Positions 1 to 64,000 of a DNA stretch of 64,000 bases are shown one piece after another. The stretch's first letter is position 1, and each line of letters starts with the position of its first letter. The translations under genes and the position numbers were made by a program. The notes under the pieces are model-generated. The model saw only the letters and a program-made list of their open reading frames with translations, was not told the DNA's origin and searched no databases. The DNA is from Nocardia rhamnosiphila NBRC 108938. Lineage in GTDB: Bacteria; Actinomycetota; Actinomycetes; Mycobacteriales; Mycobacteriaceae. Where the stretch lies: the NCBI RefSeq assembly GCF_000720425.1, contig NZ_JOAJ01000002.1, forward strand, positions 434,001 through 498,000. The letters run 5' to 3'.

Positions 1-1
1 C

Positions 2-142
2 GCGGGTGGCGCTGAGATCCCGGCCGACATGGTGGAACCGCCGGAAACGATGGGGCGGGCCGCGGCACTGCTCGCGGCGCAGGACGGTACCGGCATCACC
101 GGGACGGTCCAACGCTCGGAAACCCTCCTCGCCACAGTGTGA
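2..142 (+). CDS. C-terminal end of a probable short-chain dehydrogenase/reductase (partial)
   Basis: The frame is open from the first bases of the window to a TGA at 140-142 and encodes about 46 residues. The tail reads PPETMGRAAALLAAQ, then GITGTVQRSETLL. This is like the end of many SDR oxidoreductases, where a 'PE.M...AL.L' helix is followed by 'lTG.v..s..ll'. The Rossmann motif and catalytic Tyr-Lys would lie outside the window, so the call rests only on the tail. It converges on the acetyltransferase gene that ends at 221. Confidence 0.4.
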   Translation, partial: AGGAEIPADMVEPPETMGRAAALLAAQDGTGITGTVQRSETLLATV

Positions 143-220
143 TTCCGGGTCCGGCTACCGGAGCCGTCGATTCGACTGCGCGACTCCCACAGCTGTGCGT
201 CCCGTCGCAGCGGGGAGTCG

Positions 221-940
221 TCAGCAGAGGTCGTGGCGCATCTCTACCGATCGCAACGAGGGGTCGGCGAAGTGTGGCCTGGACTCGCCGGTGAGTTGGA
301 AAGCGTGCCGCAGATACAGATTCGTGGCGTGCTCGTTGTTCTCCCGCACCCACAGTCTGATCTCTCGATAGCCGTGCCCTCGAGCCCAGTCCACCGCGTG
401 GGTCATCAGTTGATCTCCGATACCGGCCCCGCGGGCGGCGGGCGACACCCACACGGCGGCCATCGTCAGCATCGCGGGGTCATCGCCGTGCACGAGCCGG
501 GTACGCCCTACCGGTGAGCCGTCCCGGAAAGCGACGAACGATTCGATCCGGTCGAAATCCGCCCGGTACTCCGGTTCGGTTTTCCGCTCCGCGCCCGACG
601 CACCTGTCCGGAAGTCGAGAGGGTTGTCGTCACCCATAGCGAGAGCGATTTCTTTGTTGACCCGCCAATCATCCGGAGCCAGCCGGCGTATCGCGGCGCC
701 GGTGGGACCGCTCCCTGGCGTTCCGGAAGCTACGGGTACGGCATCGCCGGAGGAGCTGTCGTGCTGATCCGCGGCGAACAGCGTGACGGCTCGGTCCTCG
801 GCATCGCCCGCCGTGTCGAGTCCCCCACGGAGCCGGTCGGCGGTCTGGGCGGAGGGCGCGGCGCGGAGCTGGGCGACACCGTGTACGGCATTCTTCACAC
901 GCTGCATCAATTCGGCTTTTACCCGGGACCAGCCCGACAT
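221..940 (-). CDS. GNAT family N-acetyltransferase
   Basis: A 239-residue protein. The C-terminal ~150 residues form a GNAT acetyltransferase domain with the acetyl-CoA pyrophosphate loop RGAGIG preceded by VWVSPAA, then the usual 'A..G...i.LwV...N..A..lY...GF' ending (IRLWVRENNEHATNLYLRHA). The first ~85 residues are low in recognisable structure and contain a Ser/Gly-rich stretch. I chose the ATG at 940 because GGAGG lies just upstream; the reading frame extends further without such a site. It probably acetylates an amine on a small molecule or protein; the substrate cannot be read from sequence. Confidence 0.8.
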   Translation of the reverse strand: MSGWSRVKAELMQRVKNAVHGVAQLRAAPSAQTADRLRGGLDTAGDAEDRAVTLFAADQHDSSSGDAVPVASGTPGSGPTGAAIRRLAPDDWRVNKEIALAMGDDNPLDFRTGASGAERKTEPEYRADFDRIESFVAFRDGSPVGRTRLVHGDDPAMLTMAAVWVSPAARGAGIGDQLMTHAVDWARGHGYREIRLWVRENNEHATNLYLRHAFQLTGESRPHFADPSLRSVEMRHDLC

Positions 941-1227
941 CGATTTCCTCCACGGACCGCGACACGTTTCTGCGCTGCCCCCGGCCGGACACACGACCGT
1001 AGATCCTGCCACCACGACGGGCGGTACTGCTCTTTCAGAAGTACAAACCGCCGGTACCACAGAATCCCGTTTCGTCCGGAGCCGAGCCCGCTGCCGGTGG
1101 TGGCGTTCCGCGCGGGTCGGCCGTGCCTGCGCCGCGGTGCCCTCGACCGACCGTCTACACGCCGGCGGGATCGAGCCGGGTCCGGCCGGCCTGTGCCCGG
1201 GACACACCGCGCGGCGTTTCGGGCGTC

Positions 1228-1506
1228 TCAGCGATGACGCCGTCGCCTGGTGAAATCACCGGCCGCACGTGCCGAGACCGACCTGTCGCCGACGCCGCCG
1301 TCGACCAGGACTTCACCGGTGGTCCGGGTAACTTCGGGCAGACGGCCGGTCGGGGCGTAGACGGTCATCGTCTTGCCGTCACCAGGGCCGCCGAGCAAGG
1401 CGGTGAGCCGCCCGGCGGTGACGCGCAGATCCACCTGGTCGAGGACGGTGTCGCGCCGGCGGCCGGTCTCGATGTCCGCGGTGAAGGAACGCAATCCGAC
1501 CGGCAC
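1228..1506 (-). pseudogene. N-terminal remnant of an ABC-transporter ATPase
   Basis: About 92 codons that begin like an ABC ATP-binding subunit: a strand-turn resembling 'vLd.VdL.v..G...ALlG' followed by a Walker A-like loop GGPGDGKT. After the loop only about 45 residues remain, and the Q-loop, signature (LSGGQ) and Walker B motifs are missing, so it cannot be a working ATPase. It starts 6 bases after the stop of the hypothetical gene to its right. It is most likely a truncated leftover, though an unusual short protein cannot be excluded. Confidence 0.4.
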
Positions 1507-1512
1507 TGCTGA

Positions 1513-2061
1513 TCAATCGCCGGCCGGCCGATAGGTGTCACGGGCAGCGTCGAACACCAAACCGGTGGTATCGATGAAATCGGCCAATCGGTGTTCCGGC
1601 GTCCGGACGGTCACGCCCTGGAACTCGGCATCCACCACCACTCGCAGCCGGTCGATATCCGCCCAGTCGTCCTCGTCGTTCACTTTGACCTGGTCCACCT
1701 CACACCAGCCCAAATGGATCATGAATCGCACCGTTGTTCCAGCCTGATGCAGCGCCTCGATGCGCACATAGTCGAAACTGCTGTGTTCGCCGTCGAAGAG
1801 GTAGGCCTCGATCGGCTCGCCGAACTCTTCGCATTCGGCCTGCGCGCCTTCGAGCTCACGCCAGGACGACACGGCGAATGGGATCCACTCGATGTGGAAT
1901 TGCACCCCGGATGTCCCGTCCGGGTAGCCGTCGAAGTAGAGGCTCCACGTCAGTTCCGGAGCACCGGTCGCCCAGTTCTCCGACAGAACCCCTTGCCATG
2001 TCGATTCGGTGACCGGCCGGAATTCCGGCCACGGGTGGTGCTCACCGGCCGATGCGTCCAT
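1513..2061 (-). CDS. Hypothetical protein, 182 aa
   Basis: No family recognised. The protein is acidic and rich in Trp, Phe and Tyr, with no signal peptide, membrane helix or obvious catalytic motif. It reads as a compact soluble domain (N-terminal WPEFRPVTESTW, central LYFDGYPDG and HIEWIPF segments, C-terminal FIDTTGLVFD). The ATG at 2061 is followed by a clean open frame to 1513 with actinomycete codon bias. It sits between the lipid cluster and the ABC remnant with its own short upstream gap, so its context gives no functional hint. Confidence 0.6.
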   Translation of the reverse strand: MDASAGEHHPWPEFRPVTESTWQGVLSENWATGAPELTWSLYFDGYPDGTSGVQFHIEWIPFAVSSWRELEGAQAECEEFGEPIEAYLFDGEHSSFDYVRIEALHQAGTTVRFMIHLGWCEVDQVKVNDEDDWADIDRLRVVVDAEFQGVTVRTPEHRLADFIDTTGLVFDAARDTYRPAGD

Positions 2062-2118
2062 CGGCTCAGCATAGAGAACGGAACACCAACGGCCGCTGCC
2101 GTATTCATATGCCGGAAG

Positions 2119-2886
2119 CTACTTCTTCCCGGAGTTGAGCCGGGCGATCGTCGCCTGGAAATCGTCGGTCTGGAACGACTGGTACTCCGCGGTGGTGGCG
2201 TAGTCCAGGGTGGCCGCCACCGACTTCTCGAGCTGGATGTTCAACACCCGCTTGGTCGCTTCCACCGCTTGGCGGGGCATTTCCGCGATCCGCTTCGCAC
2301 AGGCCAGCGCCTCGGCCAGCGGGTCGGCCACCACGTGATTGGCCAAGCCCATCTCCCGCGCGCGTTCCGCCGAGATACGCGCGCCGGTGAGCGCGTACTC
2401 CTTGGCCAGCAGCAGACTCGTGTGCAACGGCCAGGTCAGCGGACCGCCGTCGGCGGCCACCAGCCCGACCTGGACGTGCGGGTCGGCGAGATAAGCGGTG
2501 TCGGCGATATAGACGATATCGCTGAGCGAGACCAGGCTGCAGCCGAGACCGACGGCGGGACCGTTGACCGCGGCGACCACCGGTACCCGGCAGCGCGCCA
2601 TACCGAGCACGATATCGCGACCGTGCGCGATGGTTTTCTCGCGCAGCACCGTATCGCGACTCAACTCCGCGAGATAGGCGAAATCACCGCCCGCCGAGAA
2701 GGCCTTGCCGGCACCGGTGAGCACCGCCGCCCGGGCGTCGTGATCCTCGGCCAGGCGCGGCCACAGCCGGGCCAGCCCGGTGTGCAGCGCGTCGTCCACC
2801 GCATTGAGCGCGTCCGGGCGGTTGAGGGTGATGATTCGCAGCGGACCGTCGGCGCGGACGTCGATTTCCGTTGGCATATCGTACAT
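2119..2886 (-). CDS. Enoyl-CoA hydratase/isomerase (crotonase) family protein
   Basis: A 255-residue single-domain crotonase of normal length. Visible features are the N-terminal 'R.itLNRPdalNA' segment, the first oxyanion-hole region FSAGGDFAYL, and the second GPAVGLGCSL. The later 'P....Gl...GG' helix (PHVQVGLVAADGG) carries Ala-Asp where classic hydratases have the catalytic acid, so the exact reaction (hydration, isomerisation or retro-aldol) is uncertain. It is the last gene of a minus-strand acyl-CoA operon, one base after the dehydrogenase stop, and would act on the enoyl-CoA produced by the two upstream genes. Confidence 0.85.
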   Translation of the reverse strand: MYDMPTEIDVRADGPLRIITLNRPDALNAVDDALHTGLARLWPRLAEDHDARAAVLTGAGKAFSAGGDFAYLAELSRDTVLREKTIAHGRDIVLGMARCRVPVVAAVNGPAVGLGCSLVSLSDIVYIADTAYLADPHVQVGLVAADGGPLTWPLHTSLLLAKEYALTGARISAERAREMGLANHVVADPLAEALACAKRIAEMPRQAVEATKRVLNIQLEKSVAATLDYATTAEYQSFQTDDFQATIARLNSGKK

Positions 2887-2887
2887 T

Positions 2888-3976
2888 TCAGGCTCCCAAT
2901 CCGAGGATGCGCGCGGCGATGATGTTCTTCTGGATCTGCGATGTCCCGCCCATCACGCTCTGCGCGCGGCTGTAGAGATAGGAGCCGAACATCTCCTGGT
3001 CACCGGTGCCCGCCACGGCGAGCGCGGCATGCCCGACCGACTGGTCGACCCAGGTCATGAGCAATTTGTCCAGCGACCCCTGCGGCCCGTGGGTCACCCC
3101 GTCCAGTTGTTCGGACAGCCGCCGCCGCACATGCAGTCGCAGCATCTCCGCCTGGACCGCCGCCCACGCGAGTTCGTCGGGGACCGCGCCGTCGGTGCGC
3201 GCGGCCAGCTGGCGCACCAGCTTCCCGTAGCGTGCGGCGTAGCCGAGGGTGGACGGTTCGCGTTCGTGCCCGACCACCGTCATGGCCAGTTTCCAGCCTT
3301 CGCCGGGCGCACCCACCAGCTGGTCCGCGGGCACCCGGGCGCCGTCGAAGAGGACCTGTCCGAATTCGGTGGTCACCCCGCTCATCATCTCCAGCGGCCG
3401 CTGCTCCACTCCGGGCTGTTTCATCGAGAGCACGAACGCCGAGATCCCTTTGTGCCGGGGCGCGGCCGGATCGGTGCGGGCCAGCAGCAGGCACCAGTCG
3501 GCCACATCGGAGTAGCTGGTCCAGATCTTGTGGCCGTGGATGACGTAGTCGTCGCCGTCGCGGGTGGCCGTGGTGGTGAGGGAGGCCAGATCCGATCCGG
3601 CACCCGGCTCACTGAAACCCTGGCACCAGCGCTGGCTTCCGTCGATCATGCCGGGCAGGAAGCGGCGGCACAGCTCCGGGCTCGCATGACGGCCCAGCCC
3701 CTGGATCAGATAGCCGAGACTCGGCCGCGGCGGCGCCCCCGCGATCGCGAGTTCCTCGTCCAGGATCACGTCGTAGACCGGCGGCAGCTCCTGTCCGCCG
3801 TACTCCTTGGGCCAGGACAGGCCGAAGAATCCGGCCCGGTACAGCTCGGCATGCCATTCGCCCTGCCGGGCCCAGTATTCGTCGCCGGAGGTCGGGTAGG
3901 TGCCCGCCACCCCGGCGAGCCAGTCGCGCAGGCGCTCCCGGAACGCCGCCTCCTCCAGGGAATCACGAAAGTCCAA
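2888..3976 (-). CDS. Acyl-CoA dehydrogenase, subunit 1 of an adjacent pair
   Basis: A 362-residue acyl-CoA dehydrogenase with the flavin/substrate segment QGFSEPGAGSDLAS, the motif GHKIWTSYSDVADWC and the C-terminal GGTSQIQKNIIAARILG. I place the start at the TTG at 3976, which is preceded by GGAGGAGG and overlaps the end of the upstream dehydrogenase by 14 bases; longer starts would read into that gene out of frame. Two neighbouring, unequal ACAD genes are typical of the heteromeric alpha2beta2 dehydrogenases of actinobacterial steroid and branched-lipid catabolism (FadE28/FadE29-type); that role is inferred. Confidence 0.88.
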   Translation of the reverse strand: MDFRDSLEEAAFRERLRDWLAGVAGTYPTSGDEYWARQGEWHAELYRAGFFGLSWPKEYGGQELPPVYDVILDEELAIAGAPPRPSLGYLIQGLGRHASPELCRRFLPGMIDGSQRWCQGFSEPGAGSDLASLTTTATRDGDDYVIHGHKIWTSYSDVADWCLLLARTDPAAPRHKGISAFVLSMKQPGVEQRPLEMMSGVTTEFGQVLFDGARVPADQLVGAPGEGWKLAMTVVGHEREPSTLGYAARYGKLVRQLAARTDGAVPDELAWAAVQAEMLRLHVRRRLSEQLDGVTHGPQGSLDKLLMTWVDQSVGHAALAVAGTGDQEMFGSYLYSRAQSVMGGTSQIQKNIIAARILGLGA

Positions 3977-4868
3977 GGCCGGCCTCCTCCAGGCGTACGG
4001 GGAACAGTTCGGTGGACACCAGGGCCCGCCGCAGATACACGTGGGCCAGGCATTCCCAGGTGTTGCCGATCCCGCCGTGCACCTGGATCGCGGTTTCGCA
4101 GACGGTCCGGGCGGCGCGGGCGGCATAGAGTTTGGCGATCCGCGCCGCCCACAGGGCCGGCTCCGGTTCGAGTTCGTCGACCGCCCAGGCGGCATGCCAC
4201 AGCGCACTGATCGATCCCTCGATCAGGGCCTCGCTCTCCGCCAGCAGATGCCCGATCGCCTGGTAGGAACCGATGGTGTTCCCGTACTGGCTACGCACTT
4301 TCGCGTACTCCACCGCGAGCCGCTGGGCACCGCGCGCGGCACCGACCAGATCGGCGCAGGTGGTGGTGAGCGCCAGCGCCAGCCAGCGATCCCGGTGCCC
4401 CGCGGAGATATCCCCCCTGGCTTCCCAGGGGCCCGCGGCCGCACCCGTGGCCCGGGTGAGATCCGCACCGGCGACCTGGTCGCCGACCGGCCCGGCGAAT
4501 ACACCGCTGTCCTCCAGTTTCAGCACCCGGTCGCAGCCTGAGGCGTCGATCGCGACGCCCCGGTGCGCCACCGTCCACCGCGCGGTGTCACCGTCGAGCC
4601 GGCCCTGTAGATCATCGGCGAGGACCGGGCCCAGGAACGGGACGTCGACCAGTCCGCGCGCGAACTCCTCGGCCACGATCGCCACCTCCACCCCGGAGGC
4701 GCCGTCGGAGCGCAGTTCCCGGAAACCGGTGCCCGCGACCGCGTCCTCCAAGCGGGTGCGGCGGCGGGCATCGGCGAGGTCCAGCACCGAACCCGGGCCG
4801 AGTTCGTCGGCCAGTTTCGCGGCCGCGTCGCGCAGTTGCCGCTGTTCACTCGTCAGCCGGACGTCCAT
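3963..4868 (-). CDS. Acyl-CoA dehydrogenase, short subunit 2 of an adjacent pair
   Basis: A 301-residue shortened acyl-CoA dehydrogenase. It keeps an N-terminal helical domain (MDVRLTSEQRQLRD), the helix motif VRSQYGNTIGSYQAIGHLLA and the FAD-binding QVHGGIGNTWE near the C-terminus. The central beta domain is compressed. This asymmetry with its neighbour fits one half of a heterotetrameric enzyme. Its start overlaps the stop of the CoA ligase gene by 23 bases and its end overlaps the next dehydrogenase by 14, so ligase, both subunits and the hydratase are very probably translated together. Confidence 0.85.
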   Translation of the reverse strand: MDVRLTSEQRQLRDAAAKLADELGPGSVLDLADARRRTRLEDAVAGTGFRELRSDGASGVEVAIVAEEFARGLVDVPFLGPVLADDLQGRLDGDTARWTVAHRGVAIDASGCDRVLKLEDSGVFAGPVGDQVAGADLTRATGAAAGPWEARGDISAGHRDRWLALALTTTCADLVGAARGAQRLAVEYAKVRSQYGNTIGSYQAIGHLLAESEALIEGSISALWHAAWAVDELEPEPALWAARIAKLYAARAARTVCETAIQVHGGIGNTWECLAHVYLRRALVSTELFPVRLEEAGLGLS

Positions 4869-6249
4869 ACCGCTCCTTCAGCACTCGCCGCAACACCTTG
4901 CCGGACGGCAGGCGGGGAATCTCGTCCACGAACAGCACCTGCCGCAACCGCTTGTACCCGGCCAGCCGCTCCTGCACGGTCGTCATCAGTTCGTCGGCCG
5001 TCACCGGGCTCGTGAGCGCGACGGCCGCCACGATCGCTTCGCCGTTCGCACCGTCGGGCACCCCGAACACCGCGCAGTCGGCGACCGCGTCGTGGCCGTG
5101 CAACACGGTTTCGATCTCGGCCGGCGCCACCTGGAATCCGCGGACCTTGATCATTTCCTTGGAGCGGTCGGTGAGCCGCAGCCAGCCGTCCGCGTCCAGA
5201 TTCCCGACATCGCCGGTGCGGTACCAGCCGTCGTCGAACGCTCCCGCGGTGGCCGCATCGGGAAGGTAGCCCGCCATCACCGATTCGGCGCGCAACTGGA
5301 TCTCGCCGTCCTCCCCCGGCGCGACGGGTCGTCCGTCTTCCAGCGACACCACCCGCACATCGACGCCGGGCACGGCCTTGCCGACGGAATCGAGGCGCGG
5401 GGAGTCGATCGGGTTGCAGGCGATCACCGGGAGTTCGCTCGCCCCGTAGGCGGGTAGCCAGGTGACGCCGGTGCGCCGGGTGACGGTCTCGGCGACACTC
5501 GCCGTCACCGGAGTCGCGCCCCACATGATGTAGCGCAGTGAGGAGAGGTCGTAGGACTCCAGACCGGGGTGCTGCGCCATCGCCAGGGCGATCGGGGCGA
5601 CCGCCATCTCGATGGTGATCTTGTCCGATTCGATGTGCCGCAGCACCCGTTCCAGTTCGAACCGCCGATGCAATCGCACCCAGGCGCCGCACTCCAGCGC
5701 GGTGACGATATTGAGGATGCCGAGGATATGCGACGGCGGTGTCGCCACCTGGATCCGGTCGCCCGAGCCCAGTCGCAGCGCATCGCGCCAGTGCCGCACC
5801 GCCGCCGCGAACGACGTGTGGGTGTGGCGGACGGCTTTCGGCATACCGGTGGTGCCGGAACTGAACACGAGCACCGCGTCACTGCCGGGCTCGGGCTCGG
5901 CGAACGTGCGGGTGGGCGAGGGTGCGGGATCGTCCAGGGAGATCATGTCCGCGAGCTCGGCCAGCACCGGATGATCGCCGAGCGCGTGCTGCGCGCCGGT
6001 GATCTCGAGCGCGTGCGCGACCTCGGCACGTTTCCACGCCGGACTGAGCAGCACGACCGCGGACCCCAGCCGCCAGACCGCCAGCACCGCGGTCACGAAC
6101 TCCGGGCGGTTCGAGGACATCAACGCCACTCGCTGCCCGGATCCGACCCCGCGCTGTGCGAGCAACTCGGCCAGACCGTCGGCCGCCGCATCCAGTTCGG
6201 CGCGGGTGTACTCGCGGTCCTCGAAGGCGAGCACTGTGGGGCCCGTCAT
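4846..6249 (-). CDS. AMP-dependent acyl-CoA synthetase (adenylate-forming)
   Basis: A 467-residue member of the acyl/aryl-CoA ligase family that activates a carboxylic acid through an acyl-adenylate. Motifs: the Ser/Thr/Gly loop FSSGTTGMPKAV, the A5 region PAYGASELP, the hinge GDVGNLDADGWLRLTDRSKE, and the C-terminal catalytic lysine in LPSGKVLRR. I prefer the ATG at 6249, where MTGPTVLAFEDREYT begins family-like sequence and a GGGGGA lies upstream. An extension to 6309 would run into the divergent promoter. It heads the minus-strand lipid operon and probably makes the CoA thioester used by the following genes. Confidence 0.87.
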   Translation of the reverse strand: MTGPTVLAFEDREYTRAELDAAADGLAELLAQRGVGSGQRVALMSSNRPEFVTAVLAVWRLGSAVVLLSPAWKRAEVAHALEITGAQHALGDHPVLAELADMISLDDPAPSPTRTFAEPEPGSDAVLVFSSGTTGMPKAVRHTHTSFAAAVRHWRDALRLGSGDRIQVATPPSHILGILNIVTALECGAWVRLHRRFELERVLRHIESDKITIEMAVAPIALAMAQHPGLESYDLSSLRYIMWGATPVTASVAETVTRRTGVTWLPAYGASELPVIACNPIDSPRLDSVGKAVPGVDVRVVSLEDGRPVAPGEDGEIQLRAESVMAGYLPDAATAGAFDDGWYRTGDVGNLDADGWLRLTDRSKEMIKVRGFQVAPAEIETVLHGHDAVADCAVFGVPDGANGEAIVAAVALTSPVTADELMTTVQERLAGYKRLRQVLFVDEIPRLPSGKVLRRVLKERYGRPADE

Positions 6250-6298
6250 CTGCGTCCCCCGATCCGGTAGCACTTCATGGCAATTCCTATCCGAATTT

Positions 6299-6313
6299 GA
6301 GAATATCATTCTC
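6299..6313. promoter_or_regulatory. Perfect palindrome in a divergent promoter, probable repressor operator
   Basis: GAGAATATCATTCTC is a 6-bp perfect inverted repeat around a 3-base centre, in the AT-rich ~100-base gap between the CoA ligase (minus) and the flavin/2Fe-2S reductase (plus). Its size and symmetry suit a TetR-type repressor. One site could control both the acyl-CoA operon and the reductase. No regulator gene lies directly beside it. Confidence 0.55.
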
Positions 6314-6349
6314 GCTTGGATAGAATCTTAATACCAGAAGGAGGCGACC

Positions 6350-7558
6350 ATGGCGAGACCACCGTTGTTCCGGCGCGCGAAGGTGACGCGCATCGTGAAG
6401 GAGACACCGGACACCCGCACCTTCGTGCTGGAACCGCACGACGGCCCCTTCGCCTACCAGGCCGGCCAGTTCTGCACGTTCAAGTTCGTGGTCGACGGCA
6501 AGCCGTACTTCCGCTCGTACTCGATGTCGAGCTGCCCGGTGACCGATACCGAGTTCATGACCACGGTCAAACGCGTACCCGGCGGCACGGTGTCGAACTG
6601 GATGCACGACAACCTGAGCGAAGGCGACGAGGTCGAACTGACGGTGCCGACCGGCCGATTCTGCCTGCGCGAAGGCGAGGTCCCGGTGCTCGGTTTCTCC
6701 GGCGGCAGCGGGATCACGCCGATCATCTCCCTGGCCAAGAGCACCCTGGCGACCACCGACCGCGATGTCCGCCTGCTGTGCGCCGACCGCGACCGCACCT
6801 CCGCCATTTTCGAAGCCGCCCTGGACGAACTGGCCGCCCGCTACCCCGGCCGGCTGACCGTCGTGCGGCACCGCGACGACGAACACGGGTACGTGAACGC
6901 CGCGAAGGTCCTCGAATTCGTCGGCCCCCACACCTCCGGCGACGCCTATATCTGCGGCCCGGAACCCTTCATGGAACTCGTCGAGAACGCCCTACCGGGC
7001 CCGGGCCGGATCTTCTCGGAACGGTTCGGCGGCGCCGCGGCCAAGCCCGCACCCCCCGCGGCCGGCGCCGCGAACCCACCTGCGGCACAGTCTGGATCCA
7101 CCACGAATGCGACTACGGCTGCCACCCCGAATCCGGCTGTGGCGCAGGCTGGATCCACCGCAGCCGCGACCCCCGCCGCAGCCGTATCGAGTGCTGTCGT
7201 CAACCCGGTGGCCGACGCGGGGGCCCTGACACAGACCGCGAGCACCGGCGCCTCAGCGACCACCCCCGGGGGATCCGCCGTCGAGGAGGGCACGGTGACG
7301 ATCATCCTCAACCGCAAGAAGAAATCCGTCCCGCGCCGCGACGGCGAAACCCTCCTGGAGAGCGCCCGCCGAGCCGGATTGACGCCACCGTTCTCCTGCG
7401 AATCCGGTAACTGCGCCACCTGCATGGCCAAACTCACCGAGGGTAAGGCGACCATGCGAGTCAACGACGCCCTCACCGACGACGACCTCGACGAGGGTTA
7501 CATCCTCACCTGCCAGGCCGTCCCCGATACCCCATCGGTGACCGTCCGCTACGAATAG
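6350..7558 (+). CDS. Ferredoxin-NADP reductase-type oxygenase reductase with C-terminal 2Fe-2S domain (KshB-like)
   Basis: 402 residues in three parts. Residues 1-230 form an FNR-type module with the flavin motif RSYSMSS and the pyridine-nucleotide motif GGSGITP. Residues ~230-310 are a Pro/Ala/Thr/Ser-rich linker. Residues 315-402 form a plant-type ferredoxin domain with CESGNCATCMAKL and a distal Cys in TCQAV (C-x4-C-x2-C...C). It passes electrons from NAD(P)H to an oxygenase, as KshB does for 3-ketosteroid 9-alpha-hydroxylase. The linker is much longer than I expect for KshB. A strong GGAGG precedes the ATG. It is divergent from the acyl-CoA operon. No oxygenase component is encoded next to it. 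Confidence 0.83.
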   Translation: MARPPLFRRAKVTRIVKETPDTRTFVLEPHDGPFAYQAGQFCTFKFVVDGKPYFRSYSMSSCPVTDTEFMTTVKRVPGGTVSNWMHDNLSEGDEVELTVPTGRFCLREGEVPVLGFSGGSGITPIISLAKSTLATTDRDVRLLCADRDRTSAIFEAALDELAARYPGRLTVVRHRDDEHGYVNAAKVLEFVGPHTSGDAYICGPEPFMELVENALPGPGRIFSERFGGAAAKPAPPAAGAANPPAAQSGSTTNATTAATPNPAVAQAGSTAAATPAAAVSSAVVNPVADAGALTQTASTGASATTPGGSAVEEGTVTIILNRKKKSVPRRDGETLLESARRAGLTPPFSCESGNCATCMAKLTEGKATMRVNDALTDDDLDEGYILTCQAVPDTPSVTVRYE

Positions 7559-7762
7559 CTCCCGCTGACAGCGGCGTTGCGCGCGTGGGTTGCGGTGACG
7601 TCGTCGGTCATCTCGCGCGGCGGGGTGCACGGGCATGCCCCTGGAGACGGAGTGCTGCGGCGCTGGACGAGATCGACCTCGATGACCTTCACGGTGAGGA
7701 CGCCGTCGACCTCGACGACGTCTCCGGCCGATTCATCCAGCTCCCGGACAGCAGGCACAGGC

Positions 7763-8632
7763 TCACCCGCGATCGTTCAGAACCTCCCGCAGCTTGTCCG
7801 CGAATTCCTCGGGCTGCCCCGCGTACCCGAATTCTTCATCGAGGAAGCCACCGTGATGGCTCGGGAACACGGCCACTCGCTGACCGAGTAATTCGGCGGT
7901 GGCCACCGCGGTGCGGCCGGTGAACGTATCCCCGGTCTCCACTCCCACCGCGATGACTACGCGGGTCGGCGCGGCGGCCACTACGCCGGGGTCGGGCCGA
8001 TAGCCGGTGACCGCCCGTGAGCGATCCGACAGCAGCGGGTTGTCCCGAGAGCCGTCGTCCTCGGTCGGCATCCCGAACACGGCCGGGTCGGCCGCCGGTT
8101 GCGCGAAGTACTCGTCGGTGAACTCGCCCTGCCAGGAAGTCATCGCGAGGAAGGCCGCCATCCCGGCACCGAAGCCCTGTGCCTCGTATACGTCACGCAC
8201 AGCCGCACGGGCACGTTCGGCGGCCGCGGCATCGGGCAGCACCGGGATCAGCGGCGGCTCGTGCGCCACCAGGGTGATGACGTCGCCGGGGTGGGCCACC
8301 ACGAGCGCGAGCGCGGTCACCGCGCCGCCGCTGCTCGCGAACATCTCGACCGGGCCGGCACCGAGCGCCTCGACCACGGCATGAACGTCCTCCGCTTGTA
8401 CCTCCGGCACGTGGTCGACGCGACCGTCCTTGCGGATGCTGCGGCCGATGCCCCGCGGGTCGTAGGTGACGACGGTGCGGTCGGGGAACTGCGCGGCGAG
8501 CGCCCGGAAGCCGGCCGCCTCCATGGGCTGGCCGATCATGAACAGCGGCGGCCGTCCCCCAGCGGGGGGCAGCGGGCCGTGCACGTCGTAGACGATATCG
8601 GCACCGGCGGTTTCGAGAGTATGGGTCGACAT
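7763..8632 (-). CDS. Alpha/beta hydrolase
   Basis: A 289-residue alpha/beta hydrolase. The nucleophile elbow is FASSGGAV (G/A-x-S-x-G class). It is preceded by the oxyanion-side segment FMIGQPM and the strand-turn TYDPRGIGRS. The C-terminal catalytic histidine is probably in FPSHHGGF, and the acid lies in the region VIAVGVETGD. The protein has no signal peptide. It is a stand-alone gene convergent with the reductase and divergent from the hipBA module. Substrate unknown; similar proteins hydrolyse esters, lactones or haloalkanes. Confidence 0.83.
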   Translation of the reverse strand: MSTHTLETAGADIVYDVHGPLPPAGGRPPLFMIGQPMEAAGFRALAAQFPDRTVVTYDPRGIGRSIRKDGRVDHVPEVQAEDVHAVVEALGAGPVEMFASSGGAVTALALVVAHPGDVITLVAHEPPLIPVLPDAAAAERARAAVRDVYEAQGFGAGMAAFLAMTSWQGEFTDEYFAQPAADPAVFGMPTEDDGSRDNPLLSDRSRAVTGYRPDPGVVAAAPTRVVIAVGVETGDTFTGRTAVATAELLGQRVAVFPSHHGGFLDEEFGYAGQPEEFADKLREVLNDRG

Positions 8633-8776
8633 ACCGGTGACGACGCCCTCCGGACCGATAAATCATCGCCCCCGGACCGGTTCGGCCGAGCTTCCGGCCC
8701 GGTCCGCGATGACTACCCGAGCCTCGCAACGGCGGCGGGAAGACCGGTCGAGGCGAGAAATCTTCGGTCGCAGTTT

Positions 8777-8792
8777 CGGCAGAATACTGCCG
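8777..8792. promoter_or_regulatory. HipB operator copy 1 (distal)
   Basis: CGGCAGAATACTGCCG is a 6-bp perfect inverted repeat around a 4-base centre. It is the first of three near-identical sites upstream of hipB (the others start at 8838 and 8898). HipB-type antitoxins bind repeated short palindromes in their own promoter, which supports the assignment. Confidence 0.7.
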
Positions 8793-8837
8793 GAAATACC
8801 GGCCAGGACGACCCAGGACGTAACCACAGGCATGAAA

Positions 8838-8853
8838 CGGCAGAATCTTGCCG
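8838..8853. promoter_or_regulatory. HipB operator copy 2 (middle)
   Basis: CGGCAGAATCTTGCCG matches copy 1 except near the right half-site. It starts 61 bases after copy 1 and 60 bases before copy 3. This spacing is close to six helical turns and would place all three sites on one face of the DNA. Confidence 0.7.
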
Positions 8854-8897
8854 ATTCAGGGCAGCTGCCGTACTCTTTGGACTACTTCTTGGGCTTT

Positions 8898-8913
8898 CGG
8901 CAGCATTCTGCCG
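8898..8913. promoter_or_regulatory. HipB operator copy 3 (promoter-proximal)
   Basis: CGGCAGCATTCTGCCG has perfect CGGCAG/CTGCCG arms and lies 13 bases before the hipB start codon, overlapping or just preceding the ribosome-binding GGAGGCGGT. Occupancy here would block transcription or translation initiation of hipBA. Confidence 0.7.
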
Positions 8914-8926
8914 GATTGGAGGCGGT

Positions 8927-9127
8927 ATGAATCGGATGCAGCGTATCGGCGCCGATATCCGTGCTGCCCGCCGCCAATACCGGCTCACTCAGGAGCAGCT
9001 CGCCGATCTCGCCGGAACATCGACCCGCACGGTGCGCGATATCGAGCACGGAACCGGGACAACCGGGATCGGAACGGTTGCCGAGGTCGCAGACGTCCTC
9101 GGTCTCACACTGGAACTCCGCGGATGA
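8927..9127 (+). CDS. hipB: HipB-like XRE antitoxin
   Basis: A 66-residue helix-turn-helix protein of the Cro/C1 (XRE) type: RAARRQYRLTQEQLADLAG followed by TSTRTVRDIEHG. It is the DNA-binding antitoxin of a type II HipBA module and should repress its own promoter through the three palindromes upstream. GGAGG lies a few bases before the ATG. Its stop overlaps the kinase start as ATGA (9124-9127), the usual coupling in hipBA operons. Confidence 0.85.
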   Translation: MNRMQRIGADIRAARRQYRLTQEQLADLAGTSTRTVRDIEHGTGTTGIGTVAEVADVLGLTLELRG

Positions 9128-10317
9128 CGGACCTGACCCGCCTCCGCACTGTTCGCGCCGCGGACGTCTACAAGTCCGGCCGACGAGCGGCGGCGATGAC
9201 GAAGAGCATCGACGGAACACTCGAGTTCCGTTACCTTCCCGAATATCTGACTGCATCCGAACGACCGATCGCCACCACGCTGCCATTGACCGACGAGCCG
9301 ATCCGCACTTTCGGAGGAAGCCTGCCGGCCTACTTCGCGGGGTTGCTCCCCGAAGGACACCGGCTGTCGGTACTGCGACGGGCGGTGAAAACCGGCCTCG
9401 ACGACGAACTCACCCTGCTACTGGCGGTCGGCACCGACGCACCCGGGGACGTGCAGGTGATACCTCGTGGAGAACCTCTGGTCGAGGTTCCGGCACTCGT
9501 CAGCGGCGAGTCCCCTGCCGATCTGGACTTCACGGACTTGGTGGAGACGGTCGACCCTCATGCGCTGCCGGGTGTGCAACAGAAGGCCAGCACGTCCATG
9601 ATCAGCACGCCTCTCGCGGCCGGTTTCGGACGGTTCGTCCTGAAACTCTCGCAGGATGGGTTTCCGCATCTGGTGGAGAACGAAGCGCTTCACCTGGAGG
9701 CGGCGCGGTTGCTCAAGGTTCCCGTCGCCGCCGGGCAGTTGATCACCGACCGCGCAGGCACGTCCGGATTGCTGGTGCGACGGTTCGACCGTGTCGAGCG
9801 GGGCGGCGAATGGACTCGCCTGGCGTTCGAAGACGCCACACAAGTAATGGGAATCCCGCCTGCGGGGAAGTACACAGTGGACGCGATCGAAGCCGTCCGG
9901 GCACTCGCGGCCGTGGCGCACGCACCGCGCGTCGCCGTACGGAACCTGTACCTGCAATTCTTGTTCGCCTGGCTCACCGGGAACGGGGATCTACACGCCA
10001 AGAACCTCGGCGTGCTCGAAGCTCCGGACAATCGCTGGGCAATCGCACCGATATACGACATCCCCGGCACACTGATCTACGACGATGATTCGATGGCACT
10101 GCCGATAGGCGGCCGAACCCGCAAACTGAAGGCACGCGACTGGATCGGCTTTGGCGCCGAGATCGGCCTACCCGACCGTGGCGCAGCCTCCGCGCGCGCC
10201 GTCGCCCTGCGCGCCGCGGCGGCTGTCGACTACGGCCGGCTCCCTTTCACCGGCTCCCCGGTCCGACGAGTGGAACGTGAACTGGGGTTCCGCCGCAGCG
10301 AGTTGCAGCGGCTGTAA
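9124..10317 (+). CDS. hipA: HipA-like Ser/Thr kinase toxin
   Basis: A 397-residue HipA-family kinase. Family features in order: the N-terminal GGSLPAYFAGLLPEG segment, the loop GVQQKAS (equivalent to the GVQPKxS autophosphorylation/ATP loop of E. coli HipA), the catalytic motif GNGDLHAKNLGVL, and the metal-binding Asp in APIYDIPG. E. coli HipA phosphorylates glutamyl-tRNA synthetase to halt growth; whether this one shares that target is unknown. It is somewhat shorter than the E. coli protein (440 residues), but the key residues are present, so it should be active. Translation is coupled to hipB by a 4-base overlap. Confidence 0.87.
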   Translation: MTDLTRLRTVRAADVYKSGRRAAAMTKSIDGTLEFRYLPEYLTASERPIATTLPLTDEPIRTFGGSLPAYFAGLLPEGHRLSVLRRAVKTGLDDELTLLLAVGTDAPGDVQVIPRGEPLVEVPALVSGESPADLDFTDLVETVDPHALPGVQQKASTSMISTPLAAGFGRFVLKLSQDGFPHLVENEALHLEAARLLKVPVAAGQLITDRAGTSGLLVRRFDRVERGGEWTRLAFEDATQVMGIPPAGKYTVDAIEAVRALAAVAHAPRVAVRNLYLQFLFAWLTGNGDLHAKNLGVLEAPDNRWAIAPIYDIPGTLIYDDDSMALPIGGRTRKLKARDWIGFGAEIGLPDRGAASARAVALRAAAAVDYGRLPFTGSPVRRVERELGFRRSELQRL

Positions 10318-10342
10318 CGTCGATCGCGGCCGCTGCAAGTCC

Positions 10343-11050
10343 TCAGGCGAAACCGCGGAACACACCGTCCGGATCGGCGGCATCGGCGAAGTCCTGGAAG
10401 TCCATATTGGCGATGGACAGATTGTTTTCGATGCCCCACATCTCCGACGGGAGGATTCGGACCGTCCGGCCGCGTTCGTGACCGGTCTCCTCCGGGCCGG
10501 TGTCGACAGCGAGGATCGGGTGTTCGGGGTCGGTGAGAGTGACGGTGTCGGCGAGGAAAGCGAAGTAGGTCGGCCGGTCACCGATCTTGTCGAGCAGTGC
10601 ATCGATCGACAAGCCCTCGTTCTCCGGATTGTCGATACAGGTCAGCGTGGCGACGAATTCGGCCTCCTCGCCCGCGCCGGGGGCCATCGCCAATGCGGCC
10701 ACGATCCGCCACGCCTCGTCGTCACCGAAGTCGGTCCGGATGAACAGCGACACGTCGTCGTCGAGGTGGTCGTCCAGGCTGCGCCCCGTGCCGAGCGCTT
10801 CGGTGAGTTCCGCACCGGCCCGCGCGGCCGCATCGGCCGGGATGTCCTCGCGGTCCTGTCCGGCACCGTCCGGCGAAACGATAGAGGCGATGATCCGTTC
10901 ACAGTCGAGCGGGGACAGTGAGATATCGCTGCGGATCTCGAATGTCCAGGGACCGAGGGACTCTCGGTGGGCTACCGGTGTCTGCCTCACCGAGGGTTCC
11001 GGCTCGGGTTCGCCGGTATCGGTATGCCACTGGCGCAGGGTGAACGACAT
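10343..11050 (-). CDS. DUF6924-like hypothetical protein
   Basis: A 235-residue acidic protein. The middle part has LFIRTDFGDDEAW, and the end reads EMWGIENNLSIANMDFQDFA followed by a Gly-Val-Phe-Arg-Gly ending. I associate this pattern with the DUF6924 domain of actinobacteria, whose function is unknown. I start at the ATG at 11050; an in-frame ATG six codons earlier exists. It is convergent with hipA and has no operon partner. Confidence 0.6.
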   Translation of the reverse strand: MSFTLRQWHTDTGEPEPEPSVRQTPVAHRESLGPWTFEIRSDISLSPLDCERIIASIVSPDGAGQDREDIPADAAARAGAELTEALGTGRSLDDHLDDDVSLFIRTDFGDDEAWRIVAALAMAPGAGEEAEFVATLTCIDNPENEGLSIDALLDKIGDRPTYFAFLADTVTLTDPEHPILAVDTGPEETGHERGRTVRILPSEMWGIENNLSIANMDFQDFADAADPDGVFRGFA

Positions 11051-11213
11051 TCGGCGATGGTAGAGCACCGGCCCGACACCCGGCGGACGCTCCTGGCGTA
11101 CCAGCGTTCCCCTTTCCGGCTACTGCCTGGGGACCGCATCCCGTCGATATACGGGCCGTAGCAGCCGGTGTGCGGAGTGTCCGGAGGGCGGCCCCGAACA
11201 GGGCATCTTATTG

Positions 11214-11231
11214 ACAGTCCAATCAGACTGT
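11214..11231. promoter_or_regulatory. Inverted repeat upstream of the second lipid operon, probable TetR operator
   Basis: ACAGTC and GACTGT arms (perfect 6-bp inverted repeat) flank a 6-base centre, inside the sequence TTGACAGTCC that could also serve as a -35 box. The site lies about 45 bases before the crotonase start. The third gene of that operon encodes a TetR-family regulator, so this is its most likely autoregulatory site. Confidence 0.6.
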
Positions 11232-11275
11232 GAAAGCGTGCTCGGCACCGACGCCGCCCAGATTGGAATACCGAG

Positions 11276-12199
11276 ATGACCTTCGCCGGTAATACGGTCG
11301 ACTACGCAGTACGCGACCATCGCGCCTACCTCACCCTGAACCGCCCGGAGCGGCTGAACGCGATCACCGGCGAGATGGCCGGGGAGATCGGCGCGGCCGT
11401 CGCCGCGGCGAATGCCGACGATTCCGTGCGTGTCATCGTGATCCAGGGCGCCGGGCGCGCCTTCTGCGCGGGCTACGATCTGAAGCTCTATGCCGAAGGC
11501 GGCGAAGAACATCAGGGTGCGGTCTGGGATCCGATCAAGGACTTCCGGATGATGAAGGCCAATACCGACCACTTCTTCTCGCTCTGGCGCTCGGCCAAGC
11601 CGACCGTCGCCAAAGTGCACGGTTACGCGGTGGCGGGCGGCAGCGATATCGCCCTGTCCTGCGATTTGGTCGTGATGGCCGAGGATGCCCGGATCGGTTA
11701 CATGCCGGCCCGGGTATGGGGCTGCCCCACGACCGCGATGTGGGTGTATCGCCTCGGCGCCGAACGTGCCAAACGGATGCTGCTCACCGGTGACACCATC
11801 GACGGGGTCCGGGCCCGGGAGTGGGGGCTGGTCATCGATGCGGTACCGGCGGCCGAACTCGACACCGCGGTAGAAGACCTCGTCGACCGGATGGCCGGGG
11901 TCCCGACCAATCAGCTGGTCATGCAGAAGATGATGATCAACCAGGCATACGACAACATGGGCCTGCAAACCACCCAGAACCTTGCCGTCCTCTTCGACGG
12001 CATCACCCGTCACTCCCCCGAAGGCCGCTGGTTCGTCGACTTCGCCCAGCAACACGGCTTCGATGCCGCGGTCCAGTGGCGTGATACCGGTCGTTTCATC
12101 CCCGACGGCGGCGGCGATATCCCGTCCGACGACGAAATCGGCCGGATGAAACGCGAACTCGACGAGAAAGCGGCCGCCACGGCGGAGCGCGGCCGATGA
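11276..12199 (+). CDS. Enoyl-CoA hydratase/isomerase (crotonase) family protein
   Basis: A 307-residue crotonase with a C-terminal extension beyond the usual 260 residues. The N-terminal fold signature is AYLTLNRPERLNAI. The oxyanion-hole segments are AFCAGYDLKLY and YAVAGGSDIALSC, and RIGYMPARVWG is the later helix. The start ATG has only a weak ribosome site. Its end overlaps the CoA ligase start as ATGA. With the ligase and TetR gene it forms a three-gene operon, probably for uptake and degradation of a carboxylic acid of unknown identity. Confidence 0.85.
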   Translation: MTFAGNTVDYAVRDHRAYLTLNRPERLNAITGEMAGEIGAAVAAANADDSVRVIVIQGAGRAFCAGYDLKLYAEGGEEHQGAVWDPIKDFRMMKANTDHFFSLWRSAKPTVAKVHGYAVAGGSDIALSCDLVVMAEDARIGYMPARVWGCPTTAMWVYRLGAERAKRMLLTGDTIDGVRAREWGLVIDAVPAAELDTAVEDLVDRMAGVPTNQLVMQKMMINQAYDNMGLQTTQNLAVLFDGITRHSPEGRWFVDFAQQHGFDAAVQWRDTGRFIPDGGGDIPSDDEIGRMKRELDEKAAATAERGR

Positions 12200-13803
12200 C
12201 CCCGCTCACCCGATCCGTATGGCCGATCGACATCAGCAGTCCCGTGCTCGAGCTCACCGTGGGCGGACTGCTCCAACAGGCGGCCGCCGAGGCACCCGAA
12301 CGGCTCGCGCTCGTCTCGGTCGCGCCCGACCGCGACGACCGCACCTGGACTTACGCACAGTTGCTCGACGATGCCGAACGTGCGGCAGCCTGGTTGCTCG
12401 ACCGTTTCCGGCCGGGTGAACATATAGCCGTATGTGCGCCGAATGTCCCCGAATGGCTCGTACTCCAGTACGGCGCCGCCCTCGGCGGCCTGGTGCTCGT
12501 CACGACCAACCCCGCTCTGCGCGGATCCGAACTCGAATACGCGCTCGACAGGTCACGCGCGGCCGGTGTCTTCCACACCGACAGCTTCCGCGGCACCGAT
12601 ATGGCCGTACAGATCCGCACGGTGCTGCCCGCAGTGCCCGCGGTCCGGGAATCCATTGCCTTCGAAGGCTGGCTCGACGAGGTACGCCGCACCGAGAAGC
12701 GGGCGCAGTTACCGGTTGTCGATCCGCGGTCGGCCACCCAGATCCAATTCACCTCCGGCACCACCGGCCGGGCGAAGCCGGCGGTACTCGCGCACCGGTC
12801 GATGGTGACCAACGCCGCGTTTGTCCGTGACCGCTGCGGCGCCTCTCCGGGAGCGATATTCGCCACCGCGCTGCCGCTGTTCCACACCGCGGGCTGCGGT
12901 CTGGCCGCACTGGGTTCGATGTACCAGCGGGCCACGCTCGTTCTCGCCGAGATCTTCGATCCCACCACAATGCTGACGGCGATCCAGGATCATCACGCCG
13001 AGATCTACGGTGGCGTGCCCGCGATGCTGCACGCCTTACTCGCGCATCCCGGACTTGCCGATTTCGACCTCGGTGCGTTGCGGGTCGTCATGTCCGGGGG
13101 CGATGCCGTCCAGCCTGCCCTGGTCGACGCCTGGGCGAAACTCTGCGGCGCCGCGACCAGCGCGGTCTACGGTCAGACCGAACTCGGGCCGATCGTATGC
13201 CAGACGAGTCCGGCCGACAGCCACGAGGACAACCGGTTCACGGCGGGCCGGCCCCTGCCCGGAGTGGAAGTGTCCATCGTCGATCCCGGCACCGGTGCGG
13301 TGCAGCCCCTCGGGGTCGAGGGCGAGATCTGTGCCCGCGGGTACCAGCAGATGATCGGTTACCTCGATATGCCCGCCGAGACCGCACAGACGATTGATGC
13401 CGAGGGCCGGCTGCGCACCGGCGATCTCGGGACGATGGACGCCCGCGGATACATCCGGGTCACCGGACGACTCAAGGATATGATCATCCGCGGCGGGGAG
13501 AACATCTATCCACGCGAGATCGAACAAGCTCTGGTCGCGCACCCCGCGATCGCCGACGCGGCTGTGCTCGGCCTGCCCGACGAGATCTGGGGCGAAAGTG
13601 TGGCCGCCGTGGTCCGGCCGGACCCGGCAACGCCGGCCCCCACGCCGGCGGAGCTGCACGATTACCTGCGGGAACGACTCGCCCCGCACAAGACTCCCAA
13701 AGCCTGGTACGTCGCCGAGAGCTTTCCCGTCAACGCGATGGGCAAGCTCCAGAAATTCCGGCTTCGTGACCAGATCGCCGACGGCCGGCTGGAAACATTG
13801 TGA
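12196..13803 (+). CDS. AMP-dependent acyl-CoA synthetase (FadD-like)
   Basis: A 535-residue adenylate-forming ligase. Motifs: QFTSGTTGRAKPAVLAHRS (P-loop), YGQTELGPI (A5), RTGDLGTMDARGYIRVTGR with DMIIRGGENIYPREIE (hinge and A8), and the catalytic lysine near the C-terminus in MGKLQKFRL. The GGENIYP form is typical of medium- to long-chain fatty acid or aryl-acid CoA ligases. It overlaps the upstream crotonase (ATGA) and the downstream TetR gene (GTGA), so the three are translationally coupled. Confidence 0.88.
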   Translation: MTPLTRSVWPIDISSPVLELTVGGLLQQAAAEAPERLALVSVAPDRDDRTWTYAQLLDDAERAAAWLLDRFRPGEHIAVCAPNVPEWLVLQYGAALGGLVLVTTNPALRGSELEYALDRSRAAGVFHTDSFRGTDMAVQIRTVLPAVPAVRESIAFEGWLDEVRRTEKRAQLPVVDPRSATQIQFTSGTTGRAKPAVLAHRSMVTNAAFVRDRCGASPGAIFATALPLFHTAGCGLAALGSMYQRATLVLAEIFDPTTMLTAIQDHHAEIYGGVPAMLHALLAHPGLADFDLGALRVVMSGGDAVQPALVDAWAKLCGAATSAVYGQTELGPIVCQTSPADSHEDNRFTAGRPLPGVEVSIVDPGTGAVQPLGVEGEICARGYQQMIGYLDMPAETAQTIDAEGRLRTGDLGTMDARGYIRVTGRLKDMIIRGGENIYPREIEQALVAHPAIADAAVLGLPDEIWGESVAAVVRPDPATPAPTPAELHDYLRERLAPHKTPKAWYVAESFPVNAMGKLQKFRLRDQIADGRLETL

Positions 13804-14465
13804 ACCGGAAGCCCGTGCGCGCCGAGCACGGTGGAGATTCGGAGCGGCCGCCTTCCGCGCCGCCGGCGGCGCGCGCGGCGATTCCGACCCGTAAAGAGCA
13901 GCATGCGAGAACCCGTGCGGCGCTGCTCGACGCCACGATCCGATGTCTGGTGGAGCACGGCTACGCCGGGACGACCACGCAGCGGATCCAAGAGGCGGCC
14001 GGTGTATCGCGGGGCGCGCTGCTCCATCATTTCCCCTCGAAATCGGAACTACTGGTCGCCGCGATCCACCACATCGCCGATATCCGCCTGCGTCACCTCG
14101 GTGAAGTCGCCGCCGATCTCGGCGACGGCCCCGAGGCCCTGGCACAGCTGGTGCGGGCGATCCGGTCGGCGATGACCGGACCGCCCTTTCAGGCCGCCCT
14201 CGAGCTGTGGGCCGCCTCCCGCACCGATACGCAACTGCGCGAGGCGCTACTGCCGGCGGAGAAACGGCTGGGGTCCGCACTCCGCGCGTTCTTCCGGCAG
14301 CATGCGGGCATCGCCGATCCCGAAGCGGCCCGCACCGCCTTCGAATCGCTCATGGCCCTCGTGCGCGGACTCGAACTGACCCGCCTCATGCGCGCCGATC
14401 CGACCGTGGCCGACCGGATCGTCGATGACTGGCTGCTCAGCGTGGACCGGTTGCGCGACAGCTGA
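13800..14465 (+). CDS. TetR family transcriptional regulator
   Basis: A 221-residue regulator. After a ~35-residue basic, Arg/Pro/Ala-rich N-terminal extension comes the TetR DNA-binding domain: LLDATIRCLVEHGYAGTTTQ, then IQEAAGVSRGALLHHFPSK (helix-turn-helix). The C-terminal ~130 residues form the helical ligand-binding domain, probably for an acyl-CoA in this setting. The GTG start overlaps the ligase stop. It likely represses its own operon through the ACAGTC/GACTGT repeat at 11214-11231. Confidence 0.88.
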   Translation: MNRKPVRAEHGGDSERPPSAPPAARAAIPTRKEQHARTRAALLDATIRCLVEHGYAGTTTQRIQEAAGVSRGALLHHFPSKSELLVAAIHHIADIRLRHLGEVAADLGDGPEALAQLVRAIRSAMTGPPFQAALELWAASRTDTQLREALLPAEKRLGSALRAFFRQHAGIADPEAARTAFESLMALVRGLELTRLMRADPTVADRIVDDWLLSVDRLRDS

Positions 14466-14468
14466 CGG

Positions 14469-15713
14469 CTATACCGGCCACAGCGGGGGTGACGGGGGAA
14501 AGACGACGGGTAGCGCGGTCAACGCGCGATGGAACGCACCGGTACGCCAGGTCAGCTCGGCGGCCGGCACCGCCAGCCGGATCTCGGGTAGGCCGTCGAG
14601 CAACTGGTCGATGGCATCCTGCGCGATCAGATAGGCCAGCGAACTCGCCGGACAGACGTGCGGCCCGCCACCGAAGGCCAGGTGCGCGCGGTTGCCCGCA
14701 TGCTGGTTCGACCCGATCGCCGGATCGGTGTTACAGGCGGCCATACTGATGACGACGGGCTGATGGGCCGGCAGCCAGACATCGTCGATGAGGATCGGCT
14801 GTTTCGGGAACGTGAAACAGAAATTCGCCATCGGCGGATCATTGAACAGCACCTCGTCCAGAGCGTCTCGGGTGGACAGGCTTCCGTCGAGCGCCCGGCC
14901 CCCGAACTGCTCGTCGGTGAGCATCAGACGCAGCGCATTGACGATCAGATTCTGCAGCGGTTCGATACCGGCCCCGTAGAGCGTGCCCACCTGATTCATG
15001 ATCTCGGGCTCGGTCAATGCGCTCGAATGCCGCATCATCCGTGTCGTCACATCATCACCGGGTTCGGCGCGTTTGAGTTCGACCAGATCCGCCAGCGATT
15101 TCATCAGCGTCTGGGCGCCCTCCTCCGCGCCGACGCCCTCGAACATCGCCGCCATGCCGGCCGCGGCCCGCTGCGCGATCTCGGTGGGACAGCCCAACAT
15201 CGCGTTCAGCACCGCGAAGGTGAGCGGAAACGCATACTGCCGGATCAGATCAGCGGATCCGTCGCCGCAGAAGGAGTTGATCAATGGAACAGCGATCTGC
15301 TCCACGGTCGCGTGCAGACCGAACGGGTCGACCTCGGCCAGCCCCGCGACGATGGCCTGCCGGTAGCGCGCGTGTGCGCGGCCGTCGTTACGCCGTGCGT
15401 TCGGCCGCCACTGCATGAGCGGCAGTACCGGGCAATCCGCCGGAATATCGCGCTGCCACATACGCGGATCGGCCGGGAAATGGTCCGGATCACCGAAGAT
15501 ACGCAGTGCGGTGTAATAGCCGATCACCAGCGTCGCGGGCACCCCGGGAGCCACCTCCACCGGAACCAGCGACCCGTACTGTTCCCGCATCGCGCGATAG
15601 GTGCTGTGCGGATCGACCGCGAAATCCGGTACATACAGCGGGATCCGTGGGCCGTCGGTACCGGTCGGTGAGCTGCCCGGAGCCCGGGGCAATAGCTGAT
15701 CGGAATTCGTCAC
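14469..15713 (-). CDS. CYP157-like cytochrome P450 lacking the ExxR arginine
   Basis: About 414 residues of cytochrome P450. The heme-ligand loop is HLAFGGGPHVCPASSLA, with the Cys ligand followed by Pro-Ala instead of the usual x-Gly. In the K-helix the near-invariant ExxR reads DEVLFNDPP, so Phe replaces Arg. Both deviations, plus PPMANFCFTFP and ELTWRTGAFHRALTALPV, match my recollection of the CYP157 family of Streptomyces, encoded in conservons. No conservon genes are present here. The start is uncertain: GTG at 15713 has an AGGA at good spacing, while ATG at 15734 has none. Substrate unknown. Confidence 0.78.
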   Translation of the reverse strand: MTNSDQLLPRAPGSSPTGTDGPRIPLYVPDFAVDPHSTYRAMREQYGSLVPVEVAPGVPATLVIGYYTALRIFGDPDHFPADPRMWQRDIPADCPVLPLMQWRPNARRNDGRAHARYRQAIVAGLAEVDPFGLHATVEQIAVPLINSFCGDGSADLIRQYAFPLTFAVLNAMLGCPTEIAQRAAAGMAAMFEGVGAEEGAQTLMKSLADLVELKRAEPGDDVTTRMMRHSSALTEPEIMNQVGTLYGAGIEPLQNLIVNALRLMLTDEQFGGRALDGSLSTRDALDEVLFNDPPMANFCFTFPKQPILIDDVWLPAHQPVVISMAACNTDPAIGSNQHAGNRAHLAFGGGPHVCPASSLAYLIAQDAIDQLLDGLPEIRLAVPAAELTWRTGAFHRALTALPVVFPPSPPLWPV

Positions 15714-15787
15714 CGGACGAATCCTAGGCACCATACCGGTGCGATATCGCCGAACAGACGCAGTCGTTCCCGGGCGACAGCCGGTTT

Positions 15788-17056
15788 TCAGCCGAGGTCC
15801 GGTGGTGCCAACTCGGCGCCGAACAGGTAGGTGGTGCCACGCGCCCAGCCCGGGGCGCCTTCCCGGACGAAACGGGCCCACGCACCCGTGACCCGGTCGG
15901 TGAGGCGGGCCGGGTGTCGTCCACTCAGCATCGGCGCGTGCTGCCAGGCAGCGGAGTTGCCGAAGAGGAAAGGCAGTTCGAGGCAATGGCACGCACCGAA
16001 CGGGCTCCCCGGAGGCGACCAGTCGAATCGGTAGACCCACGGTGCATTTCGTCGCGCGAGTAGCAACGCGAGTCGGCGTGCGGGCCCCGCGAACAGCCGC
16101 TCGGTCACCGCCCGCACCAGCACCGGCTCGCCGGGAGCGAAAGCGGCCGCCTCGTCGCGTGTGGTACCGATCATCAATTCGACCTCACCGCCGTTCATTC
16201 CTACTGCGGTAATCGGATCGGCGGAAACCAGGTCGCCGTCGGCGACCAAGCGGAATGGAGGAACGGGTTCGGCAGGGTCGGCGGTTCGTCGCATGACCGT
16301 CGACTGGGCAGTAAGGAGCGCGGTGACCGGCACGTCGGCGAGCCGACCGGCGTCACGCGGCGCGATGGCGAGTTCCTCCAGTATCAGCGCACCGATACGT
16401 TCGGCCTCGCCCGTTGTCAATGCGTTCATCCCCGCCGGGGTGCTCTGCAGTACGGCTCGCCGGAACAGACCGTTCGCGCGCTCGCCCGCGAGCAAGGTCA
16501 GGATCGACAGCGCCCCCGCGGACTGACCGGCGACCGTCACCGCACCGGGATCCCCGCCGAACCCCTCGATATTGTCGTGGACCCAACGCAGTGCGGCCAG
16601 TTGGTCGAGCAGCCCGAGGTTACCGGGACTCACCCCCGGCAGGTACAGGAATCCCAGGGCACCCAACCGGTAATTGACGGTCACCACCACGATGTCTCCG
16701 CGGGCCGCCAATTCGGCACCGTCGTACCAGGGCAGTCCCCCGGACCCGCTGACGAATCCTCCACCGTGCAGGAAGACGAGCACCGCCCGGGAGCCTCCAC
16801 CCGGCGGCGTCCAGACATTCAGTGTCAGACAATCCTCGGCTTGCGCGACCTCGACATCACCCATCACCGCGGCCAGCCGTGAGGGCAACTGAGGTGCCGC
16901 CGGGCCGGGTCGCACGGCATCGAGGACCCCCGCCCGAGGCGATACGGTCGCCGGTGGCGCGAATCGGGCGGCGCGGGCGTAGGGGATCCCGCGAAACGCG
17001 GTAACCGGGCCGGACCTGGTTCCCCGGACCTTGCCGCCGGTGGTGTCGACGATCAT
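15788..17056 (-). CDS. Type B carboxylesterase
   Basis: A 422-residue alpha/beta-hydrolase esterase of the carboxylesterase/para-nitrobenzyl esterase family. It has the N-terminal FRGIPYA segment, the EDCLTLNVWTP motif, the oxyanion-hole HGGGFVSG, and the nucleophile elbow GDPGAVTVAGQSAGA. The C-terminal catalytic histidine is probably in FGACHCLELPFLF. It is shorter than the usual ~500 residues, mainly in the C-terminal half, but no motif is missing. The ATG overlaps the stop of the VOC gene (ATGA), so the two are co-translated. Confidence 0.86.
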   Translation of the reverse strand: MIVDTTGGKVRGTRSGPVTAFRGIPYARAARFAPPATVSPRAGVLDAVRPGPAAPQLPSRLAAVMGDVEVAQAEDCLTLNVWTPPGGGSRAVLVFLHGGGFVSGSGGLPWYDGAELAARGDIVVVTVNYRLGALGFLYLPGVSPGNLGLLDQLAALRWVHDNIEGFGGDPGAVTVAGQSAGALSILTLLAGERANGLFRRAVLQSTPAGMNALTTGEAERIGALILEELAIAPRDAGRLADVPVTALLTAQSTVMRRTADPAEPVPPFRLVADGDLVSADPITAVGMNGGEVELMIGTTRDEAAAFAPGEPVLVRAVTERLFAGPARRLALLLARRNAPWVYRFDWSPPGSPFGACHCLELPFLFGNSAAWQHAPMLSGRHPARLTDRVTGAWARFVREGAPGWARGTTYLFGAELAPPDLG

Positions 17057-17931
17057 CGCGCCGCGCCGAAGAAAAGCCCGCAACCGCACGCGTCCCGGCC
17101 GGAAACGAAGAATCCGGTGCCGGTGGTCCGCGTCTCGGTGCCCGCTTCCTCGACGCATTTCCGGGCCCGGCCGATATCGTCGACCACAACGGTCAGCGCC
17201 GCCAGATATGACGGCGCCGGCGCGGTCTCACCCGGCAGCACCTCCGGCGCAGCCGACGCGGATACGATCTCGATGCGCGCATTGCCGCGGGTCAGAACGG
17301 TCGCCGGACCGGCGGTCTCCGGCGTGACGCCGAGAACATGCTGATAGCGCCCTACGACGGCGTCGAGTTCGGCGTCGGCGACGACGATCAGCAAAGCGTT
17401 CAACCCAAGGGCACCGTTCGGGTGGGTCAAATAACGCGGTTGCAGAACGTATTCACGGGTGAGGTGCTGGGCGACACCGATATAGCCCTCGGCCGTCGAG
17501 CGCGGATCCAAATGGACAGACCGGGCCCGCAACACCGCCGGGCCGTCCTCGGTGTCGACCGGCCGCTCGAGATCCAGCACCCCGGAAGTCCGCAGCCCGG
17601 CCGCGCCCAGTCGCGCGTCGGTACCCTCCGCATCCGCTGTCTCGAAGCTGAGAATCCGCAGCCCTTCGTGCTGCTCCACCATCTGCTTGGTATGCCACGG
17701 GTCGGGGGCGGAGTCGTCCACGATGCCGAGCAGCTCGATATACGAATCACCGAACAGCGCACACATATTGGCCGTACAACCCGCCGTCAGTGGGGCCCCC
17801 GGCCGCTCGGACAACATATGCCGCGACCGCGGGCTCAGGGTGAACCCGAACGACCGATACGTCGCCTCCATGGTGTCCAGATCGCGATTGACGATCCCGA
17901 CGTGGTGAAAACCGTTGATGTCGTGTCCCAT
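17053..17931 (-). CDS. VOC (glyoxalase/bleomycin resistance) superfamily protein
   Basis: A 292-residue protein with a vicinal-oxygen-chelate module starting INGFHHVGIVNRDLDTMEATY and a second half-module around LNALLIVVADAELDAVVGRYQ, ending GRDACGCGLFFG. The first His (HHVG) and the Glu of DSYIELLGIV are plausible metal ligands. The layout resembles glyoxalase-like single-chain proteins with two VOC units. The function could be dioxygenase, isomerase or binding protein. I use the ATG at 17931; the longer open frame upstream is compositionally unlike protein. It is coupled to the esterase by a 4-base overlap. Confidence 0.78.
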   Translation of the reverse strand: MGHDINGFHHVGIVNRDLDTMEATYRSFGFTLSPRSRHMLSERPGAPLTAGCTANMCALFGDSYIELLGIVDDSAPDPWHTKQMVEQHEGLRILSFETADAEGTDARLGAAGLRTSGVLDLERPVDTEDGPAVLRARSVHLDPRSTAEGYIGVAQHLTREYVLQPRYLTHPNGALGLNALLIVVADAELDAVVGRYQHVLGVTPETAGPATVLTRGNARIEIVSASAAPEVLPGETAPAPSYLAALTVVVDDIGRARKCVEEAGTETRTTGTGFFVSGRDACGCGLFFGAAR

Positions 17932-18278
17932 GGCGACAATCGTCGACCGCCGTCGGCCTACGGCCACGTCATCCGCACGTATACGCCGCAATCCGACACC
18001 GGACAGCCCCGCAGCGGCGTATCCGGACACCCGCCGCCGGCGGGCCGCTACTGCCGGTGGCGGCTGCGGTCGGCCGCGAATCGGGCGTTCTGGGCAGAAC
18101 ATCGGTTCAGCGCAACACGCGATTCTGGACACAACACTGAAGCGACAGGGTGTCGCTCAGGAAATCGCGCTGGTACTGCGCAGCGACCTGGAATCCCGTT
18201 GCGCGTCGGAGCATCCCCGGCCCCCACCCATCAGGCGCGCGTTGCTCGCATCCTCCAGGCGTCCTTGCACGACACGGC
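17932..18278. other. Intergenic region without a recognised gene
   Basis: About 350 bases between the VOC start and the rox stop. Open frames here look like shadows. The only structure I see is a GC-rich 7-bp inverted repeat (CCCGCCG/CGGCGGG, 18030-18044). A promoter for the VOC-esterase pair must lie at its left end. I see nothing else. Confidence 0.5.
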
Positions 18279-19754
<1,476 letters not shown>

Positions 19755-19865
19755 TCACCCATCCACAAGAGTTCGGATTTGCGCCAGACACCCCGTGCGA
19801 GCACCGCATGAACCCCGCATTTCCTCAGGTCCCGGCCTTCGGCGAGATATTCTGCGGCATCCCCC

Positions 19866-19884
19866 CGGCCTTGCGGCAAGTCCC
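19866..19884. promoter_or_regulatory. Rifamycin-associated element (RAE) upstream of rox
   Basis: The inverted repeat has the core CTTGCGGCAAG at 19870-19880, with partly symmetric GC-rich flanks (CGGC on the left, TCCC on the right). The published RAE is a 19-bp inverted repeat built on this same core and found upstream of rifamycin-inactivating genes in actinomycetes. The core is perfect and the outer bases deviate slightly. It stands 115 bases upstream of the rox ATG on the correct side. Confidence 0.8.
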
Positions 19885-20053
19885 CCTGTGCGCTATATCT
19901 TGAAAAGAGACGGGGAATTCTCACCATTCAGCCTCAATATGAATGAAGCGGGCATTACTTGCCGAAGCAGCTCAGGTGACGTCTGGTTCCACCTCCGGCA
20001 CCAACCTGCGACACGCACCCCAGAGGCCATCTCTCTGAACATTCCAGGCCACC

Positions 20054-20080
20054 CGACGTGCATCGGGGCACGTCGCCCCG
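20054..20080. promoter_or_regulatory. Two overlapping, mutually exclusive hairpins upstream of mcrB
   Basis: CGACGTGC (20054-20061) pairs perfectly with GCACGTCG (20068-20075), and CGGGGC (20064-20069) pairs with GCCCCG (20075-20080). The two stems share bases and cannot form together. No T-run follows. The element sits about 110 bases before the TTG start of mcrB and may be an operator or attenuator; this is inference from symmetry only. Confidence 0.4.
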
Positions 20081-20188
20081 CCGTGTCGCCATGAGGACGA
20101 CACCTACCGTCTACTCTCCGGCACTTCGAGACCGCGAGCACCTCGTCAACGCGCTGGTTCAGCATGCTGCCGGTAGAAGGAACGAACA

Positions 20189-22351
20189 TTGGCAGATCGC
20201 GAGCTCTTCCCAAGGCAGACCGCTAGTCTTGTGCCGATCGATAATCGTCTGCCGCCCTACGACTTCAGCGATATCCAGCACATTTTCATCAGGGACACCA
20301 TGAATCTGACTTCCGCCATCGAACGGTTCGACCGCGCCGGGTACGCCACACATATCGCAGAGGCCCACGAGCAGAGGACATTCGTTCAGAAGGCCTTCCC
20401 GCTCGATGATTGGCCGACGCTTCCCCTCGAGCGTTACGCGCTCGGCATGAACGGTGAGTCCTTCTGCCGAACATTGGAGTACGGTACTCCGGCACTCGGC
20501 AGTATCAGCGGCGGTAGCGCTGCCAAACACATCATGTTCCGGCACCGCACGGGTGAGTGGCGCCTCGCCACCTCGCTCGCGGGAATGTCCGTGGACGAGG
20601 CCTGGCAGCACCTGCGAAAACAGTTCGTGACCGCCTTCGAGATCGCTCAGCGTGGAGACTTCGCCGAACTCGACGACCTCGATGTGCTGTTGTCGGGCCC
20701 GGCACTGGTGACCAAGTCGCTGGCGACGTATTTCCCGCAACACTTCCTGCCCATTTACAGTGCCGCACACCTGCGCCACTACATCGAGGTCCTGAGGGGA
20801 GTTCCCGAGCCCAACGTTCCTGCCTGGCAGGCCAATCGACAGCTCGGTGAACTCGTCTCGAGCCGAGACGAATTCGTCGGCTGGTCGCCGGACGAGGTGG
20901 CTCGTCTGCTCTACGAGTTCTTCGACCCCCGCGCACGCAAGCGCCGCATTCTGAAGGTCGCTCCGGGCAACGATGCCCGGCTGTGGCCGGACTGCCTCGC
21001 CAATTCACATATCTGCGTCGGATGGGATGAGATCGGCGATCTCACCGAGTACACGAGCGATACCGAGTTGCGGGACGTCATGGACGCCACCTATCCCGAG
21101 CGAACCGGCGCGAACCTGTCGAAAGCTCGAAATTTGATCAGCTTCCGTGATCTCGAGGCGGGTGACCTGGTGGTCGCCAACAGAGGGATCGGTCACGTGC
21201 TGGCAGTCGGAACGGTGACGGGCGGCTACCGGTTCGACGACGACCGCGCCGAGTACAAGCACCTCGTACCGGTGGAGTGGGACACCACCTATGAGCGTGA
21301 CCTTCCGGCTAACATGCCCGGCTGGCGGCAAACCTTCGCGAAGGTCACCGAGAAGTTCTTGGCGGAGCTGGAACCGACGTCGAACTCGTCCCAACCTGTC
21401 GCGTTCAATCGCGCACTGCCCCAGGATATTGCGCGTGTCCTGGGAGAACTCGAGCGCAAACGTCAAGTGATCCTGCACGGCCCACCCGGAACCGGGAAAA
21501 CACGGTTGGCGCTGCGGACCGCACTCGCGATGACCGGCCGGTCCGGGTCGATCGACGCACGCGATGAGCGGGACGCGATCAAGGCAGTGCTGGGTACCGA
21601 CATGGTCCAGCTGGTCACCTTCCACCCTTCCTACGGTTATGAAGACTTCATCGAAGGCTTCAAACCCGACCGGAATCCCTCGACCGACGGCCTACGCCTC
21701 ACCCTCACCGACGGCCTGTTCCGCGCCCTGTGTGCGACCGCCGAAGCCAGTGCAGACGAGACGTTCCTCCTCATCATCGACGAAATCAACCGCGGTGACC
21801 TGCCACGTATCTTCGGGGAGACCATTACGCTCCTCGAATCCGATAAGCGCGGGCTCGAGCTGACCTTGCCGATCAGCGGGCGAAAATTCGCGGTCCCGGC
21901 CAATGTCCGGATCATCGGCACCATGAACACGGCGGATCGCAGCGTCAGCCACCTCGACGCCGCGATCCGCCGACGCTTCGCCTTCGTTCCCGTGGACCCG
22001 GACCCCGATGCGCTGTCCGGCGCGGTCGGACCGCTGGATCTGGGACAATTCCTGAGCGCACTCAACGCCCGGATCGGTCGCATCCTCGACGCCGACCATC
22101 ACATCGGTCACGCCTATCTACTGCGTGGCGGAGAGCCGGTGGCCACGGAGGAAGAACTCGCCGCCGCCTTCTACTCGGATATCGTCCCGCTGCTGGAGGA
22201 CTACTGCATCGGCAGGGTCGAGCTGCTGCGAGAGATCCTCGGCCGGCTCGCCGATAAGGACACCGCACGACCCGCCCAGATCGCCGTCGCCGACCTGCCC
22301 GGCGAACTCGCGGCCGAATACATTTCGACGGTGTCCGGTGCCGAAACCTGA
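20189..22351 (+). CDS. mcrB: McrB-like AAA+ motor subunit of a McrBC restriction system
   Basis: 720 residues. Residues 1-250 are a family-specific N-terminal region. Residues ~253-392 look like an EVE/PUA-type modified-base reader (KVAPGNDARLWPDC, ICVGWDEIGDL, LEAGDLVVANRGIG). Residues 405-720 are the McrB-class AAA+ motor: Walker A GPPGTGKT (431-438), FHPSYGYEDFIEGF, Walker B LLIIDEINRGD (527-537) and MNTADRS (579-585). It should recognise modified DNA and translocate with McrC cutting. The TTG start is supported by AGAAGGA eight bases upstream. It overlaps mcrC by 14 bases. It is the first gene of the defence island. Confidence 0.88.
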   Translation: MADRELFPRQTASLVPIDNRLPPYDFSDIQHIFIRDTMNLTSAIERFDRAGYATHIAEAHEQRTFVQKAFPLDDWPTLPLERYALGMNGESFCRTLEYGTPALGSISGGSAAKHIMFRHRTGEWRLATSLAGMSVDEAWQHLRKQFVTAFEIAQRGDFAELDDLDVLLSGPALVTKSLATYFPQHFLPIYSAAHLRHYIEVLRGVPEPNVPAWQANRQLGELVSSRDEFVGWSPDEVARLLYEFFDPRARKRRILKVAPGNDARLWPDCLANSHICVGWDEIGDLTEYTSDTELRDVMDATYPERTGANLSKARNLISFRDLEAGDLVVANRGIGHVLAVGTVTGGYRFDDDRAEYKHLVPVEWDTTYERDLPANMPGWRQTFAKVTEKFLAELEPTSNSSQPVAFNRALPQDIARVLGELERKRQVILHGPPGTGKTRLALRTALAMTGRSGSIDARDERDAIKAVLGTDMVQLVTFHPSYGYEDFIEGFKPDRNPSTDGLRLTLTDGLFRALCATAEASADETFLLIIDEINRGDLPRIFGETITLLESDKRGLELTLPISGRKFAVPANVRIIGTMNTADRSVSHLDAAIRRRFAFVPVDPDPDALSGAVGPLDLGQFLSALNARIGRILDADHHIGHAYLLRGGEPVATEEELAAAFYSDIVPLLEDYCIGRVELLREILGRLADKDTARPAQIAVADLPGELAAEYISTVSGAET

Positions 22352-23621
22352 TCCTTGCCCGCACCATGACAGGGCCCACGGCCTTTGCCGCATCACGCTG
22401 CCGGAATACGGCTCGGTGATCGTCCCCGGGGACCATCTCACACTCCATGATCACGCACGGCTCACCGGGGGTGACAAAAGCCGCCGCATCTGCGGGGTTA
22501 CTCCGCATCGCGACGGCTGGCGAATCACCGCCCGAGAGATTGTCGGTGTGCTGCGCCTGACGCGTATCCACCTGAATATCGCCCCGAAGATGGCATTCAC
22601 CCGTAACTCATTGCTGCGCTGGACGGCGTATGCGATGAATGTCCCGGTGCCGCACGAAACCACGACGAGGGCCTGGCAGACCGATCGCACCGGCTTCACC
22701 GACCTGGTCGCCGCGGCGCTGCTCGCGGAGTGCCGGAGCCTGCTTGGTTACGGGCTCCGGCGTGACTATGTGCGCAACGCACGAATATCGCCGGTACTTC
22801 GCGGCCGGCTCGATGTGATGGCCCAGGCCACCAAACGCTACGGGATGCTCGACACCCTGCATGTGCACACCTTCGACCGTGAGACGGACATCTGGGAGAA
22901 CCGCTTGTGCGGCCATGCCCTGCGGGCAGCCGGCAAAGCAGTCGCCGACCCTCGGCTCGCCCGCGAGCTCATATCCGTCGCCGACGAATTCCCGGCCTCC
23001 GGATCAGTCGCGACGGTTCTCCGCGCTCAGCTGAGGGCCCGCTATACCCCGTTGAACTTGCACTACCGTCCCGCCCACCTGTGGTCCGCCTTGATTCTCC
23101 GCGGCGGCGGGGTGAGCGACCTGCTCATCGACGCCGGAAACGCCGCGGACAGTCTTCTGTTGGATATGCCGCGACTCTGGGAGAAGGTCGTGGTCCGGCT
23201 GACCGCCGACTCGGCACCTGCCTTCGCAGCACCCGTGTCGCCGACCGATCGCTCGAGAATCAAGATATGCGGTGATCTGTCGAACCAGTCATCGTTCCGT
23301 CCGGACGTCCTGTTCCGAATGCAACAAGCCGACGGGGACGCCATGCTGCCCATCGATGCGAAGTACAAACACTACCATCGCACCTCGCTGGCCGCGGCCG
23401 ATCTGCACCAACTCCTGACCTACGTCGCGGGCTATGCGCCCGAGGAGGCACCGATCGCCGCGATCATCCATCCGGCCCCCGAGTCCGGCGGGTTTCGGAC
23501 GGTGCGCGTCCACGGCAACGGTCGTGAACTCGGCGCGGTGCGAGTCTTCGGTGTGGACACCGACATGCCGCCGGCCGCGGCGACCGAATGGCTCACGACC
23601 AAGCTGTGGACCGACGAATGA
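22338..23621 (+). CDS. mcrC: McrC-like nuclease subunit of a McrBC restriction system
   Basis: A 427-residue McrC homologue. It has an N-terminal beta domain, a central helical part with the YENR-like motif DIWENRLCGHAL and DMPRLWEKVV, and a C-terminal PD-(D/E)xK nuclease core. The catalytic residues are visible as SFRPDVLF and LPIDAKYKHY (D...DxK). It should be the endonuclease stimulated by the McrB motor. The start is the GTG at 22338 inside the end of mcrB; upstream codons in this frame are the mcrB shadow. Confidence 0.87.
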   Translation: MPKPDPCPHHDRAHGLCRITLPEYGSVIVPGDHLTLHDHARLTGGDKSRRICGVTPHRDGWRITAREIVGVLRLTRIHLNIAPKMAFTRNSLLRWTAYAMNVPVPHETTTRAWQTDRTGFTDLVAAALLAECRSLLGYGLRRDYVRNARISPVLRGRLDVMAQATKRYGMLDTLHVHTFDRETDIWENRLCGHALRAAGKAVADPRLARELISVADEFPASGSVATVLRAQLRARYTPLNLHYRPAHLWSALILRGGGVSDLLIDAGNAADSLLLDMPRLWEKVVVRLTADSAPAFAAPVSPTDRSRIKICGDLSNQSSFRPDVLFRMQQADGDAMLPIDAKYKHYHRTSLAAADLHQLLTYVAGYAPEEAPIAAIIHPAPESGGFRTVRVHGNGRELGAVRVFGVDTDMPPAAATEWLTTKLWTDE

Positions 23622-23690
23622 ACACAGTCAGTAGAACAACGTGATCAGATCGCGCGATCTCTTGACCGGCCGCCTTCACCGGGCGGTCGT

Positions 23691-23936
23691 TCAGGAGCGC
23701 TGGTAGATCATGGCGGTGAATTCTTCGGCATGCCGGCCCGATACCTCGAAGGTGACTGTCGTGGGTTCGGCGGGACCATGGTCTCCGATCACCGGGCCGG
23801 ATATCACCGAGAGGGTGAACTCGCGCATTTCCGGTAAGGTCAGCGCACCGAGTTGCCGCTGCTCCCAGCCTGTCCCGAGCAGCGCCCTGACACCGAACCT
23901 CTTACCGACCGACCTATCGTCTGATGGCCGCCACGC
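23691..23936 (-). pseudogene. Fragment of an unrecognised gene
   Basis: An 81-codon open frame, bounded upstream by a stop and without a convincing start codon. The sense strand reads smoothly (ALTLPEMREFTLSVISGPVI, then TTVTFEVSGRHAEEFTAM) and ends at a TGA at 23691. The codon bias and hydrophobic pattern look like real coding sequence, so this is probably the C-terminal remnant of a lost gene on the minus strand. It lies in the 508-base gap between mcrC and the next operon; the remaining gap holds the putative promoter of that operon. Confidence 0.35.
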
Positions 23937-24071
23937 TCAGTACTTCGTCGAAATCAGCCCGAGCCCACGCGATACGCTGAACCTGTTGCCTTCTCAACCA
24001 CGACGATCCCGCGCACGCTAATCTTCACGTTGGGATGTAGCCGAGAACGCCGCAGGCCTCCAGTTTGGTTT

Positions 24072-24104
24072 GGGAGCAGTTCTACAGTCGTACCGACTGC
24101 TCCC
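24072..24104. promoter_or_regulatory. Inverted repeat just upstream of the seven-gene operon
   Basis: GGGAGCAGT (24072-24080) and ACTGCTCCC (24096-24104) form a perfect 9-bp inverted repeat with a 15-base centre. It ends 25 bases before the GTG of the first gene. It could be an operator or a 5'-leader hairpin controlling the whole operon. Confidence 0.5.
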
Positions 24105-24129
24105 TATCAGTAGGATCAAGGAGAGACTC

Positions 24130-25179
24130 GTGGCCGCGCCGACTGTGATCATCGACCTGTCGCCTGTAGTTCGTCGCGGCGGCAGAAACGATTGGCGTCA
24201 CGTCGAGATGGTTGTCAGGGCTTGGCGCGAGCAGAAGGACCCCGGCGCGGTCTTTTACGGCATTGCCGACAACAGCCTTAGACACCGCATGGATGGATAC
24301 GGCAATCAACGCCTCGCAGAGTGGAAGCGGCGCGGCTGTGCACGATCCGTTCCGTATGCCGATTCGGAAGTGCTTGAGCTGGCTGAGGCGAATCCTGAGG
24401 CTGTGATCATCACGACGGACTTGTTCCGTGATCATCGCCGGACTTTCCCGTGGCTCCAGGGAAGCACCCGTCTGCTGCAGCCCGTGATCAGCGGACCGAA
24501 CGTCACGTTTATTGAACTCGACTTCTCACCAATACCTCATTACGAAGTCTCCTGGCGAGCAGAGGAGGCCGACCTGAAGCCGAAGGGTCTGACGACGCCT
24601 CAGGCCCGGCGGGCTCTTCTGGACGAGTGGGCGTGCACCGACTCGACCTGTGTTTGGGCTGCAGCGCCCGTCATCGACGATGATCCGCGCTATGAGGATG
24701 GTCGAGTCTGCTGCCCCGAGTGCCGCACTCCAGCGCGTAGGGTAGGCGCGCGTGAGAACACGCGCGAGGTCGTCGTGCTTCTCGGGGATGACGAAGTTGA
24801 CCGAATCCCCATTGCCGAAGGCACATCGCTTTTCGTAGGCCGGGGCAGAGGCGAGGACCGTTACGACGTCCGGGCCATCCTGGACGATCGACACTCCGCG
24901 CTTGTCAGTCGCGACCACCTCTGCCTTTCCAACCGGTCCGGCCGTCTTATCGTCGAAGAACTCGGCTCCAGAAACGGCACTGCTCTGATCAGGAAGGGCG
25001 GAAACGAATCGCGGCTTCAGCCTGGCGTTCTGCAAACGCTCGAGGCGGCCGATCGGATCAGCCTCGCACGCGACGCGCTGCAGATCCGTCCCTCAGGTCG
25101 AAAGCGCGCCCGCGGACGGTACGCCCCCGATCTCACCACTGCACCCTGGCTACTCAATGCAGACGCCGAAAGGAACTGA
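24130..25179 (+). CDS. NYN/PIN-like nuclease domain fused to zinc ribbon and FHA domain
   Basis: 349 residues. Residues 3-130 resemble a Zc3h12a/NYN-type PIN RNase: strand TVIIDLSPVV with Asp9, FYGIADNSL (Asp47), YADSEVLELA (Asp78) and VIITTDLFRDH (Asp97, Asp101). Residues ~168-200 hold Cys pairs (CTDSTC, then CCPEC) that fit a zinc ribbon. Residues ~225-325 are a canonical FHA phosphothreonine-binding domain with VGRG, SRDH and SRNGT. The GTG start is preceded by AAGGAGAG. It is the first gene of a coupled operon that also encodes a Ser/Thr kinase, so the FHA domain may read that kinase's marks. A nuclease effector role is inferred. Confidence 0.72.
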   Translation: MAAPTVIIDLSPVVRRGGRNDWRHVEMVVRAWREQKDPGAVFYGIADNSLRHRMDGYGNQRLAEWKRRGCARSVPYADSEVLELAEANPEAVIITTDLFRDHRRTFPWLQGSTRLLQPVISGPNVTFIELDFSPIPHYEVSWRAEEADLKPKGLTTPQARRALLDEWACTDSTCVWAAAPVIDDDPRYEDGRVCCPECRTPARRVGARENTREVVVLLGDDEVDRIPIAEGTSLFVGRGRGEDRYDVRAILDDRHSALVSRDHLCLSNRSGRLIVEELGSRNGTALIRKGGNESRLQPGVLQTLEAADRISLARDALQIRPSGRKRARGRYAPDLTTAPWLLNADAERN

Positions 25180-25187
25180 GCCGCAAT

Positions 25188-25862
25188 ATGTCATTACTCG
25201 ATTCCTATGATCCTGTCGCGGCTCGCATCCTCCCCGTGGTCCTTCTATTGGACACGAGCGGGAGCATGCGTGAGGACGACAAGATCGATGTCCTCAACGA
25301 CAGCGTGACCGAGATGATCGAGGAGCTCACCTCGGTCGACGCCGGCCACGGGTTCATCACTCTGAGTATCATCACTTTCGGAGACGAATCCGCTAACGTC
25401 GTGACCAATAACGTCCCTATCGCCGACATCGAGTTCACGTCCCTGAAGGCACGCGGACGGACGCCCCTGGGTGATGCTCTCCGTGTGACGCGGGAACTGA
25501 TCGAGGACCGGCAAGCATTCCCCTCTCGCGCCTACCGCCCGACGCTCGCCCTCGTCTCCGACGGCATTCCGACCGATCCCAGCTGGGAGTCAGAGCTCGA
25601 GCACCTGTTGAAGAGTGAGCGAGGCGCCAAGGCCACACGCTTCGCGCTCGCAATCGGCGCCGACGCGGACAGGGAACTTCTCGGCCGGTTCAGCGGCGGC
25701 GAGGTTCATGAAGCGAGCGAAGCGGCACAGATCAGGAACTTCCTCAGATTCGTCACAACAACCATCACACAAGTGACGTTGTCGGTCTTCGAGCCCGATG
25801 TACCCGCTCAGTCCGACTCCGCAGAATCTATCCTTCGGCTGCAGAGCGACGATGCCTACTGA
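25188..25862 (+). CDS. vWA domain protein, TerY-like
   Basis: 224 residues, almost entirely one von Willebrand factor A domain. The MIDAS metal site is complete: LLLDTSGSM (Asp22, Ser24, Ser26), the Thr in ARGRTPLGDAL, and the Asp in LVSDGIPTD. No signal peptide or membrane segment is present, so it is cytoplasmic. Its closest functional parallel is TerY, the vWA partner of the kinase in TerY-P modules. It starts 8 bases after the FHA gene and overlaps the kinase gene by 11 bases. Confidence 0.82.
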   Translation: MSLLDSYDPVAARILPVVLLLDTSGSMREDDKIDVLNDSVTEMIEELTSVDAGHGFITLSIITFGDESANVVTNNVPIADIEFTSLKARGRTPLGDALRVTRELIEDRQAFPSRAYRPTLALVSDGIPTDPSWESELEHLLKSERGAKATRFALAIGADADRELLGRFSGGEVHEASEAAQIRNFLRFVTTTITQVTLSVFEPDVPAQSDSAESILRLQSDDAY

Positions 25863-27174
25863 ACTACGGGTCACGGACGAGACGGAGGTCGAATTCGTGC
25901 TGGGGTCGAAGATTGCCGAGGGGGCCCAGGGCGCGGTCTTCCGCGTCGACGGGCACCCCGGGTATGCCATCAAGCTCCTGAAAAAGTCCGAGGACTTGGA
26001 GCGGATCGCCGCTGTTCGGCGGCTTCCGCTGGACGGTTTGCCGGTCGCCGCACCGCTCACACTGATCCGCAACGGCGGCGAAGGCTACCTGATGCGTTTG
26101 GCAAGCGACATGACGCCTATCCGGGAGCCCTACCTCCCGCGTGAGTTCGGCGCTCGCGAGACCAACGCTCGTTGGTATCTCGAGACCGGAGGCCTCCGAC
26201 GTCGCCTCGCCATCGCTGCCAACATCGCTCACAGCATCTCAGCTCTGCACGAACGAGGCCTCGCCTACGTCGACCTGAACCCGAACAACGTCATGGTGTC
26301 CGATGATCTGAGCCGTACGGAGACGTGGCTCATCGACACCGACAATCTGACCTCACGATCGAACCCGAAGTCGGACATACTGGGCTTTCCTGGATACGTG
26401 GCGCCAGAGAGACTCAGACGAAGCGCACCACCTTCCACACTGGCCGACAGCTATATCCTGGCGATCCACGTTTTCCGCCTTCTCGTGATGCGACATCCTC
26501 TCGAGGGTCTGGCTGCCGAGGCCGTCGATGGCGACACCGCACGTGACCGGATGGACCGGGGTAACTTCCCCTACGTCTCAGACCCTGACGACCGCTCGAA
26601 CCAGCTTCCACCGCGAAGCTTTCCCGCTGGGCTCTTCCCTTTGGTGATGAGCGGACGGATGCGTCATTTGTGTGAACGGACTTTCGGCGACGGCAGAACA
26701 GACCCCTCCAAACGTCCTGGTTCTGCCCGTTGGCGCGACGTGCTCTTCAGCGCCTTGGACAACGTTGTCAGCTGCGCGAACGATTGCGGTTGGACCTACT
26801 ACAGGCTGCAGGTCGGTTGCCCGAACTGCGGTGCCGACACCCCACCGACTGCGCTCATCACCGTCTACTCCGGCACGGCCGAGCAGCCACTGGCTGCTCG
26901 GGATTCGTTTGTCGTAACCTCCGACGCTGAAACCAAGGTTATGCCCCGCCATCTATGGGGTCGGCACGACCAGCCCGACCCCGTTGTCACATTCTGGCCG
27001 GTCCGTGGGGGCTTCGAACTCAGGACATACGACGATGCGAGGGTGACCGACGGTTCCGGCAGAGATGTTGCGAGTATTCCAACTCCCTCCCGTGGTGACG
27101 TCTATCGAGTGCGTCTCAGCGTGCCCAACCGCCCCAGCCGCTTTCTCGCGCTCCGATCGGTGCAACCGGCATGA
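25852..27174 (+). CDS. Ser/Thr protein kinase with C-terminal zinc ribbon
   Basis: 440 residues. The protein-kinase fold is seen from the Gly-rich loop IAEGAQGAVF (21-30) and Lys41 (YAIKLL), through the catalytic loop YVDLNPNNVMV (Asp141), to the metal-binding LIDTDN in place of DFG, and FPGYVAPERL as the activation/APE segment. Around residues 318-336 two CxxC-type pairs (CANDC, CPNC) form a zinc ribbon; about 100 residues of beta-rich tail follow. A kinase plus zinc ribbon beside a vWA protein is the TerY-P arrangement as I recall it, but no PP2C phosphatase gene is present. The start at 25852 lies within the vWA gene; the end overlaps the helicase as ATGA. Confidence 0.8.
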   Translation: MPTELRVTDETEVEFVLGSKIAEGAQGAVFRVDGHPGYAIKLLKKSEDLERIAAVRRLPLDGLPVAAPLTLIRNGGEGYLMRLASDMTPIREPYLPREFGARETNARWYLETGGLRRRLAIAANIAHSISALHERGLAYVDLNPNNVMVSDDLSRTETWLIDTDNLTSRSNPKSDILGFPGYVAPERLRRSAPPSTLADSYILAIHVFRLLVMRHPLEGLAAEAVDGDTARDRMDRGNFPYVSDPDDRSNQLPPRSFPAGLFPLVMSGRMRHLCERTFGDGRTDPSKRPGSARWRDVLFSALDNVVSCANDCGWTYYRLQVGCPNCGADTPPTALITVYSGTAEQPLAARDSFVVTSDAETKVMPRHLWGRHDQPDPVVTFWPVRGGFELRTYDDARVTDGSGRDVASIPTPSRGDVYRVRLSVPNRPSRFLALRSVQPA

Positions 27175-30100
27175 AGTTGAGTCAGATCGCGTGCACCGCC
27201 GAACGCGCTGTGCGGCTCATACCGGTCCACTCGGTCCAGATCGAGGACGGCAAACCCGTCCGGCTCACAGTTACGCCGACGGGTGTCACCATCCACCATG
27301 ACACCTACGTCGCGGCCTGCGAGCGCCCCGACCTTCAGGATGCCGAGTGGCTCGAGACGGCGTGTGAGTCCGGTTCGTATATCGCCGAACTGCTTACCTC
27401 ATCGCAGAAGGTGATCGTTCGAGTCCTCACGTTCGCTGGGTTTCAGCGTTGGCCCGATGGCCGAATGGTCGGCGTCGACGACACAACCGTCGAGGACGTC
27501 AACCGGTCTCGTGGGCGAGCAGACGCTCCAGCAGAAGTCACGCAGTGGCTCGCCGGTGAATTGACACTCGATACCGGTGAGCCCTTCGCAGTGGTCACTG
27601 CCGGCGATGGCGAATTCGGTGCTGAGGCATTCCGCCTCGTCGGCGCCACGATTGTGGCCGACGTCCGACTGATCGATGACCGCCTGATCATTACGCGAGT
27701 CACCCACCGTACGCACAATTCAGAGCGCGGCCTCATCCTGGTGCGGGGAAAAGTCGCTGTTGTCGATGCGACACGGATGGGACGGATCAGCGCGGCCGAG
27801 AAACAAGAGATCAAACGTTTAGCGGAAGCGGACAACGCGTACCTGGCGGTCTGGGAGGAGTACAACGAGCTCGAACGCGAGGCCGCGCGCCAAGCAGCGC
27901 GCGACATCGGATGGGCCGACTACGACCGGTTTCGAGTCCGTGGCGATGGCTTTCTGGAATTCGAGCTGGTTCGGCACCCGCGTTCGGACGCGCTGCGCGA
28001 GCGCATCGGGCGCGATACGGTAGGGCTCGAGGCAGCCGCAGGGGTCGCATTCAATGACGAGGAGACCCGCGATGCCGTGATCGGTACAGCGTGGGTCACG
28101 GCCGAGGGAACGATTCGGTTGCGCCCGGACAAAACCTATCAGGACGGCACACTGCCCCAGCGCGGCACGATCGCCGGCGCTTTCACTCTGGACAGAATTC
28201 GCATCGAACGGCGTGAGAGGGCCAAAGCGCGGATCGCCCATGGCGAGACCGTCCCGGCTCGTCAAATGGGGCTGATTCTCGCAGATCAACGGCTCGATCC
28301 CATGGGTCGGGTGCGGCGTTACGCGCCGCTGTCACACCGAGTCCGGCAGATCCTCGGCGGAGAGCCCACGGAAGCTCAGGTGCAAGCGATCGATCTCGCG
28401 ATCAACTCACGCGACATTGTGTTGATCCAGGGCCCGCCCGGTACCGGAAAGACACGCGTGATCGCCGCCATCCAGGCGCGCCTCACTGAACTCAACAAAG
28501 ACGCTCCCGCACTTAACAAGCGGGTACTGCTCACCAGTTATCAGCACGACGCGGTCGCCAACCTTGTTCAGGCGGCCGATGACGGAAACCTTCCGCCGGT
28601 CAAACTGGGTCGAGCCGCAGGCGTTGACGACGAGACGTACCTCACTGCCTGGATCAACGACCTACAAGCACGGCTCGCCGAGCGGTACGAAAATGTTCGC
28701 CCCAACAAGGCGGTGCGCGCCCGCAAGGCTCTTATCGATCGCAGCAACGCATACCGTCGACAACCCTTCGATGTCGGTAGCACCGTGGATTTATTGAAGT
28801 GGCTTGCCGGGCAACTGGATCTCGTCGGTAGTGACGTTGTGCACGAGGCGGGCCGCTTGGCGAATCAGCTCGAGCACACCCTCGGAGCCGCATCCACTTC
28901 TCCCCGCTCGCAGGCCCTTGTGGCGCGACTGGCACGTTCCTTGCGTTCGTCGCCCGAGGGATATGCCGACGACGGCGACGTCACAGCGATGCGGGCCCTC
29001 TCCACTTCCGCCGTGTTCGATCTCTTGACCGACTCTCAACGGAACGTGTTGGAGATGGCCGCACGAGGTCAGGATGCCACGATTGCCGCACGCCGGCTTG
29101 CCGAGATAAAGCGAAGCCTGCTCGACCGACTTCTCGACGCCCGCGCGCGATCGAGCGTGATCGCGACGATGCCCACCGTCGAGGCCCTTCTCCAGCGTGC
29201 CCTCCACTCGGCCGATGAGGAAGTGGCGCTGGCCACGACTCCCATCGACCTCGCCGTCGAGCGGTTTCGTGATGCCGTTGAGCATCGGCCGGCGGCGATT
29301 CGACACTCGCTCCAGGCTCATACGCGTGCCTTGGCCGCTACCTGCCAGCAGGCGGTTTCGAGCAGCATGCGAGAGGCGCAATCGGTTCTGTTCGACACTG
29401 TGATCGTCGACGAGGCAGCCCGCGCCAATCCACTCGACCTCATGGTGCCGCTGAGTTTGGCGAAGGAACGTATCATCCTCGTCGGTGACCATCGGCAGCT
29501 CCCTCAATTGCTCGATGACAGTATCGTGCCGAGGTTGTCATCACGCCACGACGCGAATGTCGTCTCGGCCGTCCTGCAGAGATCGATGTTCGAGCGGCTG
29601 TTCCTCAAGCTCCGCGAAACGGAACACCGTAGCGGCACGAAAAGGGTTATCACCCTTGATCGACAGTTCCGCATGCACCCCGTGCTGGGTGCCTTCATCA
29701 GCAGGCAGTTCTACGCGCCCTTCGGTGAGCGCTTGAGCAACGGAAATCCGGATACGTCCTCGTTCGCGCACAACATCGCAATGTACGGCCGAGCGGCGTG
29801 CGGGTGGATCGATGTACCGGTGGCGAGAGGGGCCGAGCAGCGGGCCGGTACAAGCATAAGCCGACCGGCGGAGGCATCGATGATCGTCAGCGAACTGATG
29901 GTCGGCCTGCTGTCGTCATCTGAACTCACGTTCGGCATCATCACCTTCTATTCGGGTCAGGTCACCGCGATCTGGGAGGCCATGGCCGAGTCCGGGCTCG
30001 CTGTCAGGCAAGGCGACAACTTTGACCTCAACCCATCGATTCCTTGGTTGCGTACGAACCGTGACCTGCCCCGTGTCCGTATCGGGTCCGTCGACGCATT

Positions 30101-30359
30101 CCAGGGCCGTGAGTTCGATGTGGTCTATTTGTCGACAACGCGGTCGCGTAAACCAGGCTCCGGACGACGATCGAACCCGTACGGATTCCTTGTCCTGCCG
30201 AACCGGCTCTGCGTTGCCATGAGCCGGCAACGCAAACTTCTGGTGGCCGTGGGCGACGCCGCGATGATGACCTCGCCGGAAGGCCGAGAGGCAGTTCCCG
30301 CACTTGCCGCCTTCCACGACCTGACAGGGGGCGAGCATGGCTTCCGCCGAGCGGCGTGA
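27171..30359 (+). CDS. UPF1/Dna2-like superfamily 1 helicase
   Basis: 1062 residues. The first ~400 are of unknown fold, with a helical charged segment around 205-245. The C-terminal ~650 are an SF1B helicase: Walker A GPPGTGKT (421-428), Walker B IVDEAARANP (~745), motif III GDHRQLPQ (~771), motif IV QFRMHP (~831), motif V SVDAFQGREFDVV (~973) and motif VI VAMSRQRKLL (~1015). A long insertion of about 300 residues separates motifs Ia and II. It should translocate on RNA or single-stranded DNA. It is coupled at both ends (ATGA to the kinase, 23-base overlap with the next gene) and has no fused nuclease. Confidence 0.85.
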   Translation: MKLSQIACTAERAVRLIPVHSVQIEDGKPVRLTVTPTGVTIHHDTYVAACERPDLQDAEWLETACESGSYIAELLTSSQKVIVRVLTFAGFQRWPDGRMVGVDDTTVEDVNRSRGRADAPAEVTQWLAGELTLDTGEPFAVVTAGDGEFGAEAFRLVGATIVADVRLIDDRLIITRVTHRTHNSERGLILVRGKVAVVDATRMGRISAAEKQEIKRLAEADNAYLAVWEEYNELEREAARQAARDIGWADYDRFRVRGDGFLEFELVRHPRSDALRERIGRDTVGLEAAAGVAFNDEETRDAVIGTAWVTAEGTIRLRPDKTYQDGTLPQRGTIAGAFTLDRIRIERRERAKARIAHGETVPARQMGLILADQRLDPMGRVRRYAPLSHRVRQILGGEPTEAQVQAIDLAINSRDIVLIQGPPGTGKTRVIAAIQARLTELNKDAPALNKRVLLTSYQHDAVANLVQAADDGNLPPVKLGRAAGVDDETYLTAWINDLQARLAERYENVRPNKAVRARKALIDRSNAYRRQPFDVGSTVDLLKWLAGQLDLVGSDVVHEAGRLANQLEHTLGAASTSPRSQALVARLARSLRSSPEGYADDGDVTAMRALSTSAVFDLLTDSQRNVLEMAARGQDATIAARRLAEIKRSLLDRLLDARARSSVIATMPTVEALLQRALHSADEEVALATTPIDLAVERFRDAVEHRPAAIRHSLQAHTRALAATCQQAVSSSMREAQSVLFDTVIVDEAARANPLDLMVPLSLAKERIILVGDHRQLPQLLDDSIVPRLSSRHDANVVSAVLQRSMFERLFLKLRETEHRSGTKRVITLDRQFRMHPVLGAFISRQFYAPFGERLSNGNPDTSSFAHNIAMYGRAACGWIDVPVARGAEQRAGTSISRPAEASMIVSELMVGLLSSSELTFGIITFYSGQVTAIWEAMAESGLAVRQGDNFDLNPSIPWLRTNRDLPRVRIGSVDAFQGREFDVVYLSTTRSRKPGSGRRSNPYGFLVLPNRLCVAMSRQRKLLVAVGDAAMMTSPEGREAVPALAAFHDLTGGEHGFRRAA

Positions 30360-31602
30360 CCTCTCCGCGTACACACTTGCCGACTTAACATGGAGAATCC
30401 GGCATGTCGTGCTGACCCCAGCGGTCCGTTGGCGTGTGGTTGTCGAGCAGGTCAGAAAAATCGACCACGATGTCATTCTCGAAACTGTCCTTCGCTTGAG
30501 GGCGGCTGGAGAATCTTCCCCTGGCCGCATCGCCGACCTCCTCCAACTACCCGACGACTTGATCCGGCACCTCCTCGCGCAAGCGGTGACCGAGAAGTGG
30601 CAGGTGGCCGCCGGCGGGCAGCTCCAGGCGAACAGCTCACAGGTTGCTTGGGTCTATCGCGATCTGGCGACAGGGGAACTCTGGCCTGATCCGGCTCCGG
30701 AGGTGCCGCCACTACCCGTGCGATTCACCTCGGTCTTTCGCGGACGATTCGACCGCGGTACCGCCGGACGACCCATCTCCGTCGAATGCCTCCTGCTCGA
30801 CACCGATGAGCACGATGTGGCGGAGCCGACCGGCATCGAGCTCGCCCGATTCAGCCGAGCTTCAGCGGACCGCAGCAGGCGAACCGCGATTGTCAGTTCT
30901 GGCGAATTGTGCCTTGTCGCGAGTCCGGTCGTCGGTCTGACGGCCGGGTACGCCATTGAGACCACACGGGGCATTCCCCACTTGAGCTTGACTCGTCACC
31001 TCGTCAAAGCGAGTCAAGAGCACCAAGCGGTGTCTCGCTGGCTCCATGAGGTTCCGGAGGCCGAGGCCCCGCCTTCCACGGATTTTCCTCTGAAGCAGGC
31101 GATCGCCGAACTGCGCGACATAGTCGGTGCACTGCGAACCCTTCAACATGCGGCAGACGAATTCGAAAGCGTTCTCAGCCGCGTCGAACTCTGCTTGAGT
31201 CGGTTTGTTGATCAGTATCAATACCTGCACGGCCTCGATACGAGCCTTGACCCGTCACCAGCCGACGCGGCCGTACTCAGCACCGGGTTCGAGCTCGATC
31301 GAGATGCCGCCGAGCTCCTGGCACGTTCGAAGCGTGGCACTCTTGGTCATAAAGTTTCCCGCCTGCTCCTGATCGAGGGGAGAGGGAACCCGCACAACGA
31401 GCAGATGCTGCGGCGTCTGGCAGCGTCCTCGGCTGAATGGCTGGCCGCTACACGCGCCCACAACTCTCATGTCTCACTGACTCAATTGGTAGACGCCACA
31501 ATCGCGTTATGCGATCGGCTCATCACCGTATCGGAGAATGCTGATGTCCAGCAAGCAGGCCAAAGGACGCGATGCTGCCCGGAACGCCGCCAGGCTGGCT
31601 GA
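30337..31602 (+). CDS. Hypothetical operon protein, 421 aa
   Basis: No family recognised. The N-terminal ~95 residues are helical and resemble a winged-helix unit (VETVL-like helices, RIADLLQLPDDLIRHLLAQ). A beta-rich middle follows (WVYRDLATGEL, VRFTSVFRGRF, ELCLVASPVVGL). From ~240 on it is predominantly helical, possibly coiled. No catalytic motif, membrane helix or zinc site is evident. It starts inside the end of the helicase gene (23-base overlap) and runs about 59 bases into the AAA+ gene, so it is surely part of the same unit. It may be an adaptor between helicase and AAA+ motor, which is a guess from position. Confidence 0.7.
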   Translation: MASAERRDLSAYTLADLTWRIRHVVLTPAVRWRVVVEQVRKIDHDVILETVLRLRAAGESSPGRIADLLQLPDDLIRHLLAQAVTEKWQVAAGGQLQANSSQVAWVYRDLATGELWPDPAPEVPPLPVRFTSVFRGRFDRGTAGRPISVECLLLDTDEHDVAEPTGIELARFSRASADRSRRTAIVSSGELCLVASPVVGLTAGYAIETTRGIPHLSLTRHLVKASQEHQAVSRWLHEVPEAEAPPSTDFPLKQAIAELRDIVGALRTLQHAADEFESVLSRVELCLSRFVDQYQYLHGLDTSLDPSPADAAVLSTGFELDRDAAELLARSKRGTLGHKVSRLLLIEGRGNPHNEQMLRRLAASSAEWLAATRAHNSHVSLTQLVDATIALCDRLITVSENADVQQAGQRTRCCPERRQAG

Positions 31603-33796
31603 GGTCGAAGCCGCTCTTACGGCATGTCCAGAACCCCCAGAAGACGTCGTCGCCGAACTCGACAAGGTCGAGCTCGCCGAATCCGAAATCGGCACCGCTG
31701 TCCAGCTTCGTAACGCATGGATGAAGGTCAAGGAGCGAGAGGCCGGATGGCGGAAGGCCACGGAAAAGGCCGAGAGTGAGGCGAAGGCTCTTCAGGAGGC
31801 GCGCGATGCCCTCTCGACAGAACGGGACGTGCTTGCCGAACGCGCCGATCGGCTCGCGAATCGGGAATCCGAGCTTGTCCGTGAAGCCCTATCCATCGAA
31901 GAACAGCGCTCGGCGGCGAAGGCCGGCTTCGCCGCCGAACTGCGATCGCTCACCCAGGAAGCCGCTCAACTCCGCGACAATATCCTGGCCGAGGCCGCCA
32001 AAATCGAGTACGAGGCGATGGTGCGTGCTCGGGACATCGTCGCCGCGGCTCAGCGGGATCTGGAGGCCGAGCGCGCCGAACTCGCCGACAAATGGGTCGA
32101 ACTTCGTCGCCGGCAGGTCGACCTGCGCGAACGCGAAGCGCGGATCGAAGCAGATCTCTCGTTCGCACAGGCGAAGGAATTGATGGTGGCTGAGCAGTTC
32201 GAGCGACGATTGGAGGCGCGGGTTGCCACCGTAAGTGATCAATTGGATGAAGCCAATCAGCTTCTCGAGTTGGAGCGTCGGCGCAGGGGAACGCGGGAGC
32301 AGGAGCTGAAAGACCTTCGTGCGGAGTTGGCGCGATACAACGAGGACCCGGACACCATCAGGCGCCGGAACGATGACTTGGTGCGGCAAGTGCGTGACCT
32401 CCGCGACGAACTCTCCCGGCGACCGCCCGCCGATGAGGTAGCGGAGTTGAGGCAGCGGGCCCAGACGGTCACTGAGGCCCAGGCGGAAGCGGCGCACTGG
32501 CAACAGCAGCACGACGCGATCGACCGACAGCTTCGTTACCAATTGATAAACGTCGGCGAGCTCGAGGTACTGCGCGACGAGCGTGAGGCGCTCACCGCGC
32601 AGCGCGAGACTCTCAGACAAGCAATTGAGCAGCACCGAGGGGACTGGGAAGAGTTGCAAGCCAGGGAAAGTTCCACGGAACCGTTCCCCGCTTGCTCCGC
32701 CTACGATCGGGACGACGTACTGTCGCGTCCTACCGCTACTCGGGACTTCGACACGTTGGCGGAGCTCGTCGCCGAGGTCCGCAACCGCATGGCAACCGAC
32801 TCGACCACGGCCTTCTACTACTCCGAGTCCGATGTACGTCTCTTCCTCGCCGGATTGGCTTCGAGTCGGCTCCATCTCCTCCAAGGCATCTCCGGAACTG
32901 GTAAAACGAGCCTGCCCCGCGAGTTCTTCAGGGCCCTCGGAGGTGATGCCCAGATGATCGAGGTGCAGGCCGGCTGGCGCGACAAGGACGATCTCTTCGG
33001 CTACTACAACGCCTTCGAGAAGCGCTTCGTCGAGAGCGAGTTCACCAAGGCGCTCTACCGAGCACTGCTTCCTGCCAACGCTGACAGGCCGATGGTCATC
33101 GTTCTGGACGAGATGAACCTGGCTCATCCGGAGCAGTACTTCGGTTCGATGCTTTCGATTCTCGAGAATGCTGTCACCGAGCCGGGCCACATCGATTTGC
33201 TCACCAGCGTTCTACCCGGGCTTCCAGAACGATTCTCGGGGTCCCGCCTTCCTTTGCCACGCAATGTTTGGTTCGTCGGAACCGCGAACCATGACGAGAC
33301 CACTGTCGCCTTCGCGGACAAGACGTATGACCGCGCGCATGTCCAGGAACTCCCGCCGCAGCACAAGCCGTTCGAGGCTCGCCGGCAAGGACTCGCTGAC
33401 CCCATCTCGTTCAGGGCACTGGAGTCCGCGTTCGTCGAGGCCGGACGTGACTGCGCCGACGAGGTCGAGGAAGCGAAGCAGCTCCTGAACAAAGGCCTGC
33501 ACGGTGAATTCGCACGTTTCGGTGTCGGTTGGGGAAACCGTTTCGAACGGCAGCTCGAACGGTTCGTTCCTGTGGTCCTCTACGGTGGCGGGAGTCTTAC
33601 CGAGGCTGTGGACCACCTCGTGGCGACCAAGCTCGTTCGTAAGCTCAAAGACCGATTCGAAATTCGCCCTGATGATTTGGACCAACTCGCCGATAGTATC
33701 GAGAAGCTCTGGAAGCTCGATCAGGAGAGGCCGGAAAAGTCGATCAAACGAATCCGTGCCGAGGCCGATCGCCTCCGTGAAGGTTACCGAGCGTGA
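31544..33796 (+). CDS. McrB-like AAA+ ATPase with long N-terminal coiled coil
   Basis: 750 residues. Residues ~45-390 are an almost uninterrupted coiled coil rich in Glu, Arg, Ala and Leu heptads. Residues ~420-750 are a McrB/MoxR-class AAA+ domain: Walker A GISGTGKT (~449-456), QAGWRDKDDLFGYYN, Walker B VIVLDEMNLAH (~517-527) and sensor 1 GTANHDETT (~580). The DEMNLA form belongs to the McrB-like clade that partners DUF2357 nucleases. I start at the ATG at 31544, seven bases after GGAG. The stop overlaps the next gene as GTGA. A coiled-coil McrB beside an McrC-like gene is the hallmark of CoCoNuT systems as I recall them. Confidence 0.82.
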   Translation: MSSKQAKGRDAARNAARLAEVEAALTACPEPPEDVVAELDKVELAESEIGTAVQLRNAWMKVKEREAGWRKATEKAESEAKALQEARDALSTERDVLAERADRLANRESELVREALSIEEQRSAAKAGFAAELRSLTQEAAQLRDNILAEAAKIEYEAMVRARDIVAAAQRDLEAERAELADKWVELRRRQVDLREREARIEADLSFAQAKELMVAEQFERRLEARVATVSDQLDEANQLLELERRRRGTREQELKDLRAELARYNEDPDTIRRRNDDLVRQVRDLRDELSRRPPADEVAELRQRAQTVTEAQAEAAHWQQQHDAIDRQLRYQLINVGELEVLRDEREALTAQRETLRQAIEQHRGDWEELQARESSTEPFPACSAYDRDDVLSRPTATRDFDTLAELVAEVRNRMATDSTTAFYYSESDVRLFLAGLASSRLHLLQGISGTGKTSLPREFFRALGGDAQMIEVQAGWRDKDDLFGYYNAFEKRFVESEFTKALYRALLPANADRPMVIVLDEMNLAHPEQYFGSMLSILENAVTEPGHIDLLTSVLPGLPERFSGSRLPLPRNVWFVGTANHDETTVAFADKTYDRAHVQELPPQHKPFEARRQGLADPISFRALESAFVEAGRDCADEVEEAKQLLNKGLHGEFARFGVGWGNRFERQLERFVPVVLYGGGSLTEAVDHLVATKLVRKLKDRFEIRPDDLDQLADSIEKLWKLDQERPEKSIKRIRAEADRLREGYRA

Positions 33797-35871
33797 CTCC
33801 CCCGCACGATCGCCTGACTGCTGAACCCGGCGAACCCGAGAGCGGGTGGACCGGCAGATGGGCCGAGGGGGCCATACACATCGTGGACACGGCGAGCGGC
33901 AGCACCAACAGGGATGCGGTCGAGTCGGACGACCTCGATGCGCTCATGGCTCTGGCACAAGGCCTCACGGACGCCGTGCTGTCCGGTTCGTGGCACAAGG
34001 GCAGCCGGGTGCCCCTGCTGTCCGGACGTGACGAGGAGAGCCTTCAACTCCATGCCCGGGAACGAATCCTTGAAACGAACTTGCCTTCCATCGCCCGCGT
34101 GTGCGAGCGGTTCGTCACGAGACTCGGCGAAAGATCGGAGCTCCTTCCGGTTGCCAGGGTGAAACGCCCCGCTCGAAAGGCGTTGGAACGCTTGTCGGCT
34201 CACACCGAGGATTGGGCGGCTCGAACCCTCTCCGGTCCGGTACCACGCCGGGCGCTGGCAGCGACTCGCGAAGAGAACGCCGACCTGTACGAGAACCGGA
34301 TGGTGACCGAGCTCGTACATCCCATCCTCACGACCGCTTTGAGTCAACGAATCCGCCGCCTTCACCGGCTGACGTCCGACCTCGCAGATCTCGAGAAGGC
34401 CAAGGACGAGGGCACGCATCACCGCCGTCATCGCCTCTACGCATTCTGGGGAGCGGACGCGGCCCGGGCTGCCGAGTCATCGACTCGCACTGCTCAGACC
34501 CTGCGGGTGCTCGAGGCACTCGCCGCCAGGGTGCAATCTCTGCGAGGAAGCACCCTGGTCGAGACACTACGAGGTCGCCGAACGGGCCGACGCGGCCTCC
34601 GAAACACCAACGTCATCGCCAACGACAGGCACTACCGGGCCGCTGGCATGGTTTGGTCGGCCTACGAGCGGGAGCCGGAAGTCGACGAATCTCCAGAAAA
34701 GCGAGCGAGCCGGTTTCGGTCCAGACACCAAACGTTCGACATTTATGTCTTCGGTCTGGTCATTCGCGCGCTCGGCGATCTCGGTTATTCCCCCGACGAG
34801 GATGAGCTGCCGGGCGAACACGGGCCCGTCACTGTACGCGGCCCGTGGGGGGCGGTGGATCTCGCTCGAGGCCCCGACGGCGTCATCGTCCTCACGAGTC
34901 ATCATCAGAGTACGCGCTTCGTGCCGTTACTCGACCTGGTCGGCCCGAATGACGAGCCGCAGACCATCGCTCGCAGATGGGCATCGGTGGAGGGCGCGGC
35001 CAAGAGCTGGACAGTGGTGGTGAATTTGGCGGCCGACGAGGCGATCCGACGGTTGCCTCGTGAACTCGCGATCGCTATGAGCTCCGTCGGACACGACGGC
35101 GTGAATCCAGAGCAGACCGTCACCTGCCTGCCCGTGTCTCCTTTGGAGACCACGAGCCTCGAGCGCGTCGCCCGCGCGGTCGCCATCGCTGTGCAGGTAC
35201 CGGCCCTACTCGACTATCCCCGAGCTATCCTGCCAAGCGGGGCTCGGATGTCCGGCCGCCTTATTGATTACGTGATGGACGCCGATATCGCCCAACTCGG
35301 GTTGAGCCCACTGTTCCACCGCCCGAGGAAGGGCGAGATTGCTATCAGGCGTCCGCTCACCGGCTCAGAGCAGACCAAGTTAGATGCGACGATTCGTCGA
35401 CTCTCGGACCGAGCGAAGTCCCCGGGATGGGAGCGCGACCTGATCACCGAGATCGAGTCACTGCGCTCGGCGATCGAGAGCACGGCCGCTTCAACAGCGG
35501 AACTCCTGACCTGCCCGCTGTGTGCGACTCGCGGCGATACGACCCGAGTCGGCCGCGATGCCGACATCTTCATGATCACATGTCGCTCGTGCGAGGCGAG
35601 GTGGGGTCACGAACGGTGTGGTCGATGCGGAGAGCGCATTCCGATCATTGAACCTGAGCGCCAAATTCGGAATCCCGATGTGACCGGTCCCGGATGGATC
35701 GAACGCATCTATGGTCGGGATGCGCTGTCCTCCCCCTGTTGGGCACGTACTGTCCCGGGACGATATATCTGCCCGGAATGCCGATCATGTTCCGTATCGA
35801 CGGCGCGGGAGGGAGTCGATTGCGTTCGGTGCCAACCAGTAGAGAATGGACTGCCCCGGACCGTTGGTTGA
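33793..35871 (+). CDS. DUF2357/McrC-like protein with C-terminal zinc ribbons
   Basis: 692 residues. Residues ~150-180 contain ENADLYENRMVTELV, the YENR motif of DUF2357 proteins and McrC. Residues ~310-420 have the helix and strands of a PD-(D/E)xK fold (FDIYVFGLVIRAL, then WGAVDLARGPDGVIVLTS), but the expected D/E-x-K after the first Asp is not visible, so cleavage activity is doubtful. From ~573 to the end there are at least five Cys pairs (CPLC, CRSC, CGRC, CPEC, CVRC), indicating tandem zinc ribbons. It is the last gene of the operon, joined to the AAA+ gene by a GTGA overlap, and is presumably the partner of that motor. Confidence 0.7.
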   Translation: MTPPHDRLTAEPGEPESGWTGRWAEGAIHIVDTASGSTNRDAVESDDLDALMALAQGLTDAVLSGSWHKGSRVPLLSGRDEESLQLHARERILETNLPSIARVCERFVTRLGERSELLPVARVKRPARKALERLSAHTEDWAARTLSGPVPRRALAATREENADLYENRMVTELVHPILTTALSQRIRRLHRLTSDLADLEKAKDEGTHHRRHRLYAFWGADAARAAESSTRTAQTLRVLEALAARVQSLRGSTLVETLRGRRTGRRGLRNTNVIANDRHYRAAGMVWSAYEREPEVDESPEKRASRFRSRHQTFDIYVFGLVIRALGDLGYSPDEDELPGEHGPVTVRGPWGAVDLARGPDGVIVLTSHHQSTRFVPLLDLVGPNDEPQTIARRWASVEGAAKSWTVVVNLAADEAIRRLPRELAIAMSSVGHDGVNPEQTVTCLPVSPLETTSLERVARAVAIAVQVPALLDYPRAILPSGARMSGRLIDYVMDADIAQLGLSPLFHRPRKGEIAIRRPLTGSEQTKLDATIRRLSDRAKSPGWERDLITEIESLRSAIESTAASTAELLTCPLCATRGDTTRVGRDADIFMITCRSCEARWGHERCGRCGERIPIIEPERQIRNPDVTGPGWIERIYGRDALSSPCWARTVPGRYICPECRSCSVSTAREGVDCVRCQPVENGLPRTVG

Positions 35872-36108
35872 CCTCAGGGCTGAGGGACCGCGCCGGTGGA
35901 CGAACGGGCGGTGTTCACCGCGGTCTTGTTCGATAATTCGGCATGCCGCCCGGTTCGGACATGCGGTATCCGCGGGCCGCGTGCGGTCAGAACGCTATCA
36001 GATCGCAGCACTCACGGCCGAAACCTTGTCCTCTCGGGCCTGAGCACACCTGCTGAGAAGCCGCGCGAAGAAGGTAGCTGTGCAATCTGCATCCAGCATC
36101 GACGCGCG
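35872..36108. other. Convergent gap between the seven-gene operon and BREX-2
   Basis: These 237 bases separate the tails of two convergent defence operons. I see no gene, no clear repeat and no strong T-tailed hairpin. Confidence 0.5.
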
Positions 36109-38217
36109 TTACGGATGGTGCGCAGTCCGCCTGATCTTTGTCTTCTCGCCGACGACAGTGGTCGCCCCGACGGGATCGGATGTGCGGGCGGCGAGGCTTG
36201 CGCGGGCAAGGTGCTCCGGAAGTGCCGCGGAGAACTTCAGCCCCCGTACCGCGTTTGCGTCAACGGGGGGAGGCGGCCCGCCCCTAGCCGCGCGGAGCTC
36301 GGCCAGCCCCGACCTGATCTCGCTGACCGTGAGGTCGGAGTGGAGGCGCAGCGATTCGGCGGTGATCTTCTGCCGTGCCGGTACGAGGTCGGTGGCCCAC
36401 GCGGCAAGGGTGCGGTTGACCTTGCTCCCCGCCCAGGTCCACCACCGCCAGTCGTCCCGGCTGTCGCGGGTGATCACGAATGAGTCTTCAGCGACATGGT
36501 CTCGGCGTAGCAGGCGCTGGTCCTCGAGACTGACGACCGCCCGCTTCGTGAGAGTCACTCCAGCGGGGACGGCGCCGAGCAGGACCTCTCTGATTCCACG
36601 GGTGATGGCGAACGAGGAACCGTCGGGTACCGAACTCCACTTGGCGCGGCCGGCGATATCGGTGGCTTCGACGTATACCTGCCGTCGCTTCCAGTCGGTA
36701 TGCGTAACCTGCCACGACCTACCGGCCAGGAGCAGGATTCGTGGGCCTTCGACAACATCGGTGAGGACGCTCGATTCCACCGAGCCGATTTCTTGTCGCC
36801 CCGCGAACACCGTGAACTCCGGCGCGGCCGTGAACACGGCGAGGAGGTCCATGAAGTGGCGTCGGCCGAAGTGCTGCTCGGCTTCGGGCCCGATGAAGGC
36901 GCTGCCGGCGTCGTGTTCGAGGAACCCTCCGGCCAGCAGGTGGTCGAAGATTTCCTGTCCGTCGGCATCGAACAGTGGGAGCCGTCCCCATGCCTGTTGC
37001 CAGCCACTGAGCGGCACCCGGCGGGTTTGCAGGGCCGCTGCCAGTAATTGCTGGGCGGCGATATGCCGCGGTTCCGGGGTCGGGACCACGGGCTCGACCC
37101 ACCCCGAAGCCCAGCACTGCAACATCCCGAGTGTGTCGAGGACAGCTTGGTCGGTGAGGCCGAGGAAGAGGCAGTTGCGGGTTGTGCCGGGCCGGCGACC
37201 GGTGCGGCCGAGCCGCTGCAGGAACGATGAGACCGTGCGCGGTGCGTTGATCTGGATGACGCGATCCAGATCGCCGACGTCGATGCCCAATTCAAGGGTG
37301 GAGGTGGCGACGATGACGCAGTCGCGAGCTTCGGCGAACGCCTGCTCCGATTCGCGGCGTTCCGCGGCGGACAGCGACGAGTGCGAGACGAAGGTGGTGA
37401 TCTCGCGTCGGCGCAGCTCGGCGCCGAGTTCTTCGGCGAGGCGGCGGGAATCTACGAAGACCAGGCGCTTCTCGCCCGAGTGAAGTGCGGCGATCACCTT
37501 CGCGGCGTTCTCGACGCTACCGACGGAATCTACGGTGATCTCCGGTGCGACGGCGCTGCCGAGCACTGCGGGGGCAATGACCCGGCCGGGTCCGGTGGTT
37601 CCACCCTGGAGCCAGCCGAGAAGCTGGTCCGGGTTTCCGACGGTGGCGGACATGCCGACTCGTTGCAACCGCCTGCCGAGGAGTGTTTCGAGGCGGGCGA
37701 GGACTGCGAGCAGATGCCAGCCGCGGTCGTCGCCGGCGAATGCGTGCACCTCGTCGACCACTACGGCCCGGAGTCCGCTGAGCAGTTCACCGGCGTCCAC
37801 GCTTTCGGAGACCAGCATGGATTCCAGAGATTCGGGGGTGGTGAGCAGGATGTCGGGCCGGTCGCGTTTGATGCGGCCACGGACCGATTGGCTGACGTCA
37901 CCGTGCCAGTTCATCGCGGACCGGCCGAGCCATTCGGCGTACTCGGCCAGCCGGGGCTGCAGGTTGTTGAGCAGTGCTTTGAGCGGGCAGATGTAGAGCA
38001 CCGAGATTCCGGTCCATCGCTCGGATTGCATCCGCGTCAGCAGCGGGAAGACCGCGGCCTCCGTTTTGCCGCCAGCGGTGGGCGCGAGCAGGATCGCGTC
38101 GGACCCGTTGATGATGGGCGAGACGGCTTCGGCCTGGAGCGCACGCAACCCCGGCCAGCCGAGCGTATTGACAATGTGGTGCTGCAGGGCGGGATCGAGC
38201 CGGTCGAATCCCGTCAC
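36109..38217 (-). CDS. brxHI: BREX type 2 Lhr-like DEAD/DEAH helicase BrxHI
   Basis: A 702-residue superfamily 2 helicase of the Lhr class. Walker A is APTAGGKT (45-52), Walker B is VVDEVHAF (DEVH at 155-158), motif III is GMSAT (188-192), and motif VI is in LQRLGRTGRRPG. It is the distal gene of the type 2 BREX operon. Its GTG start follows the brxD TAG stop directly. In BREX-2 loci BrxHI and BrxD accompany the core pgl genes; their exact step in phage exclusion is not established. The long open frames on the opposite strand are GC-driven shadows. Confidence 0.88.
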   Translation of the reverse strand: MTGFDRLDPALQHHIVNTLGWPGLRALQAEAVSPIINGSDAILLAPTAGGKTEAAVFPLLTRMQSERWTGISVLYICPLKALLNNLQPRLAEYAEWLGRSAMNWHGDVSQSVRGRIKRDRPDILLTTPESLESMLVSESVDAGELLSGLRAVVVDEVHAFAGDDRGWHLLAVLARLETLLGRRLQRVGMSATVGNPDQLLGWLQGGTTGPGRVIAPAVLGSAVAPEITVDSVGSVENAAKVIAALHSGEKRLVFVDSRRLAEELGAELRRREITTFVSHSSLSAAERRESEQAFAEARDCVIVATSTLELGIDVGDLDRVIQINAPRTVSSFLQRLGRTGRRPGTTRNCLFLGLTDQAVLDTLGMLQCWASGWVEPVVPTPEPRHIAAQQLLAAALQTRRVPLSGWQQAWGRLPLFDADGQEIFDHLLAGGFLEHDAGSAFIGPEAEQHFGRRHFMDLLAVFTAAPEFTVFAGRQEIGSVESSVLTDVVEGPRILLLAGRSWQVTHTDWKRRQVYVEATDIAGRAKWSSVPDGSSFAITRGIREVLLGAVPAGVTLTKRAVVSLEDQRLLRRDHVAEDSFVITRDSRDDWRWWTWAGSKVNRTLAAWATDLVPARQKITAESLRLHSDLTVSEIRSGLAELRAARGGPPPPVDANAVRGLKFSAALPEHLARASLAARTSDPVGATTVVGEKTKIRRTAHHP

Positions 38218-39513
38218 CTAGAGCTCCACATCGTCGGCGCTGACCGCGCCGCGCTCGGTATCGGTGAGCTCCGTGGTGGTGACGGTCAGCGCATAGTGCT
38301 GTCGTGGATCGAAATCGGGGAATTGGTCGACTCGGTCGAGAATGTCGAGGACCAGTTTCTTGAGGAACAACCGCGGCGAGATACCGACCTGACCGCCGAG
38401 TTTTCCGGCGACAGCCGAGGCGAGGGCGCCAAGGTACGCGTCATCCACGAGCGTGCGAATGCGTTCAGGTGCCTGTGCACCCTCGGCGTATACCGAGCGA
38501 ACCCGCATACCGACTTCGACGAGCCGGTCGAGGTCGAATCCGGCGAGCCGGATCTGCGGAGCCCGCGGGTTGTCGAACCGGGCGTCGGTGGTGAAGTCGG
38601 TGTGCAGGCGCTGAGCGAGCGGCGGAAGCGACTGGATGCCGAGCCGGCCGTCGAAGAAGGCGGGAGTACCGGTGATGAGCAGGTACAGGCCCGGGTAACG
38701 ACCGGAATCGAGTTCGTCGATCCACTGCCGCAGCGCATTGAGCGCCTTGGCCCGGCTGTCCGAACGCATCCGCTGCAGTGTTTCGACCTCGTCGATCACC
38801 AGCAGCAGACCGGGATGCCGTGCGCCTTCCAGTACGGCGAGCAGGCCCTGCAGGAAACCCATCGCCAGGAAATGGTCTACGTCCTGGCGCACTCCGGCCG
38901 CACGCTTGGCGCCGGCACCCACGTGTGGTTGTCCCCCGAGCCATGCGACCAGTGCATCCGCTGTCGCCGCGTCACCCGAGGTGAGGGCGGCACGGTAAGC
39001 GCGCAGCACCATCGGATACACCGGGGTCGCCGAAGCGACCGTGGCGAGACGCCGTTCGAGCAGCGTGTCCACCTGCTCGACCGTGGCCTCTTCCACCCCG
39101 GCGGCCGCCGCGGCGTCCTCTTCTATCCCGAACAGCCAGGCGTCCAGCACATTACGGAATGCCGACGGTGGAAACGCCGCGGTGCGCAGTGACTCGGTGG
39201 TGCGCCGATAGACGGTTTCGAGTTTGTGCAGCGGCGTTTCCAGCTCGCTGATCTGTACCTCGGCCACCGCCAAACCGCGGCGCATCGCCCGCTGCTGCAT
39301 CCATCGGGCGAAGAACGTCTTACCGGACCCGTAGTCACCGCGTACGGCTTTGAACATGGACCCGCCCGCCGCGACGGCTTCGAGGTCCTCGTCGACAGCG
39401 GGTACGAACCTGTCGATGCCTACAGCGAGCGCATCGAGGCTGCCGGCCGGGACGGTGCCCTGGCGCAGTGCCTGCAGGATCTCGCGCCGCCGGACCGGTG
39501 ACAGCGCGCTCAC
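38218..39513 (-). CDS. brxD: BREX type 2 ATP-binding protein BrxD
   Basis: A 431-residue P-loop ATPase. Walker A is GDYGSGKT (59-66), Walker B is LLLVIDEVETLQ in the middle, and the C-terminal part is helical. This matches the BrxD ATP-binding protein placed between pglZ and brxHI in type 2 BREX. The GTG start overlaps the pglZ stop (GTGA) and the stop abuts brxHI, so it cannot be expressed independently at the translational level. Confidence 0.87.
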   Translation of the reverse strand: MSALSPVRRREILQALRQGTVPAGSLDALAVGIDRFVPAVDEDLEAVAAGGSMFKAVRGDYGSGKTFFARWMQQRAMRRGLAVAEVQISELETPLHKLETVYRRTTESLRTAAFPPSAFRNVLDAWLFGIEEDAAAAAGVEEATVEQVDTLLERRLATVASATPVYPMVLRAYRAALTSGDAATADALVAWLGGQPHVGAGAKRAAGVRQDVDHFLAMGFLQGLLAVLEGARHPGLLLVIDEVETLQRMRSDSRAKALNALRQWIDELDSGRYPGLYLLITGTPAFFDGRLGIQSLPPLAQRLHTDFTTDARFDNPRAPQIRLAGFDLDRLVEVGMRVRSVYAEGAQAPERIRTLVDDAYLGALASAVAGKLGGQVGISPRLFLKKLVLDILDRVDQFPDFDPRQHYALTVTTTELTDTERGAVSADDVEL

Positions 39514-42299
39514 GGCGCCACCCCGTACTGTTCGAACATCAACCCGGCTTCGAGTTCGACCTCGGTCCCGTTGTCGGATAGCACCACGACACCATCGGTG
39601 TTGAGTACCTGGGCGAGCACTGCGATCGCGGGACGCGCGCGGGTGGGTTTGACCTCGAGGACCTCGGCGGCACGCTGCAGCGGCAGGCGGCCGTTATTGT
39701 CGACCAGATCCCGCAGCAGCCGGCCGATCGCCGGCTTCTGGAATTTCGGCCGGAACTGCTGATACTGCTGTTTGAACAGTTCGCTGCCCAGCAATTCGGC
39801 GATGCGGTCTCGTTCGGCGGGCGCCGGTCCCCGGTCTGCGACTGGGGCTCCCAGATCGAACAATACGTCGGAGGACGCCGCGGGCTGCACTGCGGGAGCC
39901 GGTTTCGGTCGCCCAGTGGGCTTGCTCACGACCGGAGCCGGTGTCGGCTCGGGGTCCTTCCGCGTATCCGTCCACCATGCGGGTTGCGGCGGCGGCACCA
40001 CCTCGAGCTCGAGATGTGGCGGTACAGCACCGTTGACCAGGATGGTCACCGGGATGATCGCCTCGGCCGGCGAACCACCACCGTGGTAGCCCGCTTTCAG
40101 TCCGGTGTAGCGCAGCTGTTCGTCCACGGCCAGAATCGCCCGGTTGTTCGCGGAGAGCACGCGCTCACCGGTGATGAGAATTTCGTCCTCTTCGGCCGCA
40201 GGACCCGCAACGGATGCCGGCCGGTACCGAGCGGAGACCTGCTGTCCACGCTGCACGCTCGGTTGTTCGCGCCGTTCGACGACGTGCCCGTGATCGCTCA
40301 CCAGGACAACGGTCCGGCCGACAGCGGCCGCTGCAGTGAGCAACGGTCCGAGATGTTTGAAGCTCGACGTCCGCCAAGCCGTTCCGATCGGGTCGGATCT
40401 GTCCAGCGCATCGTCGATATCGTTGAGCACACAGGCGACCACCGGCCGGTGGGCGGTGTCGTTGACGGCGTCACGCACCACATCCGACAGGGACTGGGCG
40501 CGGGTGACCAGGTCCATCTCGGCCTTATGGAACAGTACCGGCGCGACCGTCCCGAATCCGTTGCGCTGCAACCAATTCGAGAATCCCGATCGCTCCTTGT
40601 CCTGCCCGCCTTCGGCGAGTACGCCGCTGAGCAGCGAACACCGCGAGAACTTGGTGACGGTCGGCAGCGCGGCGAGCGCCGTATGCGGCCACGGGATGGT
40701 GGTCGATCGGCATTCCTGCCATTGCGGTCGATGACGGCGCAGCGCATCCACGACCACTTCGTTGGATACCGCCGCGCTCATCCCGTCCGCGATCACGAGC
40801 AGTACCGGCGACGGCTTCGGGCCTTCGGAGGTGACACCGTGGAACCCGCCGGTGGGTCCGGAGGGTTTGGCGGTGAGTGGTTTGACGATGCGGTCGAGGA
40901 CATCTTCGATCGGAAGCAGATCGCCCGAGTCCGGCCGGTGCGCACCCTCGGCGCGGAGTTGTTCGGCGAACAAGCGGTCGGCTTTCCGGCGCTCGGCACG
41001 CACAGTGCCCATGATCCGGTGGGTGGTCTCGGCGAGGCGGTGGTCGTCGGCGCCCACGAACGCGTCATTGACCGCGTCGTCCACCCACGACAGATCCTGC
41101 CGGTAGTAGGTGAGCCAGTCGGCGAGTCCGCCGGGGGTCGACCAGGCAAGGTCGCGGCGGCGCAGCAGTCGTAATGCGGCCGCACCCACCTGGACGTCGC
41201 GGGGTGCGTCCGGGGTGCCCACCCGGGCGGCGCGGTGGGCGACTACATCCGCCCACGCATTCTCCGCGGCGCCGAGGTCGCGGGAATCCACGGCCGCGGC
41301 GAGTGCCGCCGCGAATTGCGCGATACGGGGTGCCAGCGCCATCGGCAGCACATCCGAGCGGGCGACCAGCGGCTCGGCCCGCAGCCGGCGCACGGCGTCT
41401 TCGGCCCGGCGCAGCACCTCATCGGGCACATCGGTGCCGGTCACCGCGAGCGCCGCGGCGTTCCCCCAGGTGGTGAGCTGCTGTTCGGTGAGCGTCTGCC
41501 CACCGAGCTCGACCTCCAGCAGCGTCCGCACCTTGATGGTGATATCGCGTGGCGCGCTGAACGACGCGCTGCTGTCCCCCAGCAATGCCGCGACCAAACC
41601 CAGTGGCACGAGTTCCCCGGGCCCGCGCGTGCGCCATACGGTGACGAAGGTCGGTCCGAGGGGACCGAGCCGGTTGCCGATCCAGGTGTAGAACTGTTCG
41701 AGCAGGGCGGGATCGGTGTCCTGCCGCCACACGTCGAAGCGCGCGGTCGCCGCCGTATCCATCGACCACAGTGCGATGTGGTGTGGGGTGTATTCGGCGG
41801 GCCGCAACAGGAATTTGTGTTCCGAGAGCTTTGCGAAAAGGTGGTCGTTGGTGAGGACGCCACGTGGCGCGGGTGCCTGTGGGCCGTCGAGGTCACGCAG
41901 GGCCGCGCGGGCGGCCTCGTTGTTCAGCGACAGCAGATGGAACTCCTGGCGGGCAGCGCGGAACAGCTCCCGCAGCGCCGGCCACGGGTCCAAGTTCGAC
42001 AGGCGGCCGGCAGTGAGATGTTCGAGGACACCCACGGGCAGGTCGCCGGATTGACAGTCGGTGAGGATGACCACCCAGTCGGCGCGATGCCGTTCGGTGA
42101 GTGCGTCGCGGATCGCGAGCACGCTCGTTGCGGTGCGGACGCGCACTGTTTGCCCGTCCATCTCGAACGTCTCCGGACCCGACCACACCGGGACGGCCGC
42201 TATCGCCACCACGCCGCGGGCATGGTTCTTCTTCTGGAATCCGGCGATCTGGCCACGCACCGCCGAAAAGTCCGCTTCGGGCAGAACCGCCGTGGTCAC
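39510..42299 (-). CDS. pglZ: BREX type 2 phosphatase PglZ
   Basis: 929 residues. The alkaline-phosphatase-superfamily core is seen as [18 protein letters not shown] (~500) and the metal-binding [15 protein letters not shown] (~670). Long N-terminal and C-terminal helical regions flank it, and a Pro/Ala-rich linker precedes the last ~110 residues. PglZ is the signature protein of all BREX types. In the Streptomyces Pgl system it protects the host from the toxicity of the PglX methyltransferase. It overlaps pglY and brxD by four bases each. Confidence 0.93.
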
Positions 42300-45200
42300 G
42301 GCTCCACCTTATTGATGGTGACCGTGAACGTGGCGTTCGGTTCGGTGGCGAGAAGTTCGAGCATCCGCTTCTCGACAGCGGAGAAGCCGTCCCGGCCGCT
42401 GATGGTGAAGGTATGCAATGACGCACTGGTCTCCGGCCGAGCCGGGACGGGCGGTGCGGGCACCGGCGCGGGTTGCGGCTGCGGGGCCGGTGCCTGCGCG
42501 ACACCGGTCTCGAGCCAGGTGTTGCGGGCGTCGTCCGCGACGCGCAGGGCTTCGCCGAGCGGGCGCGACAGTTCGTGCTCGACGAAGGCGGCCGCGAGGG
42601 CGTTGACGATCGACCGCGCCTGCCGTCCCCGGTCGTCCGCGCCGGCTGCCGCGGTGCGCAGGATATCGAACCGATGCAGGGAGTACCTGCTCACCGTGTC
42701 GGCGACCACACCGGCGGTCGTGGCACTCTTCCCGGCTTCCAGGTCGGTGCCGGTGAGCGCAGTGGTCGCGATGGCGTCGACCACGGCGAGGTTGTCGAGA
42801 TGGTTGAGGCGTGCGTCGAGCATGCTGTTCAGCTCGCGGGCGAGAGCGAGCCGCTCACCGGATTCGAGTCCGAGATACCGGTATGCCTCGGTGAGCACGT
42901 CGATGAGCCGCACCCGGTCGGCTCGCCCGGCGGCCGCGTGGTCACGGACCTGCTGGACGAATGCCGCGACATTGGACGCGGTGAGATATTCGTTGACGAC
43001 ATTCCCGGTGAGTTTCTTCCATCGGGTGCAGGCCTGCGCCCACACCTGCCGGTCGGGCAGTGCTTCGAGGCGCAGGCTGGTGCCGCGGCGGAACTCACCG
43101 ATTCCGGGTTCGTCGATGGGGGACGAGTGCAGGAACCAGGAGCGTTTGCCCTGTGCCGCCCAGGCACCGGCGACGAGGTCGACCATATCGTCGGTCAGTC
43201 CCCGCTTCGGCCCACTCGCGACGATCGCGCTGCGCAACTCCTCGATGGGCACATCGTCGGATTCGTCGACCCCGGCGCGGGACAGTTCCTGGGTGATGCG
43301 GTTGCGCCAGGTGGCGAAATGTTCCGGTCCGGCCAGCAGGTGGGTGTCGTTGGTGCGGGCGACACTCAGCGATTCGACGATCCGCCGCACGATATCGCGT
43401 TCGCTGCGTTCGAGCGCGATCCGGCCGTCCGCCAAGGCCTGCGCTTCTCGCAACCTGGCGAGTGCGGTGTTGAGCTGGCGGCGGGTGATGAGCTGGTCGG
43501 CGGGGGTGAACTCCGGGTGATCGGGGTAGAGCGCCGCGAAGGCATCGTCGATCAGGCGGTTGGCCGCTTCACCCAGATCGTGACCGATGGGCGGCTGCAC
43601 GGCGAATCCGGCGTGCAGGGAACGGAGGGGTGGCTGATTCTCGGGGAAACCGGCGCCGGCGGCGACGCCGTACGCGACTTGGATCGCGGTGCCGAGCTGT
43701 CCACGCACTTGTGTCTGCTGCTGCTGCAGGATCGAGCGTGCGGCCGTGCGGTCGGCGTCGGACAGTTCGTTGGCGTAGGAGGCCCATCGGTCACCGGCGA
43801 GCACATAGTTGAGGATGACCAGCCGCCCGAGTTGGCGGTTCACCTTGTCGCTGAAGAATTTCGGCAGCCAGACCACGGTGAACCGGTTCTGGCCGGTGCG
43901 CAGCAGTTCGTCGATGCGGTCGTGATCTTCGCCGGTGGTGTGGCCGGCCTCGTCGAAGGGGAGGTCGACGATCAGCCGGAGCGCGCCCTCGACCGAGGGC
44001 CGGAAGGCTTCGTCGGGCAGGTAGCCGTGGTCGCGGACATTGCCGAACACCACTTCCACCTGACGCTGCGTGCCGCGCCAGACCCGTTGCCGCAGTAGCG
44101 CGTTGTCGACCGTGTGCTCGGCGCCCAGCACACCGAGTTGTTCGGAGAGCAGCTCGCGGATGAGTTCACGCCGCCGCCCGTCGGTGTCCTCGGCCTGCGC
44201 GCGGCGCACGATCCGCTCGTAGTCCACCGATTCGAGAGTGACTGAGATGATCGGGTTGGCGTCCGCGGTGACGGCCAGTTCGGGAATCTCCGCGGCCCAC
44301 TGTTTGACCTTGCCGGTGATCTGCCCGATCTGGTCGCCGGGGATGAGACTGATGACGCTGCCGTGGTTCAGCGACGCCAGGCGTGACGCATCGACCTGCT
44401 TGAGCGCGGGCACATTCGGTGCCACCGCCGACATGAGCAGCGTTTTGGCGATACGGATATCCGCGCGCAAACCGGGCGGCACATCCTTGTCGAGGGTGGA
44501 TTCGGCGACGTTGGCGTTCCGGAAGAGCAGCGGCCGCAGCTTGTCGGTCCACAGCGACCGCGCCATCTTGAATGTGTGCACGGCGGCATCGTTGATGGGG
44601 GTGGCGTTGGCGCTGTCGATGATGTAGTCGAACGCTTCCCCGACGGGGATGACGTGATCGATGGTGAGCCGGTCGGCATTGTCCTCGAGCATCTGCTGCA
44701 TGACCTTGAGCGCGGTGCGTTCGCGCTGCATCTGCCCGGACAGTTCGCGCAGTGTCGCGATGAGGGCCGGCGAGAACGGGTAGGTGAGTTTGAACGCGTC
44801 GGCATCGGCCCCGCGGTGCCGCTCATCGGTATTGATACCGTCCAGCAGCACATCCCACACCTGCGGACTGCGGTCCAGCCGTTCGAACGCGGTGCTGAGC
44901 GCCGCTTCGGCTGCGGCGTCGCGTGGCTTCAGTAGTCGTTTGTGCGCGATATACGGCAGGTTCTCGTCGCCGAGTTTCACCAGCCCGAAACGGCCCTCTT
45001 GATGCGCGAAGGCCCGTTCGACGGCCTGCTGGATCGCGCCGGCATCGGGCCCGCTGGCCACCCATTCGGCGAGATTGTGCTGGCGCGCCACGAACGAGAT
45101 GACCGGCACCGCGAGTCGTCCCCGGCTGGTCTCGACCAGTTTGGTGATCTTCTGGACCTCGGCGTTGAACCGTTCCCGCTCGGTGATGAGGAACGTCAAC

Positions 45201-46051
45201 CACAGCACCAGCTCGTCCAGCATGAGCACGACACCGTCGTAATTCAGCGATTTCGCGTGATCGGCGATCACCGCGAGACCGTCTTCGAGGGAGAGCCAGT
45301 CGGTATTGCGGGAGTAGCTGGTGAAGTAGGTGGAGATCAGCGCCTGCTGCAGCCGGCTGCGCTCGGCCGCGCCGGCATCCGGTGCGCTCGCCGCCGCGTA
45401 GGTTTTGGGAGTCCATGCGGAGGTGGCGGCACTACCACTGAGCGCCTTCCAATCCACCTGTGTGCTCGCCTGCGGAGCCCCCGAAGCATTCAGGGCGGCG
45501 AAGAACTTCTCATCGCCGACTTCTCGGCGCCTGTTGTCGGCATCCTCGAAAAGCCGGCCCGCCGAATGCAGCACGGGCGGCAACTCACCCGGATGCAGCG
45601 CAGTGATCTGGCGCAAGCACTGGTCGAACAGCGCCGATTCCATATCCTCCGAACCGAGGAAATGGAACGTCAGCCGCAGGAACTTCGCCTCGTTCACCGC
45701 CAGGTGCGCGGTAATGACCGGCTGCAGATCCGGCACCGATAGGGCCGGGGGCTCGTGCCCAAGGATCCCGTGCAGCATCGCCATGAAATGCGATTTACCG
45801 GACCCGAACGATCCGTGCAGAAATGCCGCCTTGTTCTCCCCCGTGCGCAGCGCCTCCTCGACCACCGCCAGCGCCGAGTCGAACGCTTCGGTGAGGGCAG
45901 GTGTCACCACATAGGAGTCGACGGTCGCCGCGAGATGCTCCGCACCCACCGAATCGGAAAGGCGCAGCACGTAATCGCTGGTGCCTTTCGATTCGGGGAT
46001 ATCGAACGTCTCCCGCAGGGTACGCGCGGGCGTGGAGCCACCGGGGAACAC
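42296..46051 (-). CDS. pglY: BREX type 2 ATPase PglY
   Basis: A 1251-residue P-loop protein with Walker A GSFGSGKS (80-87) in the N-terminal ATPase domain and [14 protein letters not shown] as the Walker B region. The rest is largely helical. The length is close to Streptomyces PglY (about 1,300). The start is the GTG at 46051, whose first base is the last base of the pglX TAG; the longer open frame upstream is the shadow of pglX. It is the type 2 counterpart of BrxC and is predicted to power the BREX complex. A Pro/Ala linker lies near the C-terminus. Confidence 0.92.
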
Positions 46052-49000
46052 TACTGGCCTGCCTTTCCTGCTGTCGCCTTCCGGCCACGGGTCTTCTTCT
46101 CGGGCCGCCATGCCGCCAGATCTTGCACCGGCGCACCGACAGCCGCGGCTTTCTCGGCGAGCTGGGCGCTCAGGTACTCGGCGAGATCGACACCGAGATT
46201 CGGGTCGACACCGGAATGCCACTGTTTCACCCAGGGCAGCACCTCGGCGATCCCGGCGACAACCGGCACGAGGGACGCCAGCGGCATACCCTCCGACTCC
46301 CGCCAGGCATAGATCGTGGCGAGTGCCAAACCCTGCTGGGCATGGTTCCAACCGGCCCAGCCGAGCAGCGGGGTCGGATCGGTGTCACGCCCGGCGTCGG
46401 GGTAGGCGATGAATCGTTCCTTGGGGACATCGAGCTTCCCGCGATGCGACCAATACGAGGTTTTGAGGAAGTCGGCGCTGGTGTACTTCGGGGGGACGGG
46501 GATATCGGTGGCCTTGATCAGCCCGGCGTCCTCGTCGCGCTGCATATCCCACACCCGCTCCCATTCGGCCCGCTTCCGGAGACCGGACTCCTTGTAGCGG
46601 AGAGCGGCGAGATAAGGGACAGGCTGGTCGGCAAGCAGTTTGACAAGCGTGGCGGTGACCGGGGCGTCTTTCTGCCCTGCCCACAGGTCAAGGGCTTCGA
46701 TGAACTCGGGGTCCTTCTCGACATGCCCGGCGAGTTCGCCGACAGAACGCGGGAGCGGGGTGCCTTGCGGGGTGAACCAAAGGCTCTGGTCCTCGAGCTT
46801 GTCCAGCAGCCAATCCTTCAAAGCACGCTGAAGTTTGGCATCCCATGAGTCGCCCGCCCATCGCCGCTTGTATTGCGGACGTTCGAGCAGCCGGATATAT
46901 GGATTCGATCTAATTACGGAGAGACGCTTTTCCACGAGTTCTCGGTATTCAGCTGGCCAGTCTGTGGGAATTTCGGACTTGGCAGTGGAGCCATGGCGGG
47001 TAAACCAGTCGCTCTCGGCCTCACCCGCTGCGATCTTGCGGGCCAGCGCGATCTCGAAGGCGCGTTCTCCCAGAGCAATCCCTGGGGCGTGGCCCACAGG
47101 GAAAGTCAGATCCTCGTCGATCAGGCCGTAGTGGCGATACACCTCCCAGTCGAGTTCTTCCTGCTCGGCGACCAATTTCGACCGTACGTCAGCATGTTCA
47201 TTACGAGCCGACTCAGTTGTGGCGTGAGGGGCACCGCTGGCTGTGATTGCCGAATTTGGCTCGTGTCCTGCCAGCTGACTTGCCAGCGTATCGATTCGTC
47301 GGGCACGCAGTAGTGGAGCTTCCTTAGTCAGTGGGAAGTCCTTGAGCGTTGTGCCCGTGAACTCGTAGAAATTCTCCCACTCCGACAGCGTCGTACGGGC
47401 GCCCTTGTTATCGACGGTGCTTCCTTTGTTGTGGCTGTTCTGCTTGAGCCAGAAGCACGCGGTCGAGCTGTTGAGGGCTCCCAGCAACCGCAGATGATCG
47501 TCCTCGCTCGCCCCCTCCGGCAACTTGATCACCGGCGCGGTACGGTTGAACACCTTGCCGCCACGATCGAGCACGAAGTGATTGTGCGTCGCAACAAACG
47601 CAAATCCGATCCCGAGTGCGTTTCGGTAACGCTTAGGGAAGAACATAGAGTGGTCGAACCACCTCAAGCCGCGTTCAGTGAGAGTTTGTTGATAGTCGAC
47701 GCGGCGGCTCAGAGCAGTTCGGTTGAGCCACAAAGTTTGAGCCGCAGCTTCATCAAGCTCCTGCTGTAGCCCTTGCTGGTTATAAGGAAATATTGTTACA
47801 AGATCAGGCGACATGGCGTAATCGCGAAGGTCTTCACCGAGAACGATTGGGACGGTATCGCCAGTGTATCCGCGCGTTCTGGCCGCCTGCGGTGTGACAT
47901 AGAACGCATCGTCCAGTCCTGTATGAGTTGTCCTGCCAACAGCGTCACAGTGTTCAGAAAGTGTGCTGAATCCAGCGCCTTCGATTGCAGAAAGGGTATC
48001 CACAGCCCCACCGCCACTCAAGCTCCACGGATGCTTGCGCAAGTTATCCCGCGGCAGGTCGGTTACCGAAACCCACTGGTCCTCAAATCCAGGTTCGTCG
48101 ACATGCTCGGTGATCGAAGTCCATACCAAGCCCTTGGCGGGGTTTTCCGGCGCGCCCGGCTCTCCTTGAATGCCGAGAACGGCGCGGACGGTGTCGTGGG
48201 CCTTCTCCGCGTTCCGCCCTGCAATAATCACGGTCGGCGTACCGTGACCCGGGATATACGCTCCCGAGGTATCGGCAACCAGCCGAAGATCCTTACGGGC
48301 AAGGAAATTTTCGATCAGCGGAACACCGAACTCACGTTTCATGAAGGAGTTCGACGTGATCTGTCCGGTCCACCCCGCACGTACTCCGGTCTTCGCAAGG
48401 TCGAAGAACTTCTCCATGAATGGAACCGTCAGTGCATATGTGCCCTTGCAGTAGTGGTAGATCTCCCGGTAGCGAAGGTTCAATGCCTTGTCACTGACCG
48501 TGATATAAGGCGGGTTCCCCACCACCACGTCGTACTGCCCCGGTGCGAGGATACGCCGCAGCTCGCGCGCGTCTTCGGTGCTGTAGGTGAAACCCGAGGC
48601 GACGGCGTCTTTGTCGAATGCCGCGTCACCGAAGTCGAAGGCCTCCTTACCCCCTTGTTCGGGACCGTGCAGCAGCGAGTCGCCGGCCGCGAGGTTGAGG
48701 GTGAACTTCGGTGTGTGGACCAGAGATATCTCCTCGCACGCCTTCATCGCCGCGACGATCAGCCGAAACTTGGCGATCGCAACCGCGAACGGGTTCAAGT
48801 CCACGCCGTAGACCGAGGCCAGGGCGTTGTCCACCCGCGCACGTAATTCGACACCAGGCGCTTGCCGATGCCATTGCTCGACCAGCCGAGTGAACGCACC
48901 GAGCAGGAAGTGCCCGGACCCGCAGGTGGGGTCGATGAGTTTGAACCCTTCGAGCGGCCGGTCCTTCAGCGCCGGCTCGAGGGTCTGATCGAGGATGAAC

Positions 49001-49644
49001 TCCTCCACGAACTCCGGCGTCTGCAGGAGCGCGTACTTCTTCTTCGCGAAGTCCGACAGGTCCTGATACAGATCCCCGAGAAACCTTGTGGACAGTGTTT
49101 CGTCCCGGAACGACCACCCCAACTCGCCCGAGTCATCGGTCTGCCGCCAGAATCCGAGCAACTGCTGTACCGCGTCCGACGAGGGCGAGATGATGTTCAA
49201 TGCCGCGTGCTCGTCCACCAGCGCCTGCGTCGCCGGGTTGTTCCGCAGCGCATCGAACGACTGCTTCAACCACTCGCGGTACGAGCAGTCCTGGTGCTCG
49301 CGATAGAAGGCGTTCTCCGCATCCACCGCACGCTGTCGAAGCAGCGGTGTCGGCCCGGCGATCCACACCGCCGTCTCACCGAGTAGCAGGTTGTCCTCGC
49401 AGAACCGGACGAATACCGAGGTGAGCAGCCAGCCGACGGCCGCCTGGGTAAGCTGATCCTCCGACCAATCCGTCCATGAGGTCGCGGTGCGCTGCTCGCT
49501 CACCGCTTTGCGGTGGGTTGAACGCCATTCTTCGAGTTGTAACGAGTCGGCATTGAGGCGCTCGCGCATATCGTCGACCAGGAGGGCCAGTTGTGGCTTG
49601 AGGGCAGCTGTCAGTTGGCTTCCGGCGATCGTGGCCAATGCCAT
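46051..49644 (-). CDS. pglX: BREX type 2 adenine-specific DNA methyltransferase PglX
   Basis: A 1197-residue N6-adenine methyltransferase. The SAM-binding motif is [16 protein letters not shown] (236-251) and the catalytic motif is [13 protein letters not shown] (NPPY at 377-380). Helical N- and C-terminal domains and a central target-recognition region follow. It methylates the host at one strand of a non-palindromic site and marks self DNA for BREX. The segment coding roughly residues 420-920 is visibly richer in A/T than its neighbours, as expected for a swappable specificity region. The ATG shares one base with the pglW stop. Confidence 0.93.
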
Positions 49645-52600
49645 CAGGCGGGTTCCTTCACTGTCGTATCAGCGTTGTGCGCGGCCGCGCCGAGCAGCGC
49701 AGCCACCTCTCTATCGTCGATCTGCGCGAATTGTTCCGGGCTGTTGATCGGCAACCGGGTGCCGTCGACCTTCGACCCCGGACGACCACTGGCCTCGTCG
49801 CGCTGCGGCACCAATACCCACACCGCGTGCCGCGGTGGGGTGGTCAGATCGGTCCAGCTGCTCAGCACCTCAAGCTGTCCATAGGCGGCGAGCGTCGACA
49901 GATCGGTAAGAACCACCGGGCCGGGTGCGGTGTCGACGGCCTCTTTCAGCGTCGGGATCGCCTGCGCGACAAACCCTTTCAGTCCTTCGCGATCGGCGGC
50001 CGCGCCGGCGTCGGCGGCGAGGATCATATTCCAATCGATCCCCGCGGCGGTAGCCCTCGACCGAAGAGTGCTCAACAGCAGGTCGGTCACATCGATGTGG
50101 GTGGCGCCGAATTTGTCGGTCAGCACTTTCGCCATGTCATCCGAGGTGCCCAATGGGATCCCGAGCGCTCGGAACGTGCGCTCCTGTTTGCTCGCGAGGA
50201 GCAGGTATTCCACATCCGAGGTCCCGTGCTCGCGGCGCACCGGAGTAGACGGGCGAGTGTGCCGGGTCGGCACATAGGACGCCGCGGCTTGTTCCGGTGT
50301 GAACTCGTACCGGCTGAGCGTGTCGTTCCACTGCATATCCGGAACCACCGTCTGCACCAGGGCATCGAGTTCCGGACGCCGGGGCAGCGCCTTGGCCAAT
50401 GCGGGGAAACGCGCCGCGAGCCGGGATTCCAGTTCGGGGCGTCCGAACACATCGCTGGACGATATGCCGCGCAGCAGTATCCGCAGGGCTTCGTCGATCG
50501 GCATCGACCGGGCGTGCAGTTCGTCGTTGGAGGTCAACGCCACCTGTGTCGATGCCGCGGCCGCGATACGCAGGAGGGTGTGCGCGGGGATCTCCACCGC
50601 ATCGGCGGCGAGGTCCAGCAGCGCCGCCGCGGCCGCGCGCAACGCGGGTTCGCAGTCACCTGGCGACACCAACTGCGCCCCTTGTTCCGGCGCGGCGAGC
50701 ACCAGCGTCTCGGCCTCGGCCGCGAGCACGGCGGGCAGCCTGCGAGGGACACCTGGCAACGAGATCATCGCGACCGTCCCGGAACCGTGTCTGCGCACCA
50801 TGTTCACCGCGGCCGGGTCGGCGTCTTCGGTGGTGGCGTCGACCCGCGGTGGCGAAGCGAGCAGTAGCCGCAGCACGCCCAGCGCGGTGCGCTGCGGGTC
50901 AGCGGCGCCGTCAGTAGAGAGGGCGCCCGCGAGCTCGCGGGCCAGCAGGTCCGGAGTCGATACACCACCCGAGGATTCGAGCCGGACGAGCATCCGCCGA
51001 TACAGGTCGGCAATAGTGGCTTCCAGCCGTGGATTCTTCGACCACAGTTTCGGGAACTCGCCGAAGATCTGAGCAATCCGAGCCGGGGTGACGCTGGCCC
51101 GTGGCGCGAGTACCTGGTAAGTGACGAAGGGATCATCCGGGCTCTTCGCGTGAGTGCCGAGAACCAGCTCGACGACCTGCCTGCGCATCGCCGACGGCTT
51201 CGTCGCGGCGGCGAACGCGAACATCTCGGCCAGCGCCGCGAGCGAGCCGACCGTATCCGACGGCTCGGGCGCCGGCGTCGAAACTGATGCAGGCTTCTTC
51301 GTTTTCGGCGCGGGCTCGGCCGGGGCTGCGAACACCTCGACCCATGCGGCCCGCATCGCTGTCGCGGTATCGAAACGCTTACGGACATCCCGGGCCAAGG
51401 CGATTCGGAAGAACGCCGCCAACGCTTCGGCACGAGTGGAGCTCATCCCCGCCGAGGTGAAGTCTTCGGCGGTGACGGCGACATCGTCGTCGAGCACCCG
51501 CGGATCGCTCAACCCGTCGCCGTAGACAGGGGTCGCGGCGGTCGCCATCTCGTAGAGCACGACGGCGGCCGAGTATCGTTCCGCCGCCGAATCGTAGGAG
51601 GTGCGGATACCGCTGCCCAGGAACGGATCCCGATAAGGCGGGGTCCCCGCATCGACCTGCTCGACCGGAGCCCGCGACAGTGAGAAATCGAACAGCGCCA
51701 GCCGGGCCTTCGCCCGCGCTCGGCCCTCGGGTTTCGCCAGGCCGAGATTGGCCGGTTTGAGATCGCGATGGGTGATGCCCGCGGCGTCGAGCGCGACCAC
51801 CACATCGAGCAGTTCCTTACCCCAGGTGCGTAATTGCGCTTCACCGAGCGGGGTGTAGCGCACGACATCGGCGAGGGTTTGCTCGCCGCAGTTGCTCAAT
51901 AGCAGTGCCGTGCGGTTCGCCAACTCGATAGGGCCCTCGAGCAATTCGACCACGCCGGGCACCGGCGGTGACTGCCGGGCGAGTTCGGTGAGGACCTGGG
52001 CTTCGTCGTGCAGCCTCGATGTGGCCGCGTCGTCCAAGCCCACTTTCAGCACCCGCAGGTGGTCATCGTGTTCCCGGTCGGCGACCAGCACCCCGCGCGC
52101 GGTGGAACCCGCGCCCAGCACCCGCATCACCTCGAACCGGCCACCCAGCAGCGAACCGGGCGCCGGGTTCAGCGGGTCGGCCTCCGGCGCCGCCCACACG
52201 GCCAGCCGATCACGGCGGTAATCGATGAGCTCCGCGACGAACTGCTGCGCATCGAATTGCGGGCGGCCCGAGCGGCGGTCGGTCTTCATCCGCTGCGATA
52301 CCGAAGGCGCTGTTGCTTGCAGTACCAGCGCACGCAGCGTCTCATCGATGAATCCGGTGCCCGACGCCGCCAGGTCCAGACCGTGCTCCTGACGCAGGCG
52401 CTCCTGTAGTGCCGCGCGATCACGGGCCGGTGCCTGCCCGCCGGACAGCAGGTAGTAGGCGAGCGCGCCCAGTGAGAACACATCGAGAGCCAGCCGGTCC
52501 GCATCCGGCGCCCACCTGTCCTCCGGCGCCTGATACACCGCGTCGGACGGTGCGCTCCCGGGCGGCGGCGGTGTCCGCATCATCGTCGACGCCGGGGTAT

Positions 52601-53744
52601 TGCCGCCGTGCACACGGCCGGCCCAGGACCAGTCGGCCAGCCGCACCCGTACCTCACCGCGGTCGAGCGACTCGATATGGAGGAGGACCGTGCTCGGGCC
52701 CAAACCTCGATGAGCCACGTGGTTGCGGTGCGCGTAGGCGACGGCCTCGGCGATCTGGGTGAGGACCTGCAACTGTTGGTCGGCGGTGAGGATGCGGGTG
52801 GCCAGCGCCAGGTCGAGCGGCTCGTAGCCGGGAAGGTCCCGGTAGACGAGGACGGTATTGCCGTCGTCGTCCTGCACAAGATCGTGCGGGGCGACGATCG
52901 CCTCGTGCCGCAGCGACGAGAGCAGCGAGAACTCGCGTTGCATCCGGCGGTGCGCCGCGGCCCTCGCCTGCGTCGGCGTGCCTGGGTTGAAGGAGACGAC
53001 CCGCGCGCGACCCGGCTCACCGGTGCCCTTATGGGTCGCCGACCACTCCTGCCAGTCGTCACCGCTGGCCAGCGGTGTGCCCGTGATGGTCCAGGAGCCC
53101 GCGTCACGCTCGGTGCGGCGGGCGATACCCAGGTTCCGCAAGGCCAGCGCGATGATGACCGACAGGTCCTCGTCGATCCGCCGCGTATCGGTGGGCGGTT
53201 CCAGCAGACGCGTCGAGATCCCGGGCAAACCGGTCTCGTCCTCGAGACCGTCGAGACCGAACAGCCCGGATTTTGCCAGGTCGGGCATGTCGACCCGGAA
53301 GGGTGAACCGTGCAGGAACACCGACTCCTGCACGAACGGCAGCGCGCGCCGCACCTTCTCCACATTGAGCCCGTGCTCCAGCGCGACCTTGCGCGCCTCC
53401 TCCTCGATCCGCGTCGCCAGTCGCTGCGCCTTACGGCGGGTGAGTAGCAACGGAGAGCGTTGGGTGCGGGGCTTACCACCGCGTATGGTGCGAATCCAAC
53501 TCGTCTCGCTACCCCGAAGCTCCCCGGTGTAATGCTTCAGCTCCACCAGATGCAGCCGGCGCCGGCCGAGGACCAAGGCGTCGACCTCATGCCACTGGCC
53601 GTGGTTGTCCATGAACTCGAAGTTCGTCCACGCCCGGTAAGGTGATGCCTTCGGAACGACGTACCGAAGCATCGACAGACCATCCGCTTCGTGCGGAAAC
53701 GCCGACTTGGATACCTCGACCCACCGGTCGTCGTTCTGTGCCAC
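49644..53744 (-). CDS. pglW: BREX type 2 serine/threonine kinase PglW
   Basis: A 1366-residue protein and first gene of the BREX operon. Residues ~30-160 form a NERD nuclease-related domain (HEVDALVLGRRRLHLVELKH). Residues ~210-460 are a first kinase-like domain with HRGLGPSTV and LADWSWAG in place of HRD and DFG, so it is probably catalytically dead. Residues ~520-800 are a second kinase domain with VLGAGSTARG, THRDLKPANLGL and LFDFSLSR (DFS for DFG), which looks active. The remainder is helical. It starts at a GTG with AGGTGG upstream; the promoter should lie in 53745-53968. Confidence 0.92.
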   Translation of the reverse strand: MAQNDDRWVEVSKSAFPHEADGLSMLRYVVPKASPYRAWTNFEFMDNHGQWHEVDALVLGRRRLHLVELKHYTGELRGSETSWIRTIRGGKPRTQRSPLLLTRRKAQRLATRIEEEARKVALEHGLNVEKVRRALPFVQESVFLHGSPFRVDMPDLAKSGLFGLDGLEDETGLPGISTRLLEPPTDTRRIDEDLSVIIALALRNLGIARRTERDAGSWTITGTPLASGDDWQEWSATHKGTGEPGRARVVSFNPGTPTQARAAAHRRMQREFSLLSSLRHEAIVAPHDLVQDDDGNTVLVYRDLPGYEPLDLALATRILTADQQLQVLTQIAEAVAYAHRNHVAHRGLGPSTVLLHIESLDRGEVRVRLADWSWAGRVHGGNTPASTMMRTPPPPGSAPSDAVYQAPEDRWAPDADRLALDVFSLGALAYYLLSGGQAPARDRAALQERLRQEHGLDLAASGTGFIDETLRALVLQATAPSVSQRMKTDRRSGRPQFDAQQFVAELIDYRRDRLAVWAAPEADPLNPAPGSLLGGRFEVMRVLGAGSTARGVLVADREHDDHLRVLKVGLDDAATSRLHDEAQVLTELARQSPPVPGVVELLEGPIELANRTALLLSNCGEQTLADVVRYTPLGEAQLRTWGKELLDVVVALDAAGITHRDLKPANLGLAKPEGRARAKARLALFDFSLSRAPVEQVDAGTPPYRDPFLGSGIRTSYDSAAERYSAAVVLYEMATAATPVYGDGLSDPRVLDDDVAVTAEDFTSAGMSSTRAEALAAFFRIALARDVRKRFDTATAMRAAWVEVFAAPAEPAPKTKKPASVSTPAPEPSDTVGSLAALAEMFAFAAATKPSAMRRQVVELVLGTHAKSPDDPFVTYQVLAPRASVTPARIAQIFGEFPKLWSKNPRLEATIADLYRRMLVRLESSGGVSTPDLLARELAGALSTDGAADPQRTALGVLRLLLASPPRVDATTEDADPAAVNMVRRHGSGTVAMISLPGVPRRLPAVLAAEAETLVLAAPEQGAQLVSPGDCEPALRAAAAALLDLAADAVEIPAHTLLRIAAAASTQVALTSNDELHARSMPIDEALRILLRGISSSDVFGRPELESRLAARFPALAKALPRRPELDALVQTVVPDMQWNDTLSRYEFTPEQAAASYVPTRHTRPSTPVRREHGTSDVEYLLLASKQERTFRALGIPLGTSDDMAKVLTDKFGATHIDVTDLLLSTLRSRATAAGIDWNMILAADAGAAADREGLKGFVAQAIPTLKEAVDTAPGPVVLTDLSTLAAYGQLEVLSSWTDLTTPPRHAVWVLVPQRDEASGRPGSKVDGTRLPINSPEQFAQIDDREVAALLGAAAHNADTTVKEPA

Positions 53745-53968
53745 GTCACCACCTACCGCTCAGTCCCCCGCGGCCGGTTGCGGGTCGCGTGCATAGGTAG
53801 GCGACATTACCAATCGCTGGACGGCCTCGAGTATCGGCGGACCAAAATGCCTGGACACTCTAGCGAGCTGGTCACGAGCTTGCCGGGCAGGCGAACACTA
53901 GTGAATCTGTAATACACAGGTGCGGTCCCACGCCGGCCGGCGCGAGCCGGCCGTCTGACTCGAGCCGG

Positions 53969-54478
53969 TCAGCTCGCGGCCTGTGTCCTCCCCCACAGCA
54001 TCAGCGCCCAGCCGAGACAGGCGAATGCCGCCGTGCTCGTCACTGTGCGCACAATATTCCAGGCCACCCACCGCGACTCCGCGAACGCTTCCCGTACCGC
54101 TGCCGGATCGGCCAGGTCGGCGGGTGCGCCCGCAGCCTTCAACGCGTCGTTGAGCGGCAGATGCACGGCGAAGGTGATCACCACCGCCACCAGGTAGAGC
54201 AGTGCCGCGGCCGCCGCCCAGAACAGCACCGAGCGCCTGTCGCCACCGAGGTTCAGCAGCGCTGCCGCGATCGACAGGATCAAGGCGCCCAGGAAGGTGG
54301 CCAGGAACAGCGGATTGATGATCGCGCGGTCGATCGCCTGGTACGCGCCGATGAAGGTGCGGTCGTCGGTCGTCCGCAGGCCGGGCATGATCGCCACCGC
54401 GTAGATGCCGAACACTCCCGCCATCAGGCCGGTGGCCACGGTGGCCGCGATCAGTACGACGGTCCGGAATCCGTCCAT
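53969..54478 (-). CDS. DUF1772 (anthrone oxygenase-like) membrane protein
   Basis: A 169-residue integral membrane protein with four predicted hydrophobic helices: residues ~5-30, ~55-78, ~85-106 and ~140-165. It has the DUF1772 features FGIYAVAIMPGL near the first helix, 'R...NP.F...F' in DRAIINPLFLATF, and FAVHLPLNDAL between helices 3 and 4. Some relatives oxidise anthrones; most are uncharacterised. It is upstream of pglW on the same strand but separated by about 225 bases. A ~42-base relic of the same gene occurs at 56519-56560. Confidence 0.8.
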   Translation of the reverse strand: MDGFRTVVLIAATVATGLMAGVFGIYAVAIMPGLRTTDDRTFIGAYQAIDRAIINPLFLATFLGALILSIAAALLNLGGDRRSVLFWAAAAALLYLVAVVITFAVHLPLNDALKAAGAPADLADPAAVREAFAESRWVAWNIVRTVTSTAAFACLGWALMLWGRTQAAS

Positions 54479-54679
54479 CTCTTCTCACCTCGTTCGAGTA
54501 GTCCCCATTCCCGTTCGAGGCGTGCGGAGGCAGCCCTGAACAGGGCAACGGTACCGGCGGCCACCTGCACCCACCAGTGCTGAAAACGAGGGCGCTCCAG
54601 CATGGCTACGCCATCACTCCGCTCCGCAGCGAAGAGCCCGATATTCGTCGGTGAACTACCGGAAGCGAAGCCCGACCCC

Positions 54680-55745
54680 GACTCGGAACTGTCGACCGTG
54701 CGGATAGGTGTGTTTGTCTGTCACCTGTGATGTCGAAGTCGGTCCGTGCCGGTACCCATGCTCTCGCCTGGGCCGCGACGCTGGCAGGAGCTGCCGGGGT
54801 CGGGTTGCACTTCAACCGTTCGTCGGCGCAACCGCTGGTCTTGGGCGCTTCCATCGCGCCGTATCTGATGGTTTCCGCACCGGTCGCCCTGGCGGTGTGG
54901 GTGGCTCTGCGGCAGTGGCGTGGCGCGGCGGTGGCGGCTCTCGTTGCCGCCGCCGCGGCATGGACCCAGGTTCCGCTGTATCTCGGCCATCCGGGTACCG
55001 CCGACGGCCCCGAGTTGACGGTGATGCAGGCCAATCTATTGTTCGACGGAGCCGACCCTCGGGCCCTTATCCAGGAGGTGCGGGACCGGAAGGTCGGTGT
55101 GCTCACCGTCAACGAACTCACGCCGGCGGCAGTCGAGGATCTCGGCCGGGCCGGCCTCGACCAGGTATTGCCGTACCGGTACCTCTCACCCGGCCGGACC
55201 GCGGCCGGCACGGGGATCTGGAGCGCCTACCCGCTGTCGGAAACCGTCGAATACGACGGCTTCGTCCTGAACCAGCTCGCGGCGACGGCGACTATCCCCA
55301 GCGTCGGGCCGGTCACGGTGTACGCGTTCCACCCGGTGCCACCGGTTTACGGCACACAGGTCTGGGCCGATGAGTTGTCCCGGCTGCACGACATTCTCGG
55401 CCGATCGCCGGCCGACCGGCCGGTGATCGCCGGCGGCGACTTCAACGCGACCCACGACCATTCGCAATTCCGCGCGCTGATATCGGGGCGTTTCCACGAC
55501 GCGGCCGAGCAGGCGGGTGCCGGACATCTCGTCACCTACCCGACCGACAAATGGTGGCCGCCGGTGGTCGGGATCGACCACATCGTTCTCGCGGACGCTC
55601 ACTCGGTCGCGGTGGAAACCGTCGGACTACCCGGCGCGGACCATCGCGCCCTGGTCGCACGCGTCCGTCTGCCGGGTGTCCCTTGACAAGCCCCCAACAG
55701 AGACCCGGTGGCGGCGCGACGGTGCAACCTGGAACACGGCAAACC
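54680..55745 (+). repeat. Copy 1 of a direct duplication carrying the EEP gene
   Basis: This segment, including about 50 bases before and 60 bases after the EEP gene, is matched by the segment at about 59363-59765. Homology covers the leader (ACTGTCGACCGTGCGGATAG here) and the 3' flank (CAACAGAGACCCGGTGGC). Boundaries are approximate. Confidence 0.65.
54727..55686 (+). CDS. Membrane-anchored endonuclease/exonuclease/phosphatase family protein
   Basis: A 319-residue protein. Residues ~8-90 contain two to three hydrophobic segments, a membrane anchor with the catalytic domain outside or at the membrane. Residues ~98-319 are an EEP fold: VMQANLLFDGA (Asn), LTVNELTP (Glu, metal ligand), the central YAFHPVPP, VIAGGDFNATHDHSQF (Asp-x-Asn) and GIDHIVL with a final GADHRALVARV (Asp-His). 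All expected catalytic residues are there. Substrate could be nucleic acid or phospholipid. GTG at 54727 and ATG at 54730 are adjacent possible starts. A deleted copy lies at 59408. Confidence 0.82.
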   Translation: MMSKSVRAGTHALAWAATLAGAAGVGLHFNRSSAQPLVLGASIAPYLMVSAPVALAVWVALRQWRGAAVAALVAAAAAWTQVPLYLGHPGTADGPELTVMQANLLFDGADPRALIQEVRDRKVGVLTVNELTPAAVEDLGRAGLDQVLPYRYLSPGRTAAGTGIWSAYPLSETVEYDGFVLNQLAATATIPSVGPVTVYAFHPVPPVYGTQVWADELSRLHDILGRSPADRPVIAGGDFNATHDHSQFRALISGRFHDAAEQAGAGHLVTYPTDKWWPPVVGIDHIVLADAHSVAVETVGLPGADHRALVARVRLPGVP

Positions 55746-55834
55746 GTACTCACGGCCGCGCCCACCCCACCAATGCTGGAAATGATGGCTGCCACATTCT
55801 CCGGCTGCGGGCGCGCAGGCCATACGATTCAGGC

Positions 55835-56485
55835 ATGTCCTCGCCCCGGATTGAGAAGCCCGACCTCCCCGAGTACATGACCTGGTCGGAACTGGAGCGA
55901 CTGCCCGGGGAACTGGCGGATCAGATCGAGCTGTGGAACGGGCGCGTCGTGTGGGTGCGGCCTGGGCCACGCGAACACCAGAAGTTCACTCGACGACTGG
56001 TCAACGAGATCGAGCGCTGCGCGCGTGAGTACATGTCCACACGTCCCGAGCACTGCTGGGAAGTCGAGTCCGAAACCAACGTGTTCCTGGGAGCTACCGG
56101 AAAATCGGACTTCCTGGCGCCGGACTTTCTCGTGCATCGATGCATTCCGCCGTACCAGGATGTGCACGCTGCCGACACAGTGCTGGTCGGTGAAGTGCTG
56201 TCGCCGTCCAATACCCAATCCGATATCGAGGCCAAGAAGAGTCGATACGCCGCCGCGGGAATCCTCTGGTACTGGGAGGTGACTTTGCGACCGGATATCA
56301 GCGCCATCGCGACGATCCTGGCATATGGCCTGGAAACCAGGGTCGCCGAGTTACCCGAGGGCGTCCGCCCGCTGCACCGATCCGATTATCGCCTGGTGGG
56401 CGAATGGACGCACAGTGCCCCGGTGGGGGTGTCGTTCGGGTATCCGTTCCCGATCGATATCGGATGGTCGGCTCTCGCGTTCTGA
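55835..56485 (+). CDS. Uma2 family (DUF820) putative restriction endonuclease fold protein
   Basis: A 216-residue protein of the Uma2/DUF820 family, which has a PD-(D/E)xK nuclease fold. N-terminal DLPEYMTWSELERLP is followed by QIELWNGRVVWVRPG with EHQKFTRRLVNEIERC. The catalytic region is FLAPDFLV, VLVGEVLSPSN (Asp, then Glu-Val) and KKSRYAAAGILWYWEV. These proteins are common in actinomycetes and cyanobacteria, often in many copies, and their biological role is unclear. It stands alone between the EEP gene and the WXG100 locus. Confidence 0.83.
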   Translation: MSSPRIEKPDLPEYMTWSELERLPGELADQIELWNGRVVWVRPGPREHQKFTRRLVNEIERCAREYMSTRPEHCWEVESETNVFLGATGKSDFLAPDFLVHRCIPPYQDVHAADTVLVGEVLSPSNTQSDIEAKKSRYAAAGILWYWEVTLRPDISAIATILAYGLETRVAELPEGVRPLHRSDYRLVGEWTHSAPVGVSFGYPFPIDIGWSALAF

Positions 56486-56518
56486 ACAAGAGTGCGCATC
56501 GCCCGGCAGCGTCGACCG

Positions 56519-56560
56519 GCTGTCGCCGCCGAGGTTCGGCAGCGCCGCGGCGATCGACAA
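56519..56560 (-). pseudogene. Relic of a DUF1772 gene
   Basis: About 42 bases matching the middle of the DUF1772 gene at 54238-54280 in the same orientation. They encode SIAAALPNLGGDS where the intact gene has SIAAALLNLGGDR. Nothing else of the gene remains here. It marks past duplication and deletion in this segment. Confidence 0.5.
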
Positions 56561-56578
56561 ATTCGTGCGGGCTTACCT

Positions 56579-56607
56579 GTCAGCCCCGCGCACGCGGGGA
56601 TGGCCCG
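56579..56607. repeat. Solitary type I-E-like CRISPR repeat
   Basis: 29 bases from GTCAGCCCCGCGCACGCGGG to the end GATGGCCCG. Length, the GCGCACGC loop between CCCC and GGGG stems, and the GATG tail all resemble actinobacterial type I-E repeats. No second repeat occurs at about 61-base spacing on either side and no cas gene is in the window. Confidence 0.45.
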
Positions 56608-56770
56608 GATTCGGACCGGGGCCTATCCGGCTCAGCAGGTCCGCCAGGCACGGACTCTGCTGGAGCTCGATGAGAACAATCCCGATCGTGTGGGGCCGGT
56701 GCCGACCCAGGAAGTGGTCGCTGTCTGATCGGTATGTCCGGCTGGGTACAGGGAAGGCATCGTCTGCTGT

Positions 56771-57181
56771 GTGTCCGATTACGTGTTCGCCGAGGGTCCT
56801 CCGAGGGGTGTCGACGCCGGGGTAAAGTGGGCCGATCGTCGCAAGGTGTGGGGGTGGAATATTTCCGAATCCGAGGACTCGGGTCCTGTACTCCAGGTGG
56901 TTCCCGACGAGGTGGCCGACGCGGGCCAGTTCGTGCAGCAAACCGCGGACGCACTGGTCAACGCATTGAGTTCACTCGACATGGATATCGACGGTCTGTT
57001 CGAGGTATGGAAGGGTGTTTCGGCCACTTCCTATCGGGCAGGCTGGCAGGAGACCAAGCAGGGGGCGATCACAGTGCTGGAAGCCTTGGCTGATATCGCG
57101 GAGTTGCTCGGGGTAAACAGTCGCACCTACGTCGAGCAGGACGACAGCAACTCGCAGAGCTATGGCTCGCTGAACATCTGA
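56771..57181 (+). CDS. WXG100-like ESX protein, 136 aa
   Basis: A 136-residue protein with a ~45-residue N-terminal extension followed by a WXG100-type helical hairpin: QFVQQTADALVNALSSLD on helix 1, and the turn region LFEVWKGVSATSYRAGWQE with the W-x-G motif, then helix 2. WXG100 proteins pair as heterodimers and are exported by type VII (ESX) machinery. It starts with GTG and is followed 23 bases later by a second WXG100 gene, its probable partner. Confidence 0.7.
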   Translation: MSDYVFAEGPPRGVDAGVKWADRRKVWGWNISESEDSGPVLQVVPDEVADAGQFVQQTADALVNALSSLDMDIDGLFEVWKGVSATSYRAGWQETKQGAITVLEALADIAELLGVNSRTYVEQDDSNSQSYGSLNI

Positions 57182-57204
57182 GTCGGCGACAGAAGGGGAC
57201 AAGG

Positions 57205-57501
57205 TTGGACGAGAAAGCATTTCAGGTCGATCTGGCCGAGCTGGAGAACATCACCTCGCGTGTGGGAAACTTCGTCGGATTCTTGGCCGACAGTCTCACC
57301 GGCCTGGAGCAGCGGATGACGGTCCTACATCAGACCTGGAGCGGTGACGCGGCGATCGCGCAGACCGATGCGTTCCGGCAATGGGCGGCGGGAGCGACCG
57401 ACGTCGCCGAGGGAATAGACATCATGCGGCAGGCGGCCGTAGCCGCGCGAGACCGGTATACCGCCGCGATCGAGGCGAACCGTCAGATGTTCGGGCGATG
57501 A
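57205..57501 (+). CDS. WXG100 family protein, 98 aa
   Basis: A 98-residue classical WXG100 protein: helix 1 ELENITSRVGNFVGFLADSL, turn LHQTWSGDAA containing W-S-G, then helix 2 up to RQMFGR. The TTG start is supported by AAGGGGACAAGG upstream. The stop overlaps the start of the toxin gene as ATGA, so the carrier and the toxin are co-translated. Function: chaperone and export partner of the following ESX toxin. Confidence 0.82.
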   Translation: MDEKAFQVDLAELENITSRVGNFVGFLADSLTGLEQRMTVLHQTWSGDAAIAQTDAFRQWAAGATDVAEGIDIMRQAAVAARDRYTAAIEANRQMFGR

Positions 57502-58841
57502 CGTTCATCAGTGTTGCCCCGGGTGTCTACTACGAGGCGGCAACGATCTGCAATTCCGCGGCAGTCGCGTTATTCGGCGTTGTACGTACCCAGTTCGGCA
57601 AGCTCGCGTTCGACACGAAAGACATGGCGGGCAGTATCGGCGACGGCAAGATATGGGCGGAATCCTACGATCGGCAGACCACCGACACTTACCTTCTGTT
57701 CAAGAACCTGATAGGCGCCATCGATAATTATGCCGACATTTTGATCGAGGCCGGCTACAACCACGCGATCGCCGACTACGACGGAAACGGCCCTGCACCC
57801 GAGCGTCCCGTTACGCCGCAGCCCGCATTCATGACCTGCCCGGCGACGCCGGCTTCCGCCGGCGGTCCGGGAAGCGGACTGGTAGATGATGGCCTCGACC
57901 TCGCAACTCAGATCGGGGTGCCGATCCCCGACGGGGACGCCGACAAGTTGGGCAAGGCCGCTGCCTGCTGGACCGCCATGGCAACGGACCGAGCAACCAC
58001 TGACCTCCCTTCAGAACTGGAACGGGCAGCTGTTCTGTTCCAGGCTGTGACGGCCCCTGACGCCTCCTTCATCGATGAAGACCTGCGGGAGATGAAATCG
58101 GCTGCTCAGGAATTGATCGCCGCGTTCGCCGACCTGGCAGCGGCGTGCCGCGATCAAGAAGCAGCGCACCGAAAGCAACGTTCGGAGCTCACAGCGGTAC
58201 TCGAACAGATGGCACTCGACATCGGACAGGATATCGCTGTCGACCTCGTGCTGTACGTCGGTGCATCGCTGGTTACCTTTGGAATGGGCGCGGCGGCAGT
58301 GACTGCGATCCGTGCCGGCCGGTACGTCCAGAAAGTCGCCGTCTACGTCGGCAAGCTCCGAAAGGTCCTCAACGACTTCAAGCTGAAAACTGTTGTTTTG
58401 CTGAAGACGCCGGTTTCGGCGACCGGCCGACAGATGCAGCGCATCATGGATCTGATCAAGAAGCGCAGTGATGATATCGGTGACCGAAAGGTCGATGTGC
58501 CCGGCGGAAAGGCGCCGACGCCGGGAACAACTGAAGACAGTGTCAACAAGAAGCTTACGAACTACCTCCTGAACCAGGATCACCCTGCCGGGGGGCCGAA
58601 GGCGAAGTGGTTCGAACAAGCCCTCGGATACACCAAGGAGAACCAGGCGGACTTGGAACGGCAGATCAAATTCGATCCTGAGACAGCGGTTGAGACCGGG
58701 ACTACGCAGTACGGAACCAAATACAATCAGACCATCCCCATCGTAGGTGCGAATGGTAAGACGATAGAGGTGAACTTCGCCTGGATCAGGAACGAGGACG
58801 GCGTTGTTCGGCTGGTGACCGCGATTCCGACCAAGAAATAG
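57498..58841 (+). CDS. ESX-linked polymorphic toxin with C-terminal DUF6883 domain
   Basis: 447 residues. Residues 1-100 are an ESX-type helical N-terminus (KIWAESYDRQTTDTY, DILIEAGYNHAIADYD). Residues ~100-130 are a Pro/Gly linker. Residues ~190-240 are helical and ~255-285 hold a hydrophobic stretch (VDLVLYVGASLVTFGMGAAA). The last ~80 residues fit DUF6883: KKLTNYLLNQDHPAGGPKAK, WFEQALGYTKENQADLERQI. DUF6883 is known as a toxin tip of unknown activity. The order WXG100, WXG100, toxin, small acidic protein is the standard contact-dependent toxin locus. Confidence 0.78.
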   Translation: MTFISVAPGVYYEAATICNSAAVALFGVVRTQFGKLAFDTKDMAGSIGDGKIWAESYDRQTTDTYLLFKNLIGAIDNYADILIEAGYNHAIADYDGNGPAPERPVTPQPAFMTCPATPASAGGPGSGLVDDGLDLATQIGVPIPDGDADKLGKAAACWTAMATDRATTDLPSELERAAVLFQAVTAPDASFIDEDLREMKSAAQELIAAFADLAAACRDQEAAHRKQRSELTAVLEQMALDIGQDIAVDLVLYVGASLVTFGMGAAAVTAIRAGRYVQKVAVYVGKLRKVLNDFKLKTVVLLKTPVSATGRQMQRIMDLIKKRSDDIGDRKVDVPGGKAPTPGTTEDSVNKKLTNYLLNQDHPAGGPKAKWFEQALGYTKENQADLERQIKFDPETAVETGTTQYGTKYNQTIPIVGANGKTIEVNFAWIRNEDGVVRLVTAIPTKK

Positions 58842-58850
58842 AGGAGTGGA

Positions 58851-59084
58851 GTGTACAGCGAAGGTGATGCGGTAAAGCTGGTGCATGCAGTGTCTCCGGA
58901 AACCCGGGAGTTCTGGCCTGACTCGGGTGACGAGGAAATACCCGCTCGTAGTGTCGGTGCAGTGGTGGCCGTCTACGGGTCCGAGTCTCGTGAGGTATCG
59001 TACGAGGTCGAATTTGTTGCCGACGACGGTGAAACACTCGGAGTTGTCACGTTGAACGAGACCGACATAGTACCGTTCGATTGA
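58851..59084 (+). CDS. DUF4926-like immunity protein
   Basis: A 77-residue acidic protein with the pattern of DUF4926: IPARSVGAVVAVYGSES, then SYEVEFVADDGETLGVVTLN and ETDIV at the end. Small SH3-like DUF4926 proteins are encoded next to toxins. GTG start with GAGGAGTGGA immediately before it, 9 bases after the toxin stop. It is probably the antidote that binds the DUF6883 toxin domain. Confidence 0.75.
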   Translation: MYSEGDAVKLVHAVSPETREFWPDSGDEEIPARSVGAVVAVYGSESREVSYEVEFVADDGETLGVVTLNETDIVPFD

Positions 59085-59362
59085 AGTCGGCCGTGCGAAA
59101 CCGGGTTCGTCCGCAGAGGTCCGAGAATCGGCCTCGTCGGTACGGACCCGCAACAGCGTCTGCTGGGCCTGCGCCGCACTCGTTCCCTGATCGGGCAGTA
59201 CTCGTGCGCGTAGCCGCCCCGGGTGTAACTGTTCCGACAGCGTGGTGGCTCGGCAACCGTACCTGCATCGACGACCGGGGGACGTTGTCGATCGGCAGAC
59301 GCTGCGCTTGAAATCCGTGGATGCGCCGCCGAAACGAAGTCCGCGCCCTGGCGGTACCTCAA
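59085..59362. other. Gap without a recognised gene
   Basis: About 280 bases between the immunity gene and the second copy of the EEP segment. I see no convincing coding frame or repeat. Confidence 0.45.
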
Positions 59363-59765
59363 CTCTGAACTGTCGATTGTGCGGATAGATGTGTTTGGCT
59401 GTCGCCTGTGATGTCGAAGCCGGTCCGCGCCGGTACCCATGCTCTCGCCTGGGTCGCGACGCTGACAGGAGCTGCCGGGGTCGGGTTGCACTTCAGCCGT
59501 TCGTCGGCGCAACCGCTGGCCTTGGGCGCTTCCATCGCGCCGTACCTGATGGCTTCCGCACCGATCGCCCTGGCGGCGTGGGTGGTCATGCGGCACTGGC
59601 CGCCGGTGATCGGGATCGACCACATAGTTCTCGCGGACGCTCACGCGGTCTCGGTGGAAACCGTCGGACTACCCGGCGCAGACCATCGCGCCTTGGTCGC
59701 ACGGGTCCGTCTGCCAGGTATCCACTGACGAGCCCCGACAGAGACCCGGTGGCAGCGCGCCGGTG
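59363..59765 (+). repeat. Copy 2 of the EEP duplication, internally deleted
   Basis: Homologous to 54680-55745, in the same orientation, with both flanks kept but 639 bases missing from the middle. Homology stops abruptly at the IS5-type relic on the right. Confidence 0.65.
59408..59728 (+). pseudogene. Internally deleted copy of the EEP gene
   Basis: 106 codons that join the first ~61 residues of the EEP protein (membrane part) directly to its last ~45 (GIDHIVL...GADHRALVARV). The deletion removes 213 codons in frame, including the Asn, Glu and Asp-x-Asn catalytic motifs. The junction falls at TGGC, a four-base sequence present at both ends of the missing part in copy 1 (54916 and 55555). 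The frame is still open from start to stop, so a short membrane protein could be made, but it cannot be an EEP enzyme. Confidence 0.75.
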
Positions 59766-60182
59766 TGAAACACTACTCGACGACCCAGCGGTGCACGCCG
59801 AGCCCGGAGCCGTGCTCGACACCGCGGCGCGCGATGATCGGCGCGATTCCTTTGCCACGTACGAGTTTCCGATACTTGTCGTGGTCGTAGGCGCGGTCGG
59901 CATAGACCCGAACGGGCCGGTGACGGGGCCGGCCCCACCGGCCGCACATGCGACCCGTCCACCGGAGCCCGGGACCAGTCGATCAGGTCGCCGGCGTTGA
60001 GTTCTGCCAGCAGCCCATGCAGCCGCTGCCACACCCCGGCCTCGTGCCGATCACGCAACCGCCGCCAGCACGTCATCCCCGACCCGTAACCCATCTCCTG
60101 CGGCAAGAACTCCCACGGAACCCCGTGTACAACACAAACAATGTGCCGCACAACGCCTTCCGGTCAGCCAACCTCTTGATCA
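59766..60182 (-). pseudogene. IS5-family transposase remnant, frameshifted and truncated
   Basis: Read on the minus strand across three frames it gives successive pieces of an IS5-type DDE transposase: RLADRKALCGTLFVLYTG, then VPWEFLPQEMGYGSGMTCWRRLRDRHE with LIDWSRAPVDGSHV (first catalytic Asp), then RVYADRAYDHDKYRKLVRGK (second Asp region) and IARRGVEHGSGLGVHRWVVE. It stops at a TAG where the third acidic motif should begin. At least two frameshifts and loss of the 3' end make it inactive. No terminal inverted repeats were identified. Confidence 0.75.
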
Positions 60183-60216
60183 GATGGCTTCTTCGCGTGC
60201 GAAGGAGCCATGGTTT

Positions 60217-60573
60217 CTACTGAGTGACCGGGTTGTACACCAGATCGTAGACCCGCACTCCTGCGGTGTCGTACCACCCGTCGGCGCCTCGGCTGTAGAC
60301 GATGTTGCCGTCGCCGCCGTACCAGTGATCGGCGTCGTTGGTCCAGTTCCGCCTCTCCGGGCTGATCGACTCTCTGGCTTGGGCTTGCAGTTCAGCCATC
60401 GTTTCGGGGGCGAGACCCGGGCCAGGGCTGGCCTCGGCGGCGGCGCGCGCTTCGATGATCCGGGCGTTGAACTGGTCGAATATCGCCTGGTTGCGAGTGT
60501 ATTCGTCGCTGTTGAAGTAGTCCTCGCCGGTCAAGAGCGGCTTTTTCTTGCGGCCGGTGAATCGTTCGAACAC
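60217..60573 (-). CDS. Candidate immunity protein, 118 aa
   Basis: No family recognised. A soluble 118-residue protein with a basic N-terminus (MFERFTGRKKKPLLTGEDYF), an Ala/Glu-rich helix and a Trp/Tyr/Gly-rich C-terminal part (NWTNDADHWYGGDGNIVYS). It begins 13 bases after the stop of the toxin-tip gene on the same strand, the usual position of an immunity gene. The immunity role is inferred from position only. Confidence 0.5.
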   Translation of the reverse strand: MFERFTGRKKKPLLTGEDYFNSDEYTRNQAIFDQFNARIIEARAAAEASPGPGLAPETMAELQAQARESISPERRNWTNDADHWYGGDGNIVYSRGADGWYDTAGVRVYDLVYNPVTQ

Positions 60574-60586
60574 AGGGCATCCCCTT

Positions 60587-61123
60587 CTAGATCTCGGTCA
60601 TCTGAACGATGGTACGGCCGTTCGGAAGCGTGACCACCTCATGCACCATGAACGGTGTGTTGGGCCCGAACATCACTTCGTCGGGGCGTGTGGCGTACTC
60701 CCCGACAGGCTTGCCGGTCTTGCTCACGATCTGGAACTCGACGTTCTGCTGCTTGACGAATTCCGGGTCGATGCCTCCGTGCTTGAGAGTGCTGTATGTG
60801 AACCCGTGTTCGGTGACCGGCTTTCCCGGGACGTAGCGAGCCAGTTCTTCCGGGGTCAGAGTGATATGGCGAACCAGCGGACCCTCGTGGGAGGGCAGCT
60901 TGGCGAGGGCCTGTTCCAGCGCGGCAGCGCGGCGCTGTTCCTCCGATGTCAATGGCAGGCCTCTGGTCAGCTTTTCATTGAGGGTCATGCCACTGTCGGG
61001 CGACCTCATGGCGGCAGTTTGGATAGCCTTCTCGTCTTCGGGGCCGAACGACCAATCGGTGCTTTTACCGGGCCGGTGGCCGCCGGGCGCCTTCTTGTTG
61101 ATCATCTGCCAGATCCGGTCCAT
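60587..61123 (-). CDS. Orphan ADP-ribosyltransferase-like toxin domain
   Basis: 178 residues from the only ATG. The pattern fits the R-S-E class of ADP-ribosyltransferase toxin tips: RGLPLTSEEQRRAAALEQAL, then LVRHITLTPEELARYVPGK (Arg), HGFTYSTL (S-T-S-like), FQIVSKTGKPVGEY and RPDEVMFGPNTPFMV (Glu). The frame is open upstream to 61267 (SPGLGRGFKDVPDFSS) but contains no start codon there, so this looks like the tip of a larger polymorphic toxin that lost its N-terminal trafficking part. Such orphan tips can be re-acquired by recombination. Activity uncertain. Confidence 0.6.
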   Translation of the reverse strand: MDRIWQMINKKAPGGHRPGKSTDWSFGPEDEKAIQTAAMRSPDSGMTLNEKLTRGLPLTSEEQRRAAALEQALAKLPSHEGPLVRHITLTPEELARYVPGKPVTEHGFTYSTLKHGGIDPEFVKQQNVEFQIVSKTGKPVGEYATRPDEVMFGPNTPFMVHEVVTLPNGRTIVQMTEI

Positions 61124-61561
61124 GTTCGTCTTGTGGCTGGAGAAATCCGGAACGTCTTTGAACCCGCGCCCCAGGCCGGGGGATTTGAACAGCGTGATGA
61201 ACGGTTTGATCTTCGCCCCGTACTTGGCGCACAGAGTCGAGTGCGTTTCGGAAGAGCAATGTCTTCGTCAGCGTGGCTGTCTTCGGCTCGAACATGTCGG
61301 ATCGGGAAGGCGCCAGCAAACCTCGGGCGGGGCGCGGCGAGTTGGCGCCCGGCGCTCGCGCCATCGCGGAGGCGCTGACGGGAAACCTCGGTGCCGTGCT
61401 CGCCTCGAACTGAAATCAGTCCCTTCGGGACGAACCGGCCCCGCTGCTCGGCGCCGACACCGCCGCGGTACTGGCCGACCTCGGTGCCGCCATGATGCGG
61501 AACCAACCGCACTCCGGCCGAGCGGCGAAAGTGCGGTCGGTTCGTCCCGGGTATGTGCCCG
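61124..61561. other. Region of gene debris
   Basis: About 440 bases without an intact gene. The first ~145 bases continue the toxin-tip frame without a start. A plus-strand frame at 61294-61413 (39 codons) and a following stretch reading EPAPLLGADTAAVLADLG look like tails of unrelated genes, the latter like a family III CoA-transferase end. The region seems to be a deletion junction. Confidence 0.4.
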
Positions 61562-61771
61562 TCAGTCCGCTGAGCCGAGTGCGCCCGTGCGCAGGCCGGA
61601 GGTGAAGGCGTCCCACTCCCCCGGACCGAAAACCAGAGCCGGGCCGGTGGGGTTCTTGGAATCCCGCACACCCACCAGTCCGCTGCGCAGATGGGCGACC
61701 TCGACACAGTCATTGCCACTGGTGCTGCGGCTGCTCTTGAACCAGACCGCTCCGGAAAGGTCGATGCTCAT
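61562..61771 (-). CDS. DUF397 domain protein
   Basis: A 69-residue DUF397 protein: SGAVWFKSSRSTSGNDCVEVAH, the turn VGVRDSKNPTGPALVFGPGEW and the ending AFTSGL. These small actinomycete proteins are nearly always encoded after an XRE-DUF5753 regulator and are proposed to act with it, possibly as antitoxin-like or signalling partners. The start overlaps the stop of the regulator gene (ATGA). Confidence 0.85.
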   Translation of the reverse strand: MSIDLSGAVWFKSSRSTSGNDCVEVAHLRSGLVGVRDSKNPTGPALVFGPGEWDAFTSGLRTGALGSAD

Positions 61772-62664
61772 CCGCGATGCTCCCTCGCCGCCACCTCGAT
61801 GAGGCGCTGTGTATCCGACTCGTCCAATGCTACTTGCAATATCGAATCCCGAGCCGCTTGATACTGCTCGACCTCGCTCGGCTTGTCCAAGTACAACGAC
61901 CCGGTGAACCCCTCGACATATATGACAGGAGATTCGGTCAGAGCTGGGTTCACGTGATCCGGGAAGTCCAGGTAGACGAAGTGCTTCGTGGTCCACCCAA
62001 GATGATCCGTGGCATCCAGCGGTACGACTCGTAGCGAAACGCTCGGCAATGCTGCCATCTCCAGGAGATGATCCAGCTGCTCCGCCATGGTCTCGGCGCC
62101 ACCGATCGGATGCCGCAGCGCGGCCTCGCTGAGCGCGGCCTCGAAGGTGAAATCAGACGAGTTGTGCAGCCGAGCCTGACGACGCTGAAGCAGAGTGATC
62201 TCCCGATGAAGCTCGATCGGTCTTCCGAGCGGCTTCGCGATCTCCCACATGGCATACCGGTAACGGTGAGTTTGAAGCAACCCTGGCAAGGTCGTTGTCT
62301 GCCAGGTGAAGACCTCACGCGCAGCCTGCTCAAGCCCGAGGAACATCTCTGCTTCGGGGACCACTGCATCGGCAAACGACGACTGCCACCACCCGTCTTT
62401 GCGAGATTCCTCAACCAGCCACAGCAGTTCGCGGCGGTCCTCCGCGCTGGCCTCGTACGCATCACACAGCGCGTTGATCACCATTCTCTTGGTCTCGCTG
62501 GTGCGCCCGGACTCCAAGCGCCACAGGGTTTGCGCACCCATCTCGCACCGGCGGGCCGCGTTCGCGCGGCTCATCCCCGCCTCCTCACGCAGTTCCCGCA
62601 GGCGGCGGCCCAGGACCCTGCGCGGCAGGGTCGGTGGGTTCGTGGCGTTCGATTCGATCGACAC
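61768..62664 (-). CDS. XRE family regulator with DUF5753 domain
   Basis: 298 residues. Residues ~15-70 are a Cro/C1 helix-turn-helix (LGRRLRELREEAGMSRANAA, GAQTLWRLESGRTS). Residues ~105-285 are the DUF5753 sensor-like domain with FTWQTTTLPGLLQTHRYRYAM, TLLQRRQARLH and VVPLDATDHLG. Proteins of this type regulate morphological development and antibiotic production in Streptomyces and pair with DUF397 proteins. It is coupled to the DUF397 gene by a 4-base overlap. The repeat ATTCCA/TGGAAT about 40 bases upstream is a likely self-operator. Confidence 0.87.
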   Translation of the reverse strand: MSIESNATNPPTLPRRVLGRRLRELREEAGMSRANAARRCEMGAQTLWRLESGRTSETKRMVINALCDAYEASAEDRRELLWLVEESRKDGWWQSSFADAVVPEAEMFLGLEQAAREVFTWQTTTLPGLLQTHRYRYAMWEIAKPLGRPIELHREITLLQRRQARLHNSSDFTFEAALSEAALRHPIGGAETMAEQLDHLLEMAALPSVSLRVVPLDATDHLGWTTKHFVYLDFPDHVNPALTESPVIYVEGFTGSLYLDKPSEVEQYQAARDSILQVALDESDTQRLIEVAAREHRG

Positions 62665-62698
62665 TGATCTCTCCCCTTCGTTAGCGTTACTCGCGGTT

Positions 62699-62735
62699 AT
62701 TCCAACTCAAATGGAATAGTCGAGCCGTTTGGAAT
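62699..62735. promoter_or_regulatory. TTCCA/TGGAA repeats upstream of the XRE regulator
   Basis: ATTCCA (62699-62704) and TGGAAT (62712-62717) form a perfect inverted repeat with a 7-base centre, and a third half-site TTTGGAAT follows at 62728-62735. They lie in an AT-rich stretch between the minus-strand XRE gene and the plus-strand small genes, so they could govern both directions. Confidence 0.5.
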
Positions 62736-62952
62736 TACCTATCCACCCGGAGCAATTCCGTTGTGCGACCGAATCTTACGTATCGATTTCCAATCGGGAA
62801 AGTGCGTGGTTCACTGAATACGCGGACGCAGACGTGGGAACTTCCGCAGCGGAATTTCCCATATCGCACGCACCGGCTCGGCGAAACCGGAGACACCATG
62901 CAGTGTTCGCCGACCGGCGTGACCAGACCATTCCCGACGTTGCGAGGTGACC

Positions 62953-63141
62953 ATGCAGTTCGGAGTACCGGTGACCGATCACCGGCCCGTGCCGGTGATG
63001 ACCATCCAGCACGCCCACCAGGTGATGCAGACCCATATCGAATGCCTCTCGGCGGAGTGCCCGATCAAAAGCCAGGCCCGGGCGCGCCTGATCGAGGCAC
63101 GCAGAATGGTTCCCGGCGCTCGGGATTTTACGGGCTACTGA
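62953..63141 (+). CDS. Small conserved actinomycete protein, 62 aa
   Basis: A 62-residue protein of a type I recall as common in Nocardia genomes next to XRE regulators: PVMTIQHAHQVMQTHIECLS, AECPIKSQARARLIEARRMV. Two Cys (C-x6-C) and the HAHQVMQ.H segment could bind metal. The ATG at 62953 has GCGAGG five bases upstream; a GTG two codons earlier is an alternative. Function unknown. Confidence 0.65.
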   Translation: MQFGVPVTDHRPVPVMTIQHAHQVMQTHIECLSAECPIKSQARARLIEARRMVPGARDFTGY

Positions 63142-63167
63142 TACGTCCGGACGAAGGAAATACTCGG

Positions 63168-63317
63168 ATGAAAGACAAATTGCCACCTCGTATTCCCGGT
63201 GCGCGTTCCATACCGAAGGGTTCAAATTGGCAACCTCCGACCGATATCGCCACCCTCGTCCGGGTGTGCAATGCCCTGCGCCGGTGGCCACCGCAGGAAA
63301 ACGGGAAAGCCCGATGA
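63168..63317 (+). CDS. Small hypothetical protein, 49 aa
   Basis: A 49-residue basic, Pro-rich protein (RIPGARSIPKG, DIATLVRVCNALRRW). It has a ribosome site (GAAGGA) nine bases before the ATG and overlaps the next gene as ATGA, which supports it being real. No family recognised. Confidence 0.5.
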   Translation: MKDKLPPRIPGARSIPKGSNWQPPTDIATLVRVCNALRRWPPQENGKAR

Positions 63318-63508
63318 ACGGGACAACGGACAGCGACCAGCACATCGCCCTGTTCGATAGGCTCGCCACCCATGCCGAAAGCCTCGGTTACCGGCTCGTC
63401 CGCGAACCGGGCACACCGCTCGGCTGGGCGCTGCTGGACGCCGCGGACGGTGAAACGCTCTACGCGGCGGCAACTCTCACGGATATAGCGCGGTATCTCG
63501 ATGAATAG
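63314..63508 (+). CDS. Small hypothetical protein, 64 aa
   Basis: A 64-residue acidic protein: ALFDRLATHAESLGYRLVRE, GWALLDAADGETLYAAATLT, DIARYLDE. The pattern of a short helix, hairpin and final helix resembles small proteins encoded downstream of XRE-DUF5753 genes in actinomycetes. It is coupled to the upstream 49-residue gene. Function unknown. Confidence 0.55.
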   Translation: MNGTTDSDQHIALFDRLATHAESLGYRLVREPGTPLGWALLDAADGETLYAAATLTDIARYLDE

Positions 63509-63590
63509 CGGCGATCCCACGGCGCCTTACCCTCGTGCCCGCACGGGTTCGCCGACGCTGCCTCGAGTACCCAGGCACCTGCAGTGCGGG

Positions 63591-64000
63591 CTACCAGATA
63601 TCCGGTTCGTTCTCGCGGAGCCGGCGCAGTGCGCGGTCGATCCAGTCGGCGAACCCGGCCGCGAGATCAGCGGCACCGGCCGGCCGCACCGTGACATGTT
63701 CGCGCGTCCGTTTCTCCAGGTAGCGGCCGTCGGCGGTGAGGTCGTACCACTGGGTCCGGTACCAGGGTTCGGGGCGATCCAGAATCGATCCGACGCGCAG
63801 GGCCGCCATACCGCCGCCGTCCGCGGGACGCTGCACGAGACGCCGATACTGTTCGCCGGGACCGCGCCGCAGGGATCGCTGCTGGTCGCGGCCGGGCGCG
63901 AGATCGTCGATATGGAACGTGCCCGCCGGTTCCCGGCCGGGATCGCACGACGGCACCAGGCCGGCGAGGCGTTTCGGCAGCTGTTCGGCGGCGAACAGCT
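63591..64000 (-). CDS. ESX secretion-associated protein EspG, C-terminal part (partial)
   Basis: The frame is open from the right edge of the window (LFAAEQLPKRLAGLVPSCDP) to a stop at 63591, about 136 residues. DPGREPAGTFHIDDLAPGRD, RYRRLVQRPA-like and WYRTQWYDLTADGRYLEK are typical of the C-terminal half of EspG, the cytosolic chaperone that binds PE/PPE-type or other ESX substrates. An ESX link fits the WXG100 locus 5 kb to the left. The N-terminal half lies outside the window. Confidence 0.65.
   Translation of the reverse strand, partial: LFAAEQLPKRLAGLVPSCDPGREPAGTFHIDDLAPGRDQQRSLRRGPGEQYRRLVQRPADGGGMAALRVGSILDRPEPWYRTQWYDLTADGRYLEKRTREHVTVRPAGAADLAAGFADWIDRALRRLRENEPDIW

Follow-up and report, generated by a model that had tools for sequence, protein, structure and literature searches.

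Which system do seven tightly packed genes at 24130–35871 encode, and what does the protein that leads them, an NYN RNase fold joined to a phospho-reading FHA domain, do there? We examined the locus computationally within its window, the whole 64 kb stretch of DNA that was analysed. Judged by homology and gene order, the operon is a relative of the Type II CoCoNuT plan, homologous to and collinear with operons of known order in genes 2–7, and it is probably an anti-virus system, a defence function that we infer. As read from the sequences, it differs from known CoCoNuTs in an added NYN-zinc ribbon-FHA (NYN-ZnR-FHA) gene, a missing PP2C and a CnuE in which the HEPN motif is not conserved.

Operon layout and distribution

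An ORF check of the 64 kb window reproduced all seven ORFs on the plus strand (Table 1), together with the gap and overlaps reported in the original prediction. The intergenic distances from gene 1 to gene 7 are 8, −11, −4, −23, −59 and −4 with the chosen starts, which for genes 1, 3 and 6 were picked from several in-frame candidates. The operon had also been placed between McrBC and BREX-2. Downstream, a BREX type 2 set (BrxHI, BrxD, PglZ, PglX and PglW) is indeed found; upstream (20189–23621), the identification of an McrBC-like pair depends on the domains assigned in that prediction. The first upstream protein matches the PADLOC models PD-T4-1, PDC-S02 and restriction-enzyme, and the second has no PADLOC match.

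Table 1. The seven genes of the operon, with positions in the window
Gene	Product	Positions	Strand	Remarks
1	NYN RNase-zinc ribbon-FHA protein, 349 aa	24130..25179	+	GTG start; alternative TTG at 24070
2	TerY-like vWA protein, 224 aa	25188..25862	+	Pfam VWA_2 E 4e-10; MIDAS-like DTSGS
3	Ser/Thr kinase, C-terminal zinc ribbon	25852..27174	+	Pfam Pkinase E 5e-10
4	UPF1-like SF1 helicase CnuH, 1062 aa	27171..30359	+	AAA_11/AAA_12 E ~1e-30
5	CnuE, elongated wHTH-type N-terminal part and C-terminal helical domain with HEPN-like fold	30337..31602	+	
6	CnuB, coiled coil and McrB-type ATPase/GTPase, NxD motif	31544..33796	+	AAA_5 E 2e-9
7	CnuC, DUF2357/McrC-like, C-terminal CxxC zinc ribbons	33793..35871	+	DUF2357 E 0.01, under cut-off

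The expectation that the seven genes travel together held. Six relatives from other genome records, all found with gene 1 as the query, keep the same order across the retrieved stretches (6/6; 31–77% identity per gene); in four of these six the seven-gene order is complete, and the contigs of the other two end early. Genome searches with CnuC as the lone query, an insensitive approach in which two to three candidates were scored per genome, gave 1 in 301 genomes from the family and 3 in 396 from the phylum, with the window's own counted. The two homologue lists share 26 contig sizes (25 of the 51 CnuE contigs of at least 12 kb), an overlap that is only suggestive.

Relationship to Type II CoCoNuTs

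In the parts of Bell et al. 2024 (PMC11090510) covered here, Type II CoCoNuTs have in common with this operon a vWA protein, a Ser/Thr kinase with zinc ribbon (STK-ZnR), the UPF1-like CnuH, a wHTH-type CnuE, a coiled-coil CnuB with the NxD motif and a zinc-ribbon CnuC in which no nuclease motif is visible. The CoCoNuT-like composition originally proposed was thereby borne out for the six genes after gene 1, which are homologous to and collinear with CoCoNuT-type operons; their order equals that of four plasmid operons with a TerY-P triad. CnuH, encoded together with CnuE, CnuB and CnuC as in Type II, shares 30–36% identity across the greater part of its sequence with the helicases from ten related operons, and the blastp alignments begin only at residues 69–152. 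The CnuB of the window reads GTANHDETT, with NxD in place of NxxD, and NxD was found in all 15 CnuBs compared. Residues 56–375 of CnuB contain 2.5% Pro and Gly and 41% charged residues, and their 3.5-residue hydrophobic period was matched by 12 of 500 shuffles (151 of 500 for the ATPase part); composition and periodicity thus point to the long coiled coil joined to CnuB in CoCoNuTs generally. Weak SMC-type matches to residues 13–376 lay far under the curated cut-offs.

CnuC aligned with the proteins at the same place in five plasmid operons (blastp E 4e-17 to 1e-59), and DUF2357 was matched in the four plasmid-operon counterparts scanned. When the alignment was inspected by eye, several CxxC pairs and no PD-(D/E)xK motif were visible in CnuC, in agreement with the Type II trait of a zinc ribbon and an inactivated nuclease. 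The description of genes 6 and 7 as an McrBC-like motor/nuclease pair is therefore doubtful.

The TerY-P triad, as given in the portion of PMC11090510 covered, consists of a vWA protein, a PP2C phosphatase and an STK with a zinc ribbon or OB-fold. The operon shares the vWA protein and the STK-zinc ribbon but has an FHA-NYN protein and no PP2C. The PADLOC TerY match of gene 2 was weak (E 0.006). The gene 3 kinase keeps its catalytic residues (AIKL, YVDLNPNN and LIDTDN are visible), and its zinc ribbon is visible as CX3C...CX2C. As originally predicted, tblastn with four PP2C queries (E up to 1e-3) gave no match in the 64 kb window, nor in relatives L002–L007, so that the PP2C required for a TerY-P triad is absent from the operon. 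Related plasmid operons with PP2C were found in Pseudanabaena, Deinococcus, Rhodoferax and Polaromonas. A related Nostoc plasmid operon lacks both PP2C and NYN-FHA, as do five operons from one genus of the same class. Unlike the Type II CoCoNuTs described in the covered sections of PMC11090510, the operon lacks PP2C and has the NYN-ZnR-FHA gene in front.

Mokosh systems consist of MkoA and MkoB. Because PADLOC matched CnuH to MkoA (278 bits) and CnuE weakly to the N-terminus of MkoB (16.5 bits; E 9e-4), we considered identity with Mokosh and set it aside on gene content: unlike Mokosh, the operon has five further conserved genes (a separate kinase, CnuB, CnuC, vWA and NYN-FHA). The literature searched (main texts, with queries that did not join CoCoNuT, FHA and NYN) yielded neither a named system with this exact gene set nor an FHA-NYN CoCoNuT. 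Counted as whole words, FHA, NYN and PIN do not occur in the main text of PMC11090510, nor FHA and NYN in PMC12458937, nor FHA in PMC10889362; in PMC8195603 both FHA and NYN are present, in unrelated passages. The NxD motif, the unconserved HEPN motif of CnuE and the related operons that either carry PP2C or have neither it nor NYN-FHA had been omitted from the original prediction.

The NYN-FHA protein and CnuE

Both folds of the leading FHA-NYN protein are supported, as had been proposed. The protein comprises an NYN domain (residues 1–131), candidate zinc-binding Cys residues 169, 174, 195 and 198, and an FHA domain (residues 207–326; Pfam E 3e-6). The RNase_Zc3h12a/NYN match has an E value of 5e-4, at 20.4 bits versus a Pfam cut-off of 23, and the matched NYN-fold structures bear RNase titles. 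Among 31 sequences, the candidate active-site Asp and the FHA residues are invariant, and the conserved, low-confidence C-terminal tail carries DLT/DLxT in 26. No relative of gene 1 was found among IMG/VR viral contigs, and genes 1 and 5 had no match in PLSDB plasmids.

Gene 5 had been regarded as an unknown addition of 421 residues. By profile comparison it is a divergent CnuE at its canonical operon place: its N-terminal part aligned with CnuEs of canonical-order operons at probabilities of 97.4% and 98.7% (hhalign). Those operons were assigned to Type II on the strength of their gene order and the traits of their CnuC, and not by reference sequences. The alignment also identifies the elongated wHTH of Type II CnuE and rules out an unknown extra gene. 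Pfam returned nothing for this protein, and Foldseek alone gave no match at E up to 0.001.

The C-terminal domain is where this CnuE departs from Type II CoCoNuTs, in which the HEPN RxxxxH is conserved in most cases according to the covered part of PMC11090510. In searches whose scoring was limited to the candidates sharing most words, R[ND]x3-4H was present in the last 150 residues of 58 of 59 canonical CnuE homologues, a sample that is biased because the organism-named matches are mostly cyanobacterial, and of 3 of 77 gene-5 homologues. Ten shuffles of each set gave 2–7 and 0–6, respectively, which places 3/77 at chance level. Judging from these homologues, the HEPN RNase motif is not conserved in this CnuE family. 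A looser R-x4-6-H occurs in the final loop region of 7 of 35 relatives at shifting positions. The window CnuE may nevertheless be an active HEPN, since the loop that joins the final two of its predicted helices contains RAHNSH (R373–H378), a motif that is not conserved but reads RVDNSH in a 94% relative. The variant proteins are about 100 residues shorter (median length 403, canonical 511) with a poorly conserved C-terminal domain. Variant and canonical C-terminal domains gave no profile alignment (probability 0.1%), and it is therefore on the helical-fold match that we describe the variant domain as a putative degenerate HEPN. In a CnuB tree of 15 relatives (support 99/97), NYN gain and HEPN motif loss fall on a single evolutionary event; because both happened once, their correlation has no independent replicate. 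Among the 11 loci that lack NYN, two (L035 and L048) are also missing the motif Arg.

A possible phosphorylation-gated RNase

We favour, at a probability of roughly 0.58, an effector swap within this relative of the Type II plan, whereby phosphorylation would recruit the NYN RNase to the helicase; defence, RNA targeting and phospho-dependence are presumed components. CnuB, CnuC and CnuH with CnuE would sense phage RNA, aberrant RNA or stalled translation, and the vWA-kinase pair would phosphorylate a partner threonine in CnuH, CnuE or the FHA protein's own tail. Binding of the phosphothreonine by the FHA domain would then place the NYN endoribonuclease at single-stranded RNA that the UPF1-like helicase has exposed, and RNA cleavage would stop the phage or the cell. 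With no phosphatase present, signalling inside the operon would run in one direction only.

It is unlikely, in our estimate, that nothing was swapped and that two RNases act in tandem, with the CnuE C-terminal domain still an RNase (a HEPN that has diverged and may rely on different residues) and NYN-FHA a second effector. RAHNSH in the window is set against a strict motif as frequent in relatives as in shuffles, a looser one that shifts in place, and a shortened, poorly conserved domain. The missing PP2C, the first position of the NYN-FHA gene and its conserved DLT/DLxT tail would also fit a brake that replaces the PP2C off-switch by holding phosphothreonine marks or destroying operon mRNA until infection, but a substitute brake appears unnecessary because the Nostoc and same-class operons lack both PP2C and NYN-FHA, and we consider this role improbable.

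McrB/McrC ancestry and the neighbouring BREX type 2 set could suggest Type IV restriction of modified DNA, with NYN nicking DNA or R-loops. The CnuC without a visible PD-(D/E)xK motif, the RNase titles of the matched NYN structures and the UPF1-like helicase all argue against a DNA target, which we regard as very unlikely. That gene 1 is a mere passenger of an ordinary CoCoNuT is hardly credible: related operons without it exist and distant homologues live elsewhere, but the vWA gene directly follows gene 1 in 6/6 close relatives (38–69% gene-1 identity; found with gene 1 as the query), and the gap in the window is 8 bases.

The effector-swap arrangement would be analogous to SMG1-UPF1-Regnase-1/SMG6 decay, by which human cells dispose of some of their messenger RNAs and which, in the excerpts of PMC7145602 and PMC4132714 covered, likewise combines a UPF1-like helicase, a protein kinase, a Regnase/PIN-fold RNase and phospho-dependent docking. 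The likeness is an analogy only, as the phospho-reader is FHA in the operon and a 14-3-3-like domain or the RNase domain itself in the eukaryotic pathway; the dominant SMG6-UPF1 contact is phospho-independent (covered part of PMC4132714). We tentatively suggest that bacteria independently built a phosphorylation-gated RNA decay machine from parts of this type, with a portable kinase and FHA-NYN immune effector plugged into CoCoNuT in place of the HEPN RNase. If true, it would be a bacterial counterpart of kinase-UPF1-RNase decay. In the literature sections covered, triggers, targets and activation steps of Type II-plan CoCoNuTs are only predicted, and phosphorylation-dependent activation is merely hypothesised for TerY-P-linked systems; because in the variant the RNase is joined to a phospho-reader and forms a protein of its own, such activation becomes directly testable.

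Distant gene-1 homologues occur outside CoCoNuT operons. A Ser/Thr kinase adjoins FHA-NYN in 6 of 10 such loci, so that kinase and FHA-NYN look like a portable cassette, to which the variant points in Actinobacteria. The originally proposed link from kinase to FHA is sensible and gains support from these adjacent kinase genes. No adjacent kinase motif was found in the other four (L022, L025, L030 and L031), and no further HRD...DFG motifs in 166 kb of the distant loci. The Pkinase domain was confirmed in all five of the neighbouring kinases tested, and some of the kinases beside distant FHA-NYN genes carry WD40 repeats.

The operon and its relation to Type II CoCoNuT

The seven same-strand genes were found as predicted, with a gap of 8 bases followed by overlaps of 11, 4, 23, 59 and 4 bases at the starts chosen in the original prediction. 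Domain searches agreed with the domains assigned to genes 1 to 4 and 6 and, weakly, to gene 7. Gene 5, which had been taken for an unknown addition, is CnuE, because of both its operon position, the one CnuE holds in operons of canonical order, and its homology: profile comparison with CnuE gave a probability of 97.4% (E = 1e-11, 236 columns) and, for the wHTH part, 98.7% over 106 columns. The G+C content of the block is 0.62-0.64, compared with 0.66-0.71 at 1-20 kb and 0.67-0.68 at 36-44 kb; it is equally low at 46-50 kb and 56-64 kb of the window.

Features of the window around the operon
Feature	Position	Strand	Remarks
McrBC-like pair	20189-23621	+	First protein: N-terminal part matches PD-T4-1, middle matches PDC-S02 models; second protein: no PADLOC match at 1e-8
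Gene 1 (NYN-zinc ribbon-FHA)	24130-25179	+	
Seven-gene operon	24130-35871	+	
BREX type 2 set	36109-53744	-	Downstream of operon; BrxHI, BrxD, PglZ, PglX and PglW by PADLOC; ORF 42296-46351 outside that scan

As described by Bell et al. (2024; PMC11090510), the defining feature of CoCoNuTs is a McrB-type GTPase of the NxD branch that bears a coiled coil; in Type II systems it is joined by the UPF1-like helicase CnuH and CnuE (an elongated wHTH protein with one HEPN RNase), very often together with the TerY-P triad (vWA, PP2C, kinase-zinc ribbon). The window operon shows each of the general CoCoNuT features that were examined, and gene 6 (CnuB) carries the NxD motif as GTANHDETT. Cys pairs of the zinc-ribbon kind are present in gene 7 (CnuC), where inspection by eye revealed no PD-(D/E)xK motif. 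The HEPN RxxxxH typical of Type II is not conserved in the CnuE family of the window operon, and we therefore file the operon, judged by its sequence, as a variant relative on the Type II plan, apart from Type II proper. The system probably works like Type II with another RNase. Counted as whole words, FHA, NYN and PIN are absent from the main text of PMC11090510, as are FHA and NYN from a later YprA-helicase preprint (PMC12458937). Term searches found no publication on an FHA-NYN CoCoNuT variant; supplementary tables, which lay outside their scope, may list some loci.

Distribution and related operons

A pattern scan built on the gene-1 alignment, covering 84,980 species at one genome per species, confirmed six relatives of gene 1, in Lentzea, a Mycobacterium MAG, Agromyces, Micromonospora, an Armatimonadetes-labelled MAG and Nocardioides. 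The genes do travel together, as predicted: all seven occur in order in four of the six, gene 7 reaching the end of the fetched stretch, and the other two contigs end early, the Mycobacterium one within gene 4 and the Armatimonadetes-labelled one about 0.6 kb past gene 5, with no gene-6 match in that remainder. Identity to the window is 38-69% for gene 1 and 31-48% for gene 5. The actinobacterial-type operon on the Armatimonadetes-labelled contig (L006; gene 1 at 51% identity) reflects either transfer or misbinning.

The system is rare in the genome samples scanned. Among 396 genomes sampled from the phylum, at least 3 have CnuB (the source of the window and two members of genus g34); the corresponding figures are at least 1 among 150 for the window's genus, again the source genome, and at least 5 among 199 for g34, including the two from the phylum sample. 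These counts are lower bounds because the number of candidates scored in each genome was small.

Searching plasmids with gene 6 gave 267 records, each of which covers less than 80% of it. Among the best 5 of 267, plasmids of Pseudanabaena, Deinococcus, Rhodoferax and Polaromonas carry the order vWA-PP2C-kinase-CnuH-CnuE-CnuB-CnuC, and one of Nostoc carries it without PP2C; gene order was taken from annotation, and the Cnu names were assigned here. The window has the same operon, minus PP2C and plus gene 1. Four of the five plasmid CnuCs were scanned, and these contain DUF2357 and lack an Hsp70 domain, as expected for Type II but not for III-A. A third operon type occurs in g34, one genus of the class (L032, L033, L045-L047), where vWA-kinase-CnuH-CnuE-CnuB-CnuC is accompanied by neither PP2C nor NYN-FHA and the RNxxxH of CnuE is intact in all five. 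The absence of PP2C thus does not require FHA-NYN. A viral-collection contig (L048) encodes vWA-kinase-CnuH-ORF-CnuB-CnuC, its ORF at the CnuE place having LNESAH where others carry RNxxxH.

In a tree built from the ATPase domains of 15 CnuBs, the five NYN-bearing CnuBs form one group (support 99/97), PP2C-bearing CnuBs group at 70/92, and the Nostoc sequence has a very long branch. The association of NYN gain with loss of the CnuE motif is a single event without replicate.

Kinase and FHA-NYN genes

When 394 genomes of the class were searched with a profile, nine of them, in addition to the window, proved to hold ten distant NYN-FHA places (23-31% identity); tblastn of the fetched surroundings detected no CoCoNuT genes. 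In six of the ten, the NYN-FHA gene directly adjoins a gene bearing HRDxKxxN-type and DFG motifs, and this motif pair occurs nowhere else in the ten stretches (166 kb in total). Of the other four loci, two contain a kinase-like motif that lacks DFG, at a distance of about 6 kb, and two contain no motif of this kind. All five tested of the six adjoining genes (L023, L024, L026-L029) contain a Pfam protein kinase, three as WD40 fusions; the tested neighbors in loci L022 and L030 are not kinases. The adjoining kinase genes support the view that kinase and FHA act together, and suggest that a CoCoNuT already possessing a kinase acquired an FHA-NYN gene. Kinase plus FHA-NYN thus appears to form a portable cassette. 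The six distant NYN-zinc ribbon-FHA genes that adjoin Ser/Thr kinases possibly represent a separate effector system. In L022, a reverse transcriptase/group II intron maturase gene (9595-11586, minus strand) adjoins the NYN-FHA gene.

Proposed mechanism

We propose that phage or aberrant RNA would be engaged by CnuH together with CnuE and the CnuB/CnuC motor, that the vWA-kinase pair would phosphorylate a threonine within the complex, and that the FHA domain would dock on it, allowing the NYN RNase to cut RNA exposed by CnuH. The likeness to the SMG6/UPF1-type RNA decay of eukaryotes concerns the parts and not their descent. In SMG6, which contains a 14-3-3-like domain, the dominant contact with UPF1 is nevertheless phospho-independent (PMC4132714); publication titles mention the PIN domain and endonuclease activity of SMG6. 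The C-terminus of gene 1 carries a DLT/DLxT tail in 26 of 31 homologues, a candidate phosphosite in a region of low prediction confidence (pLDDT about 46).
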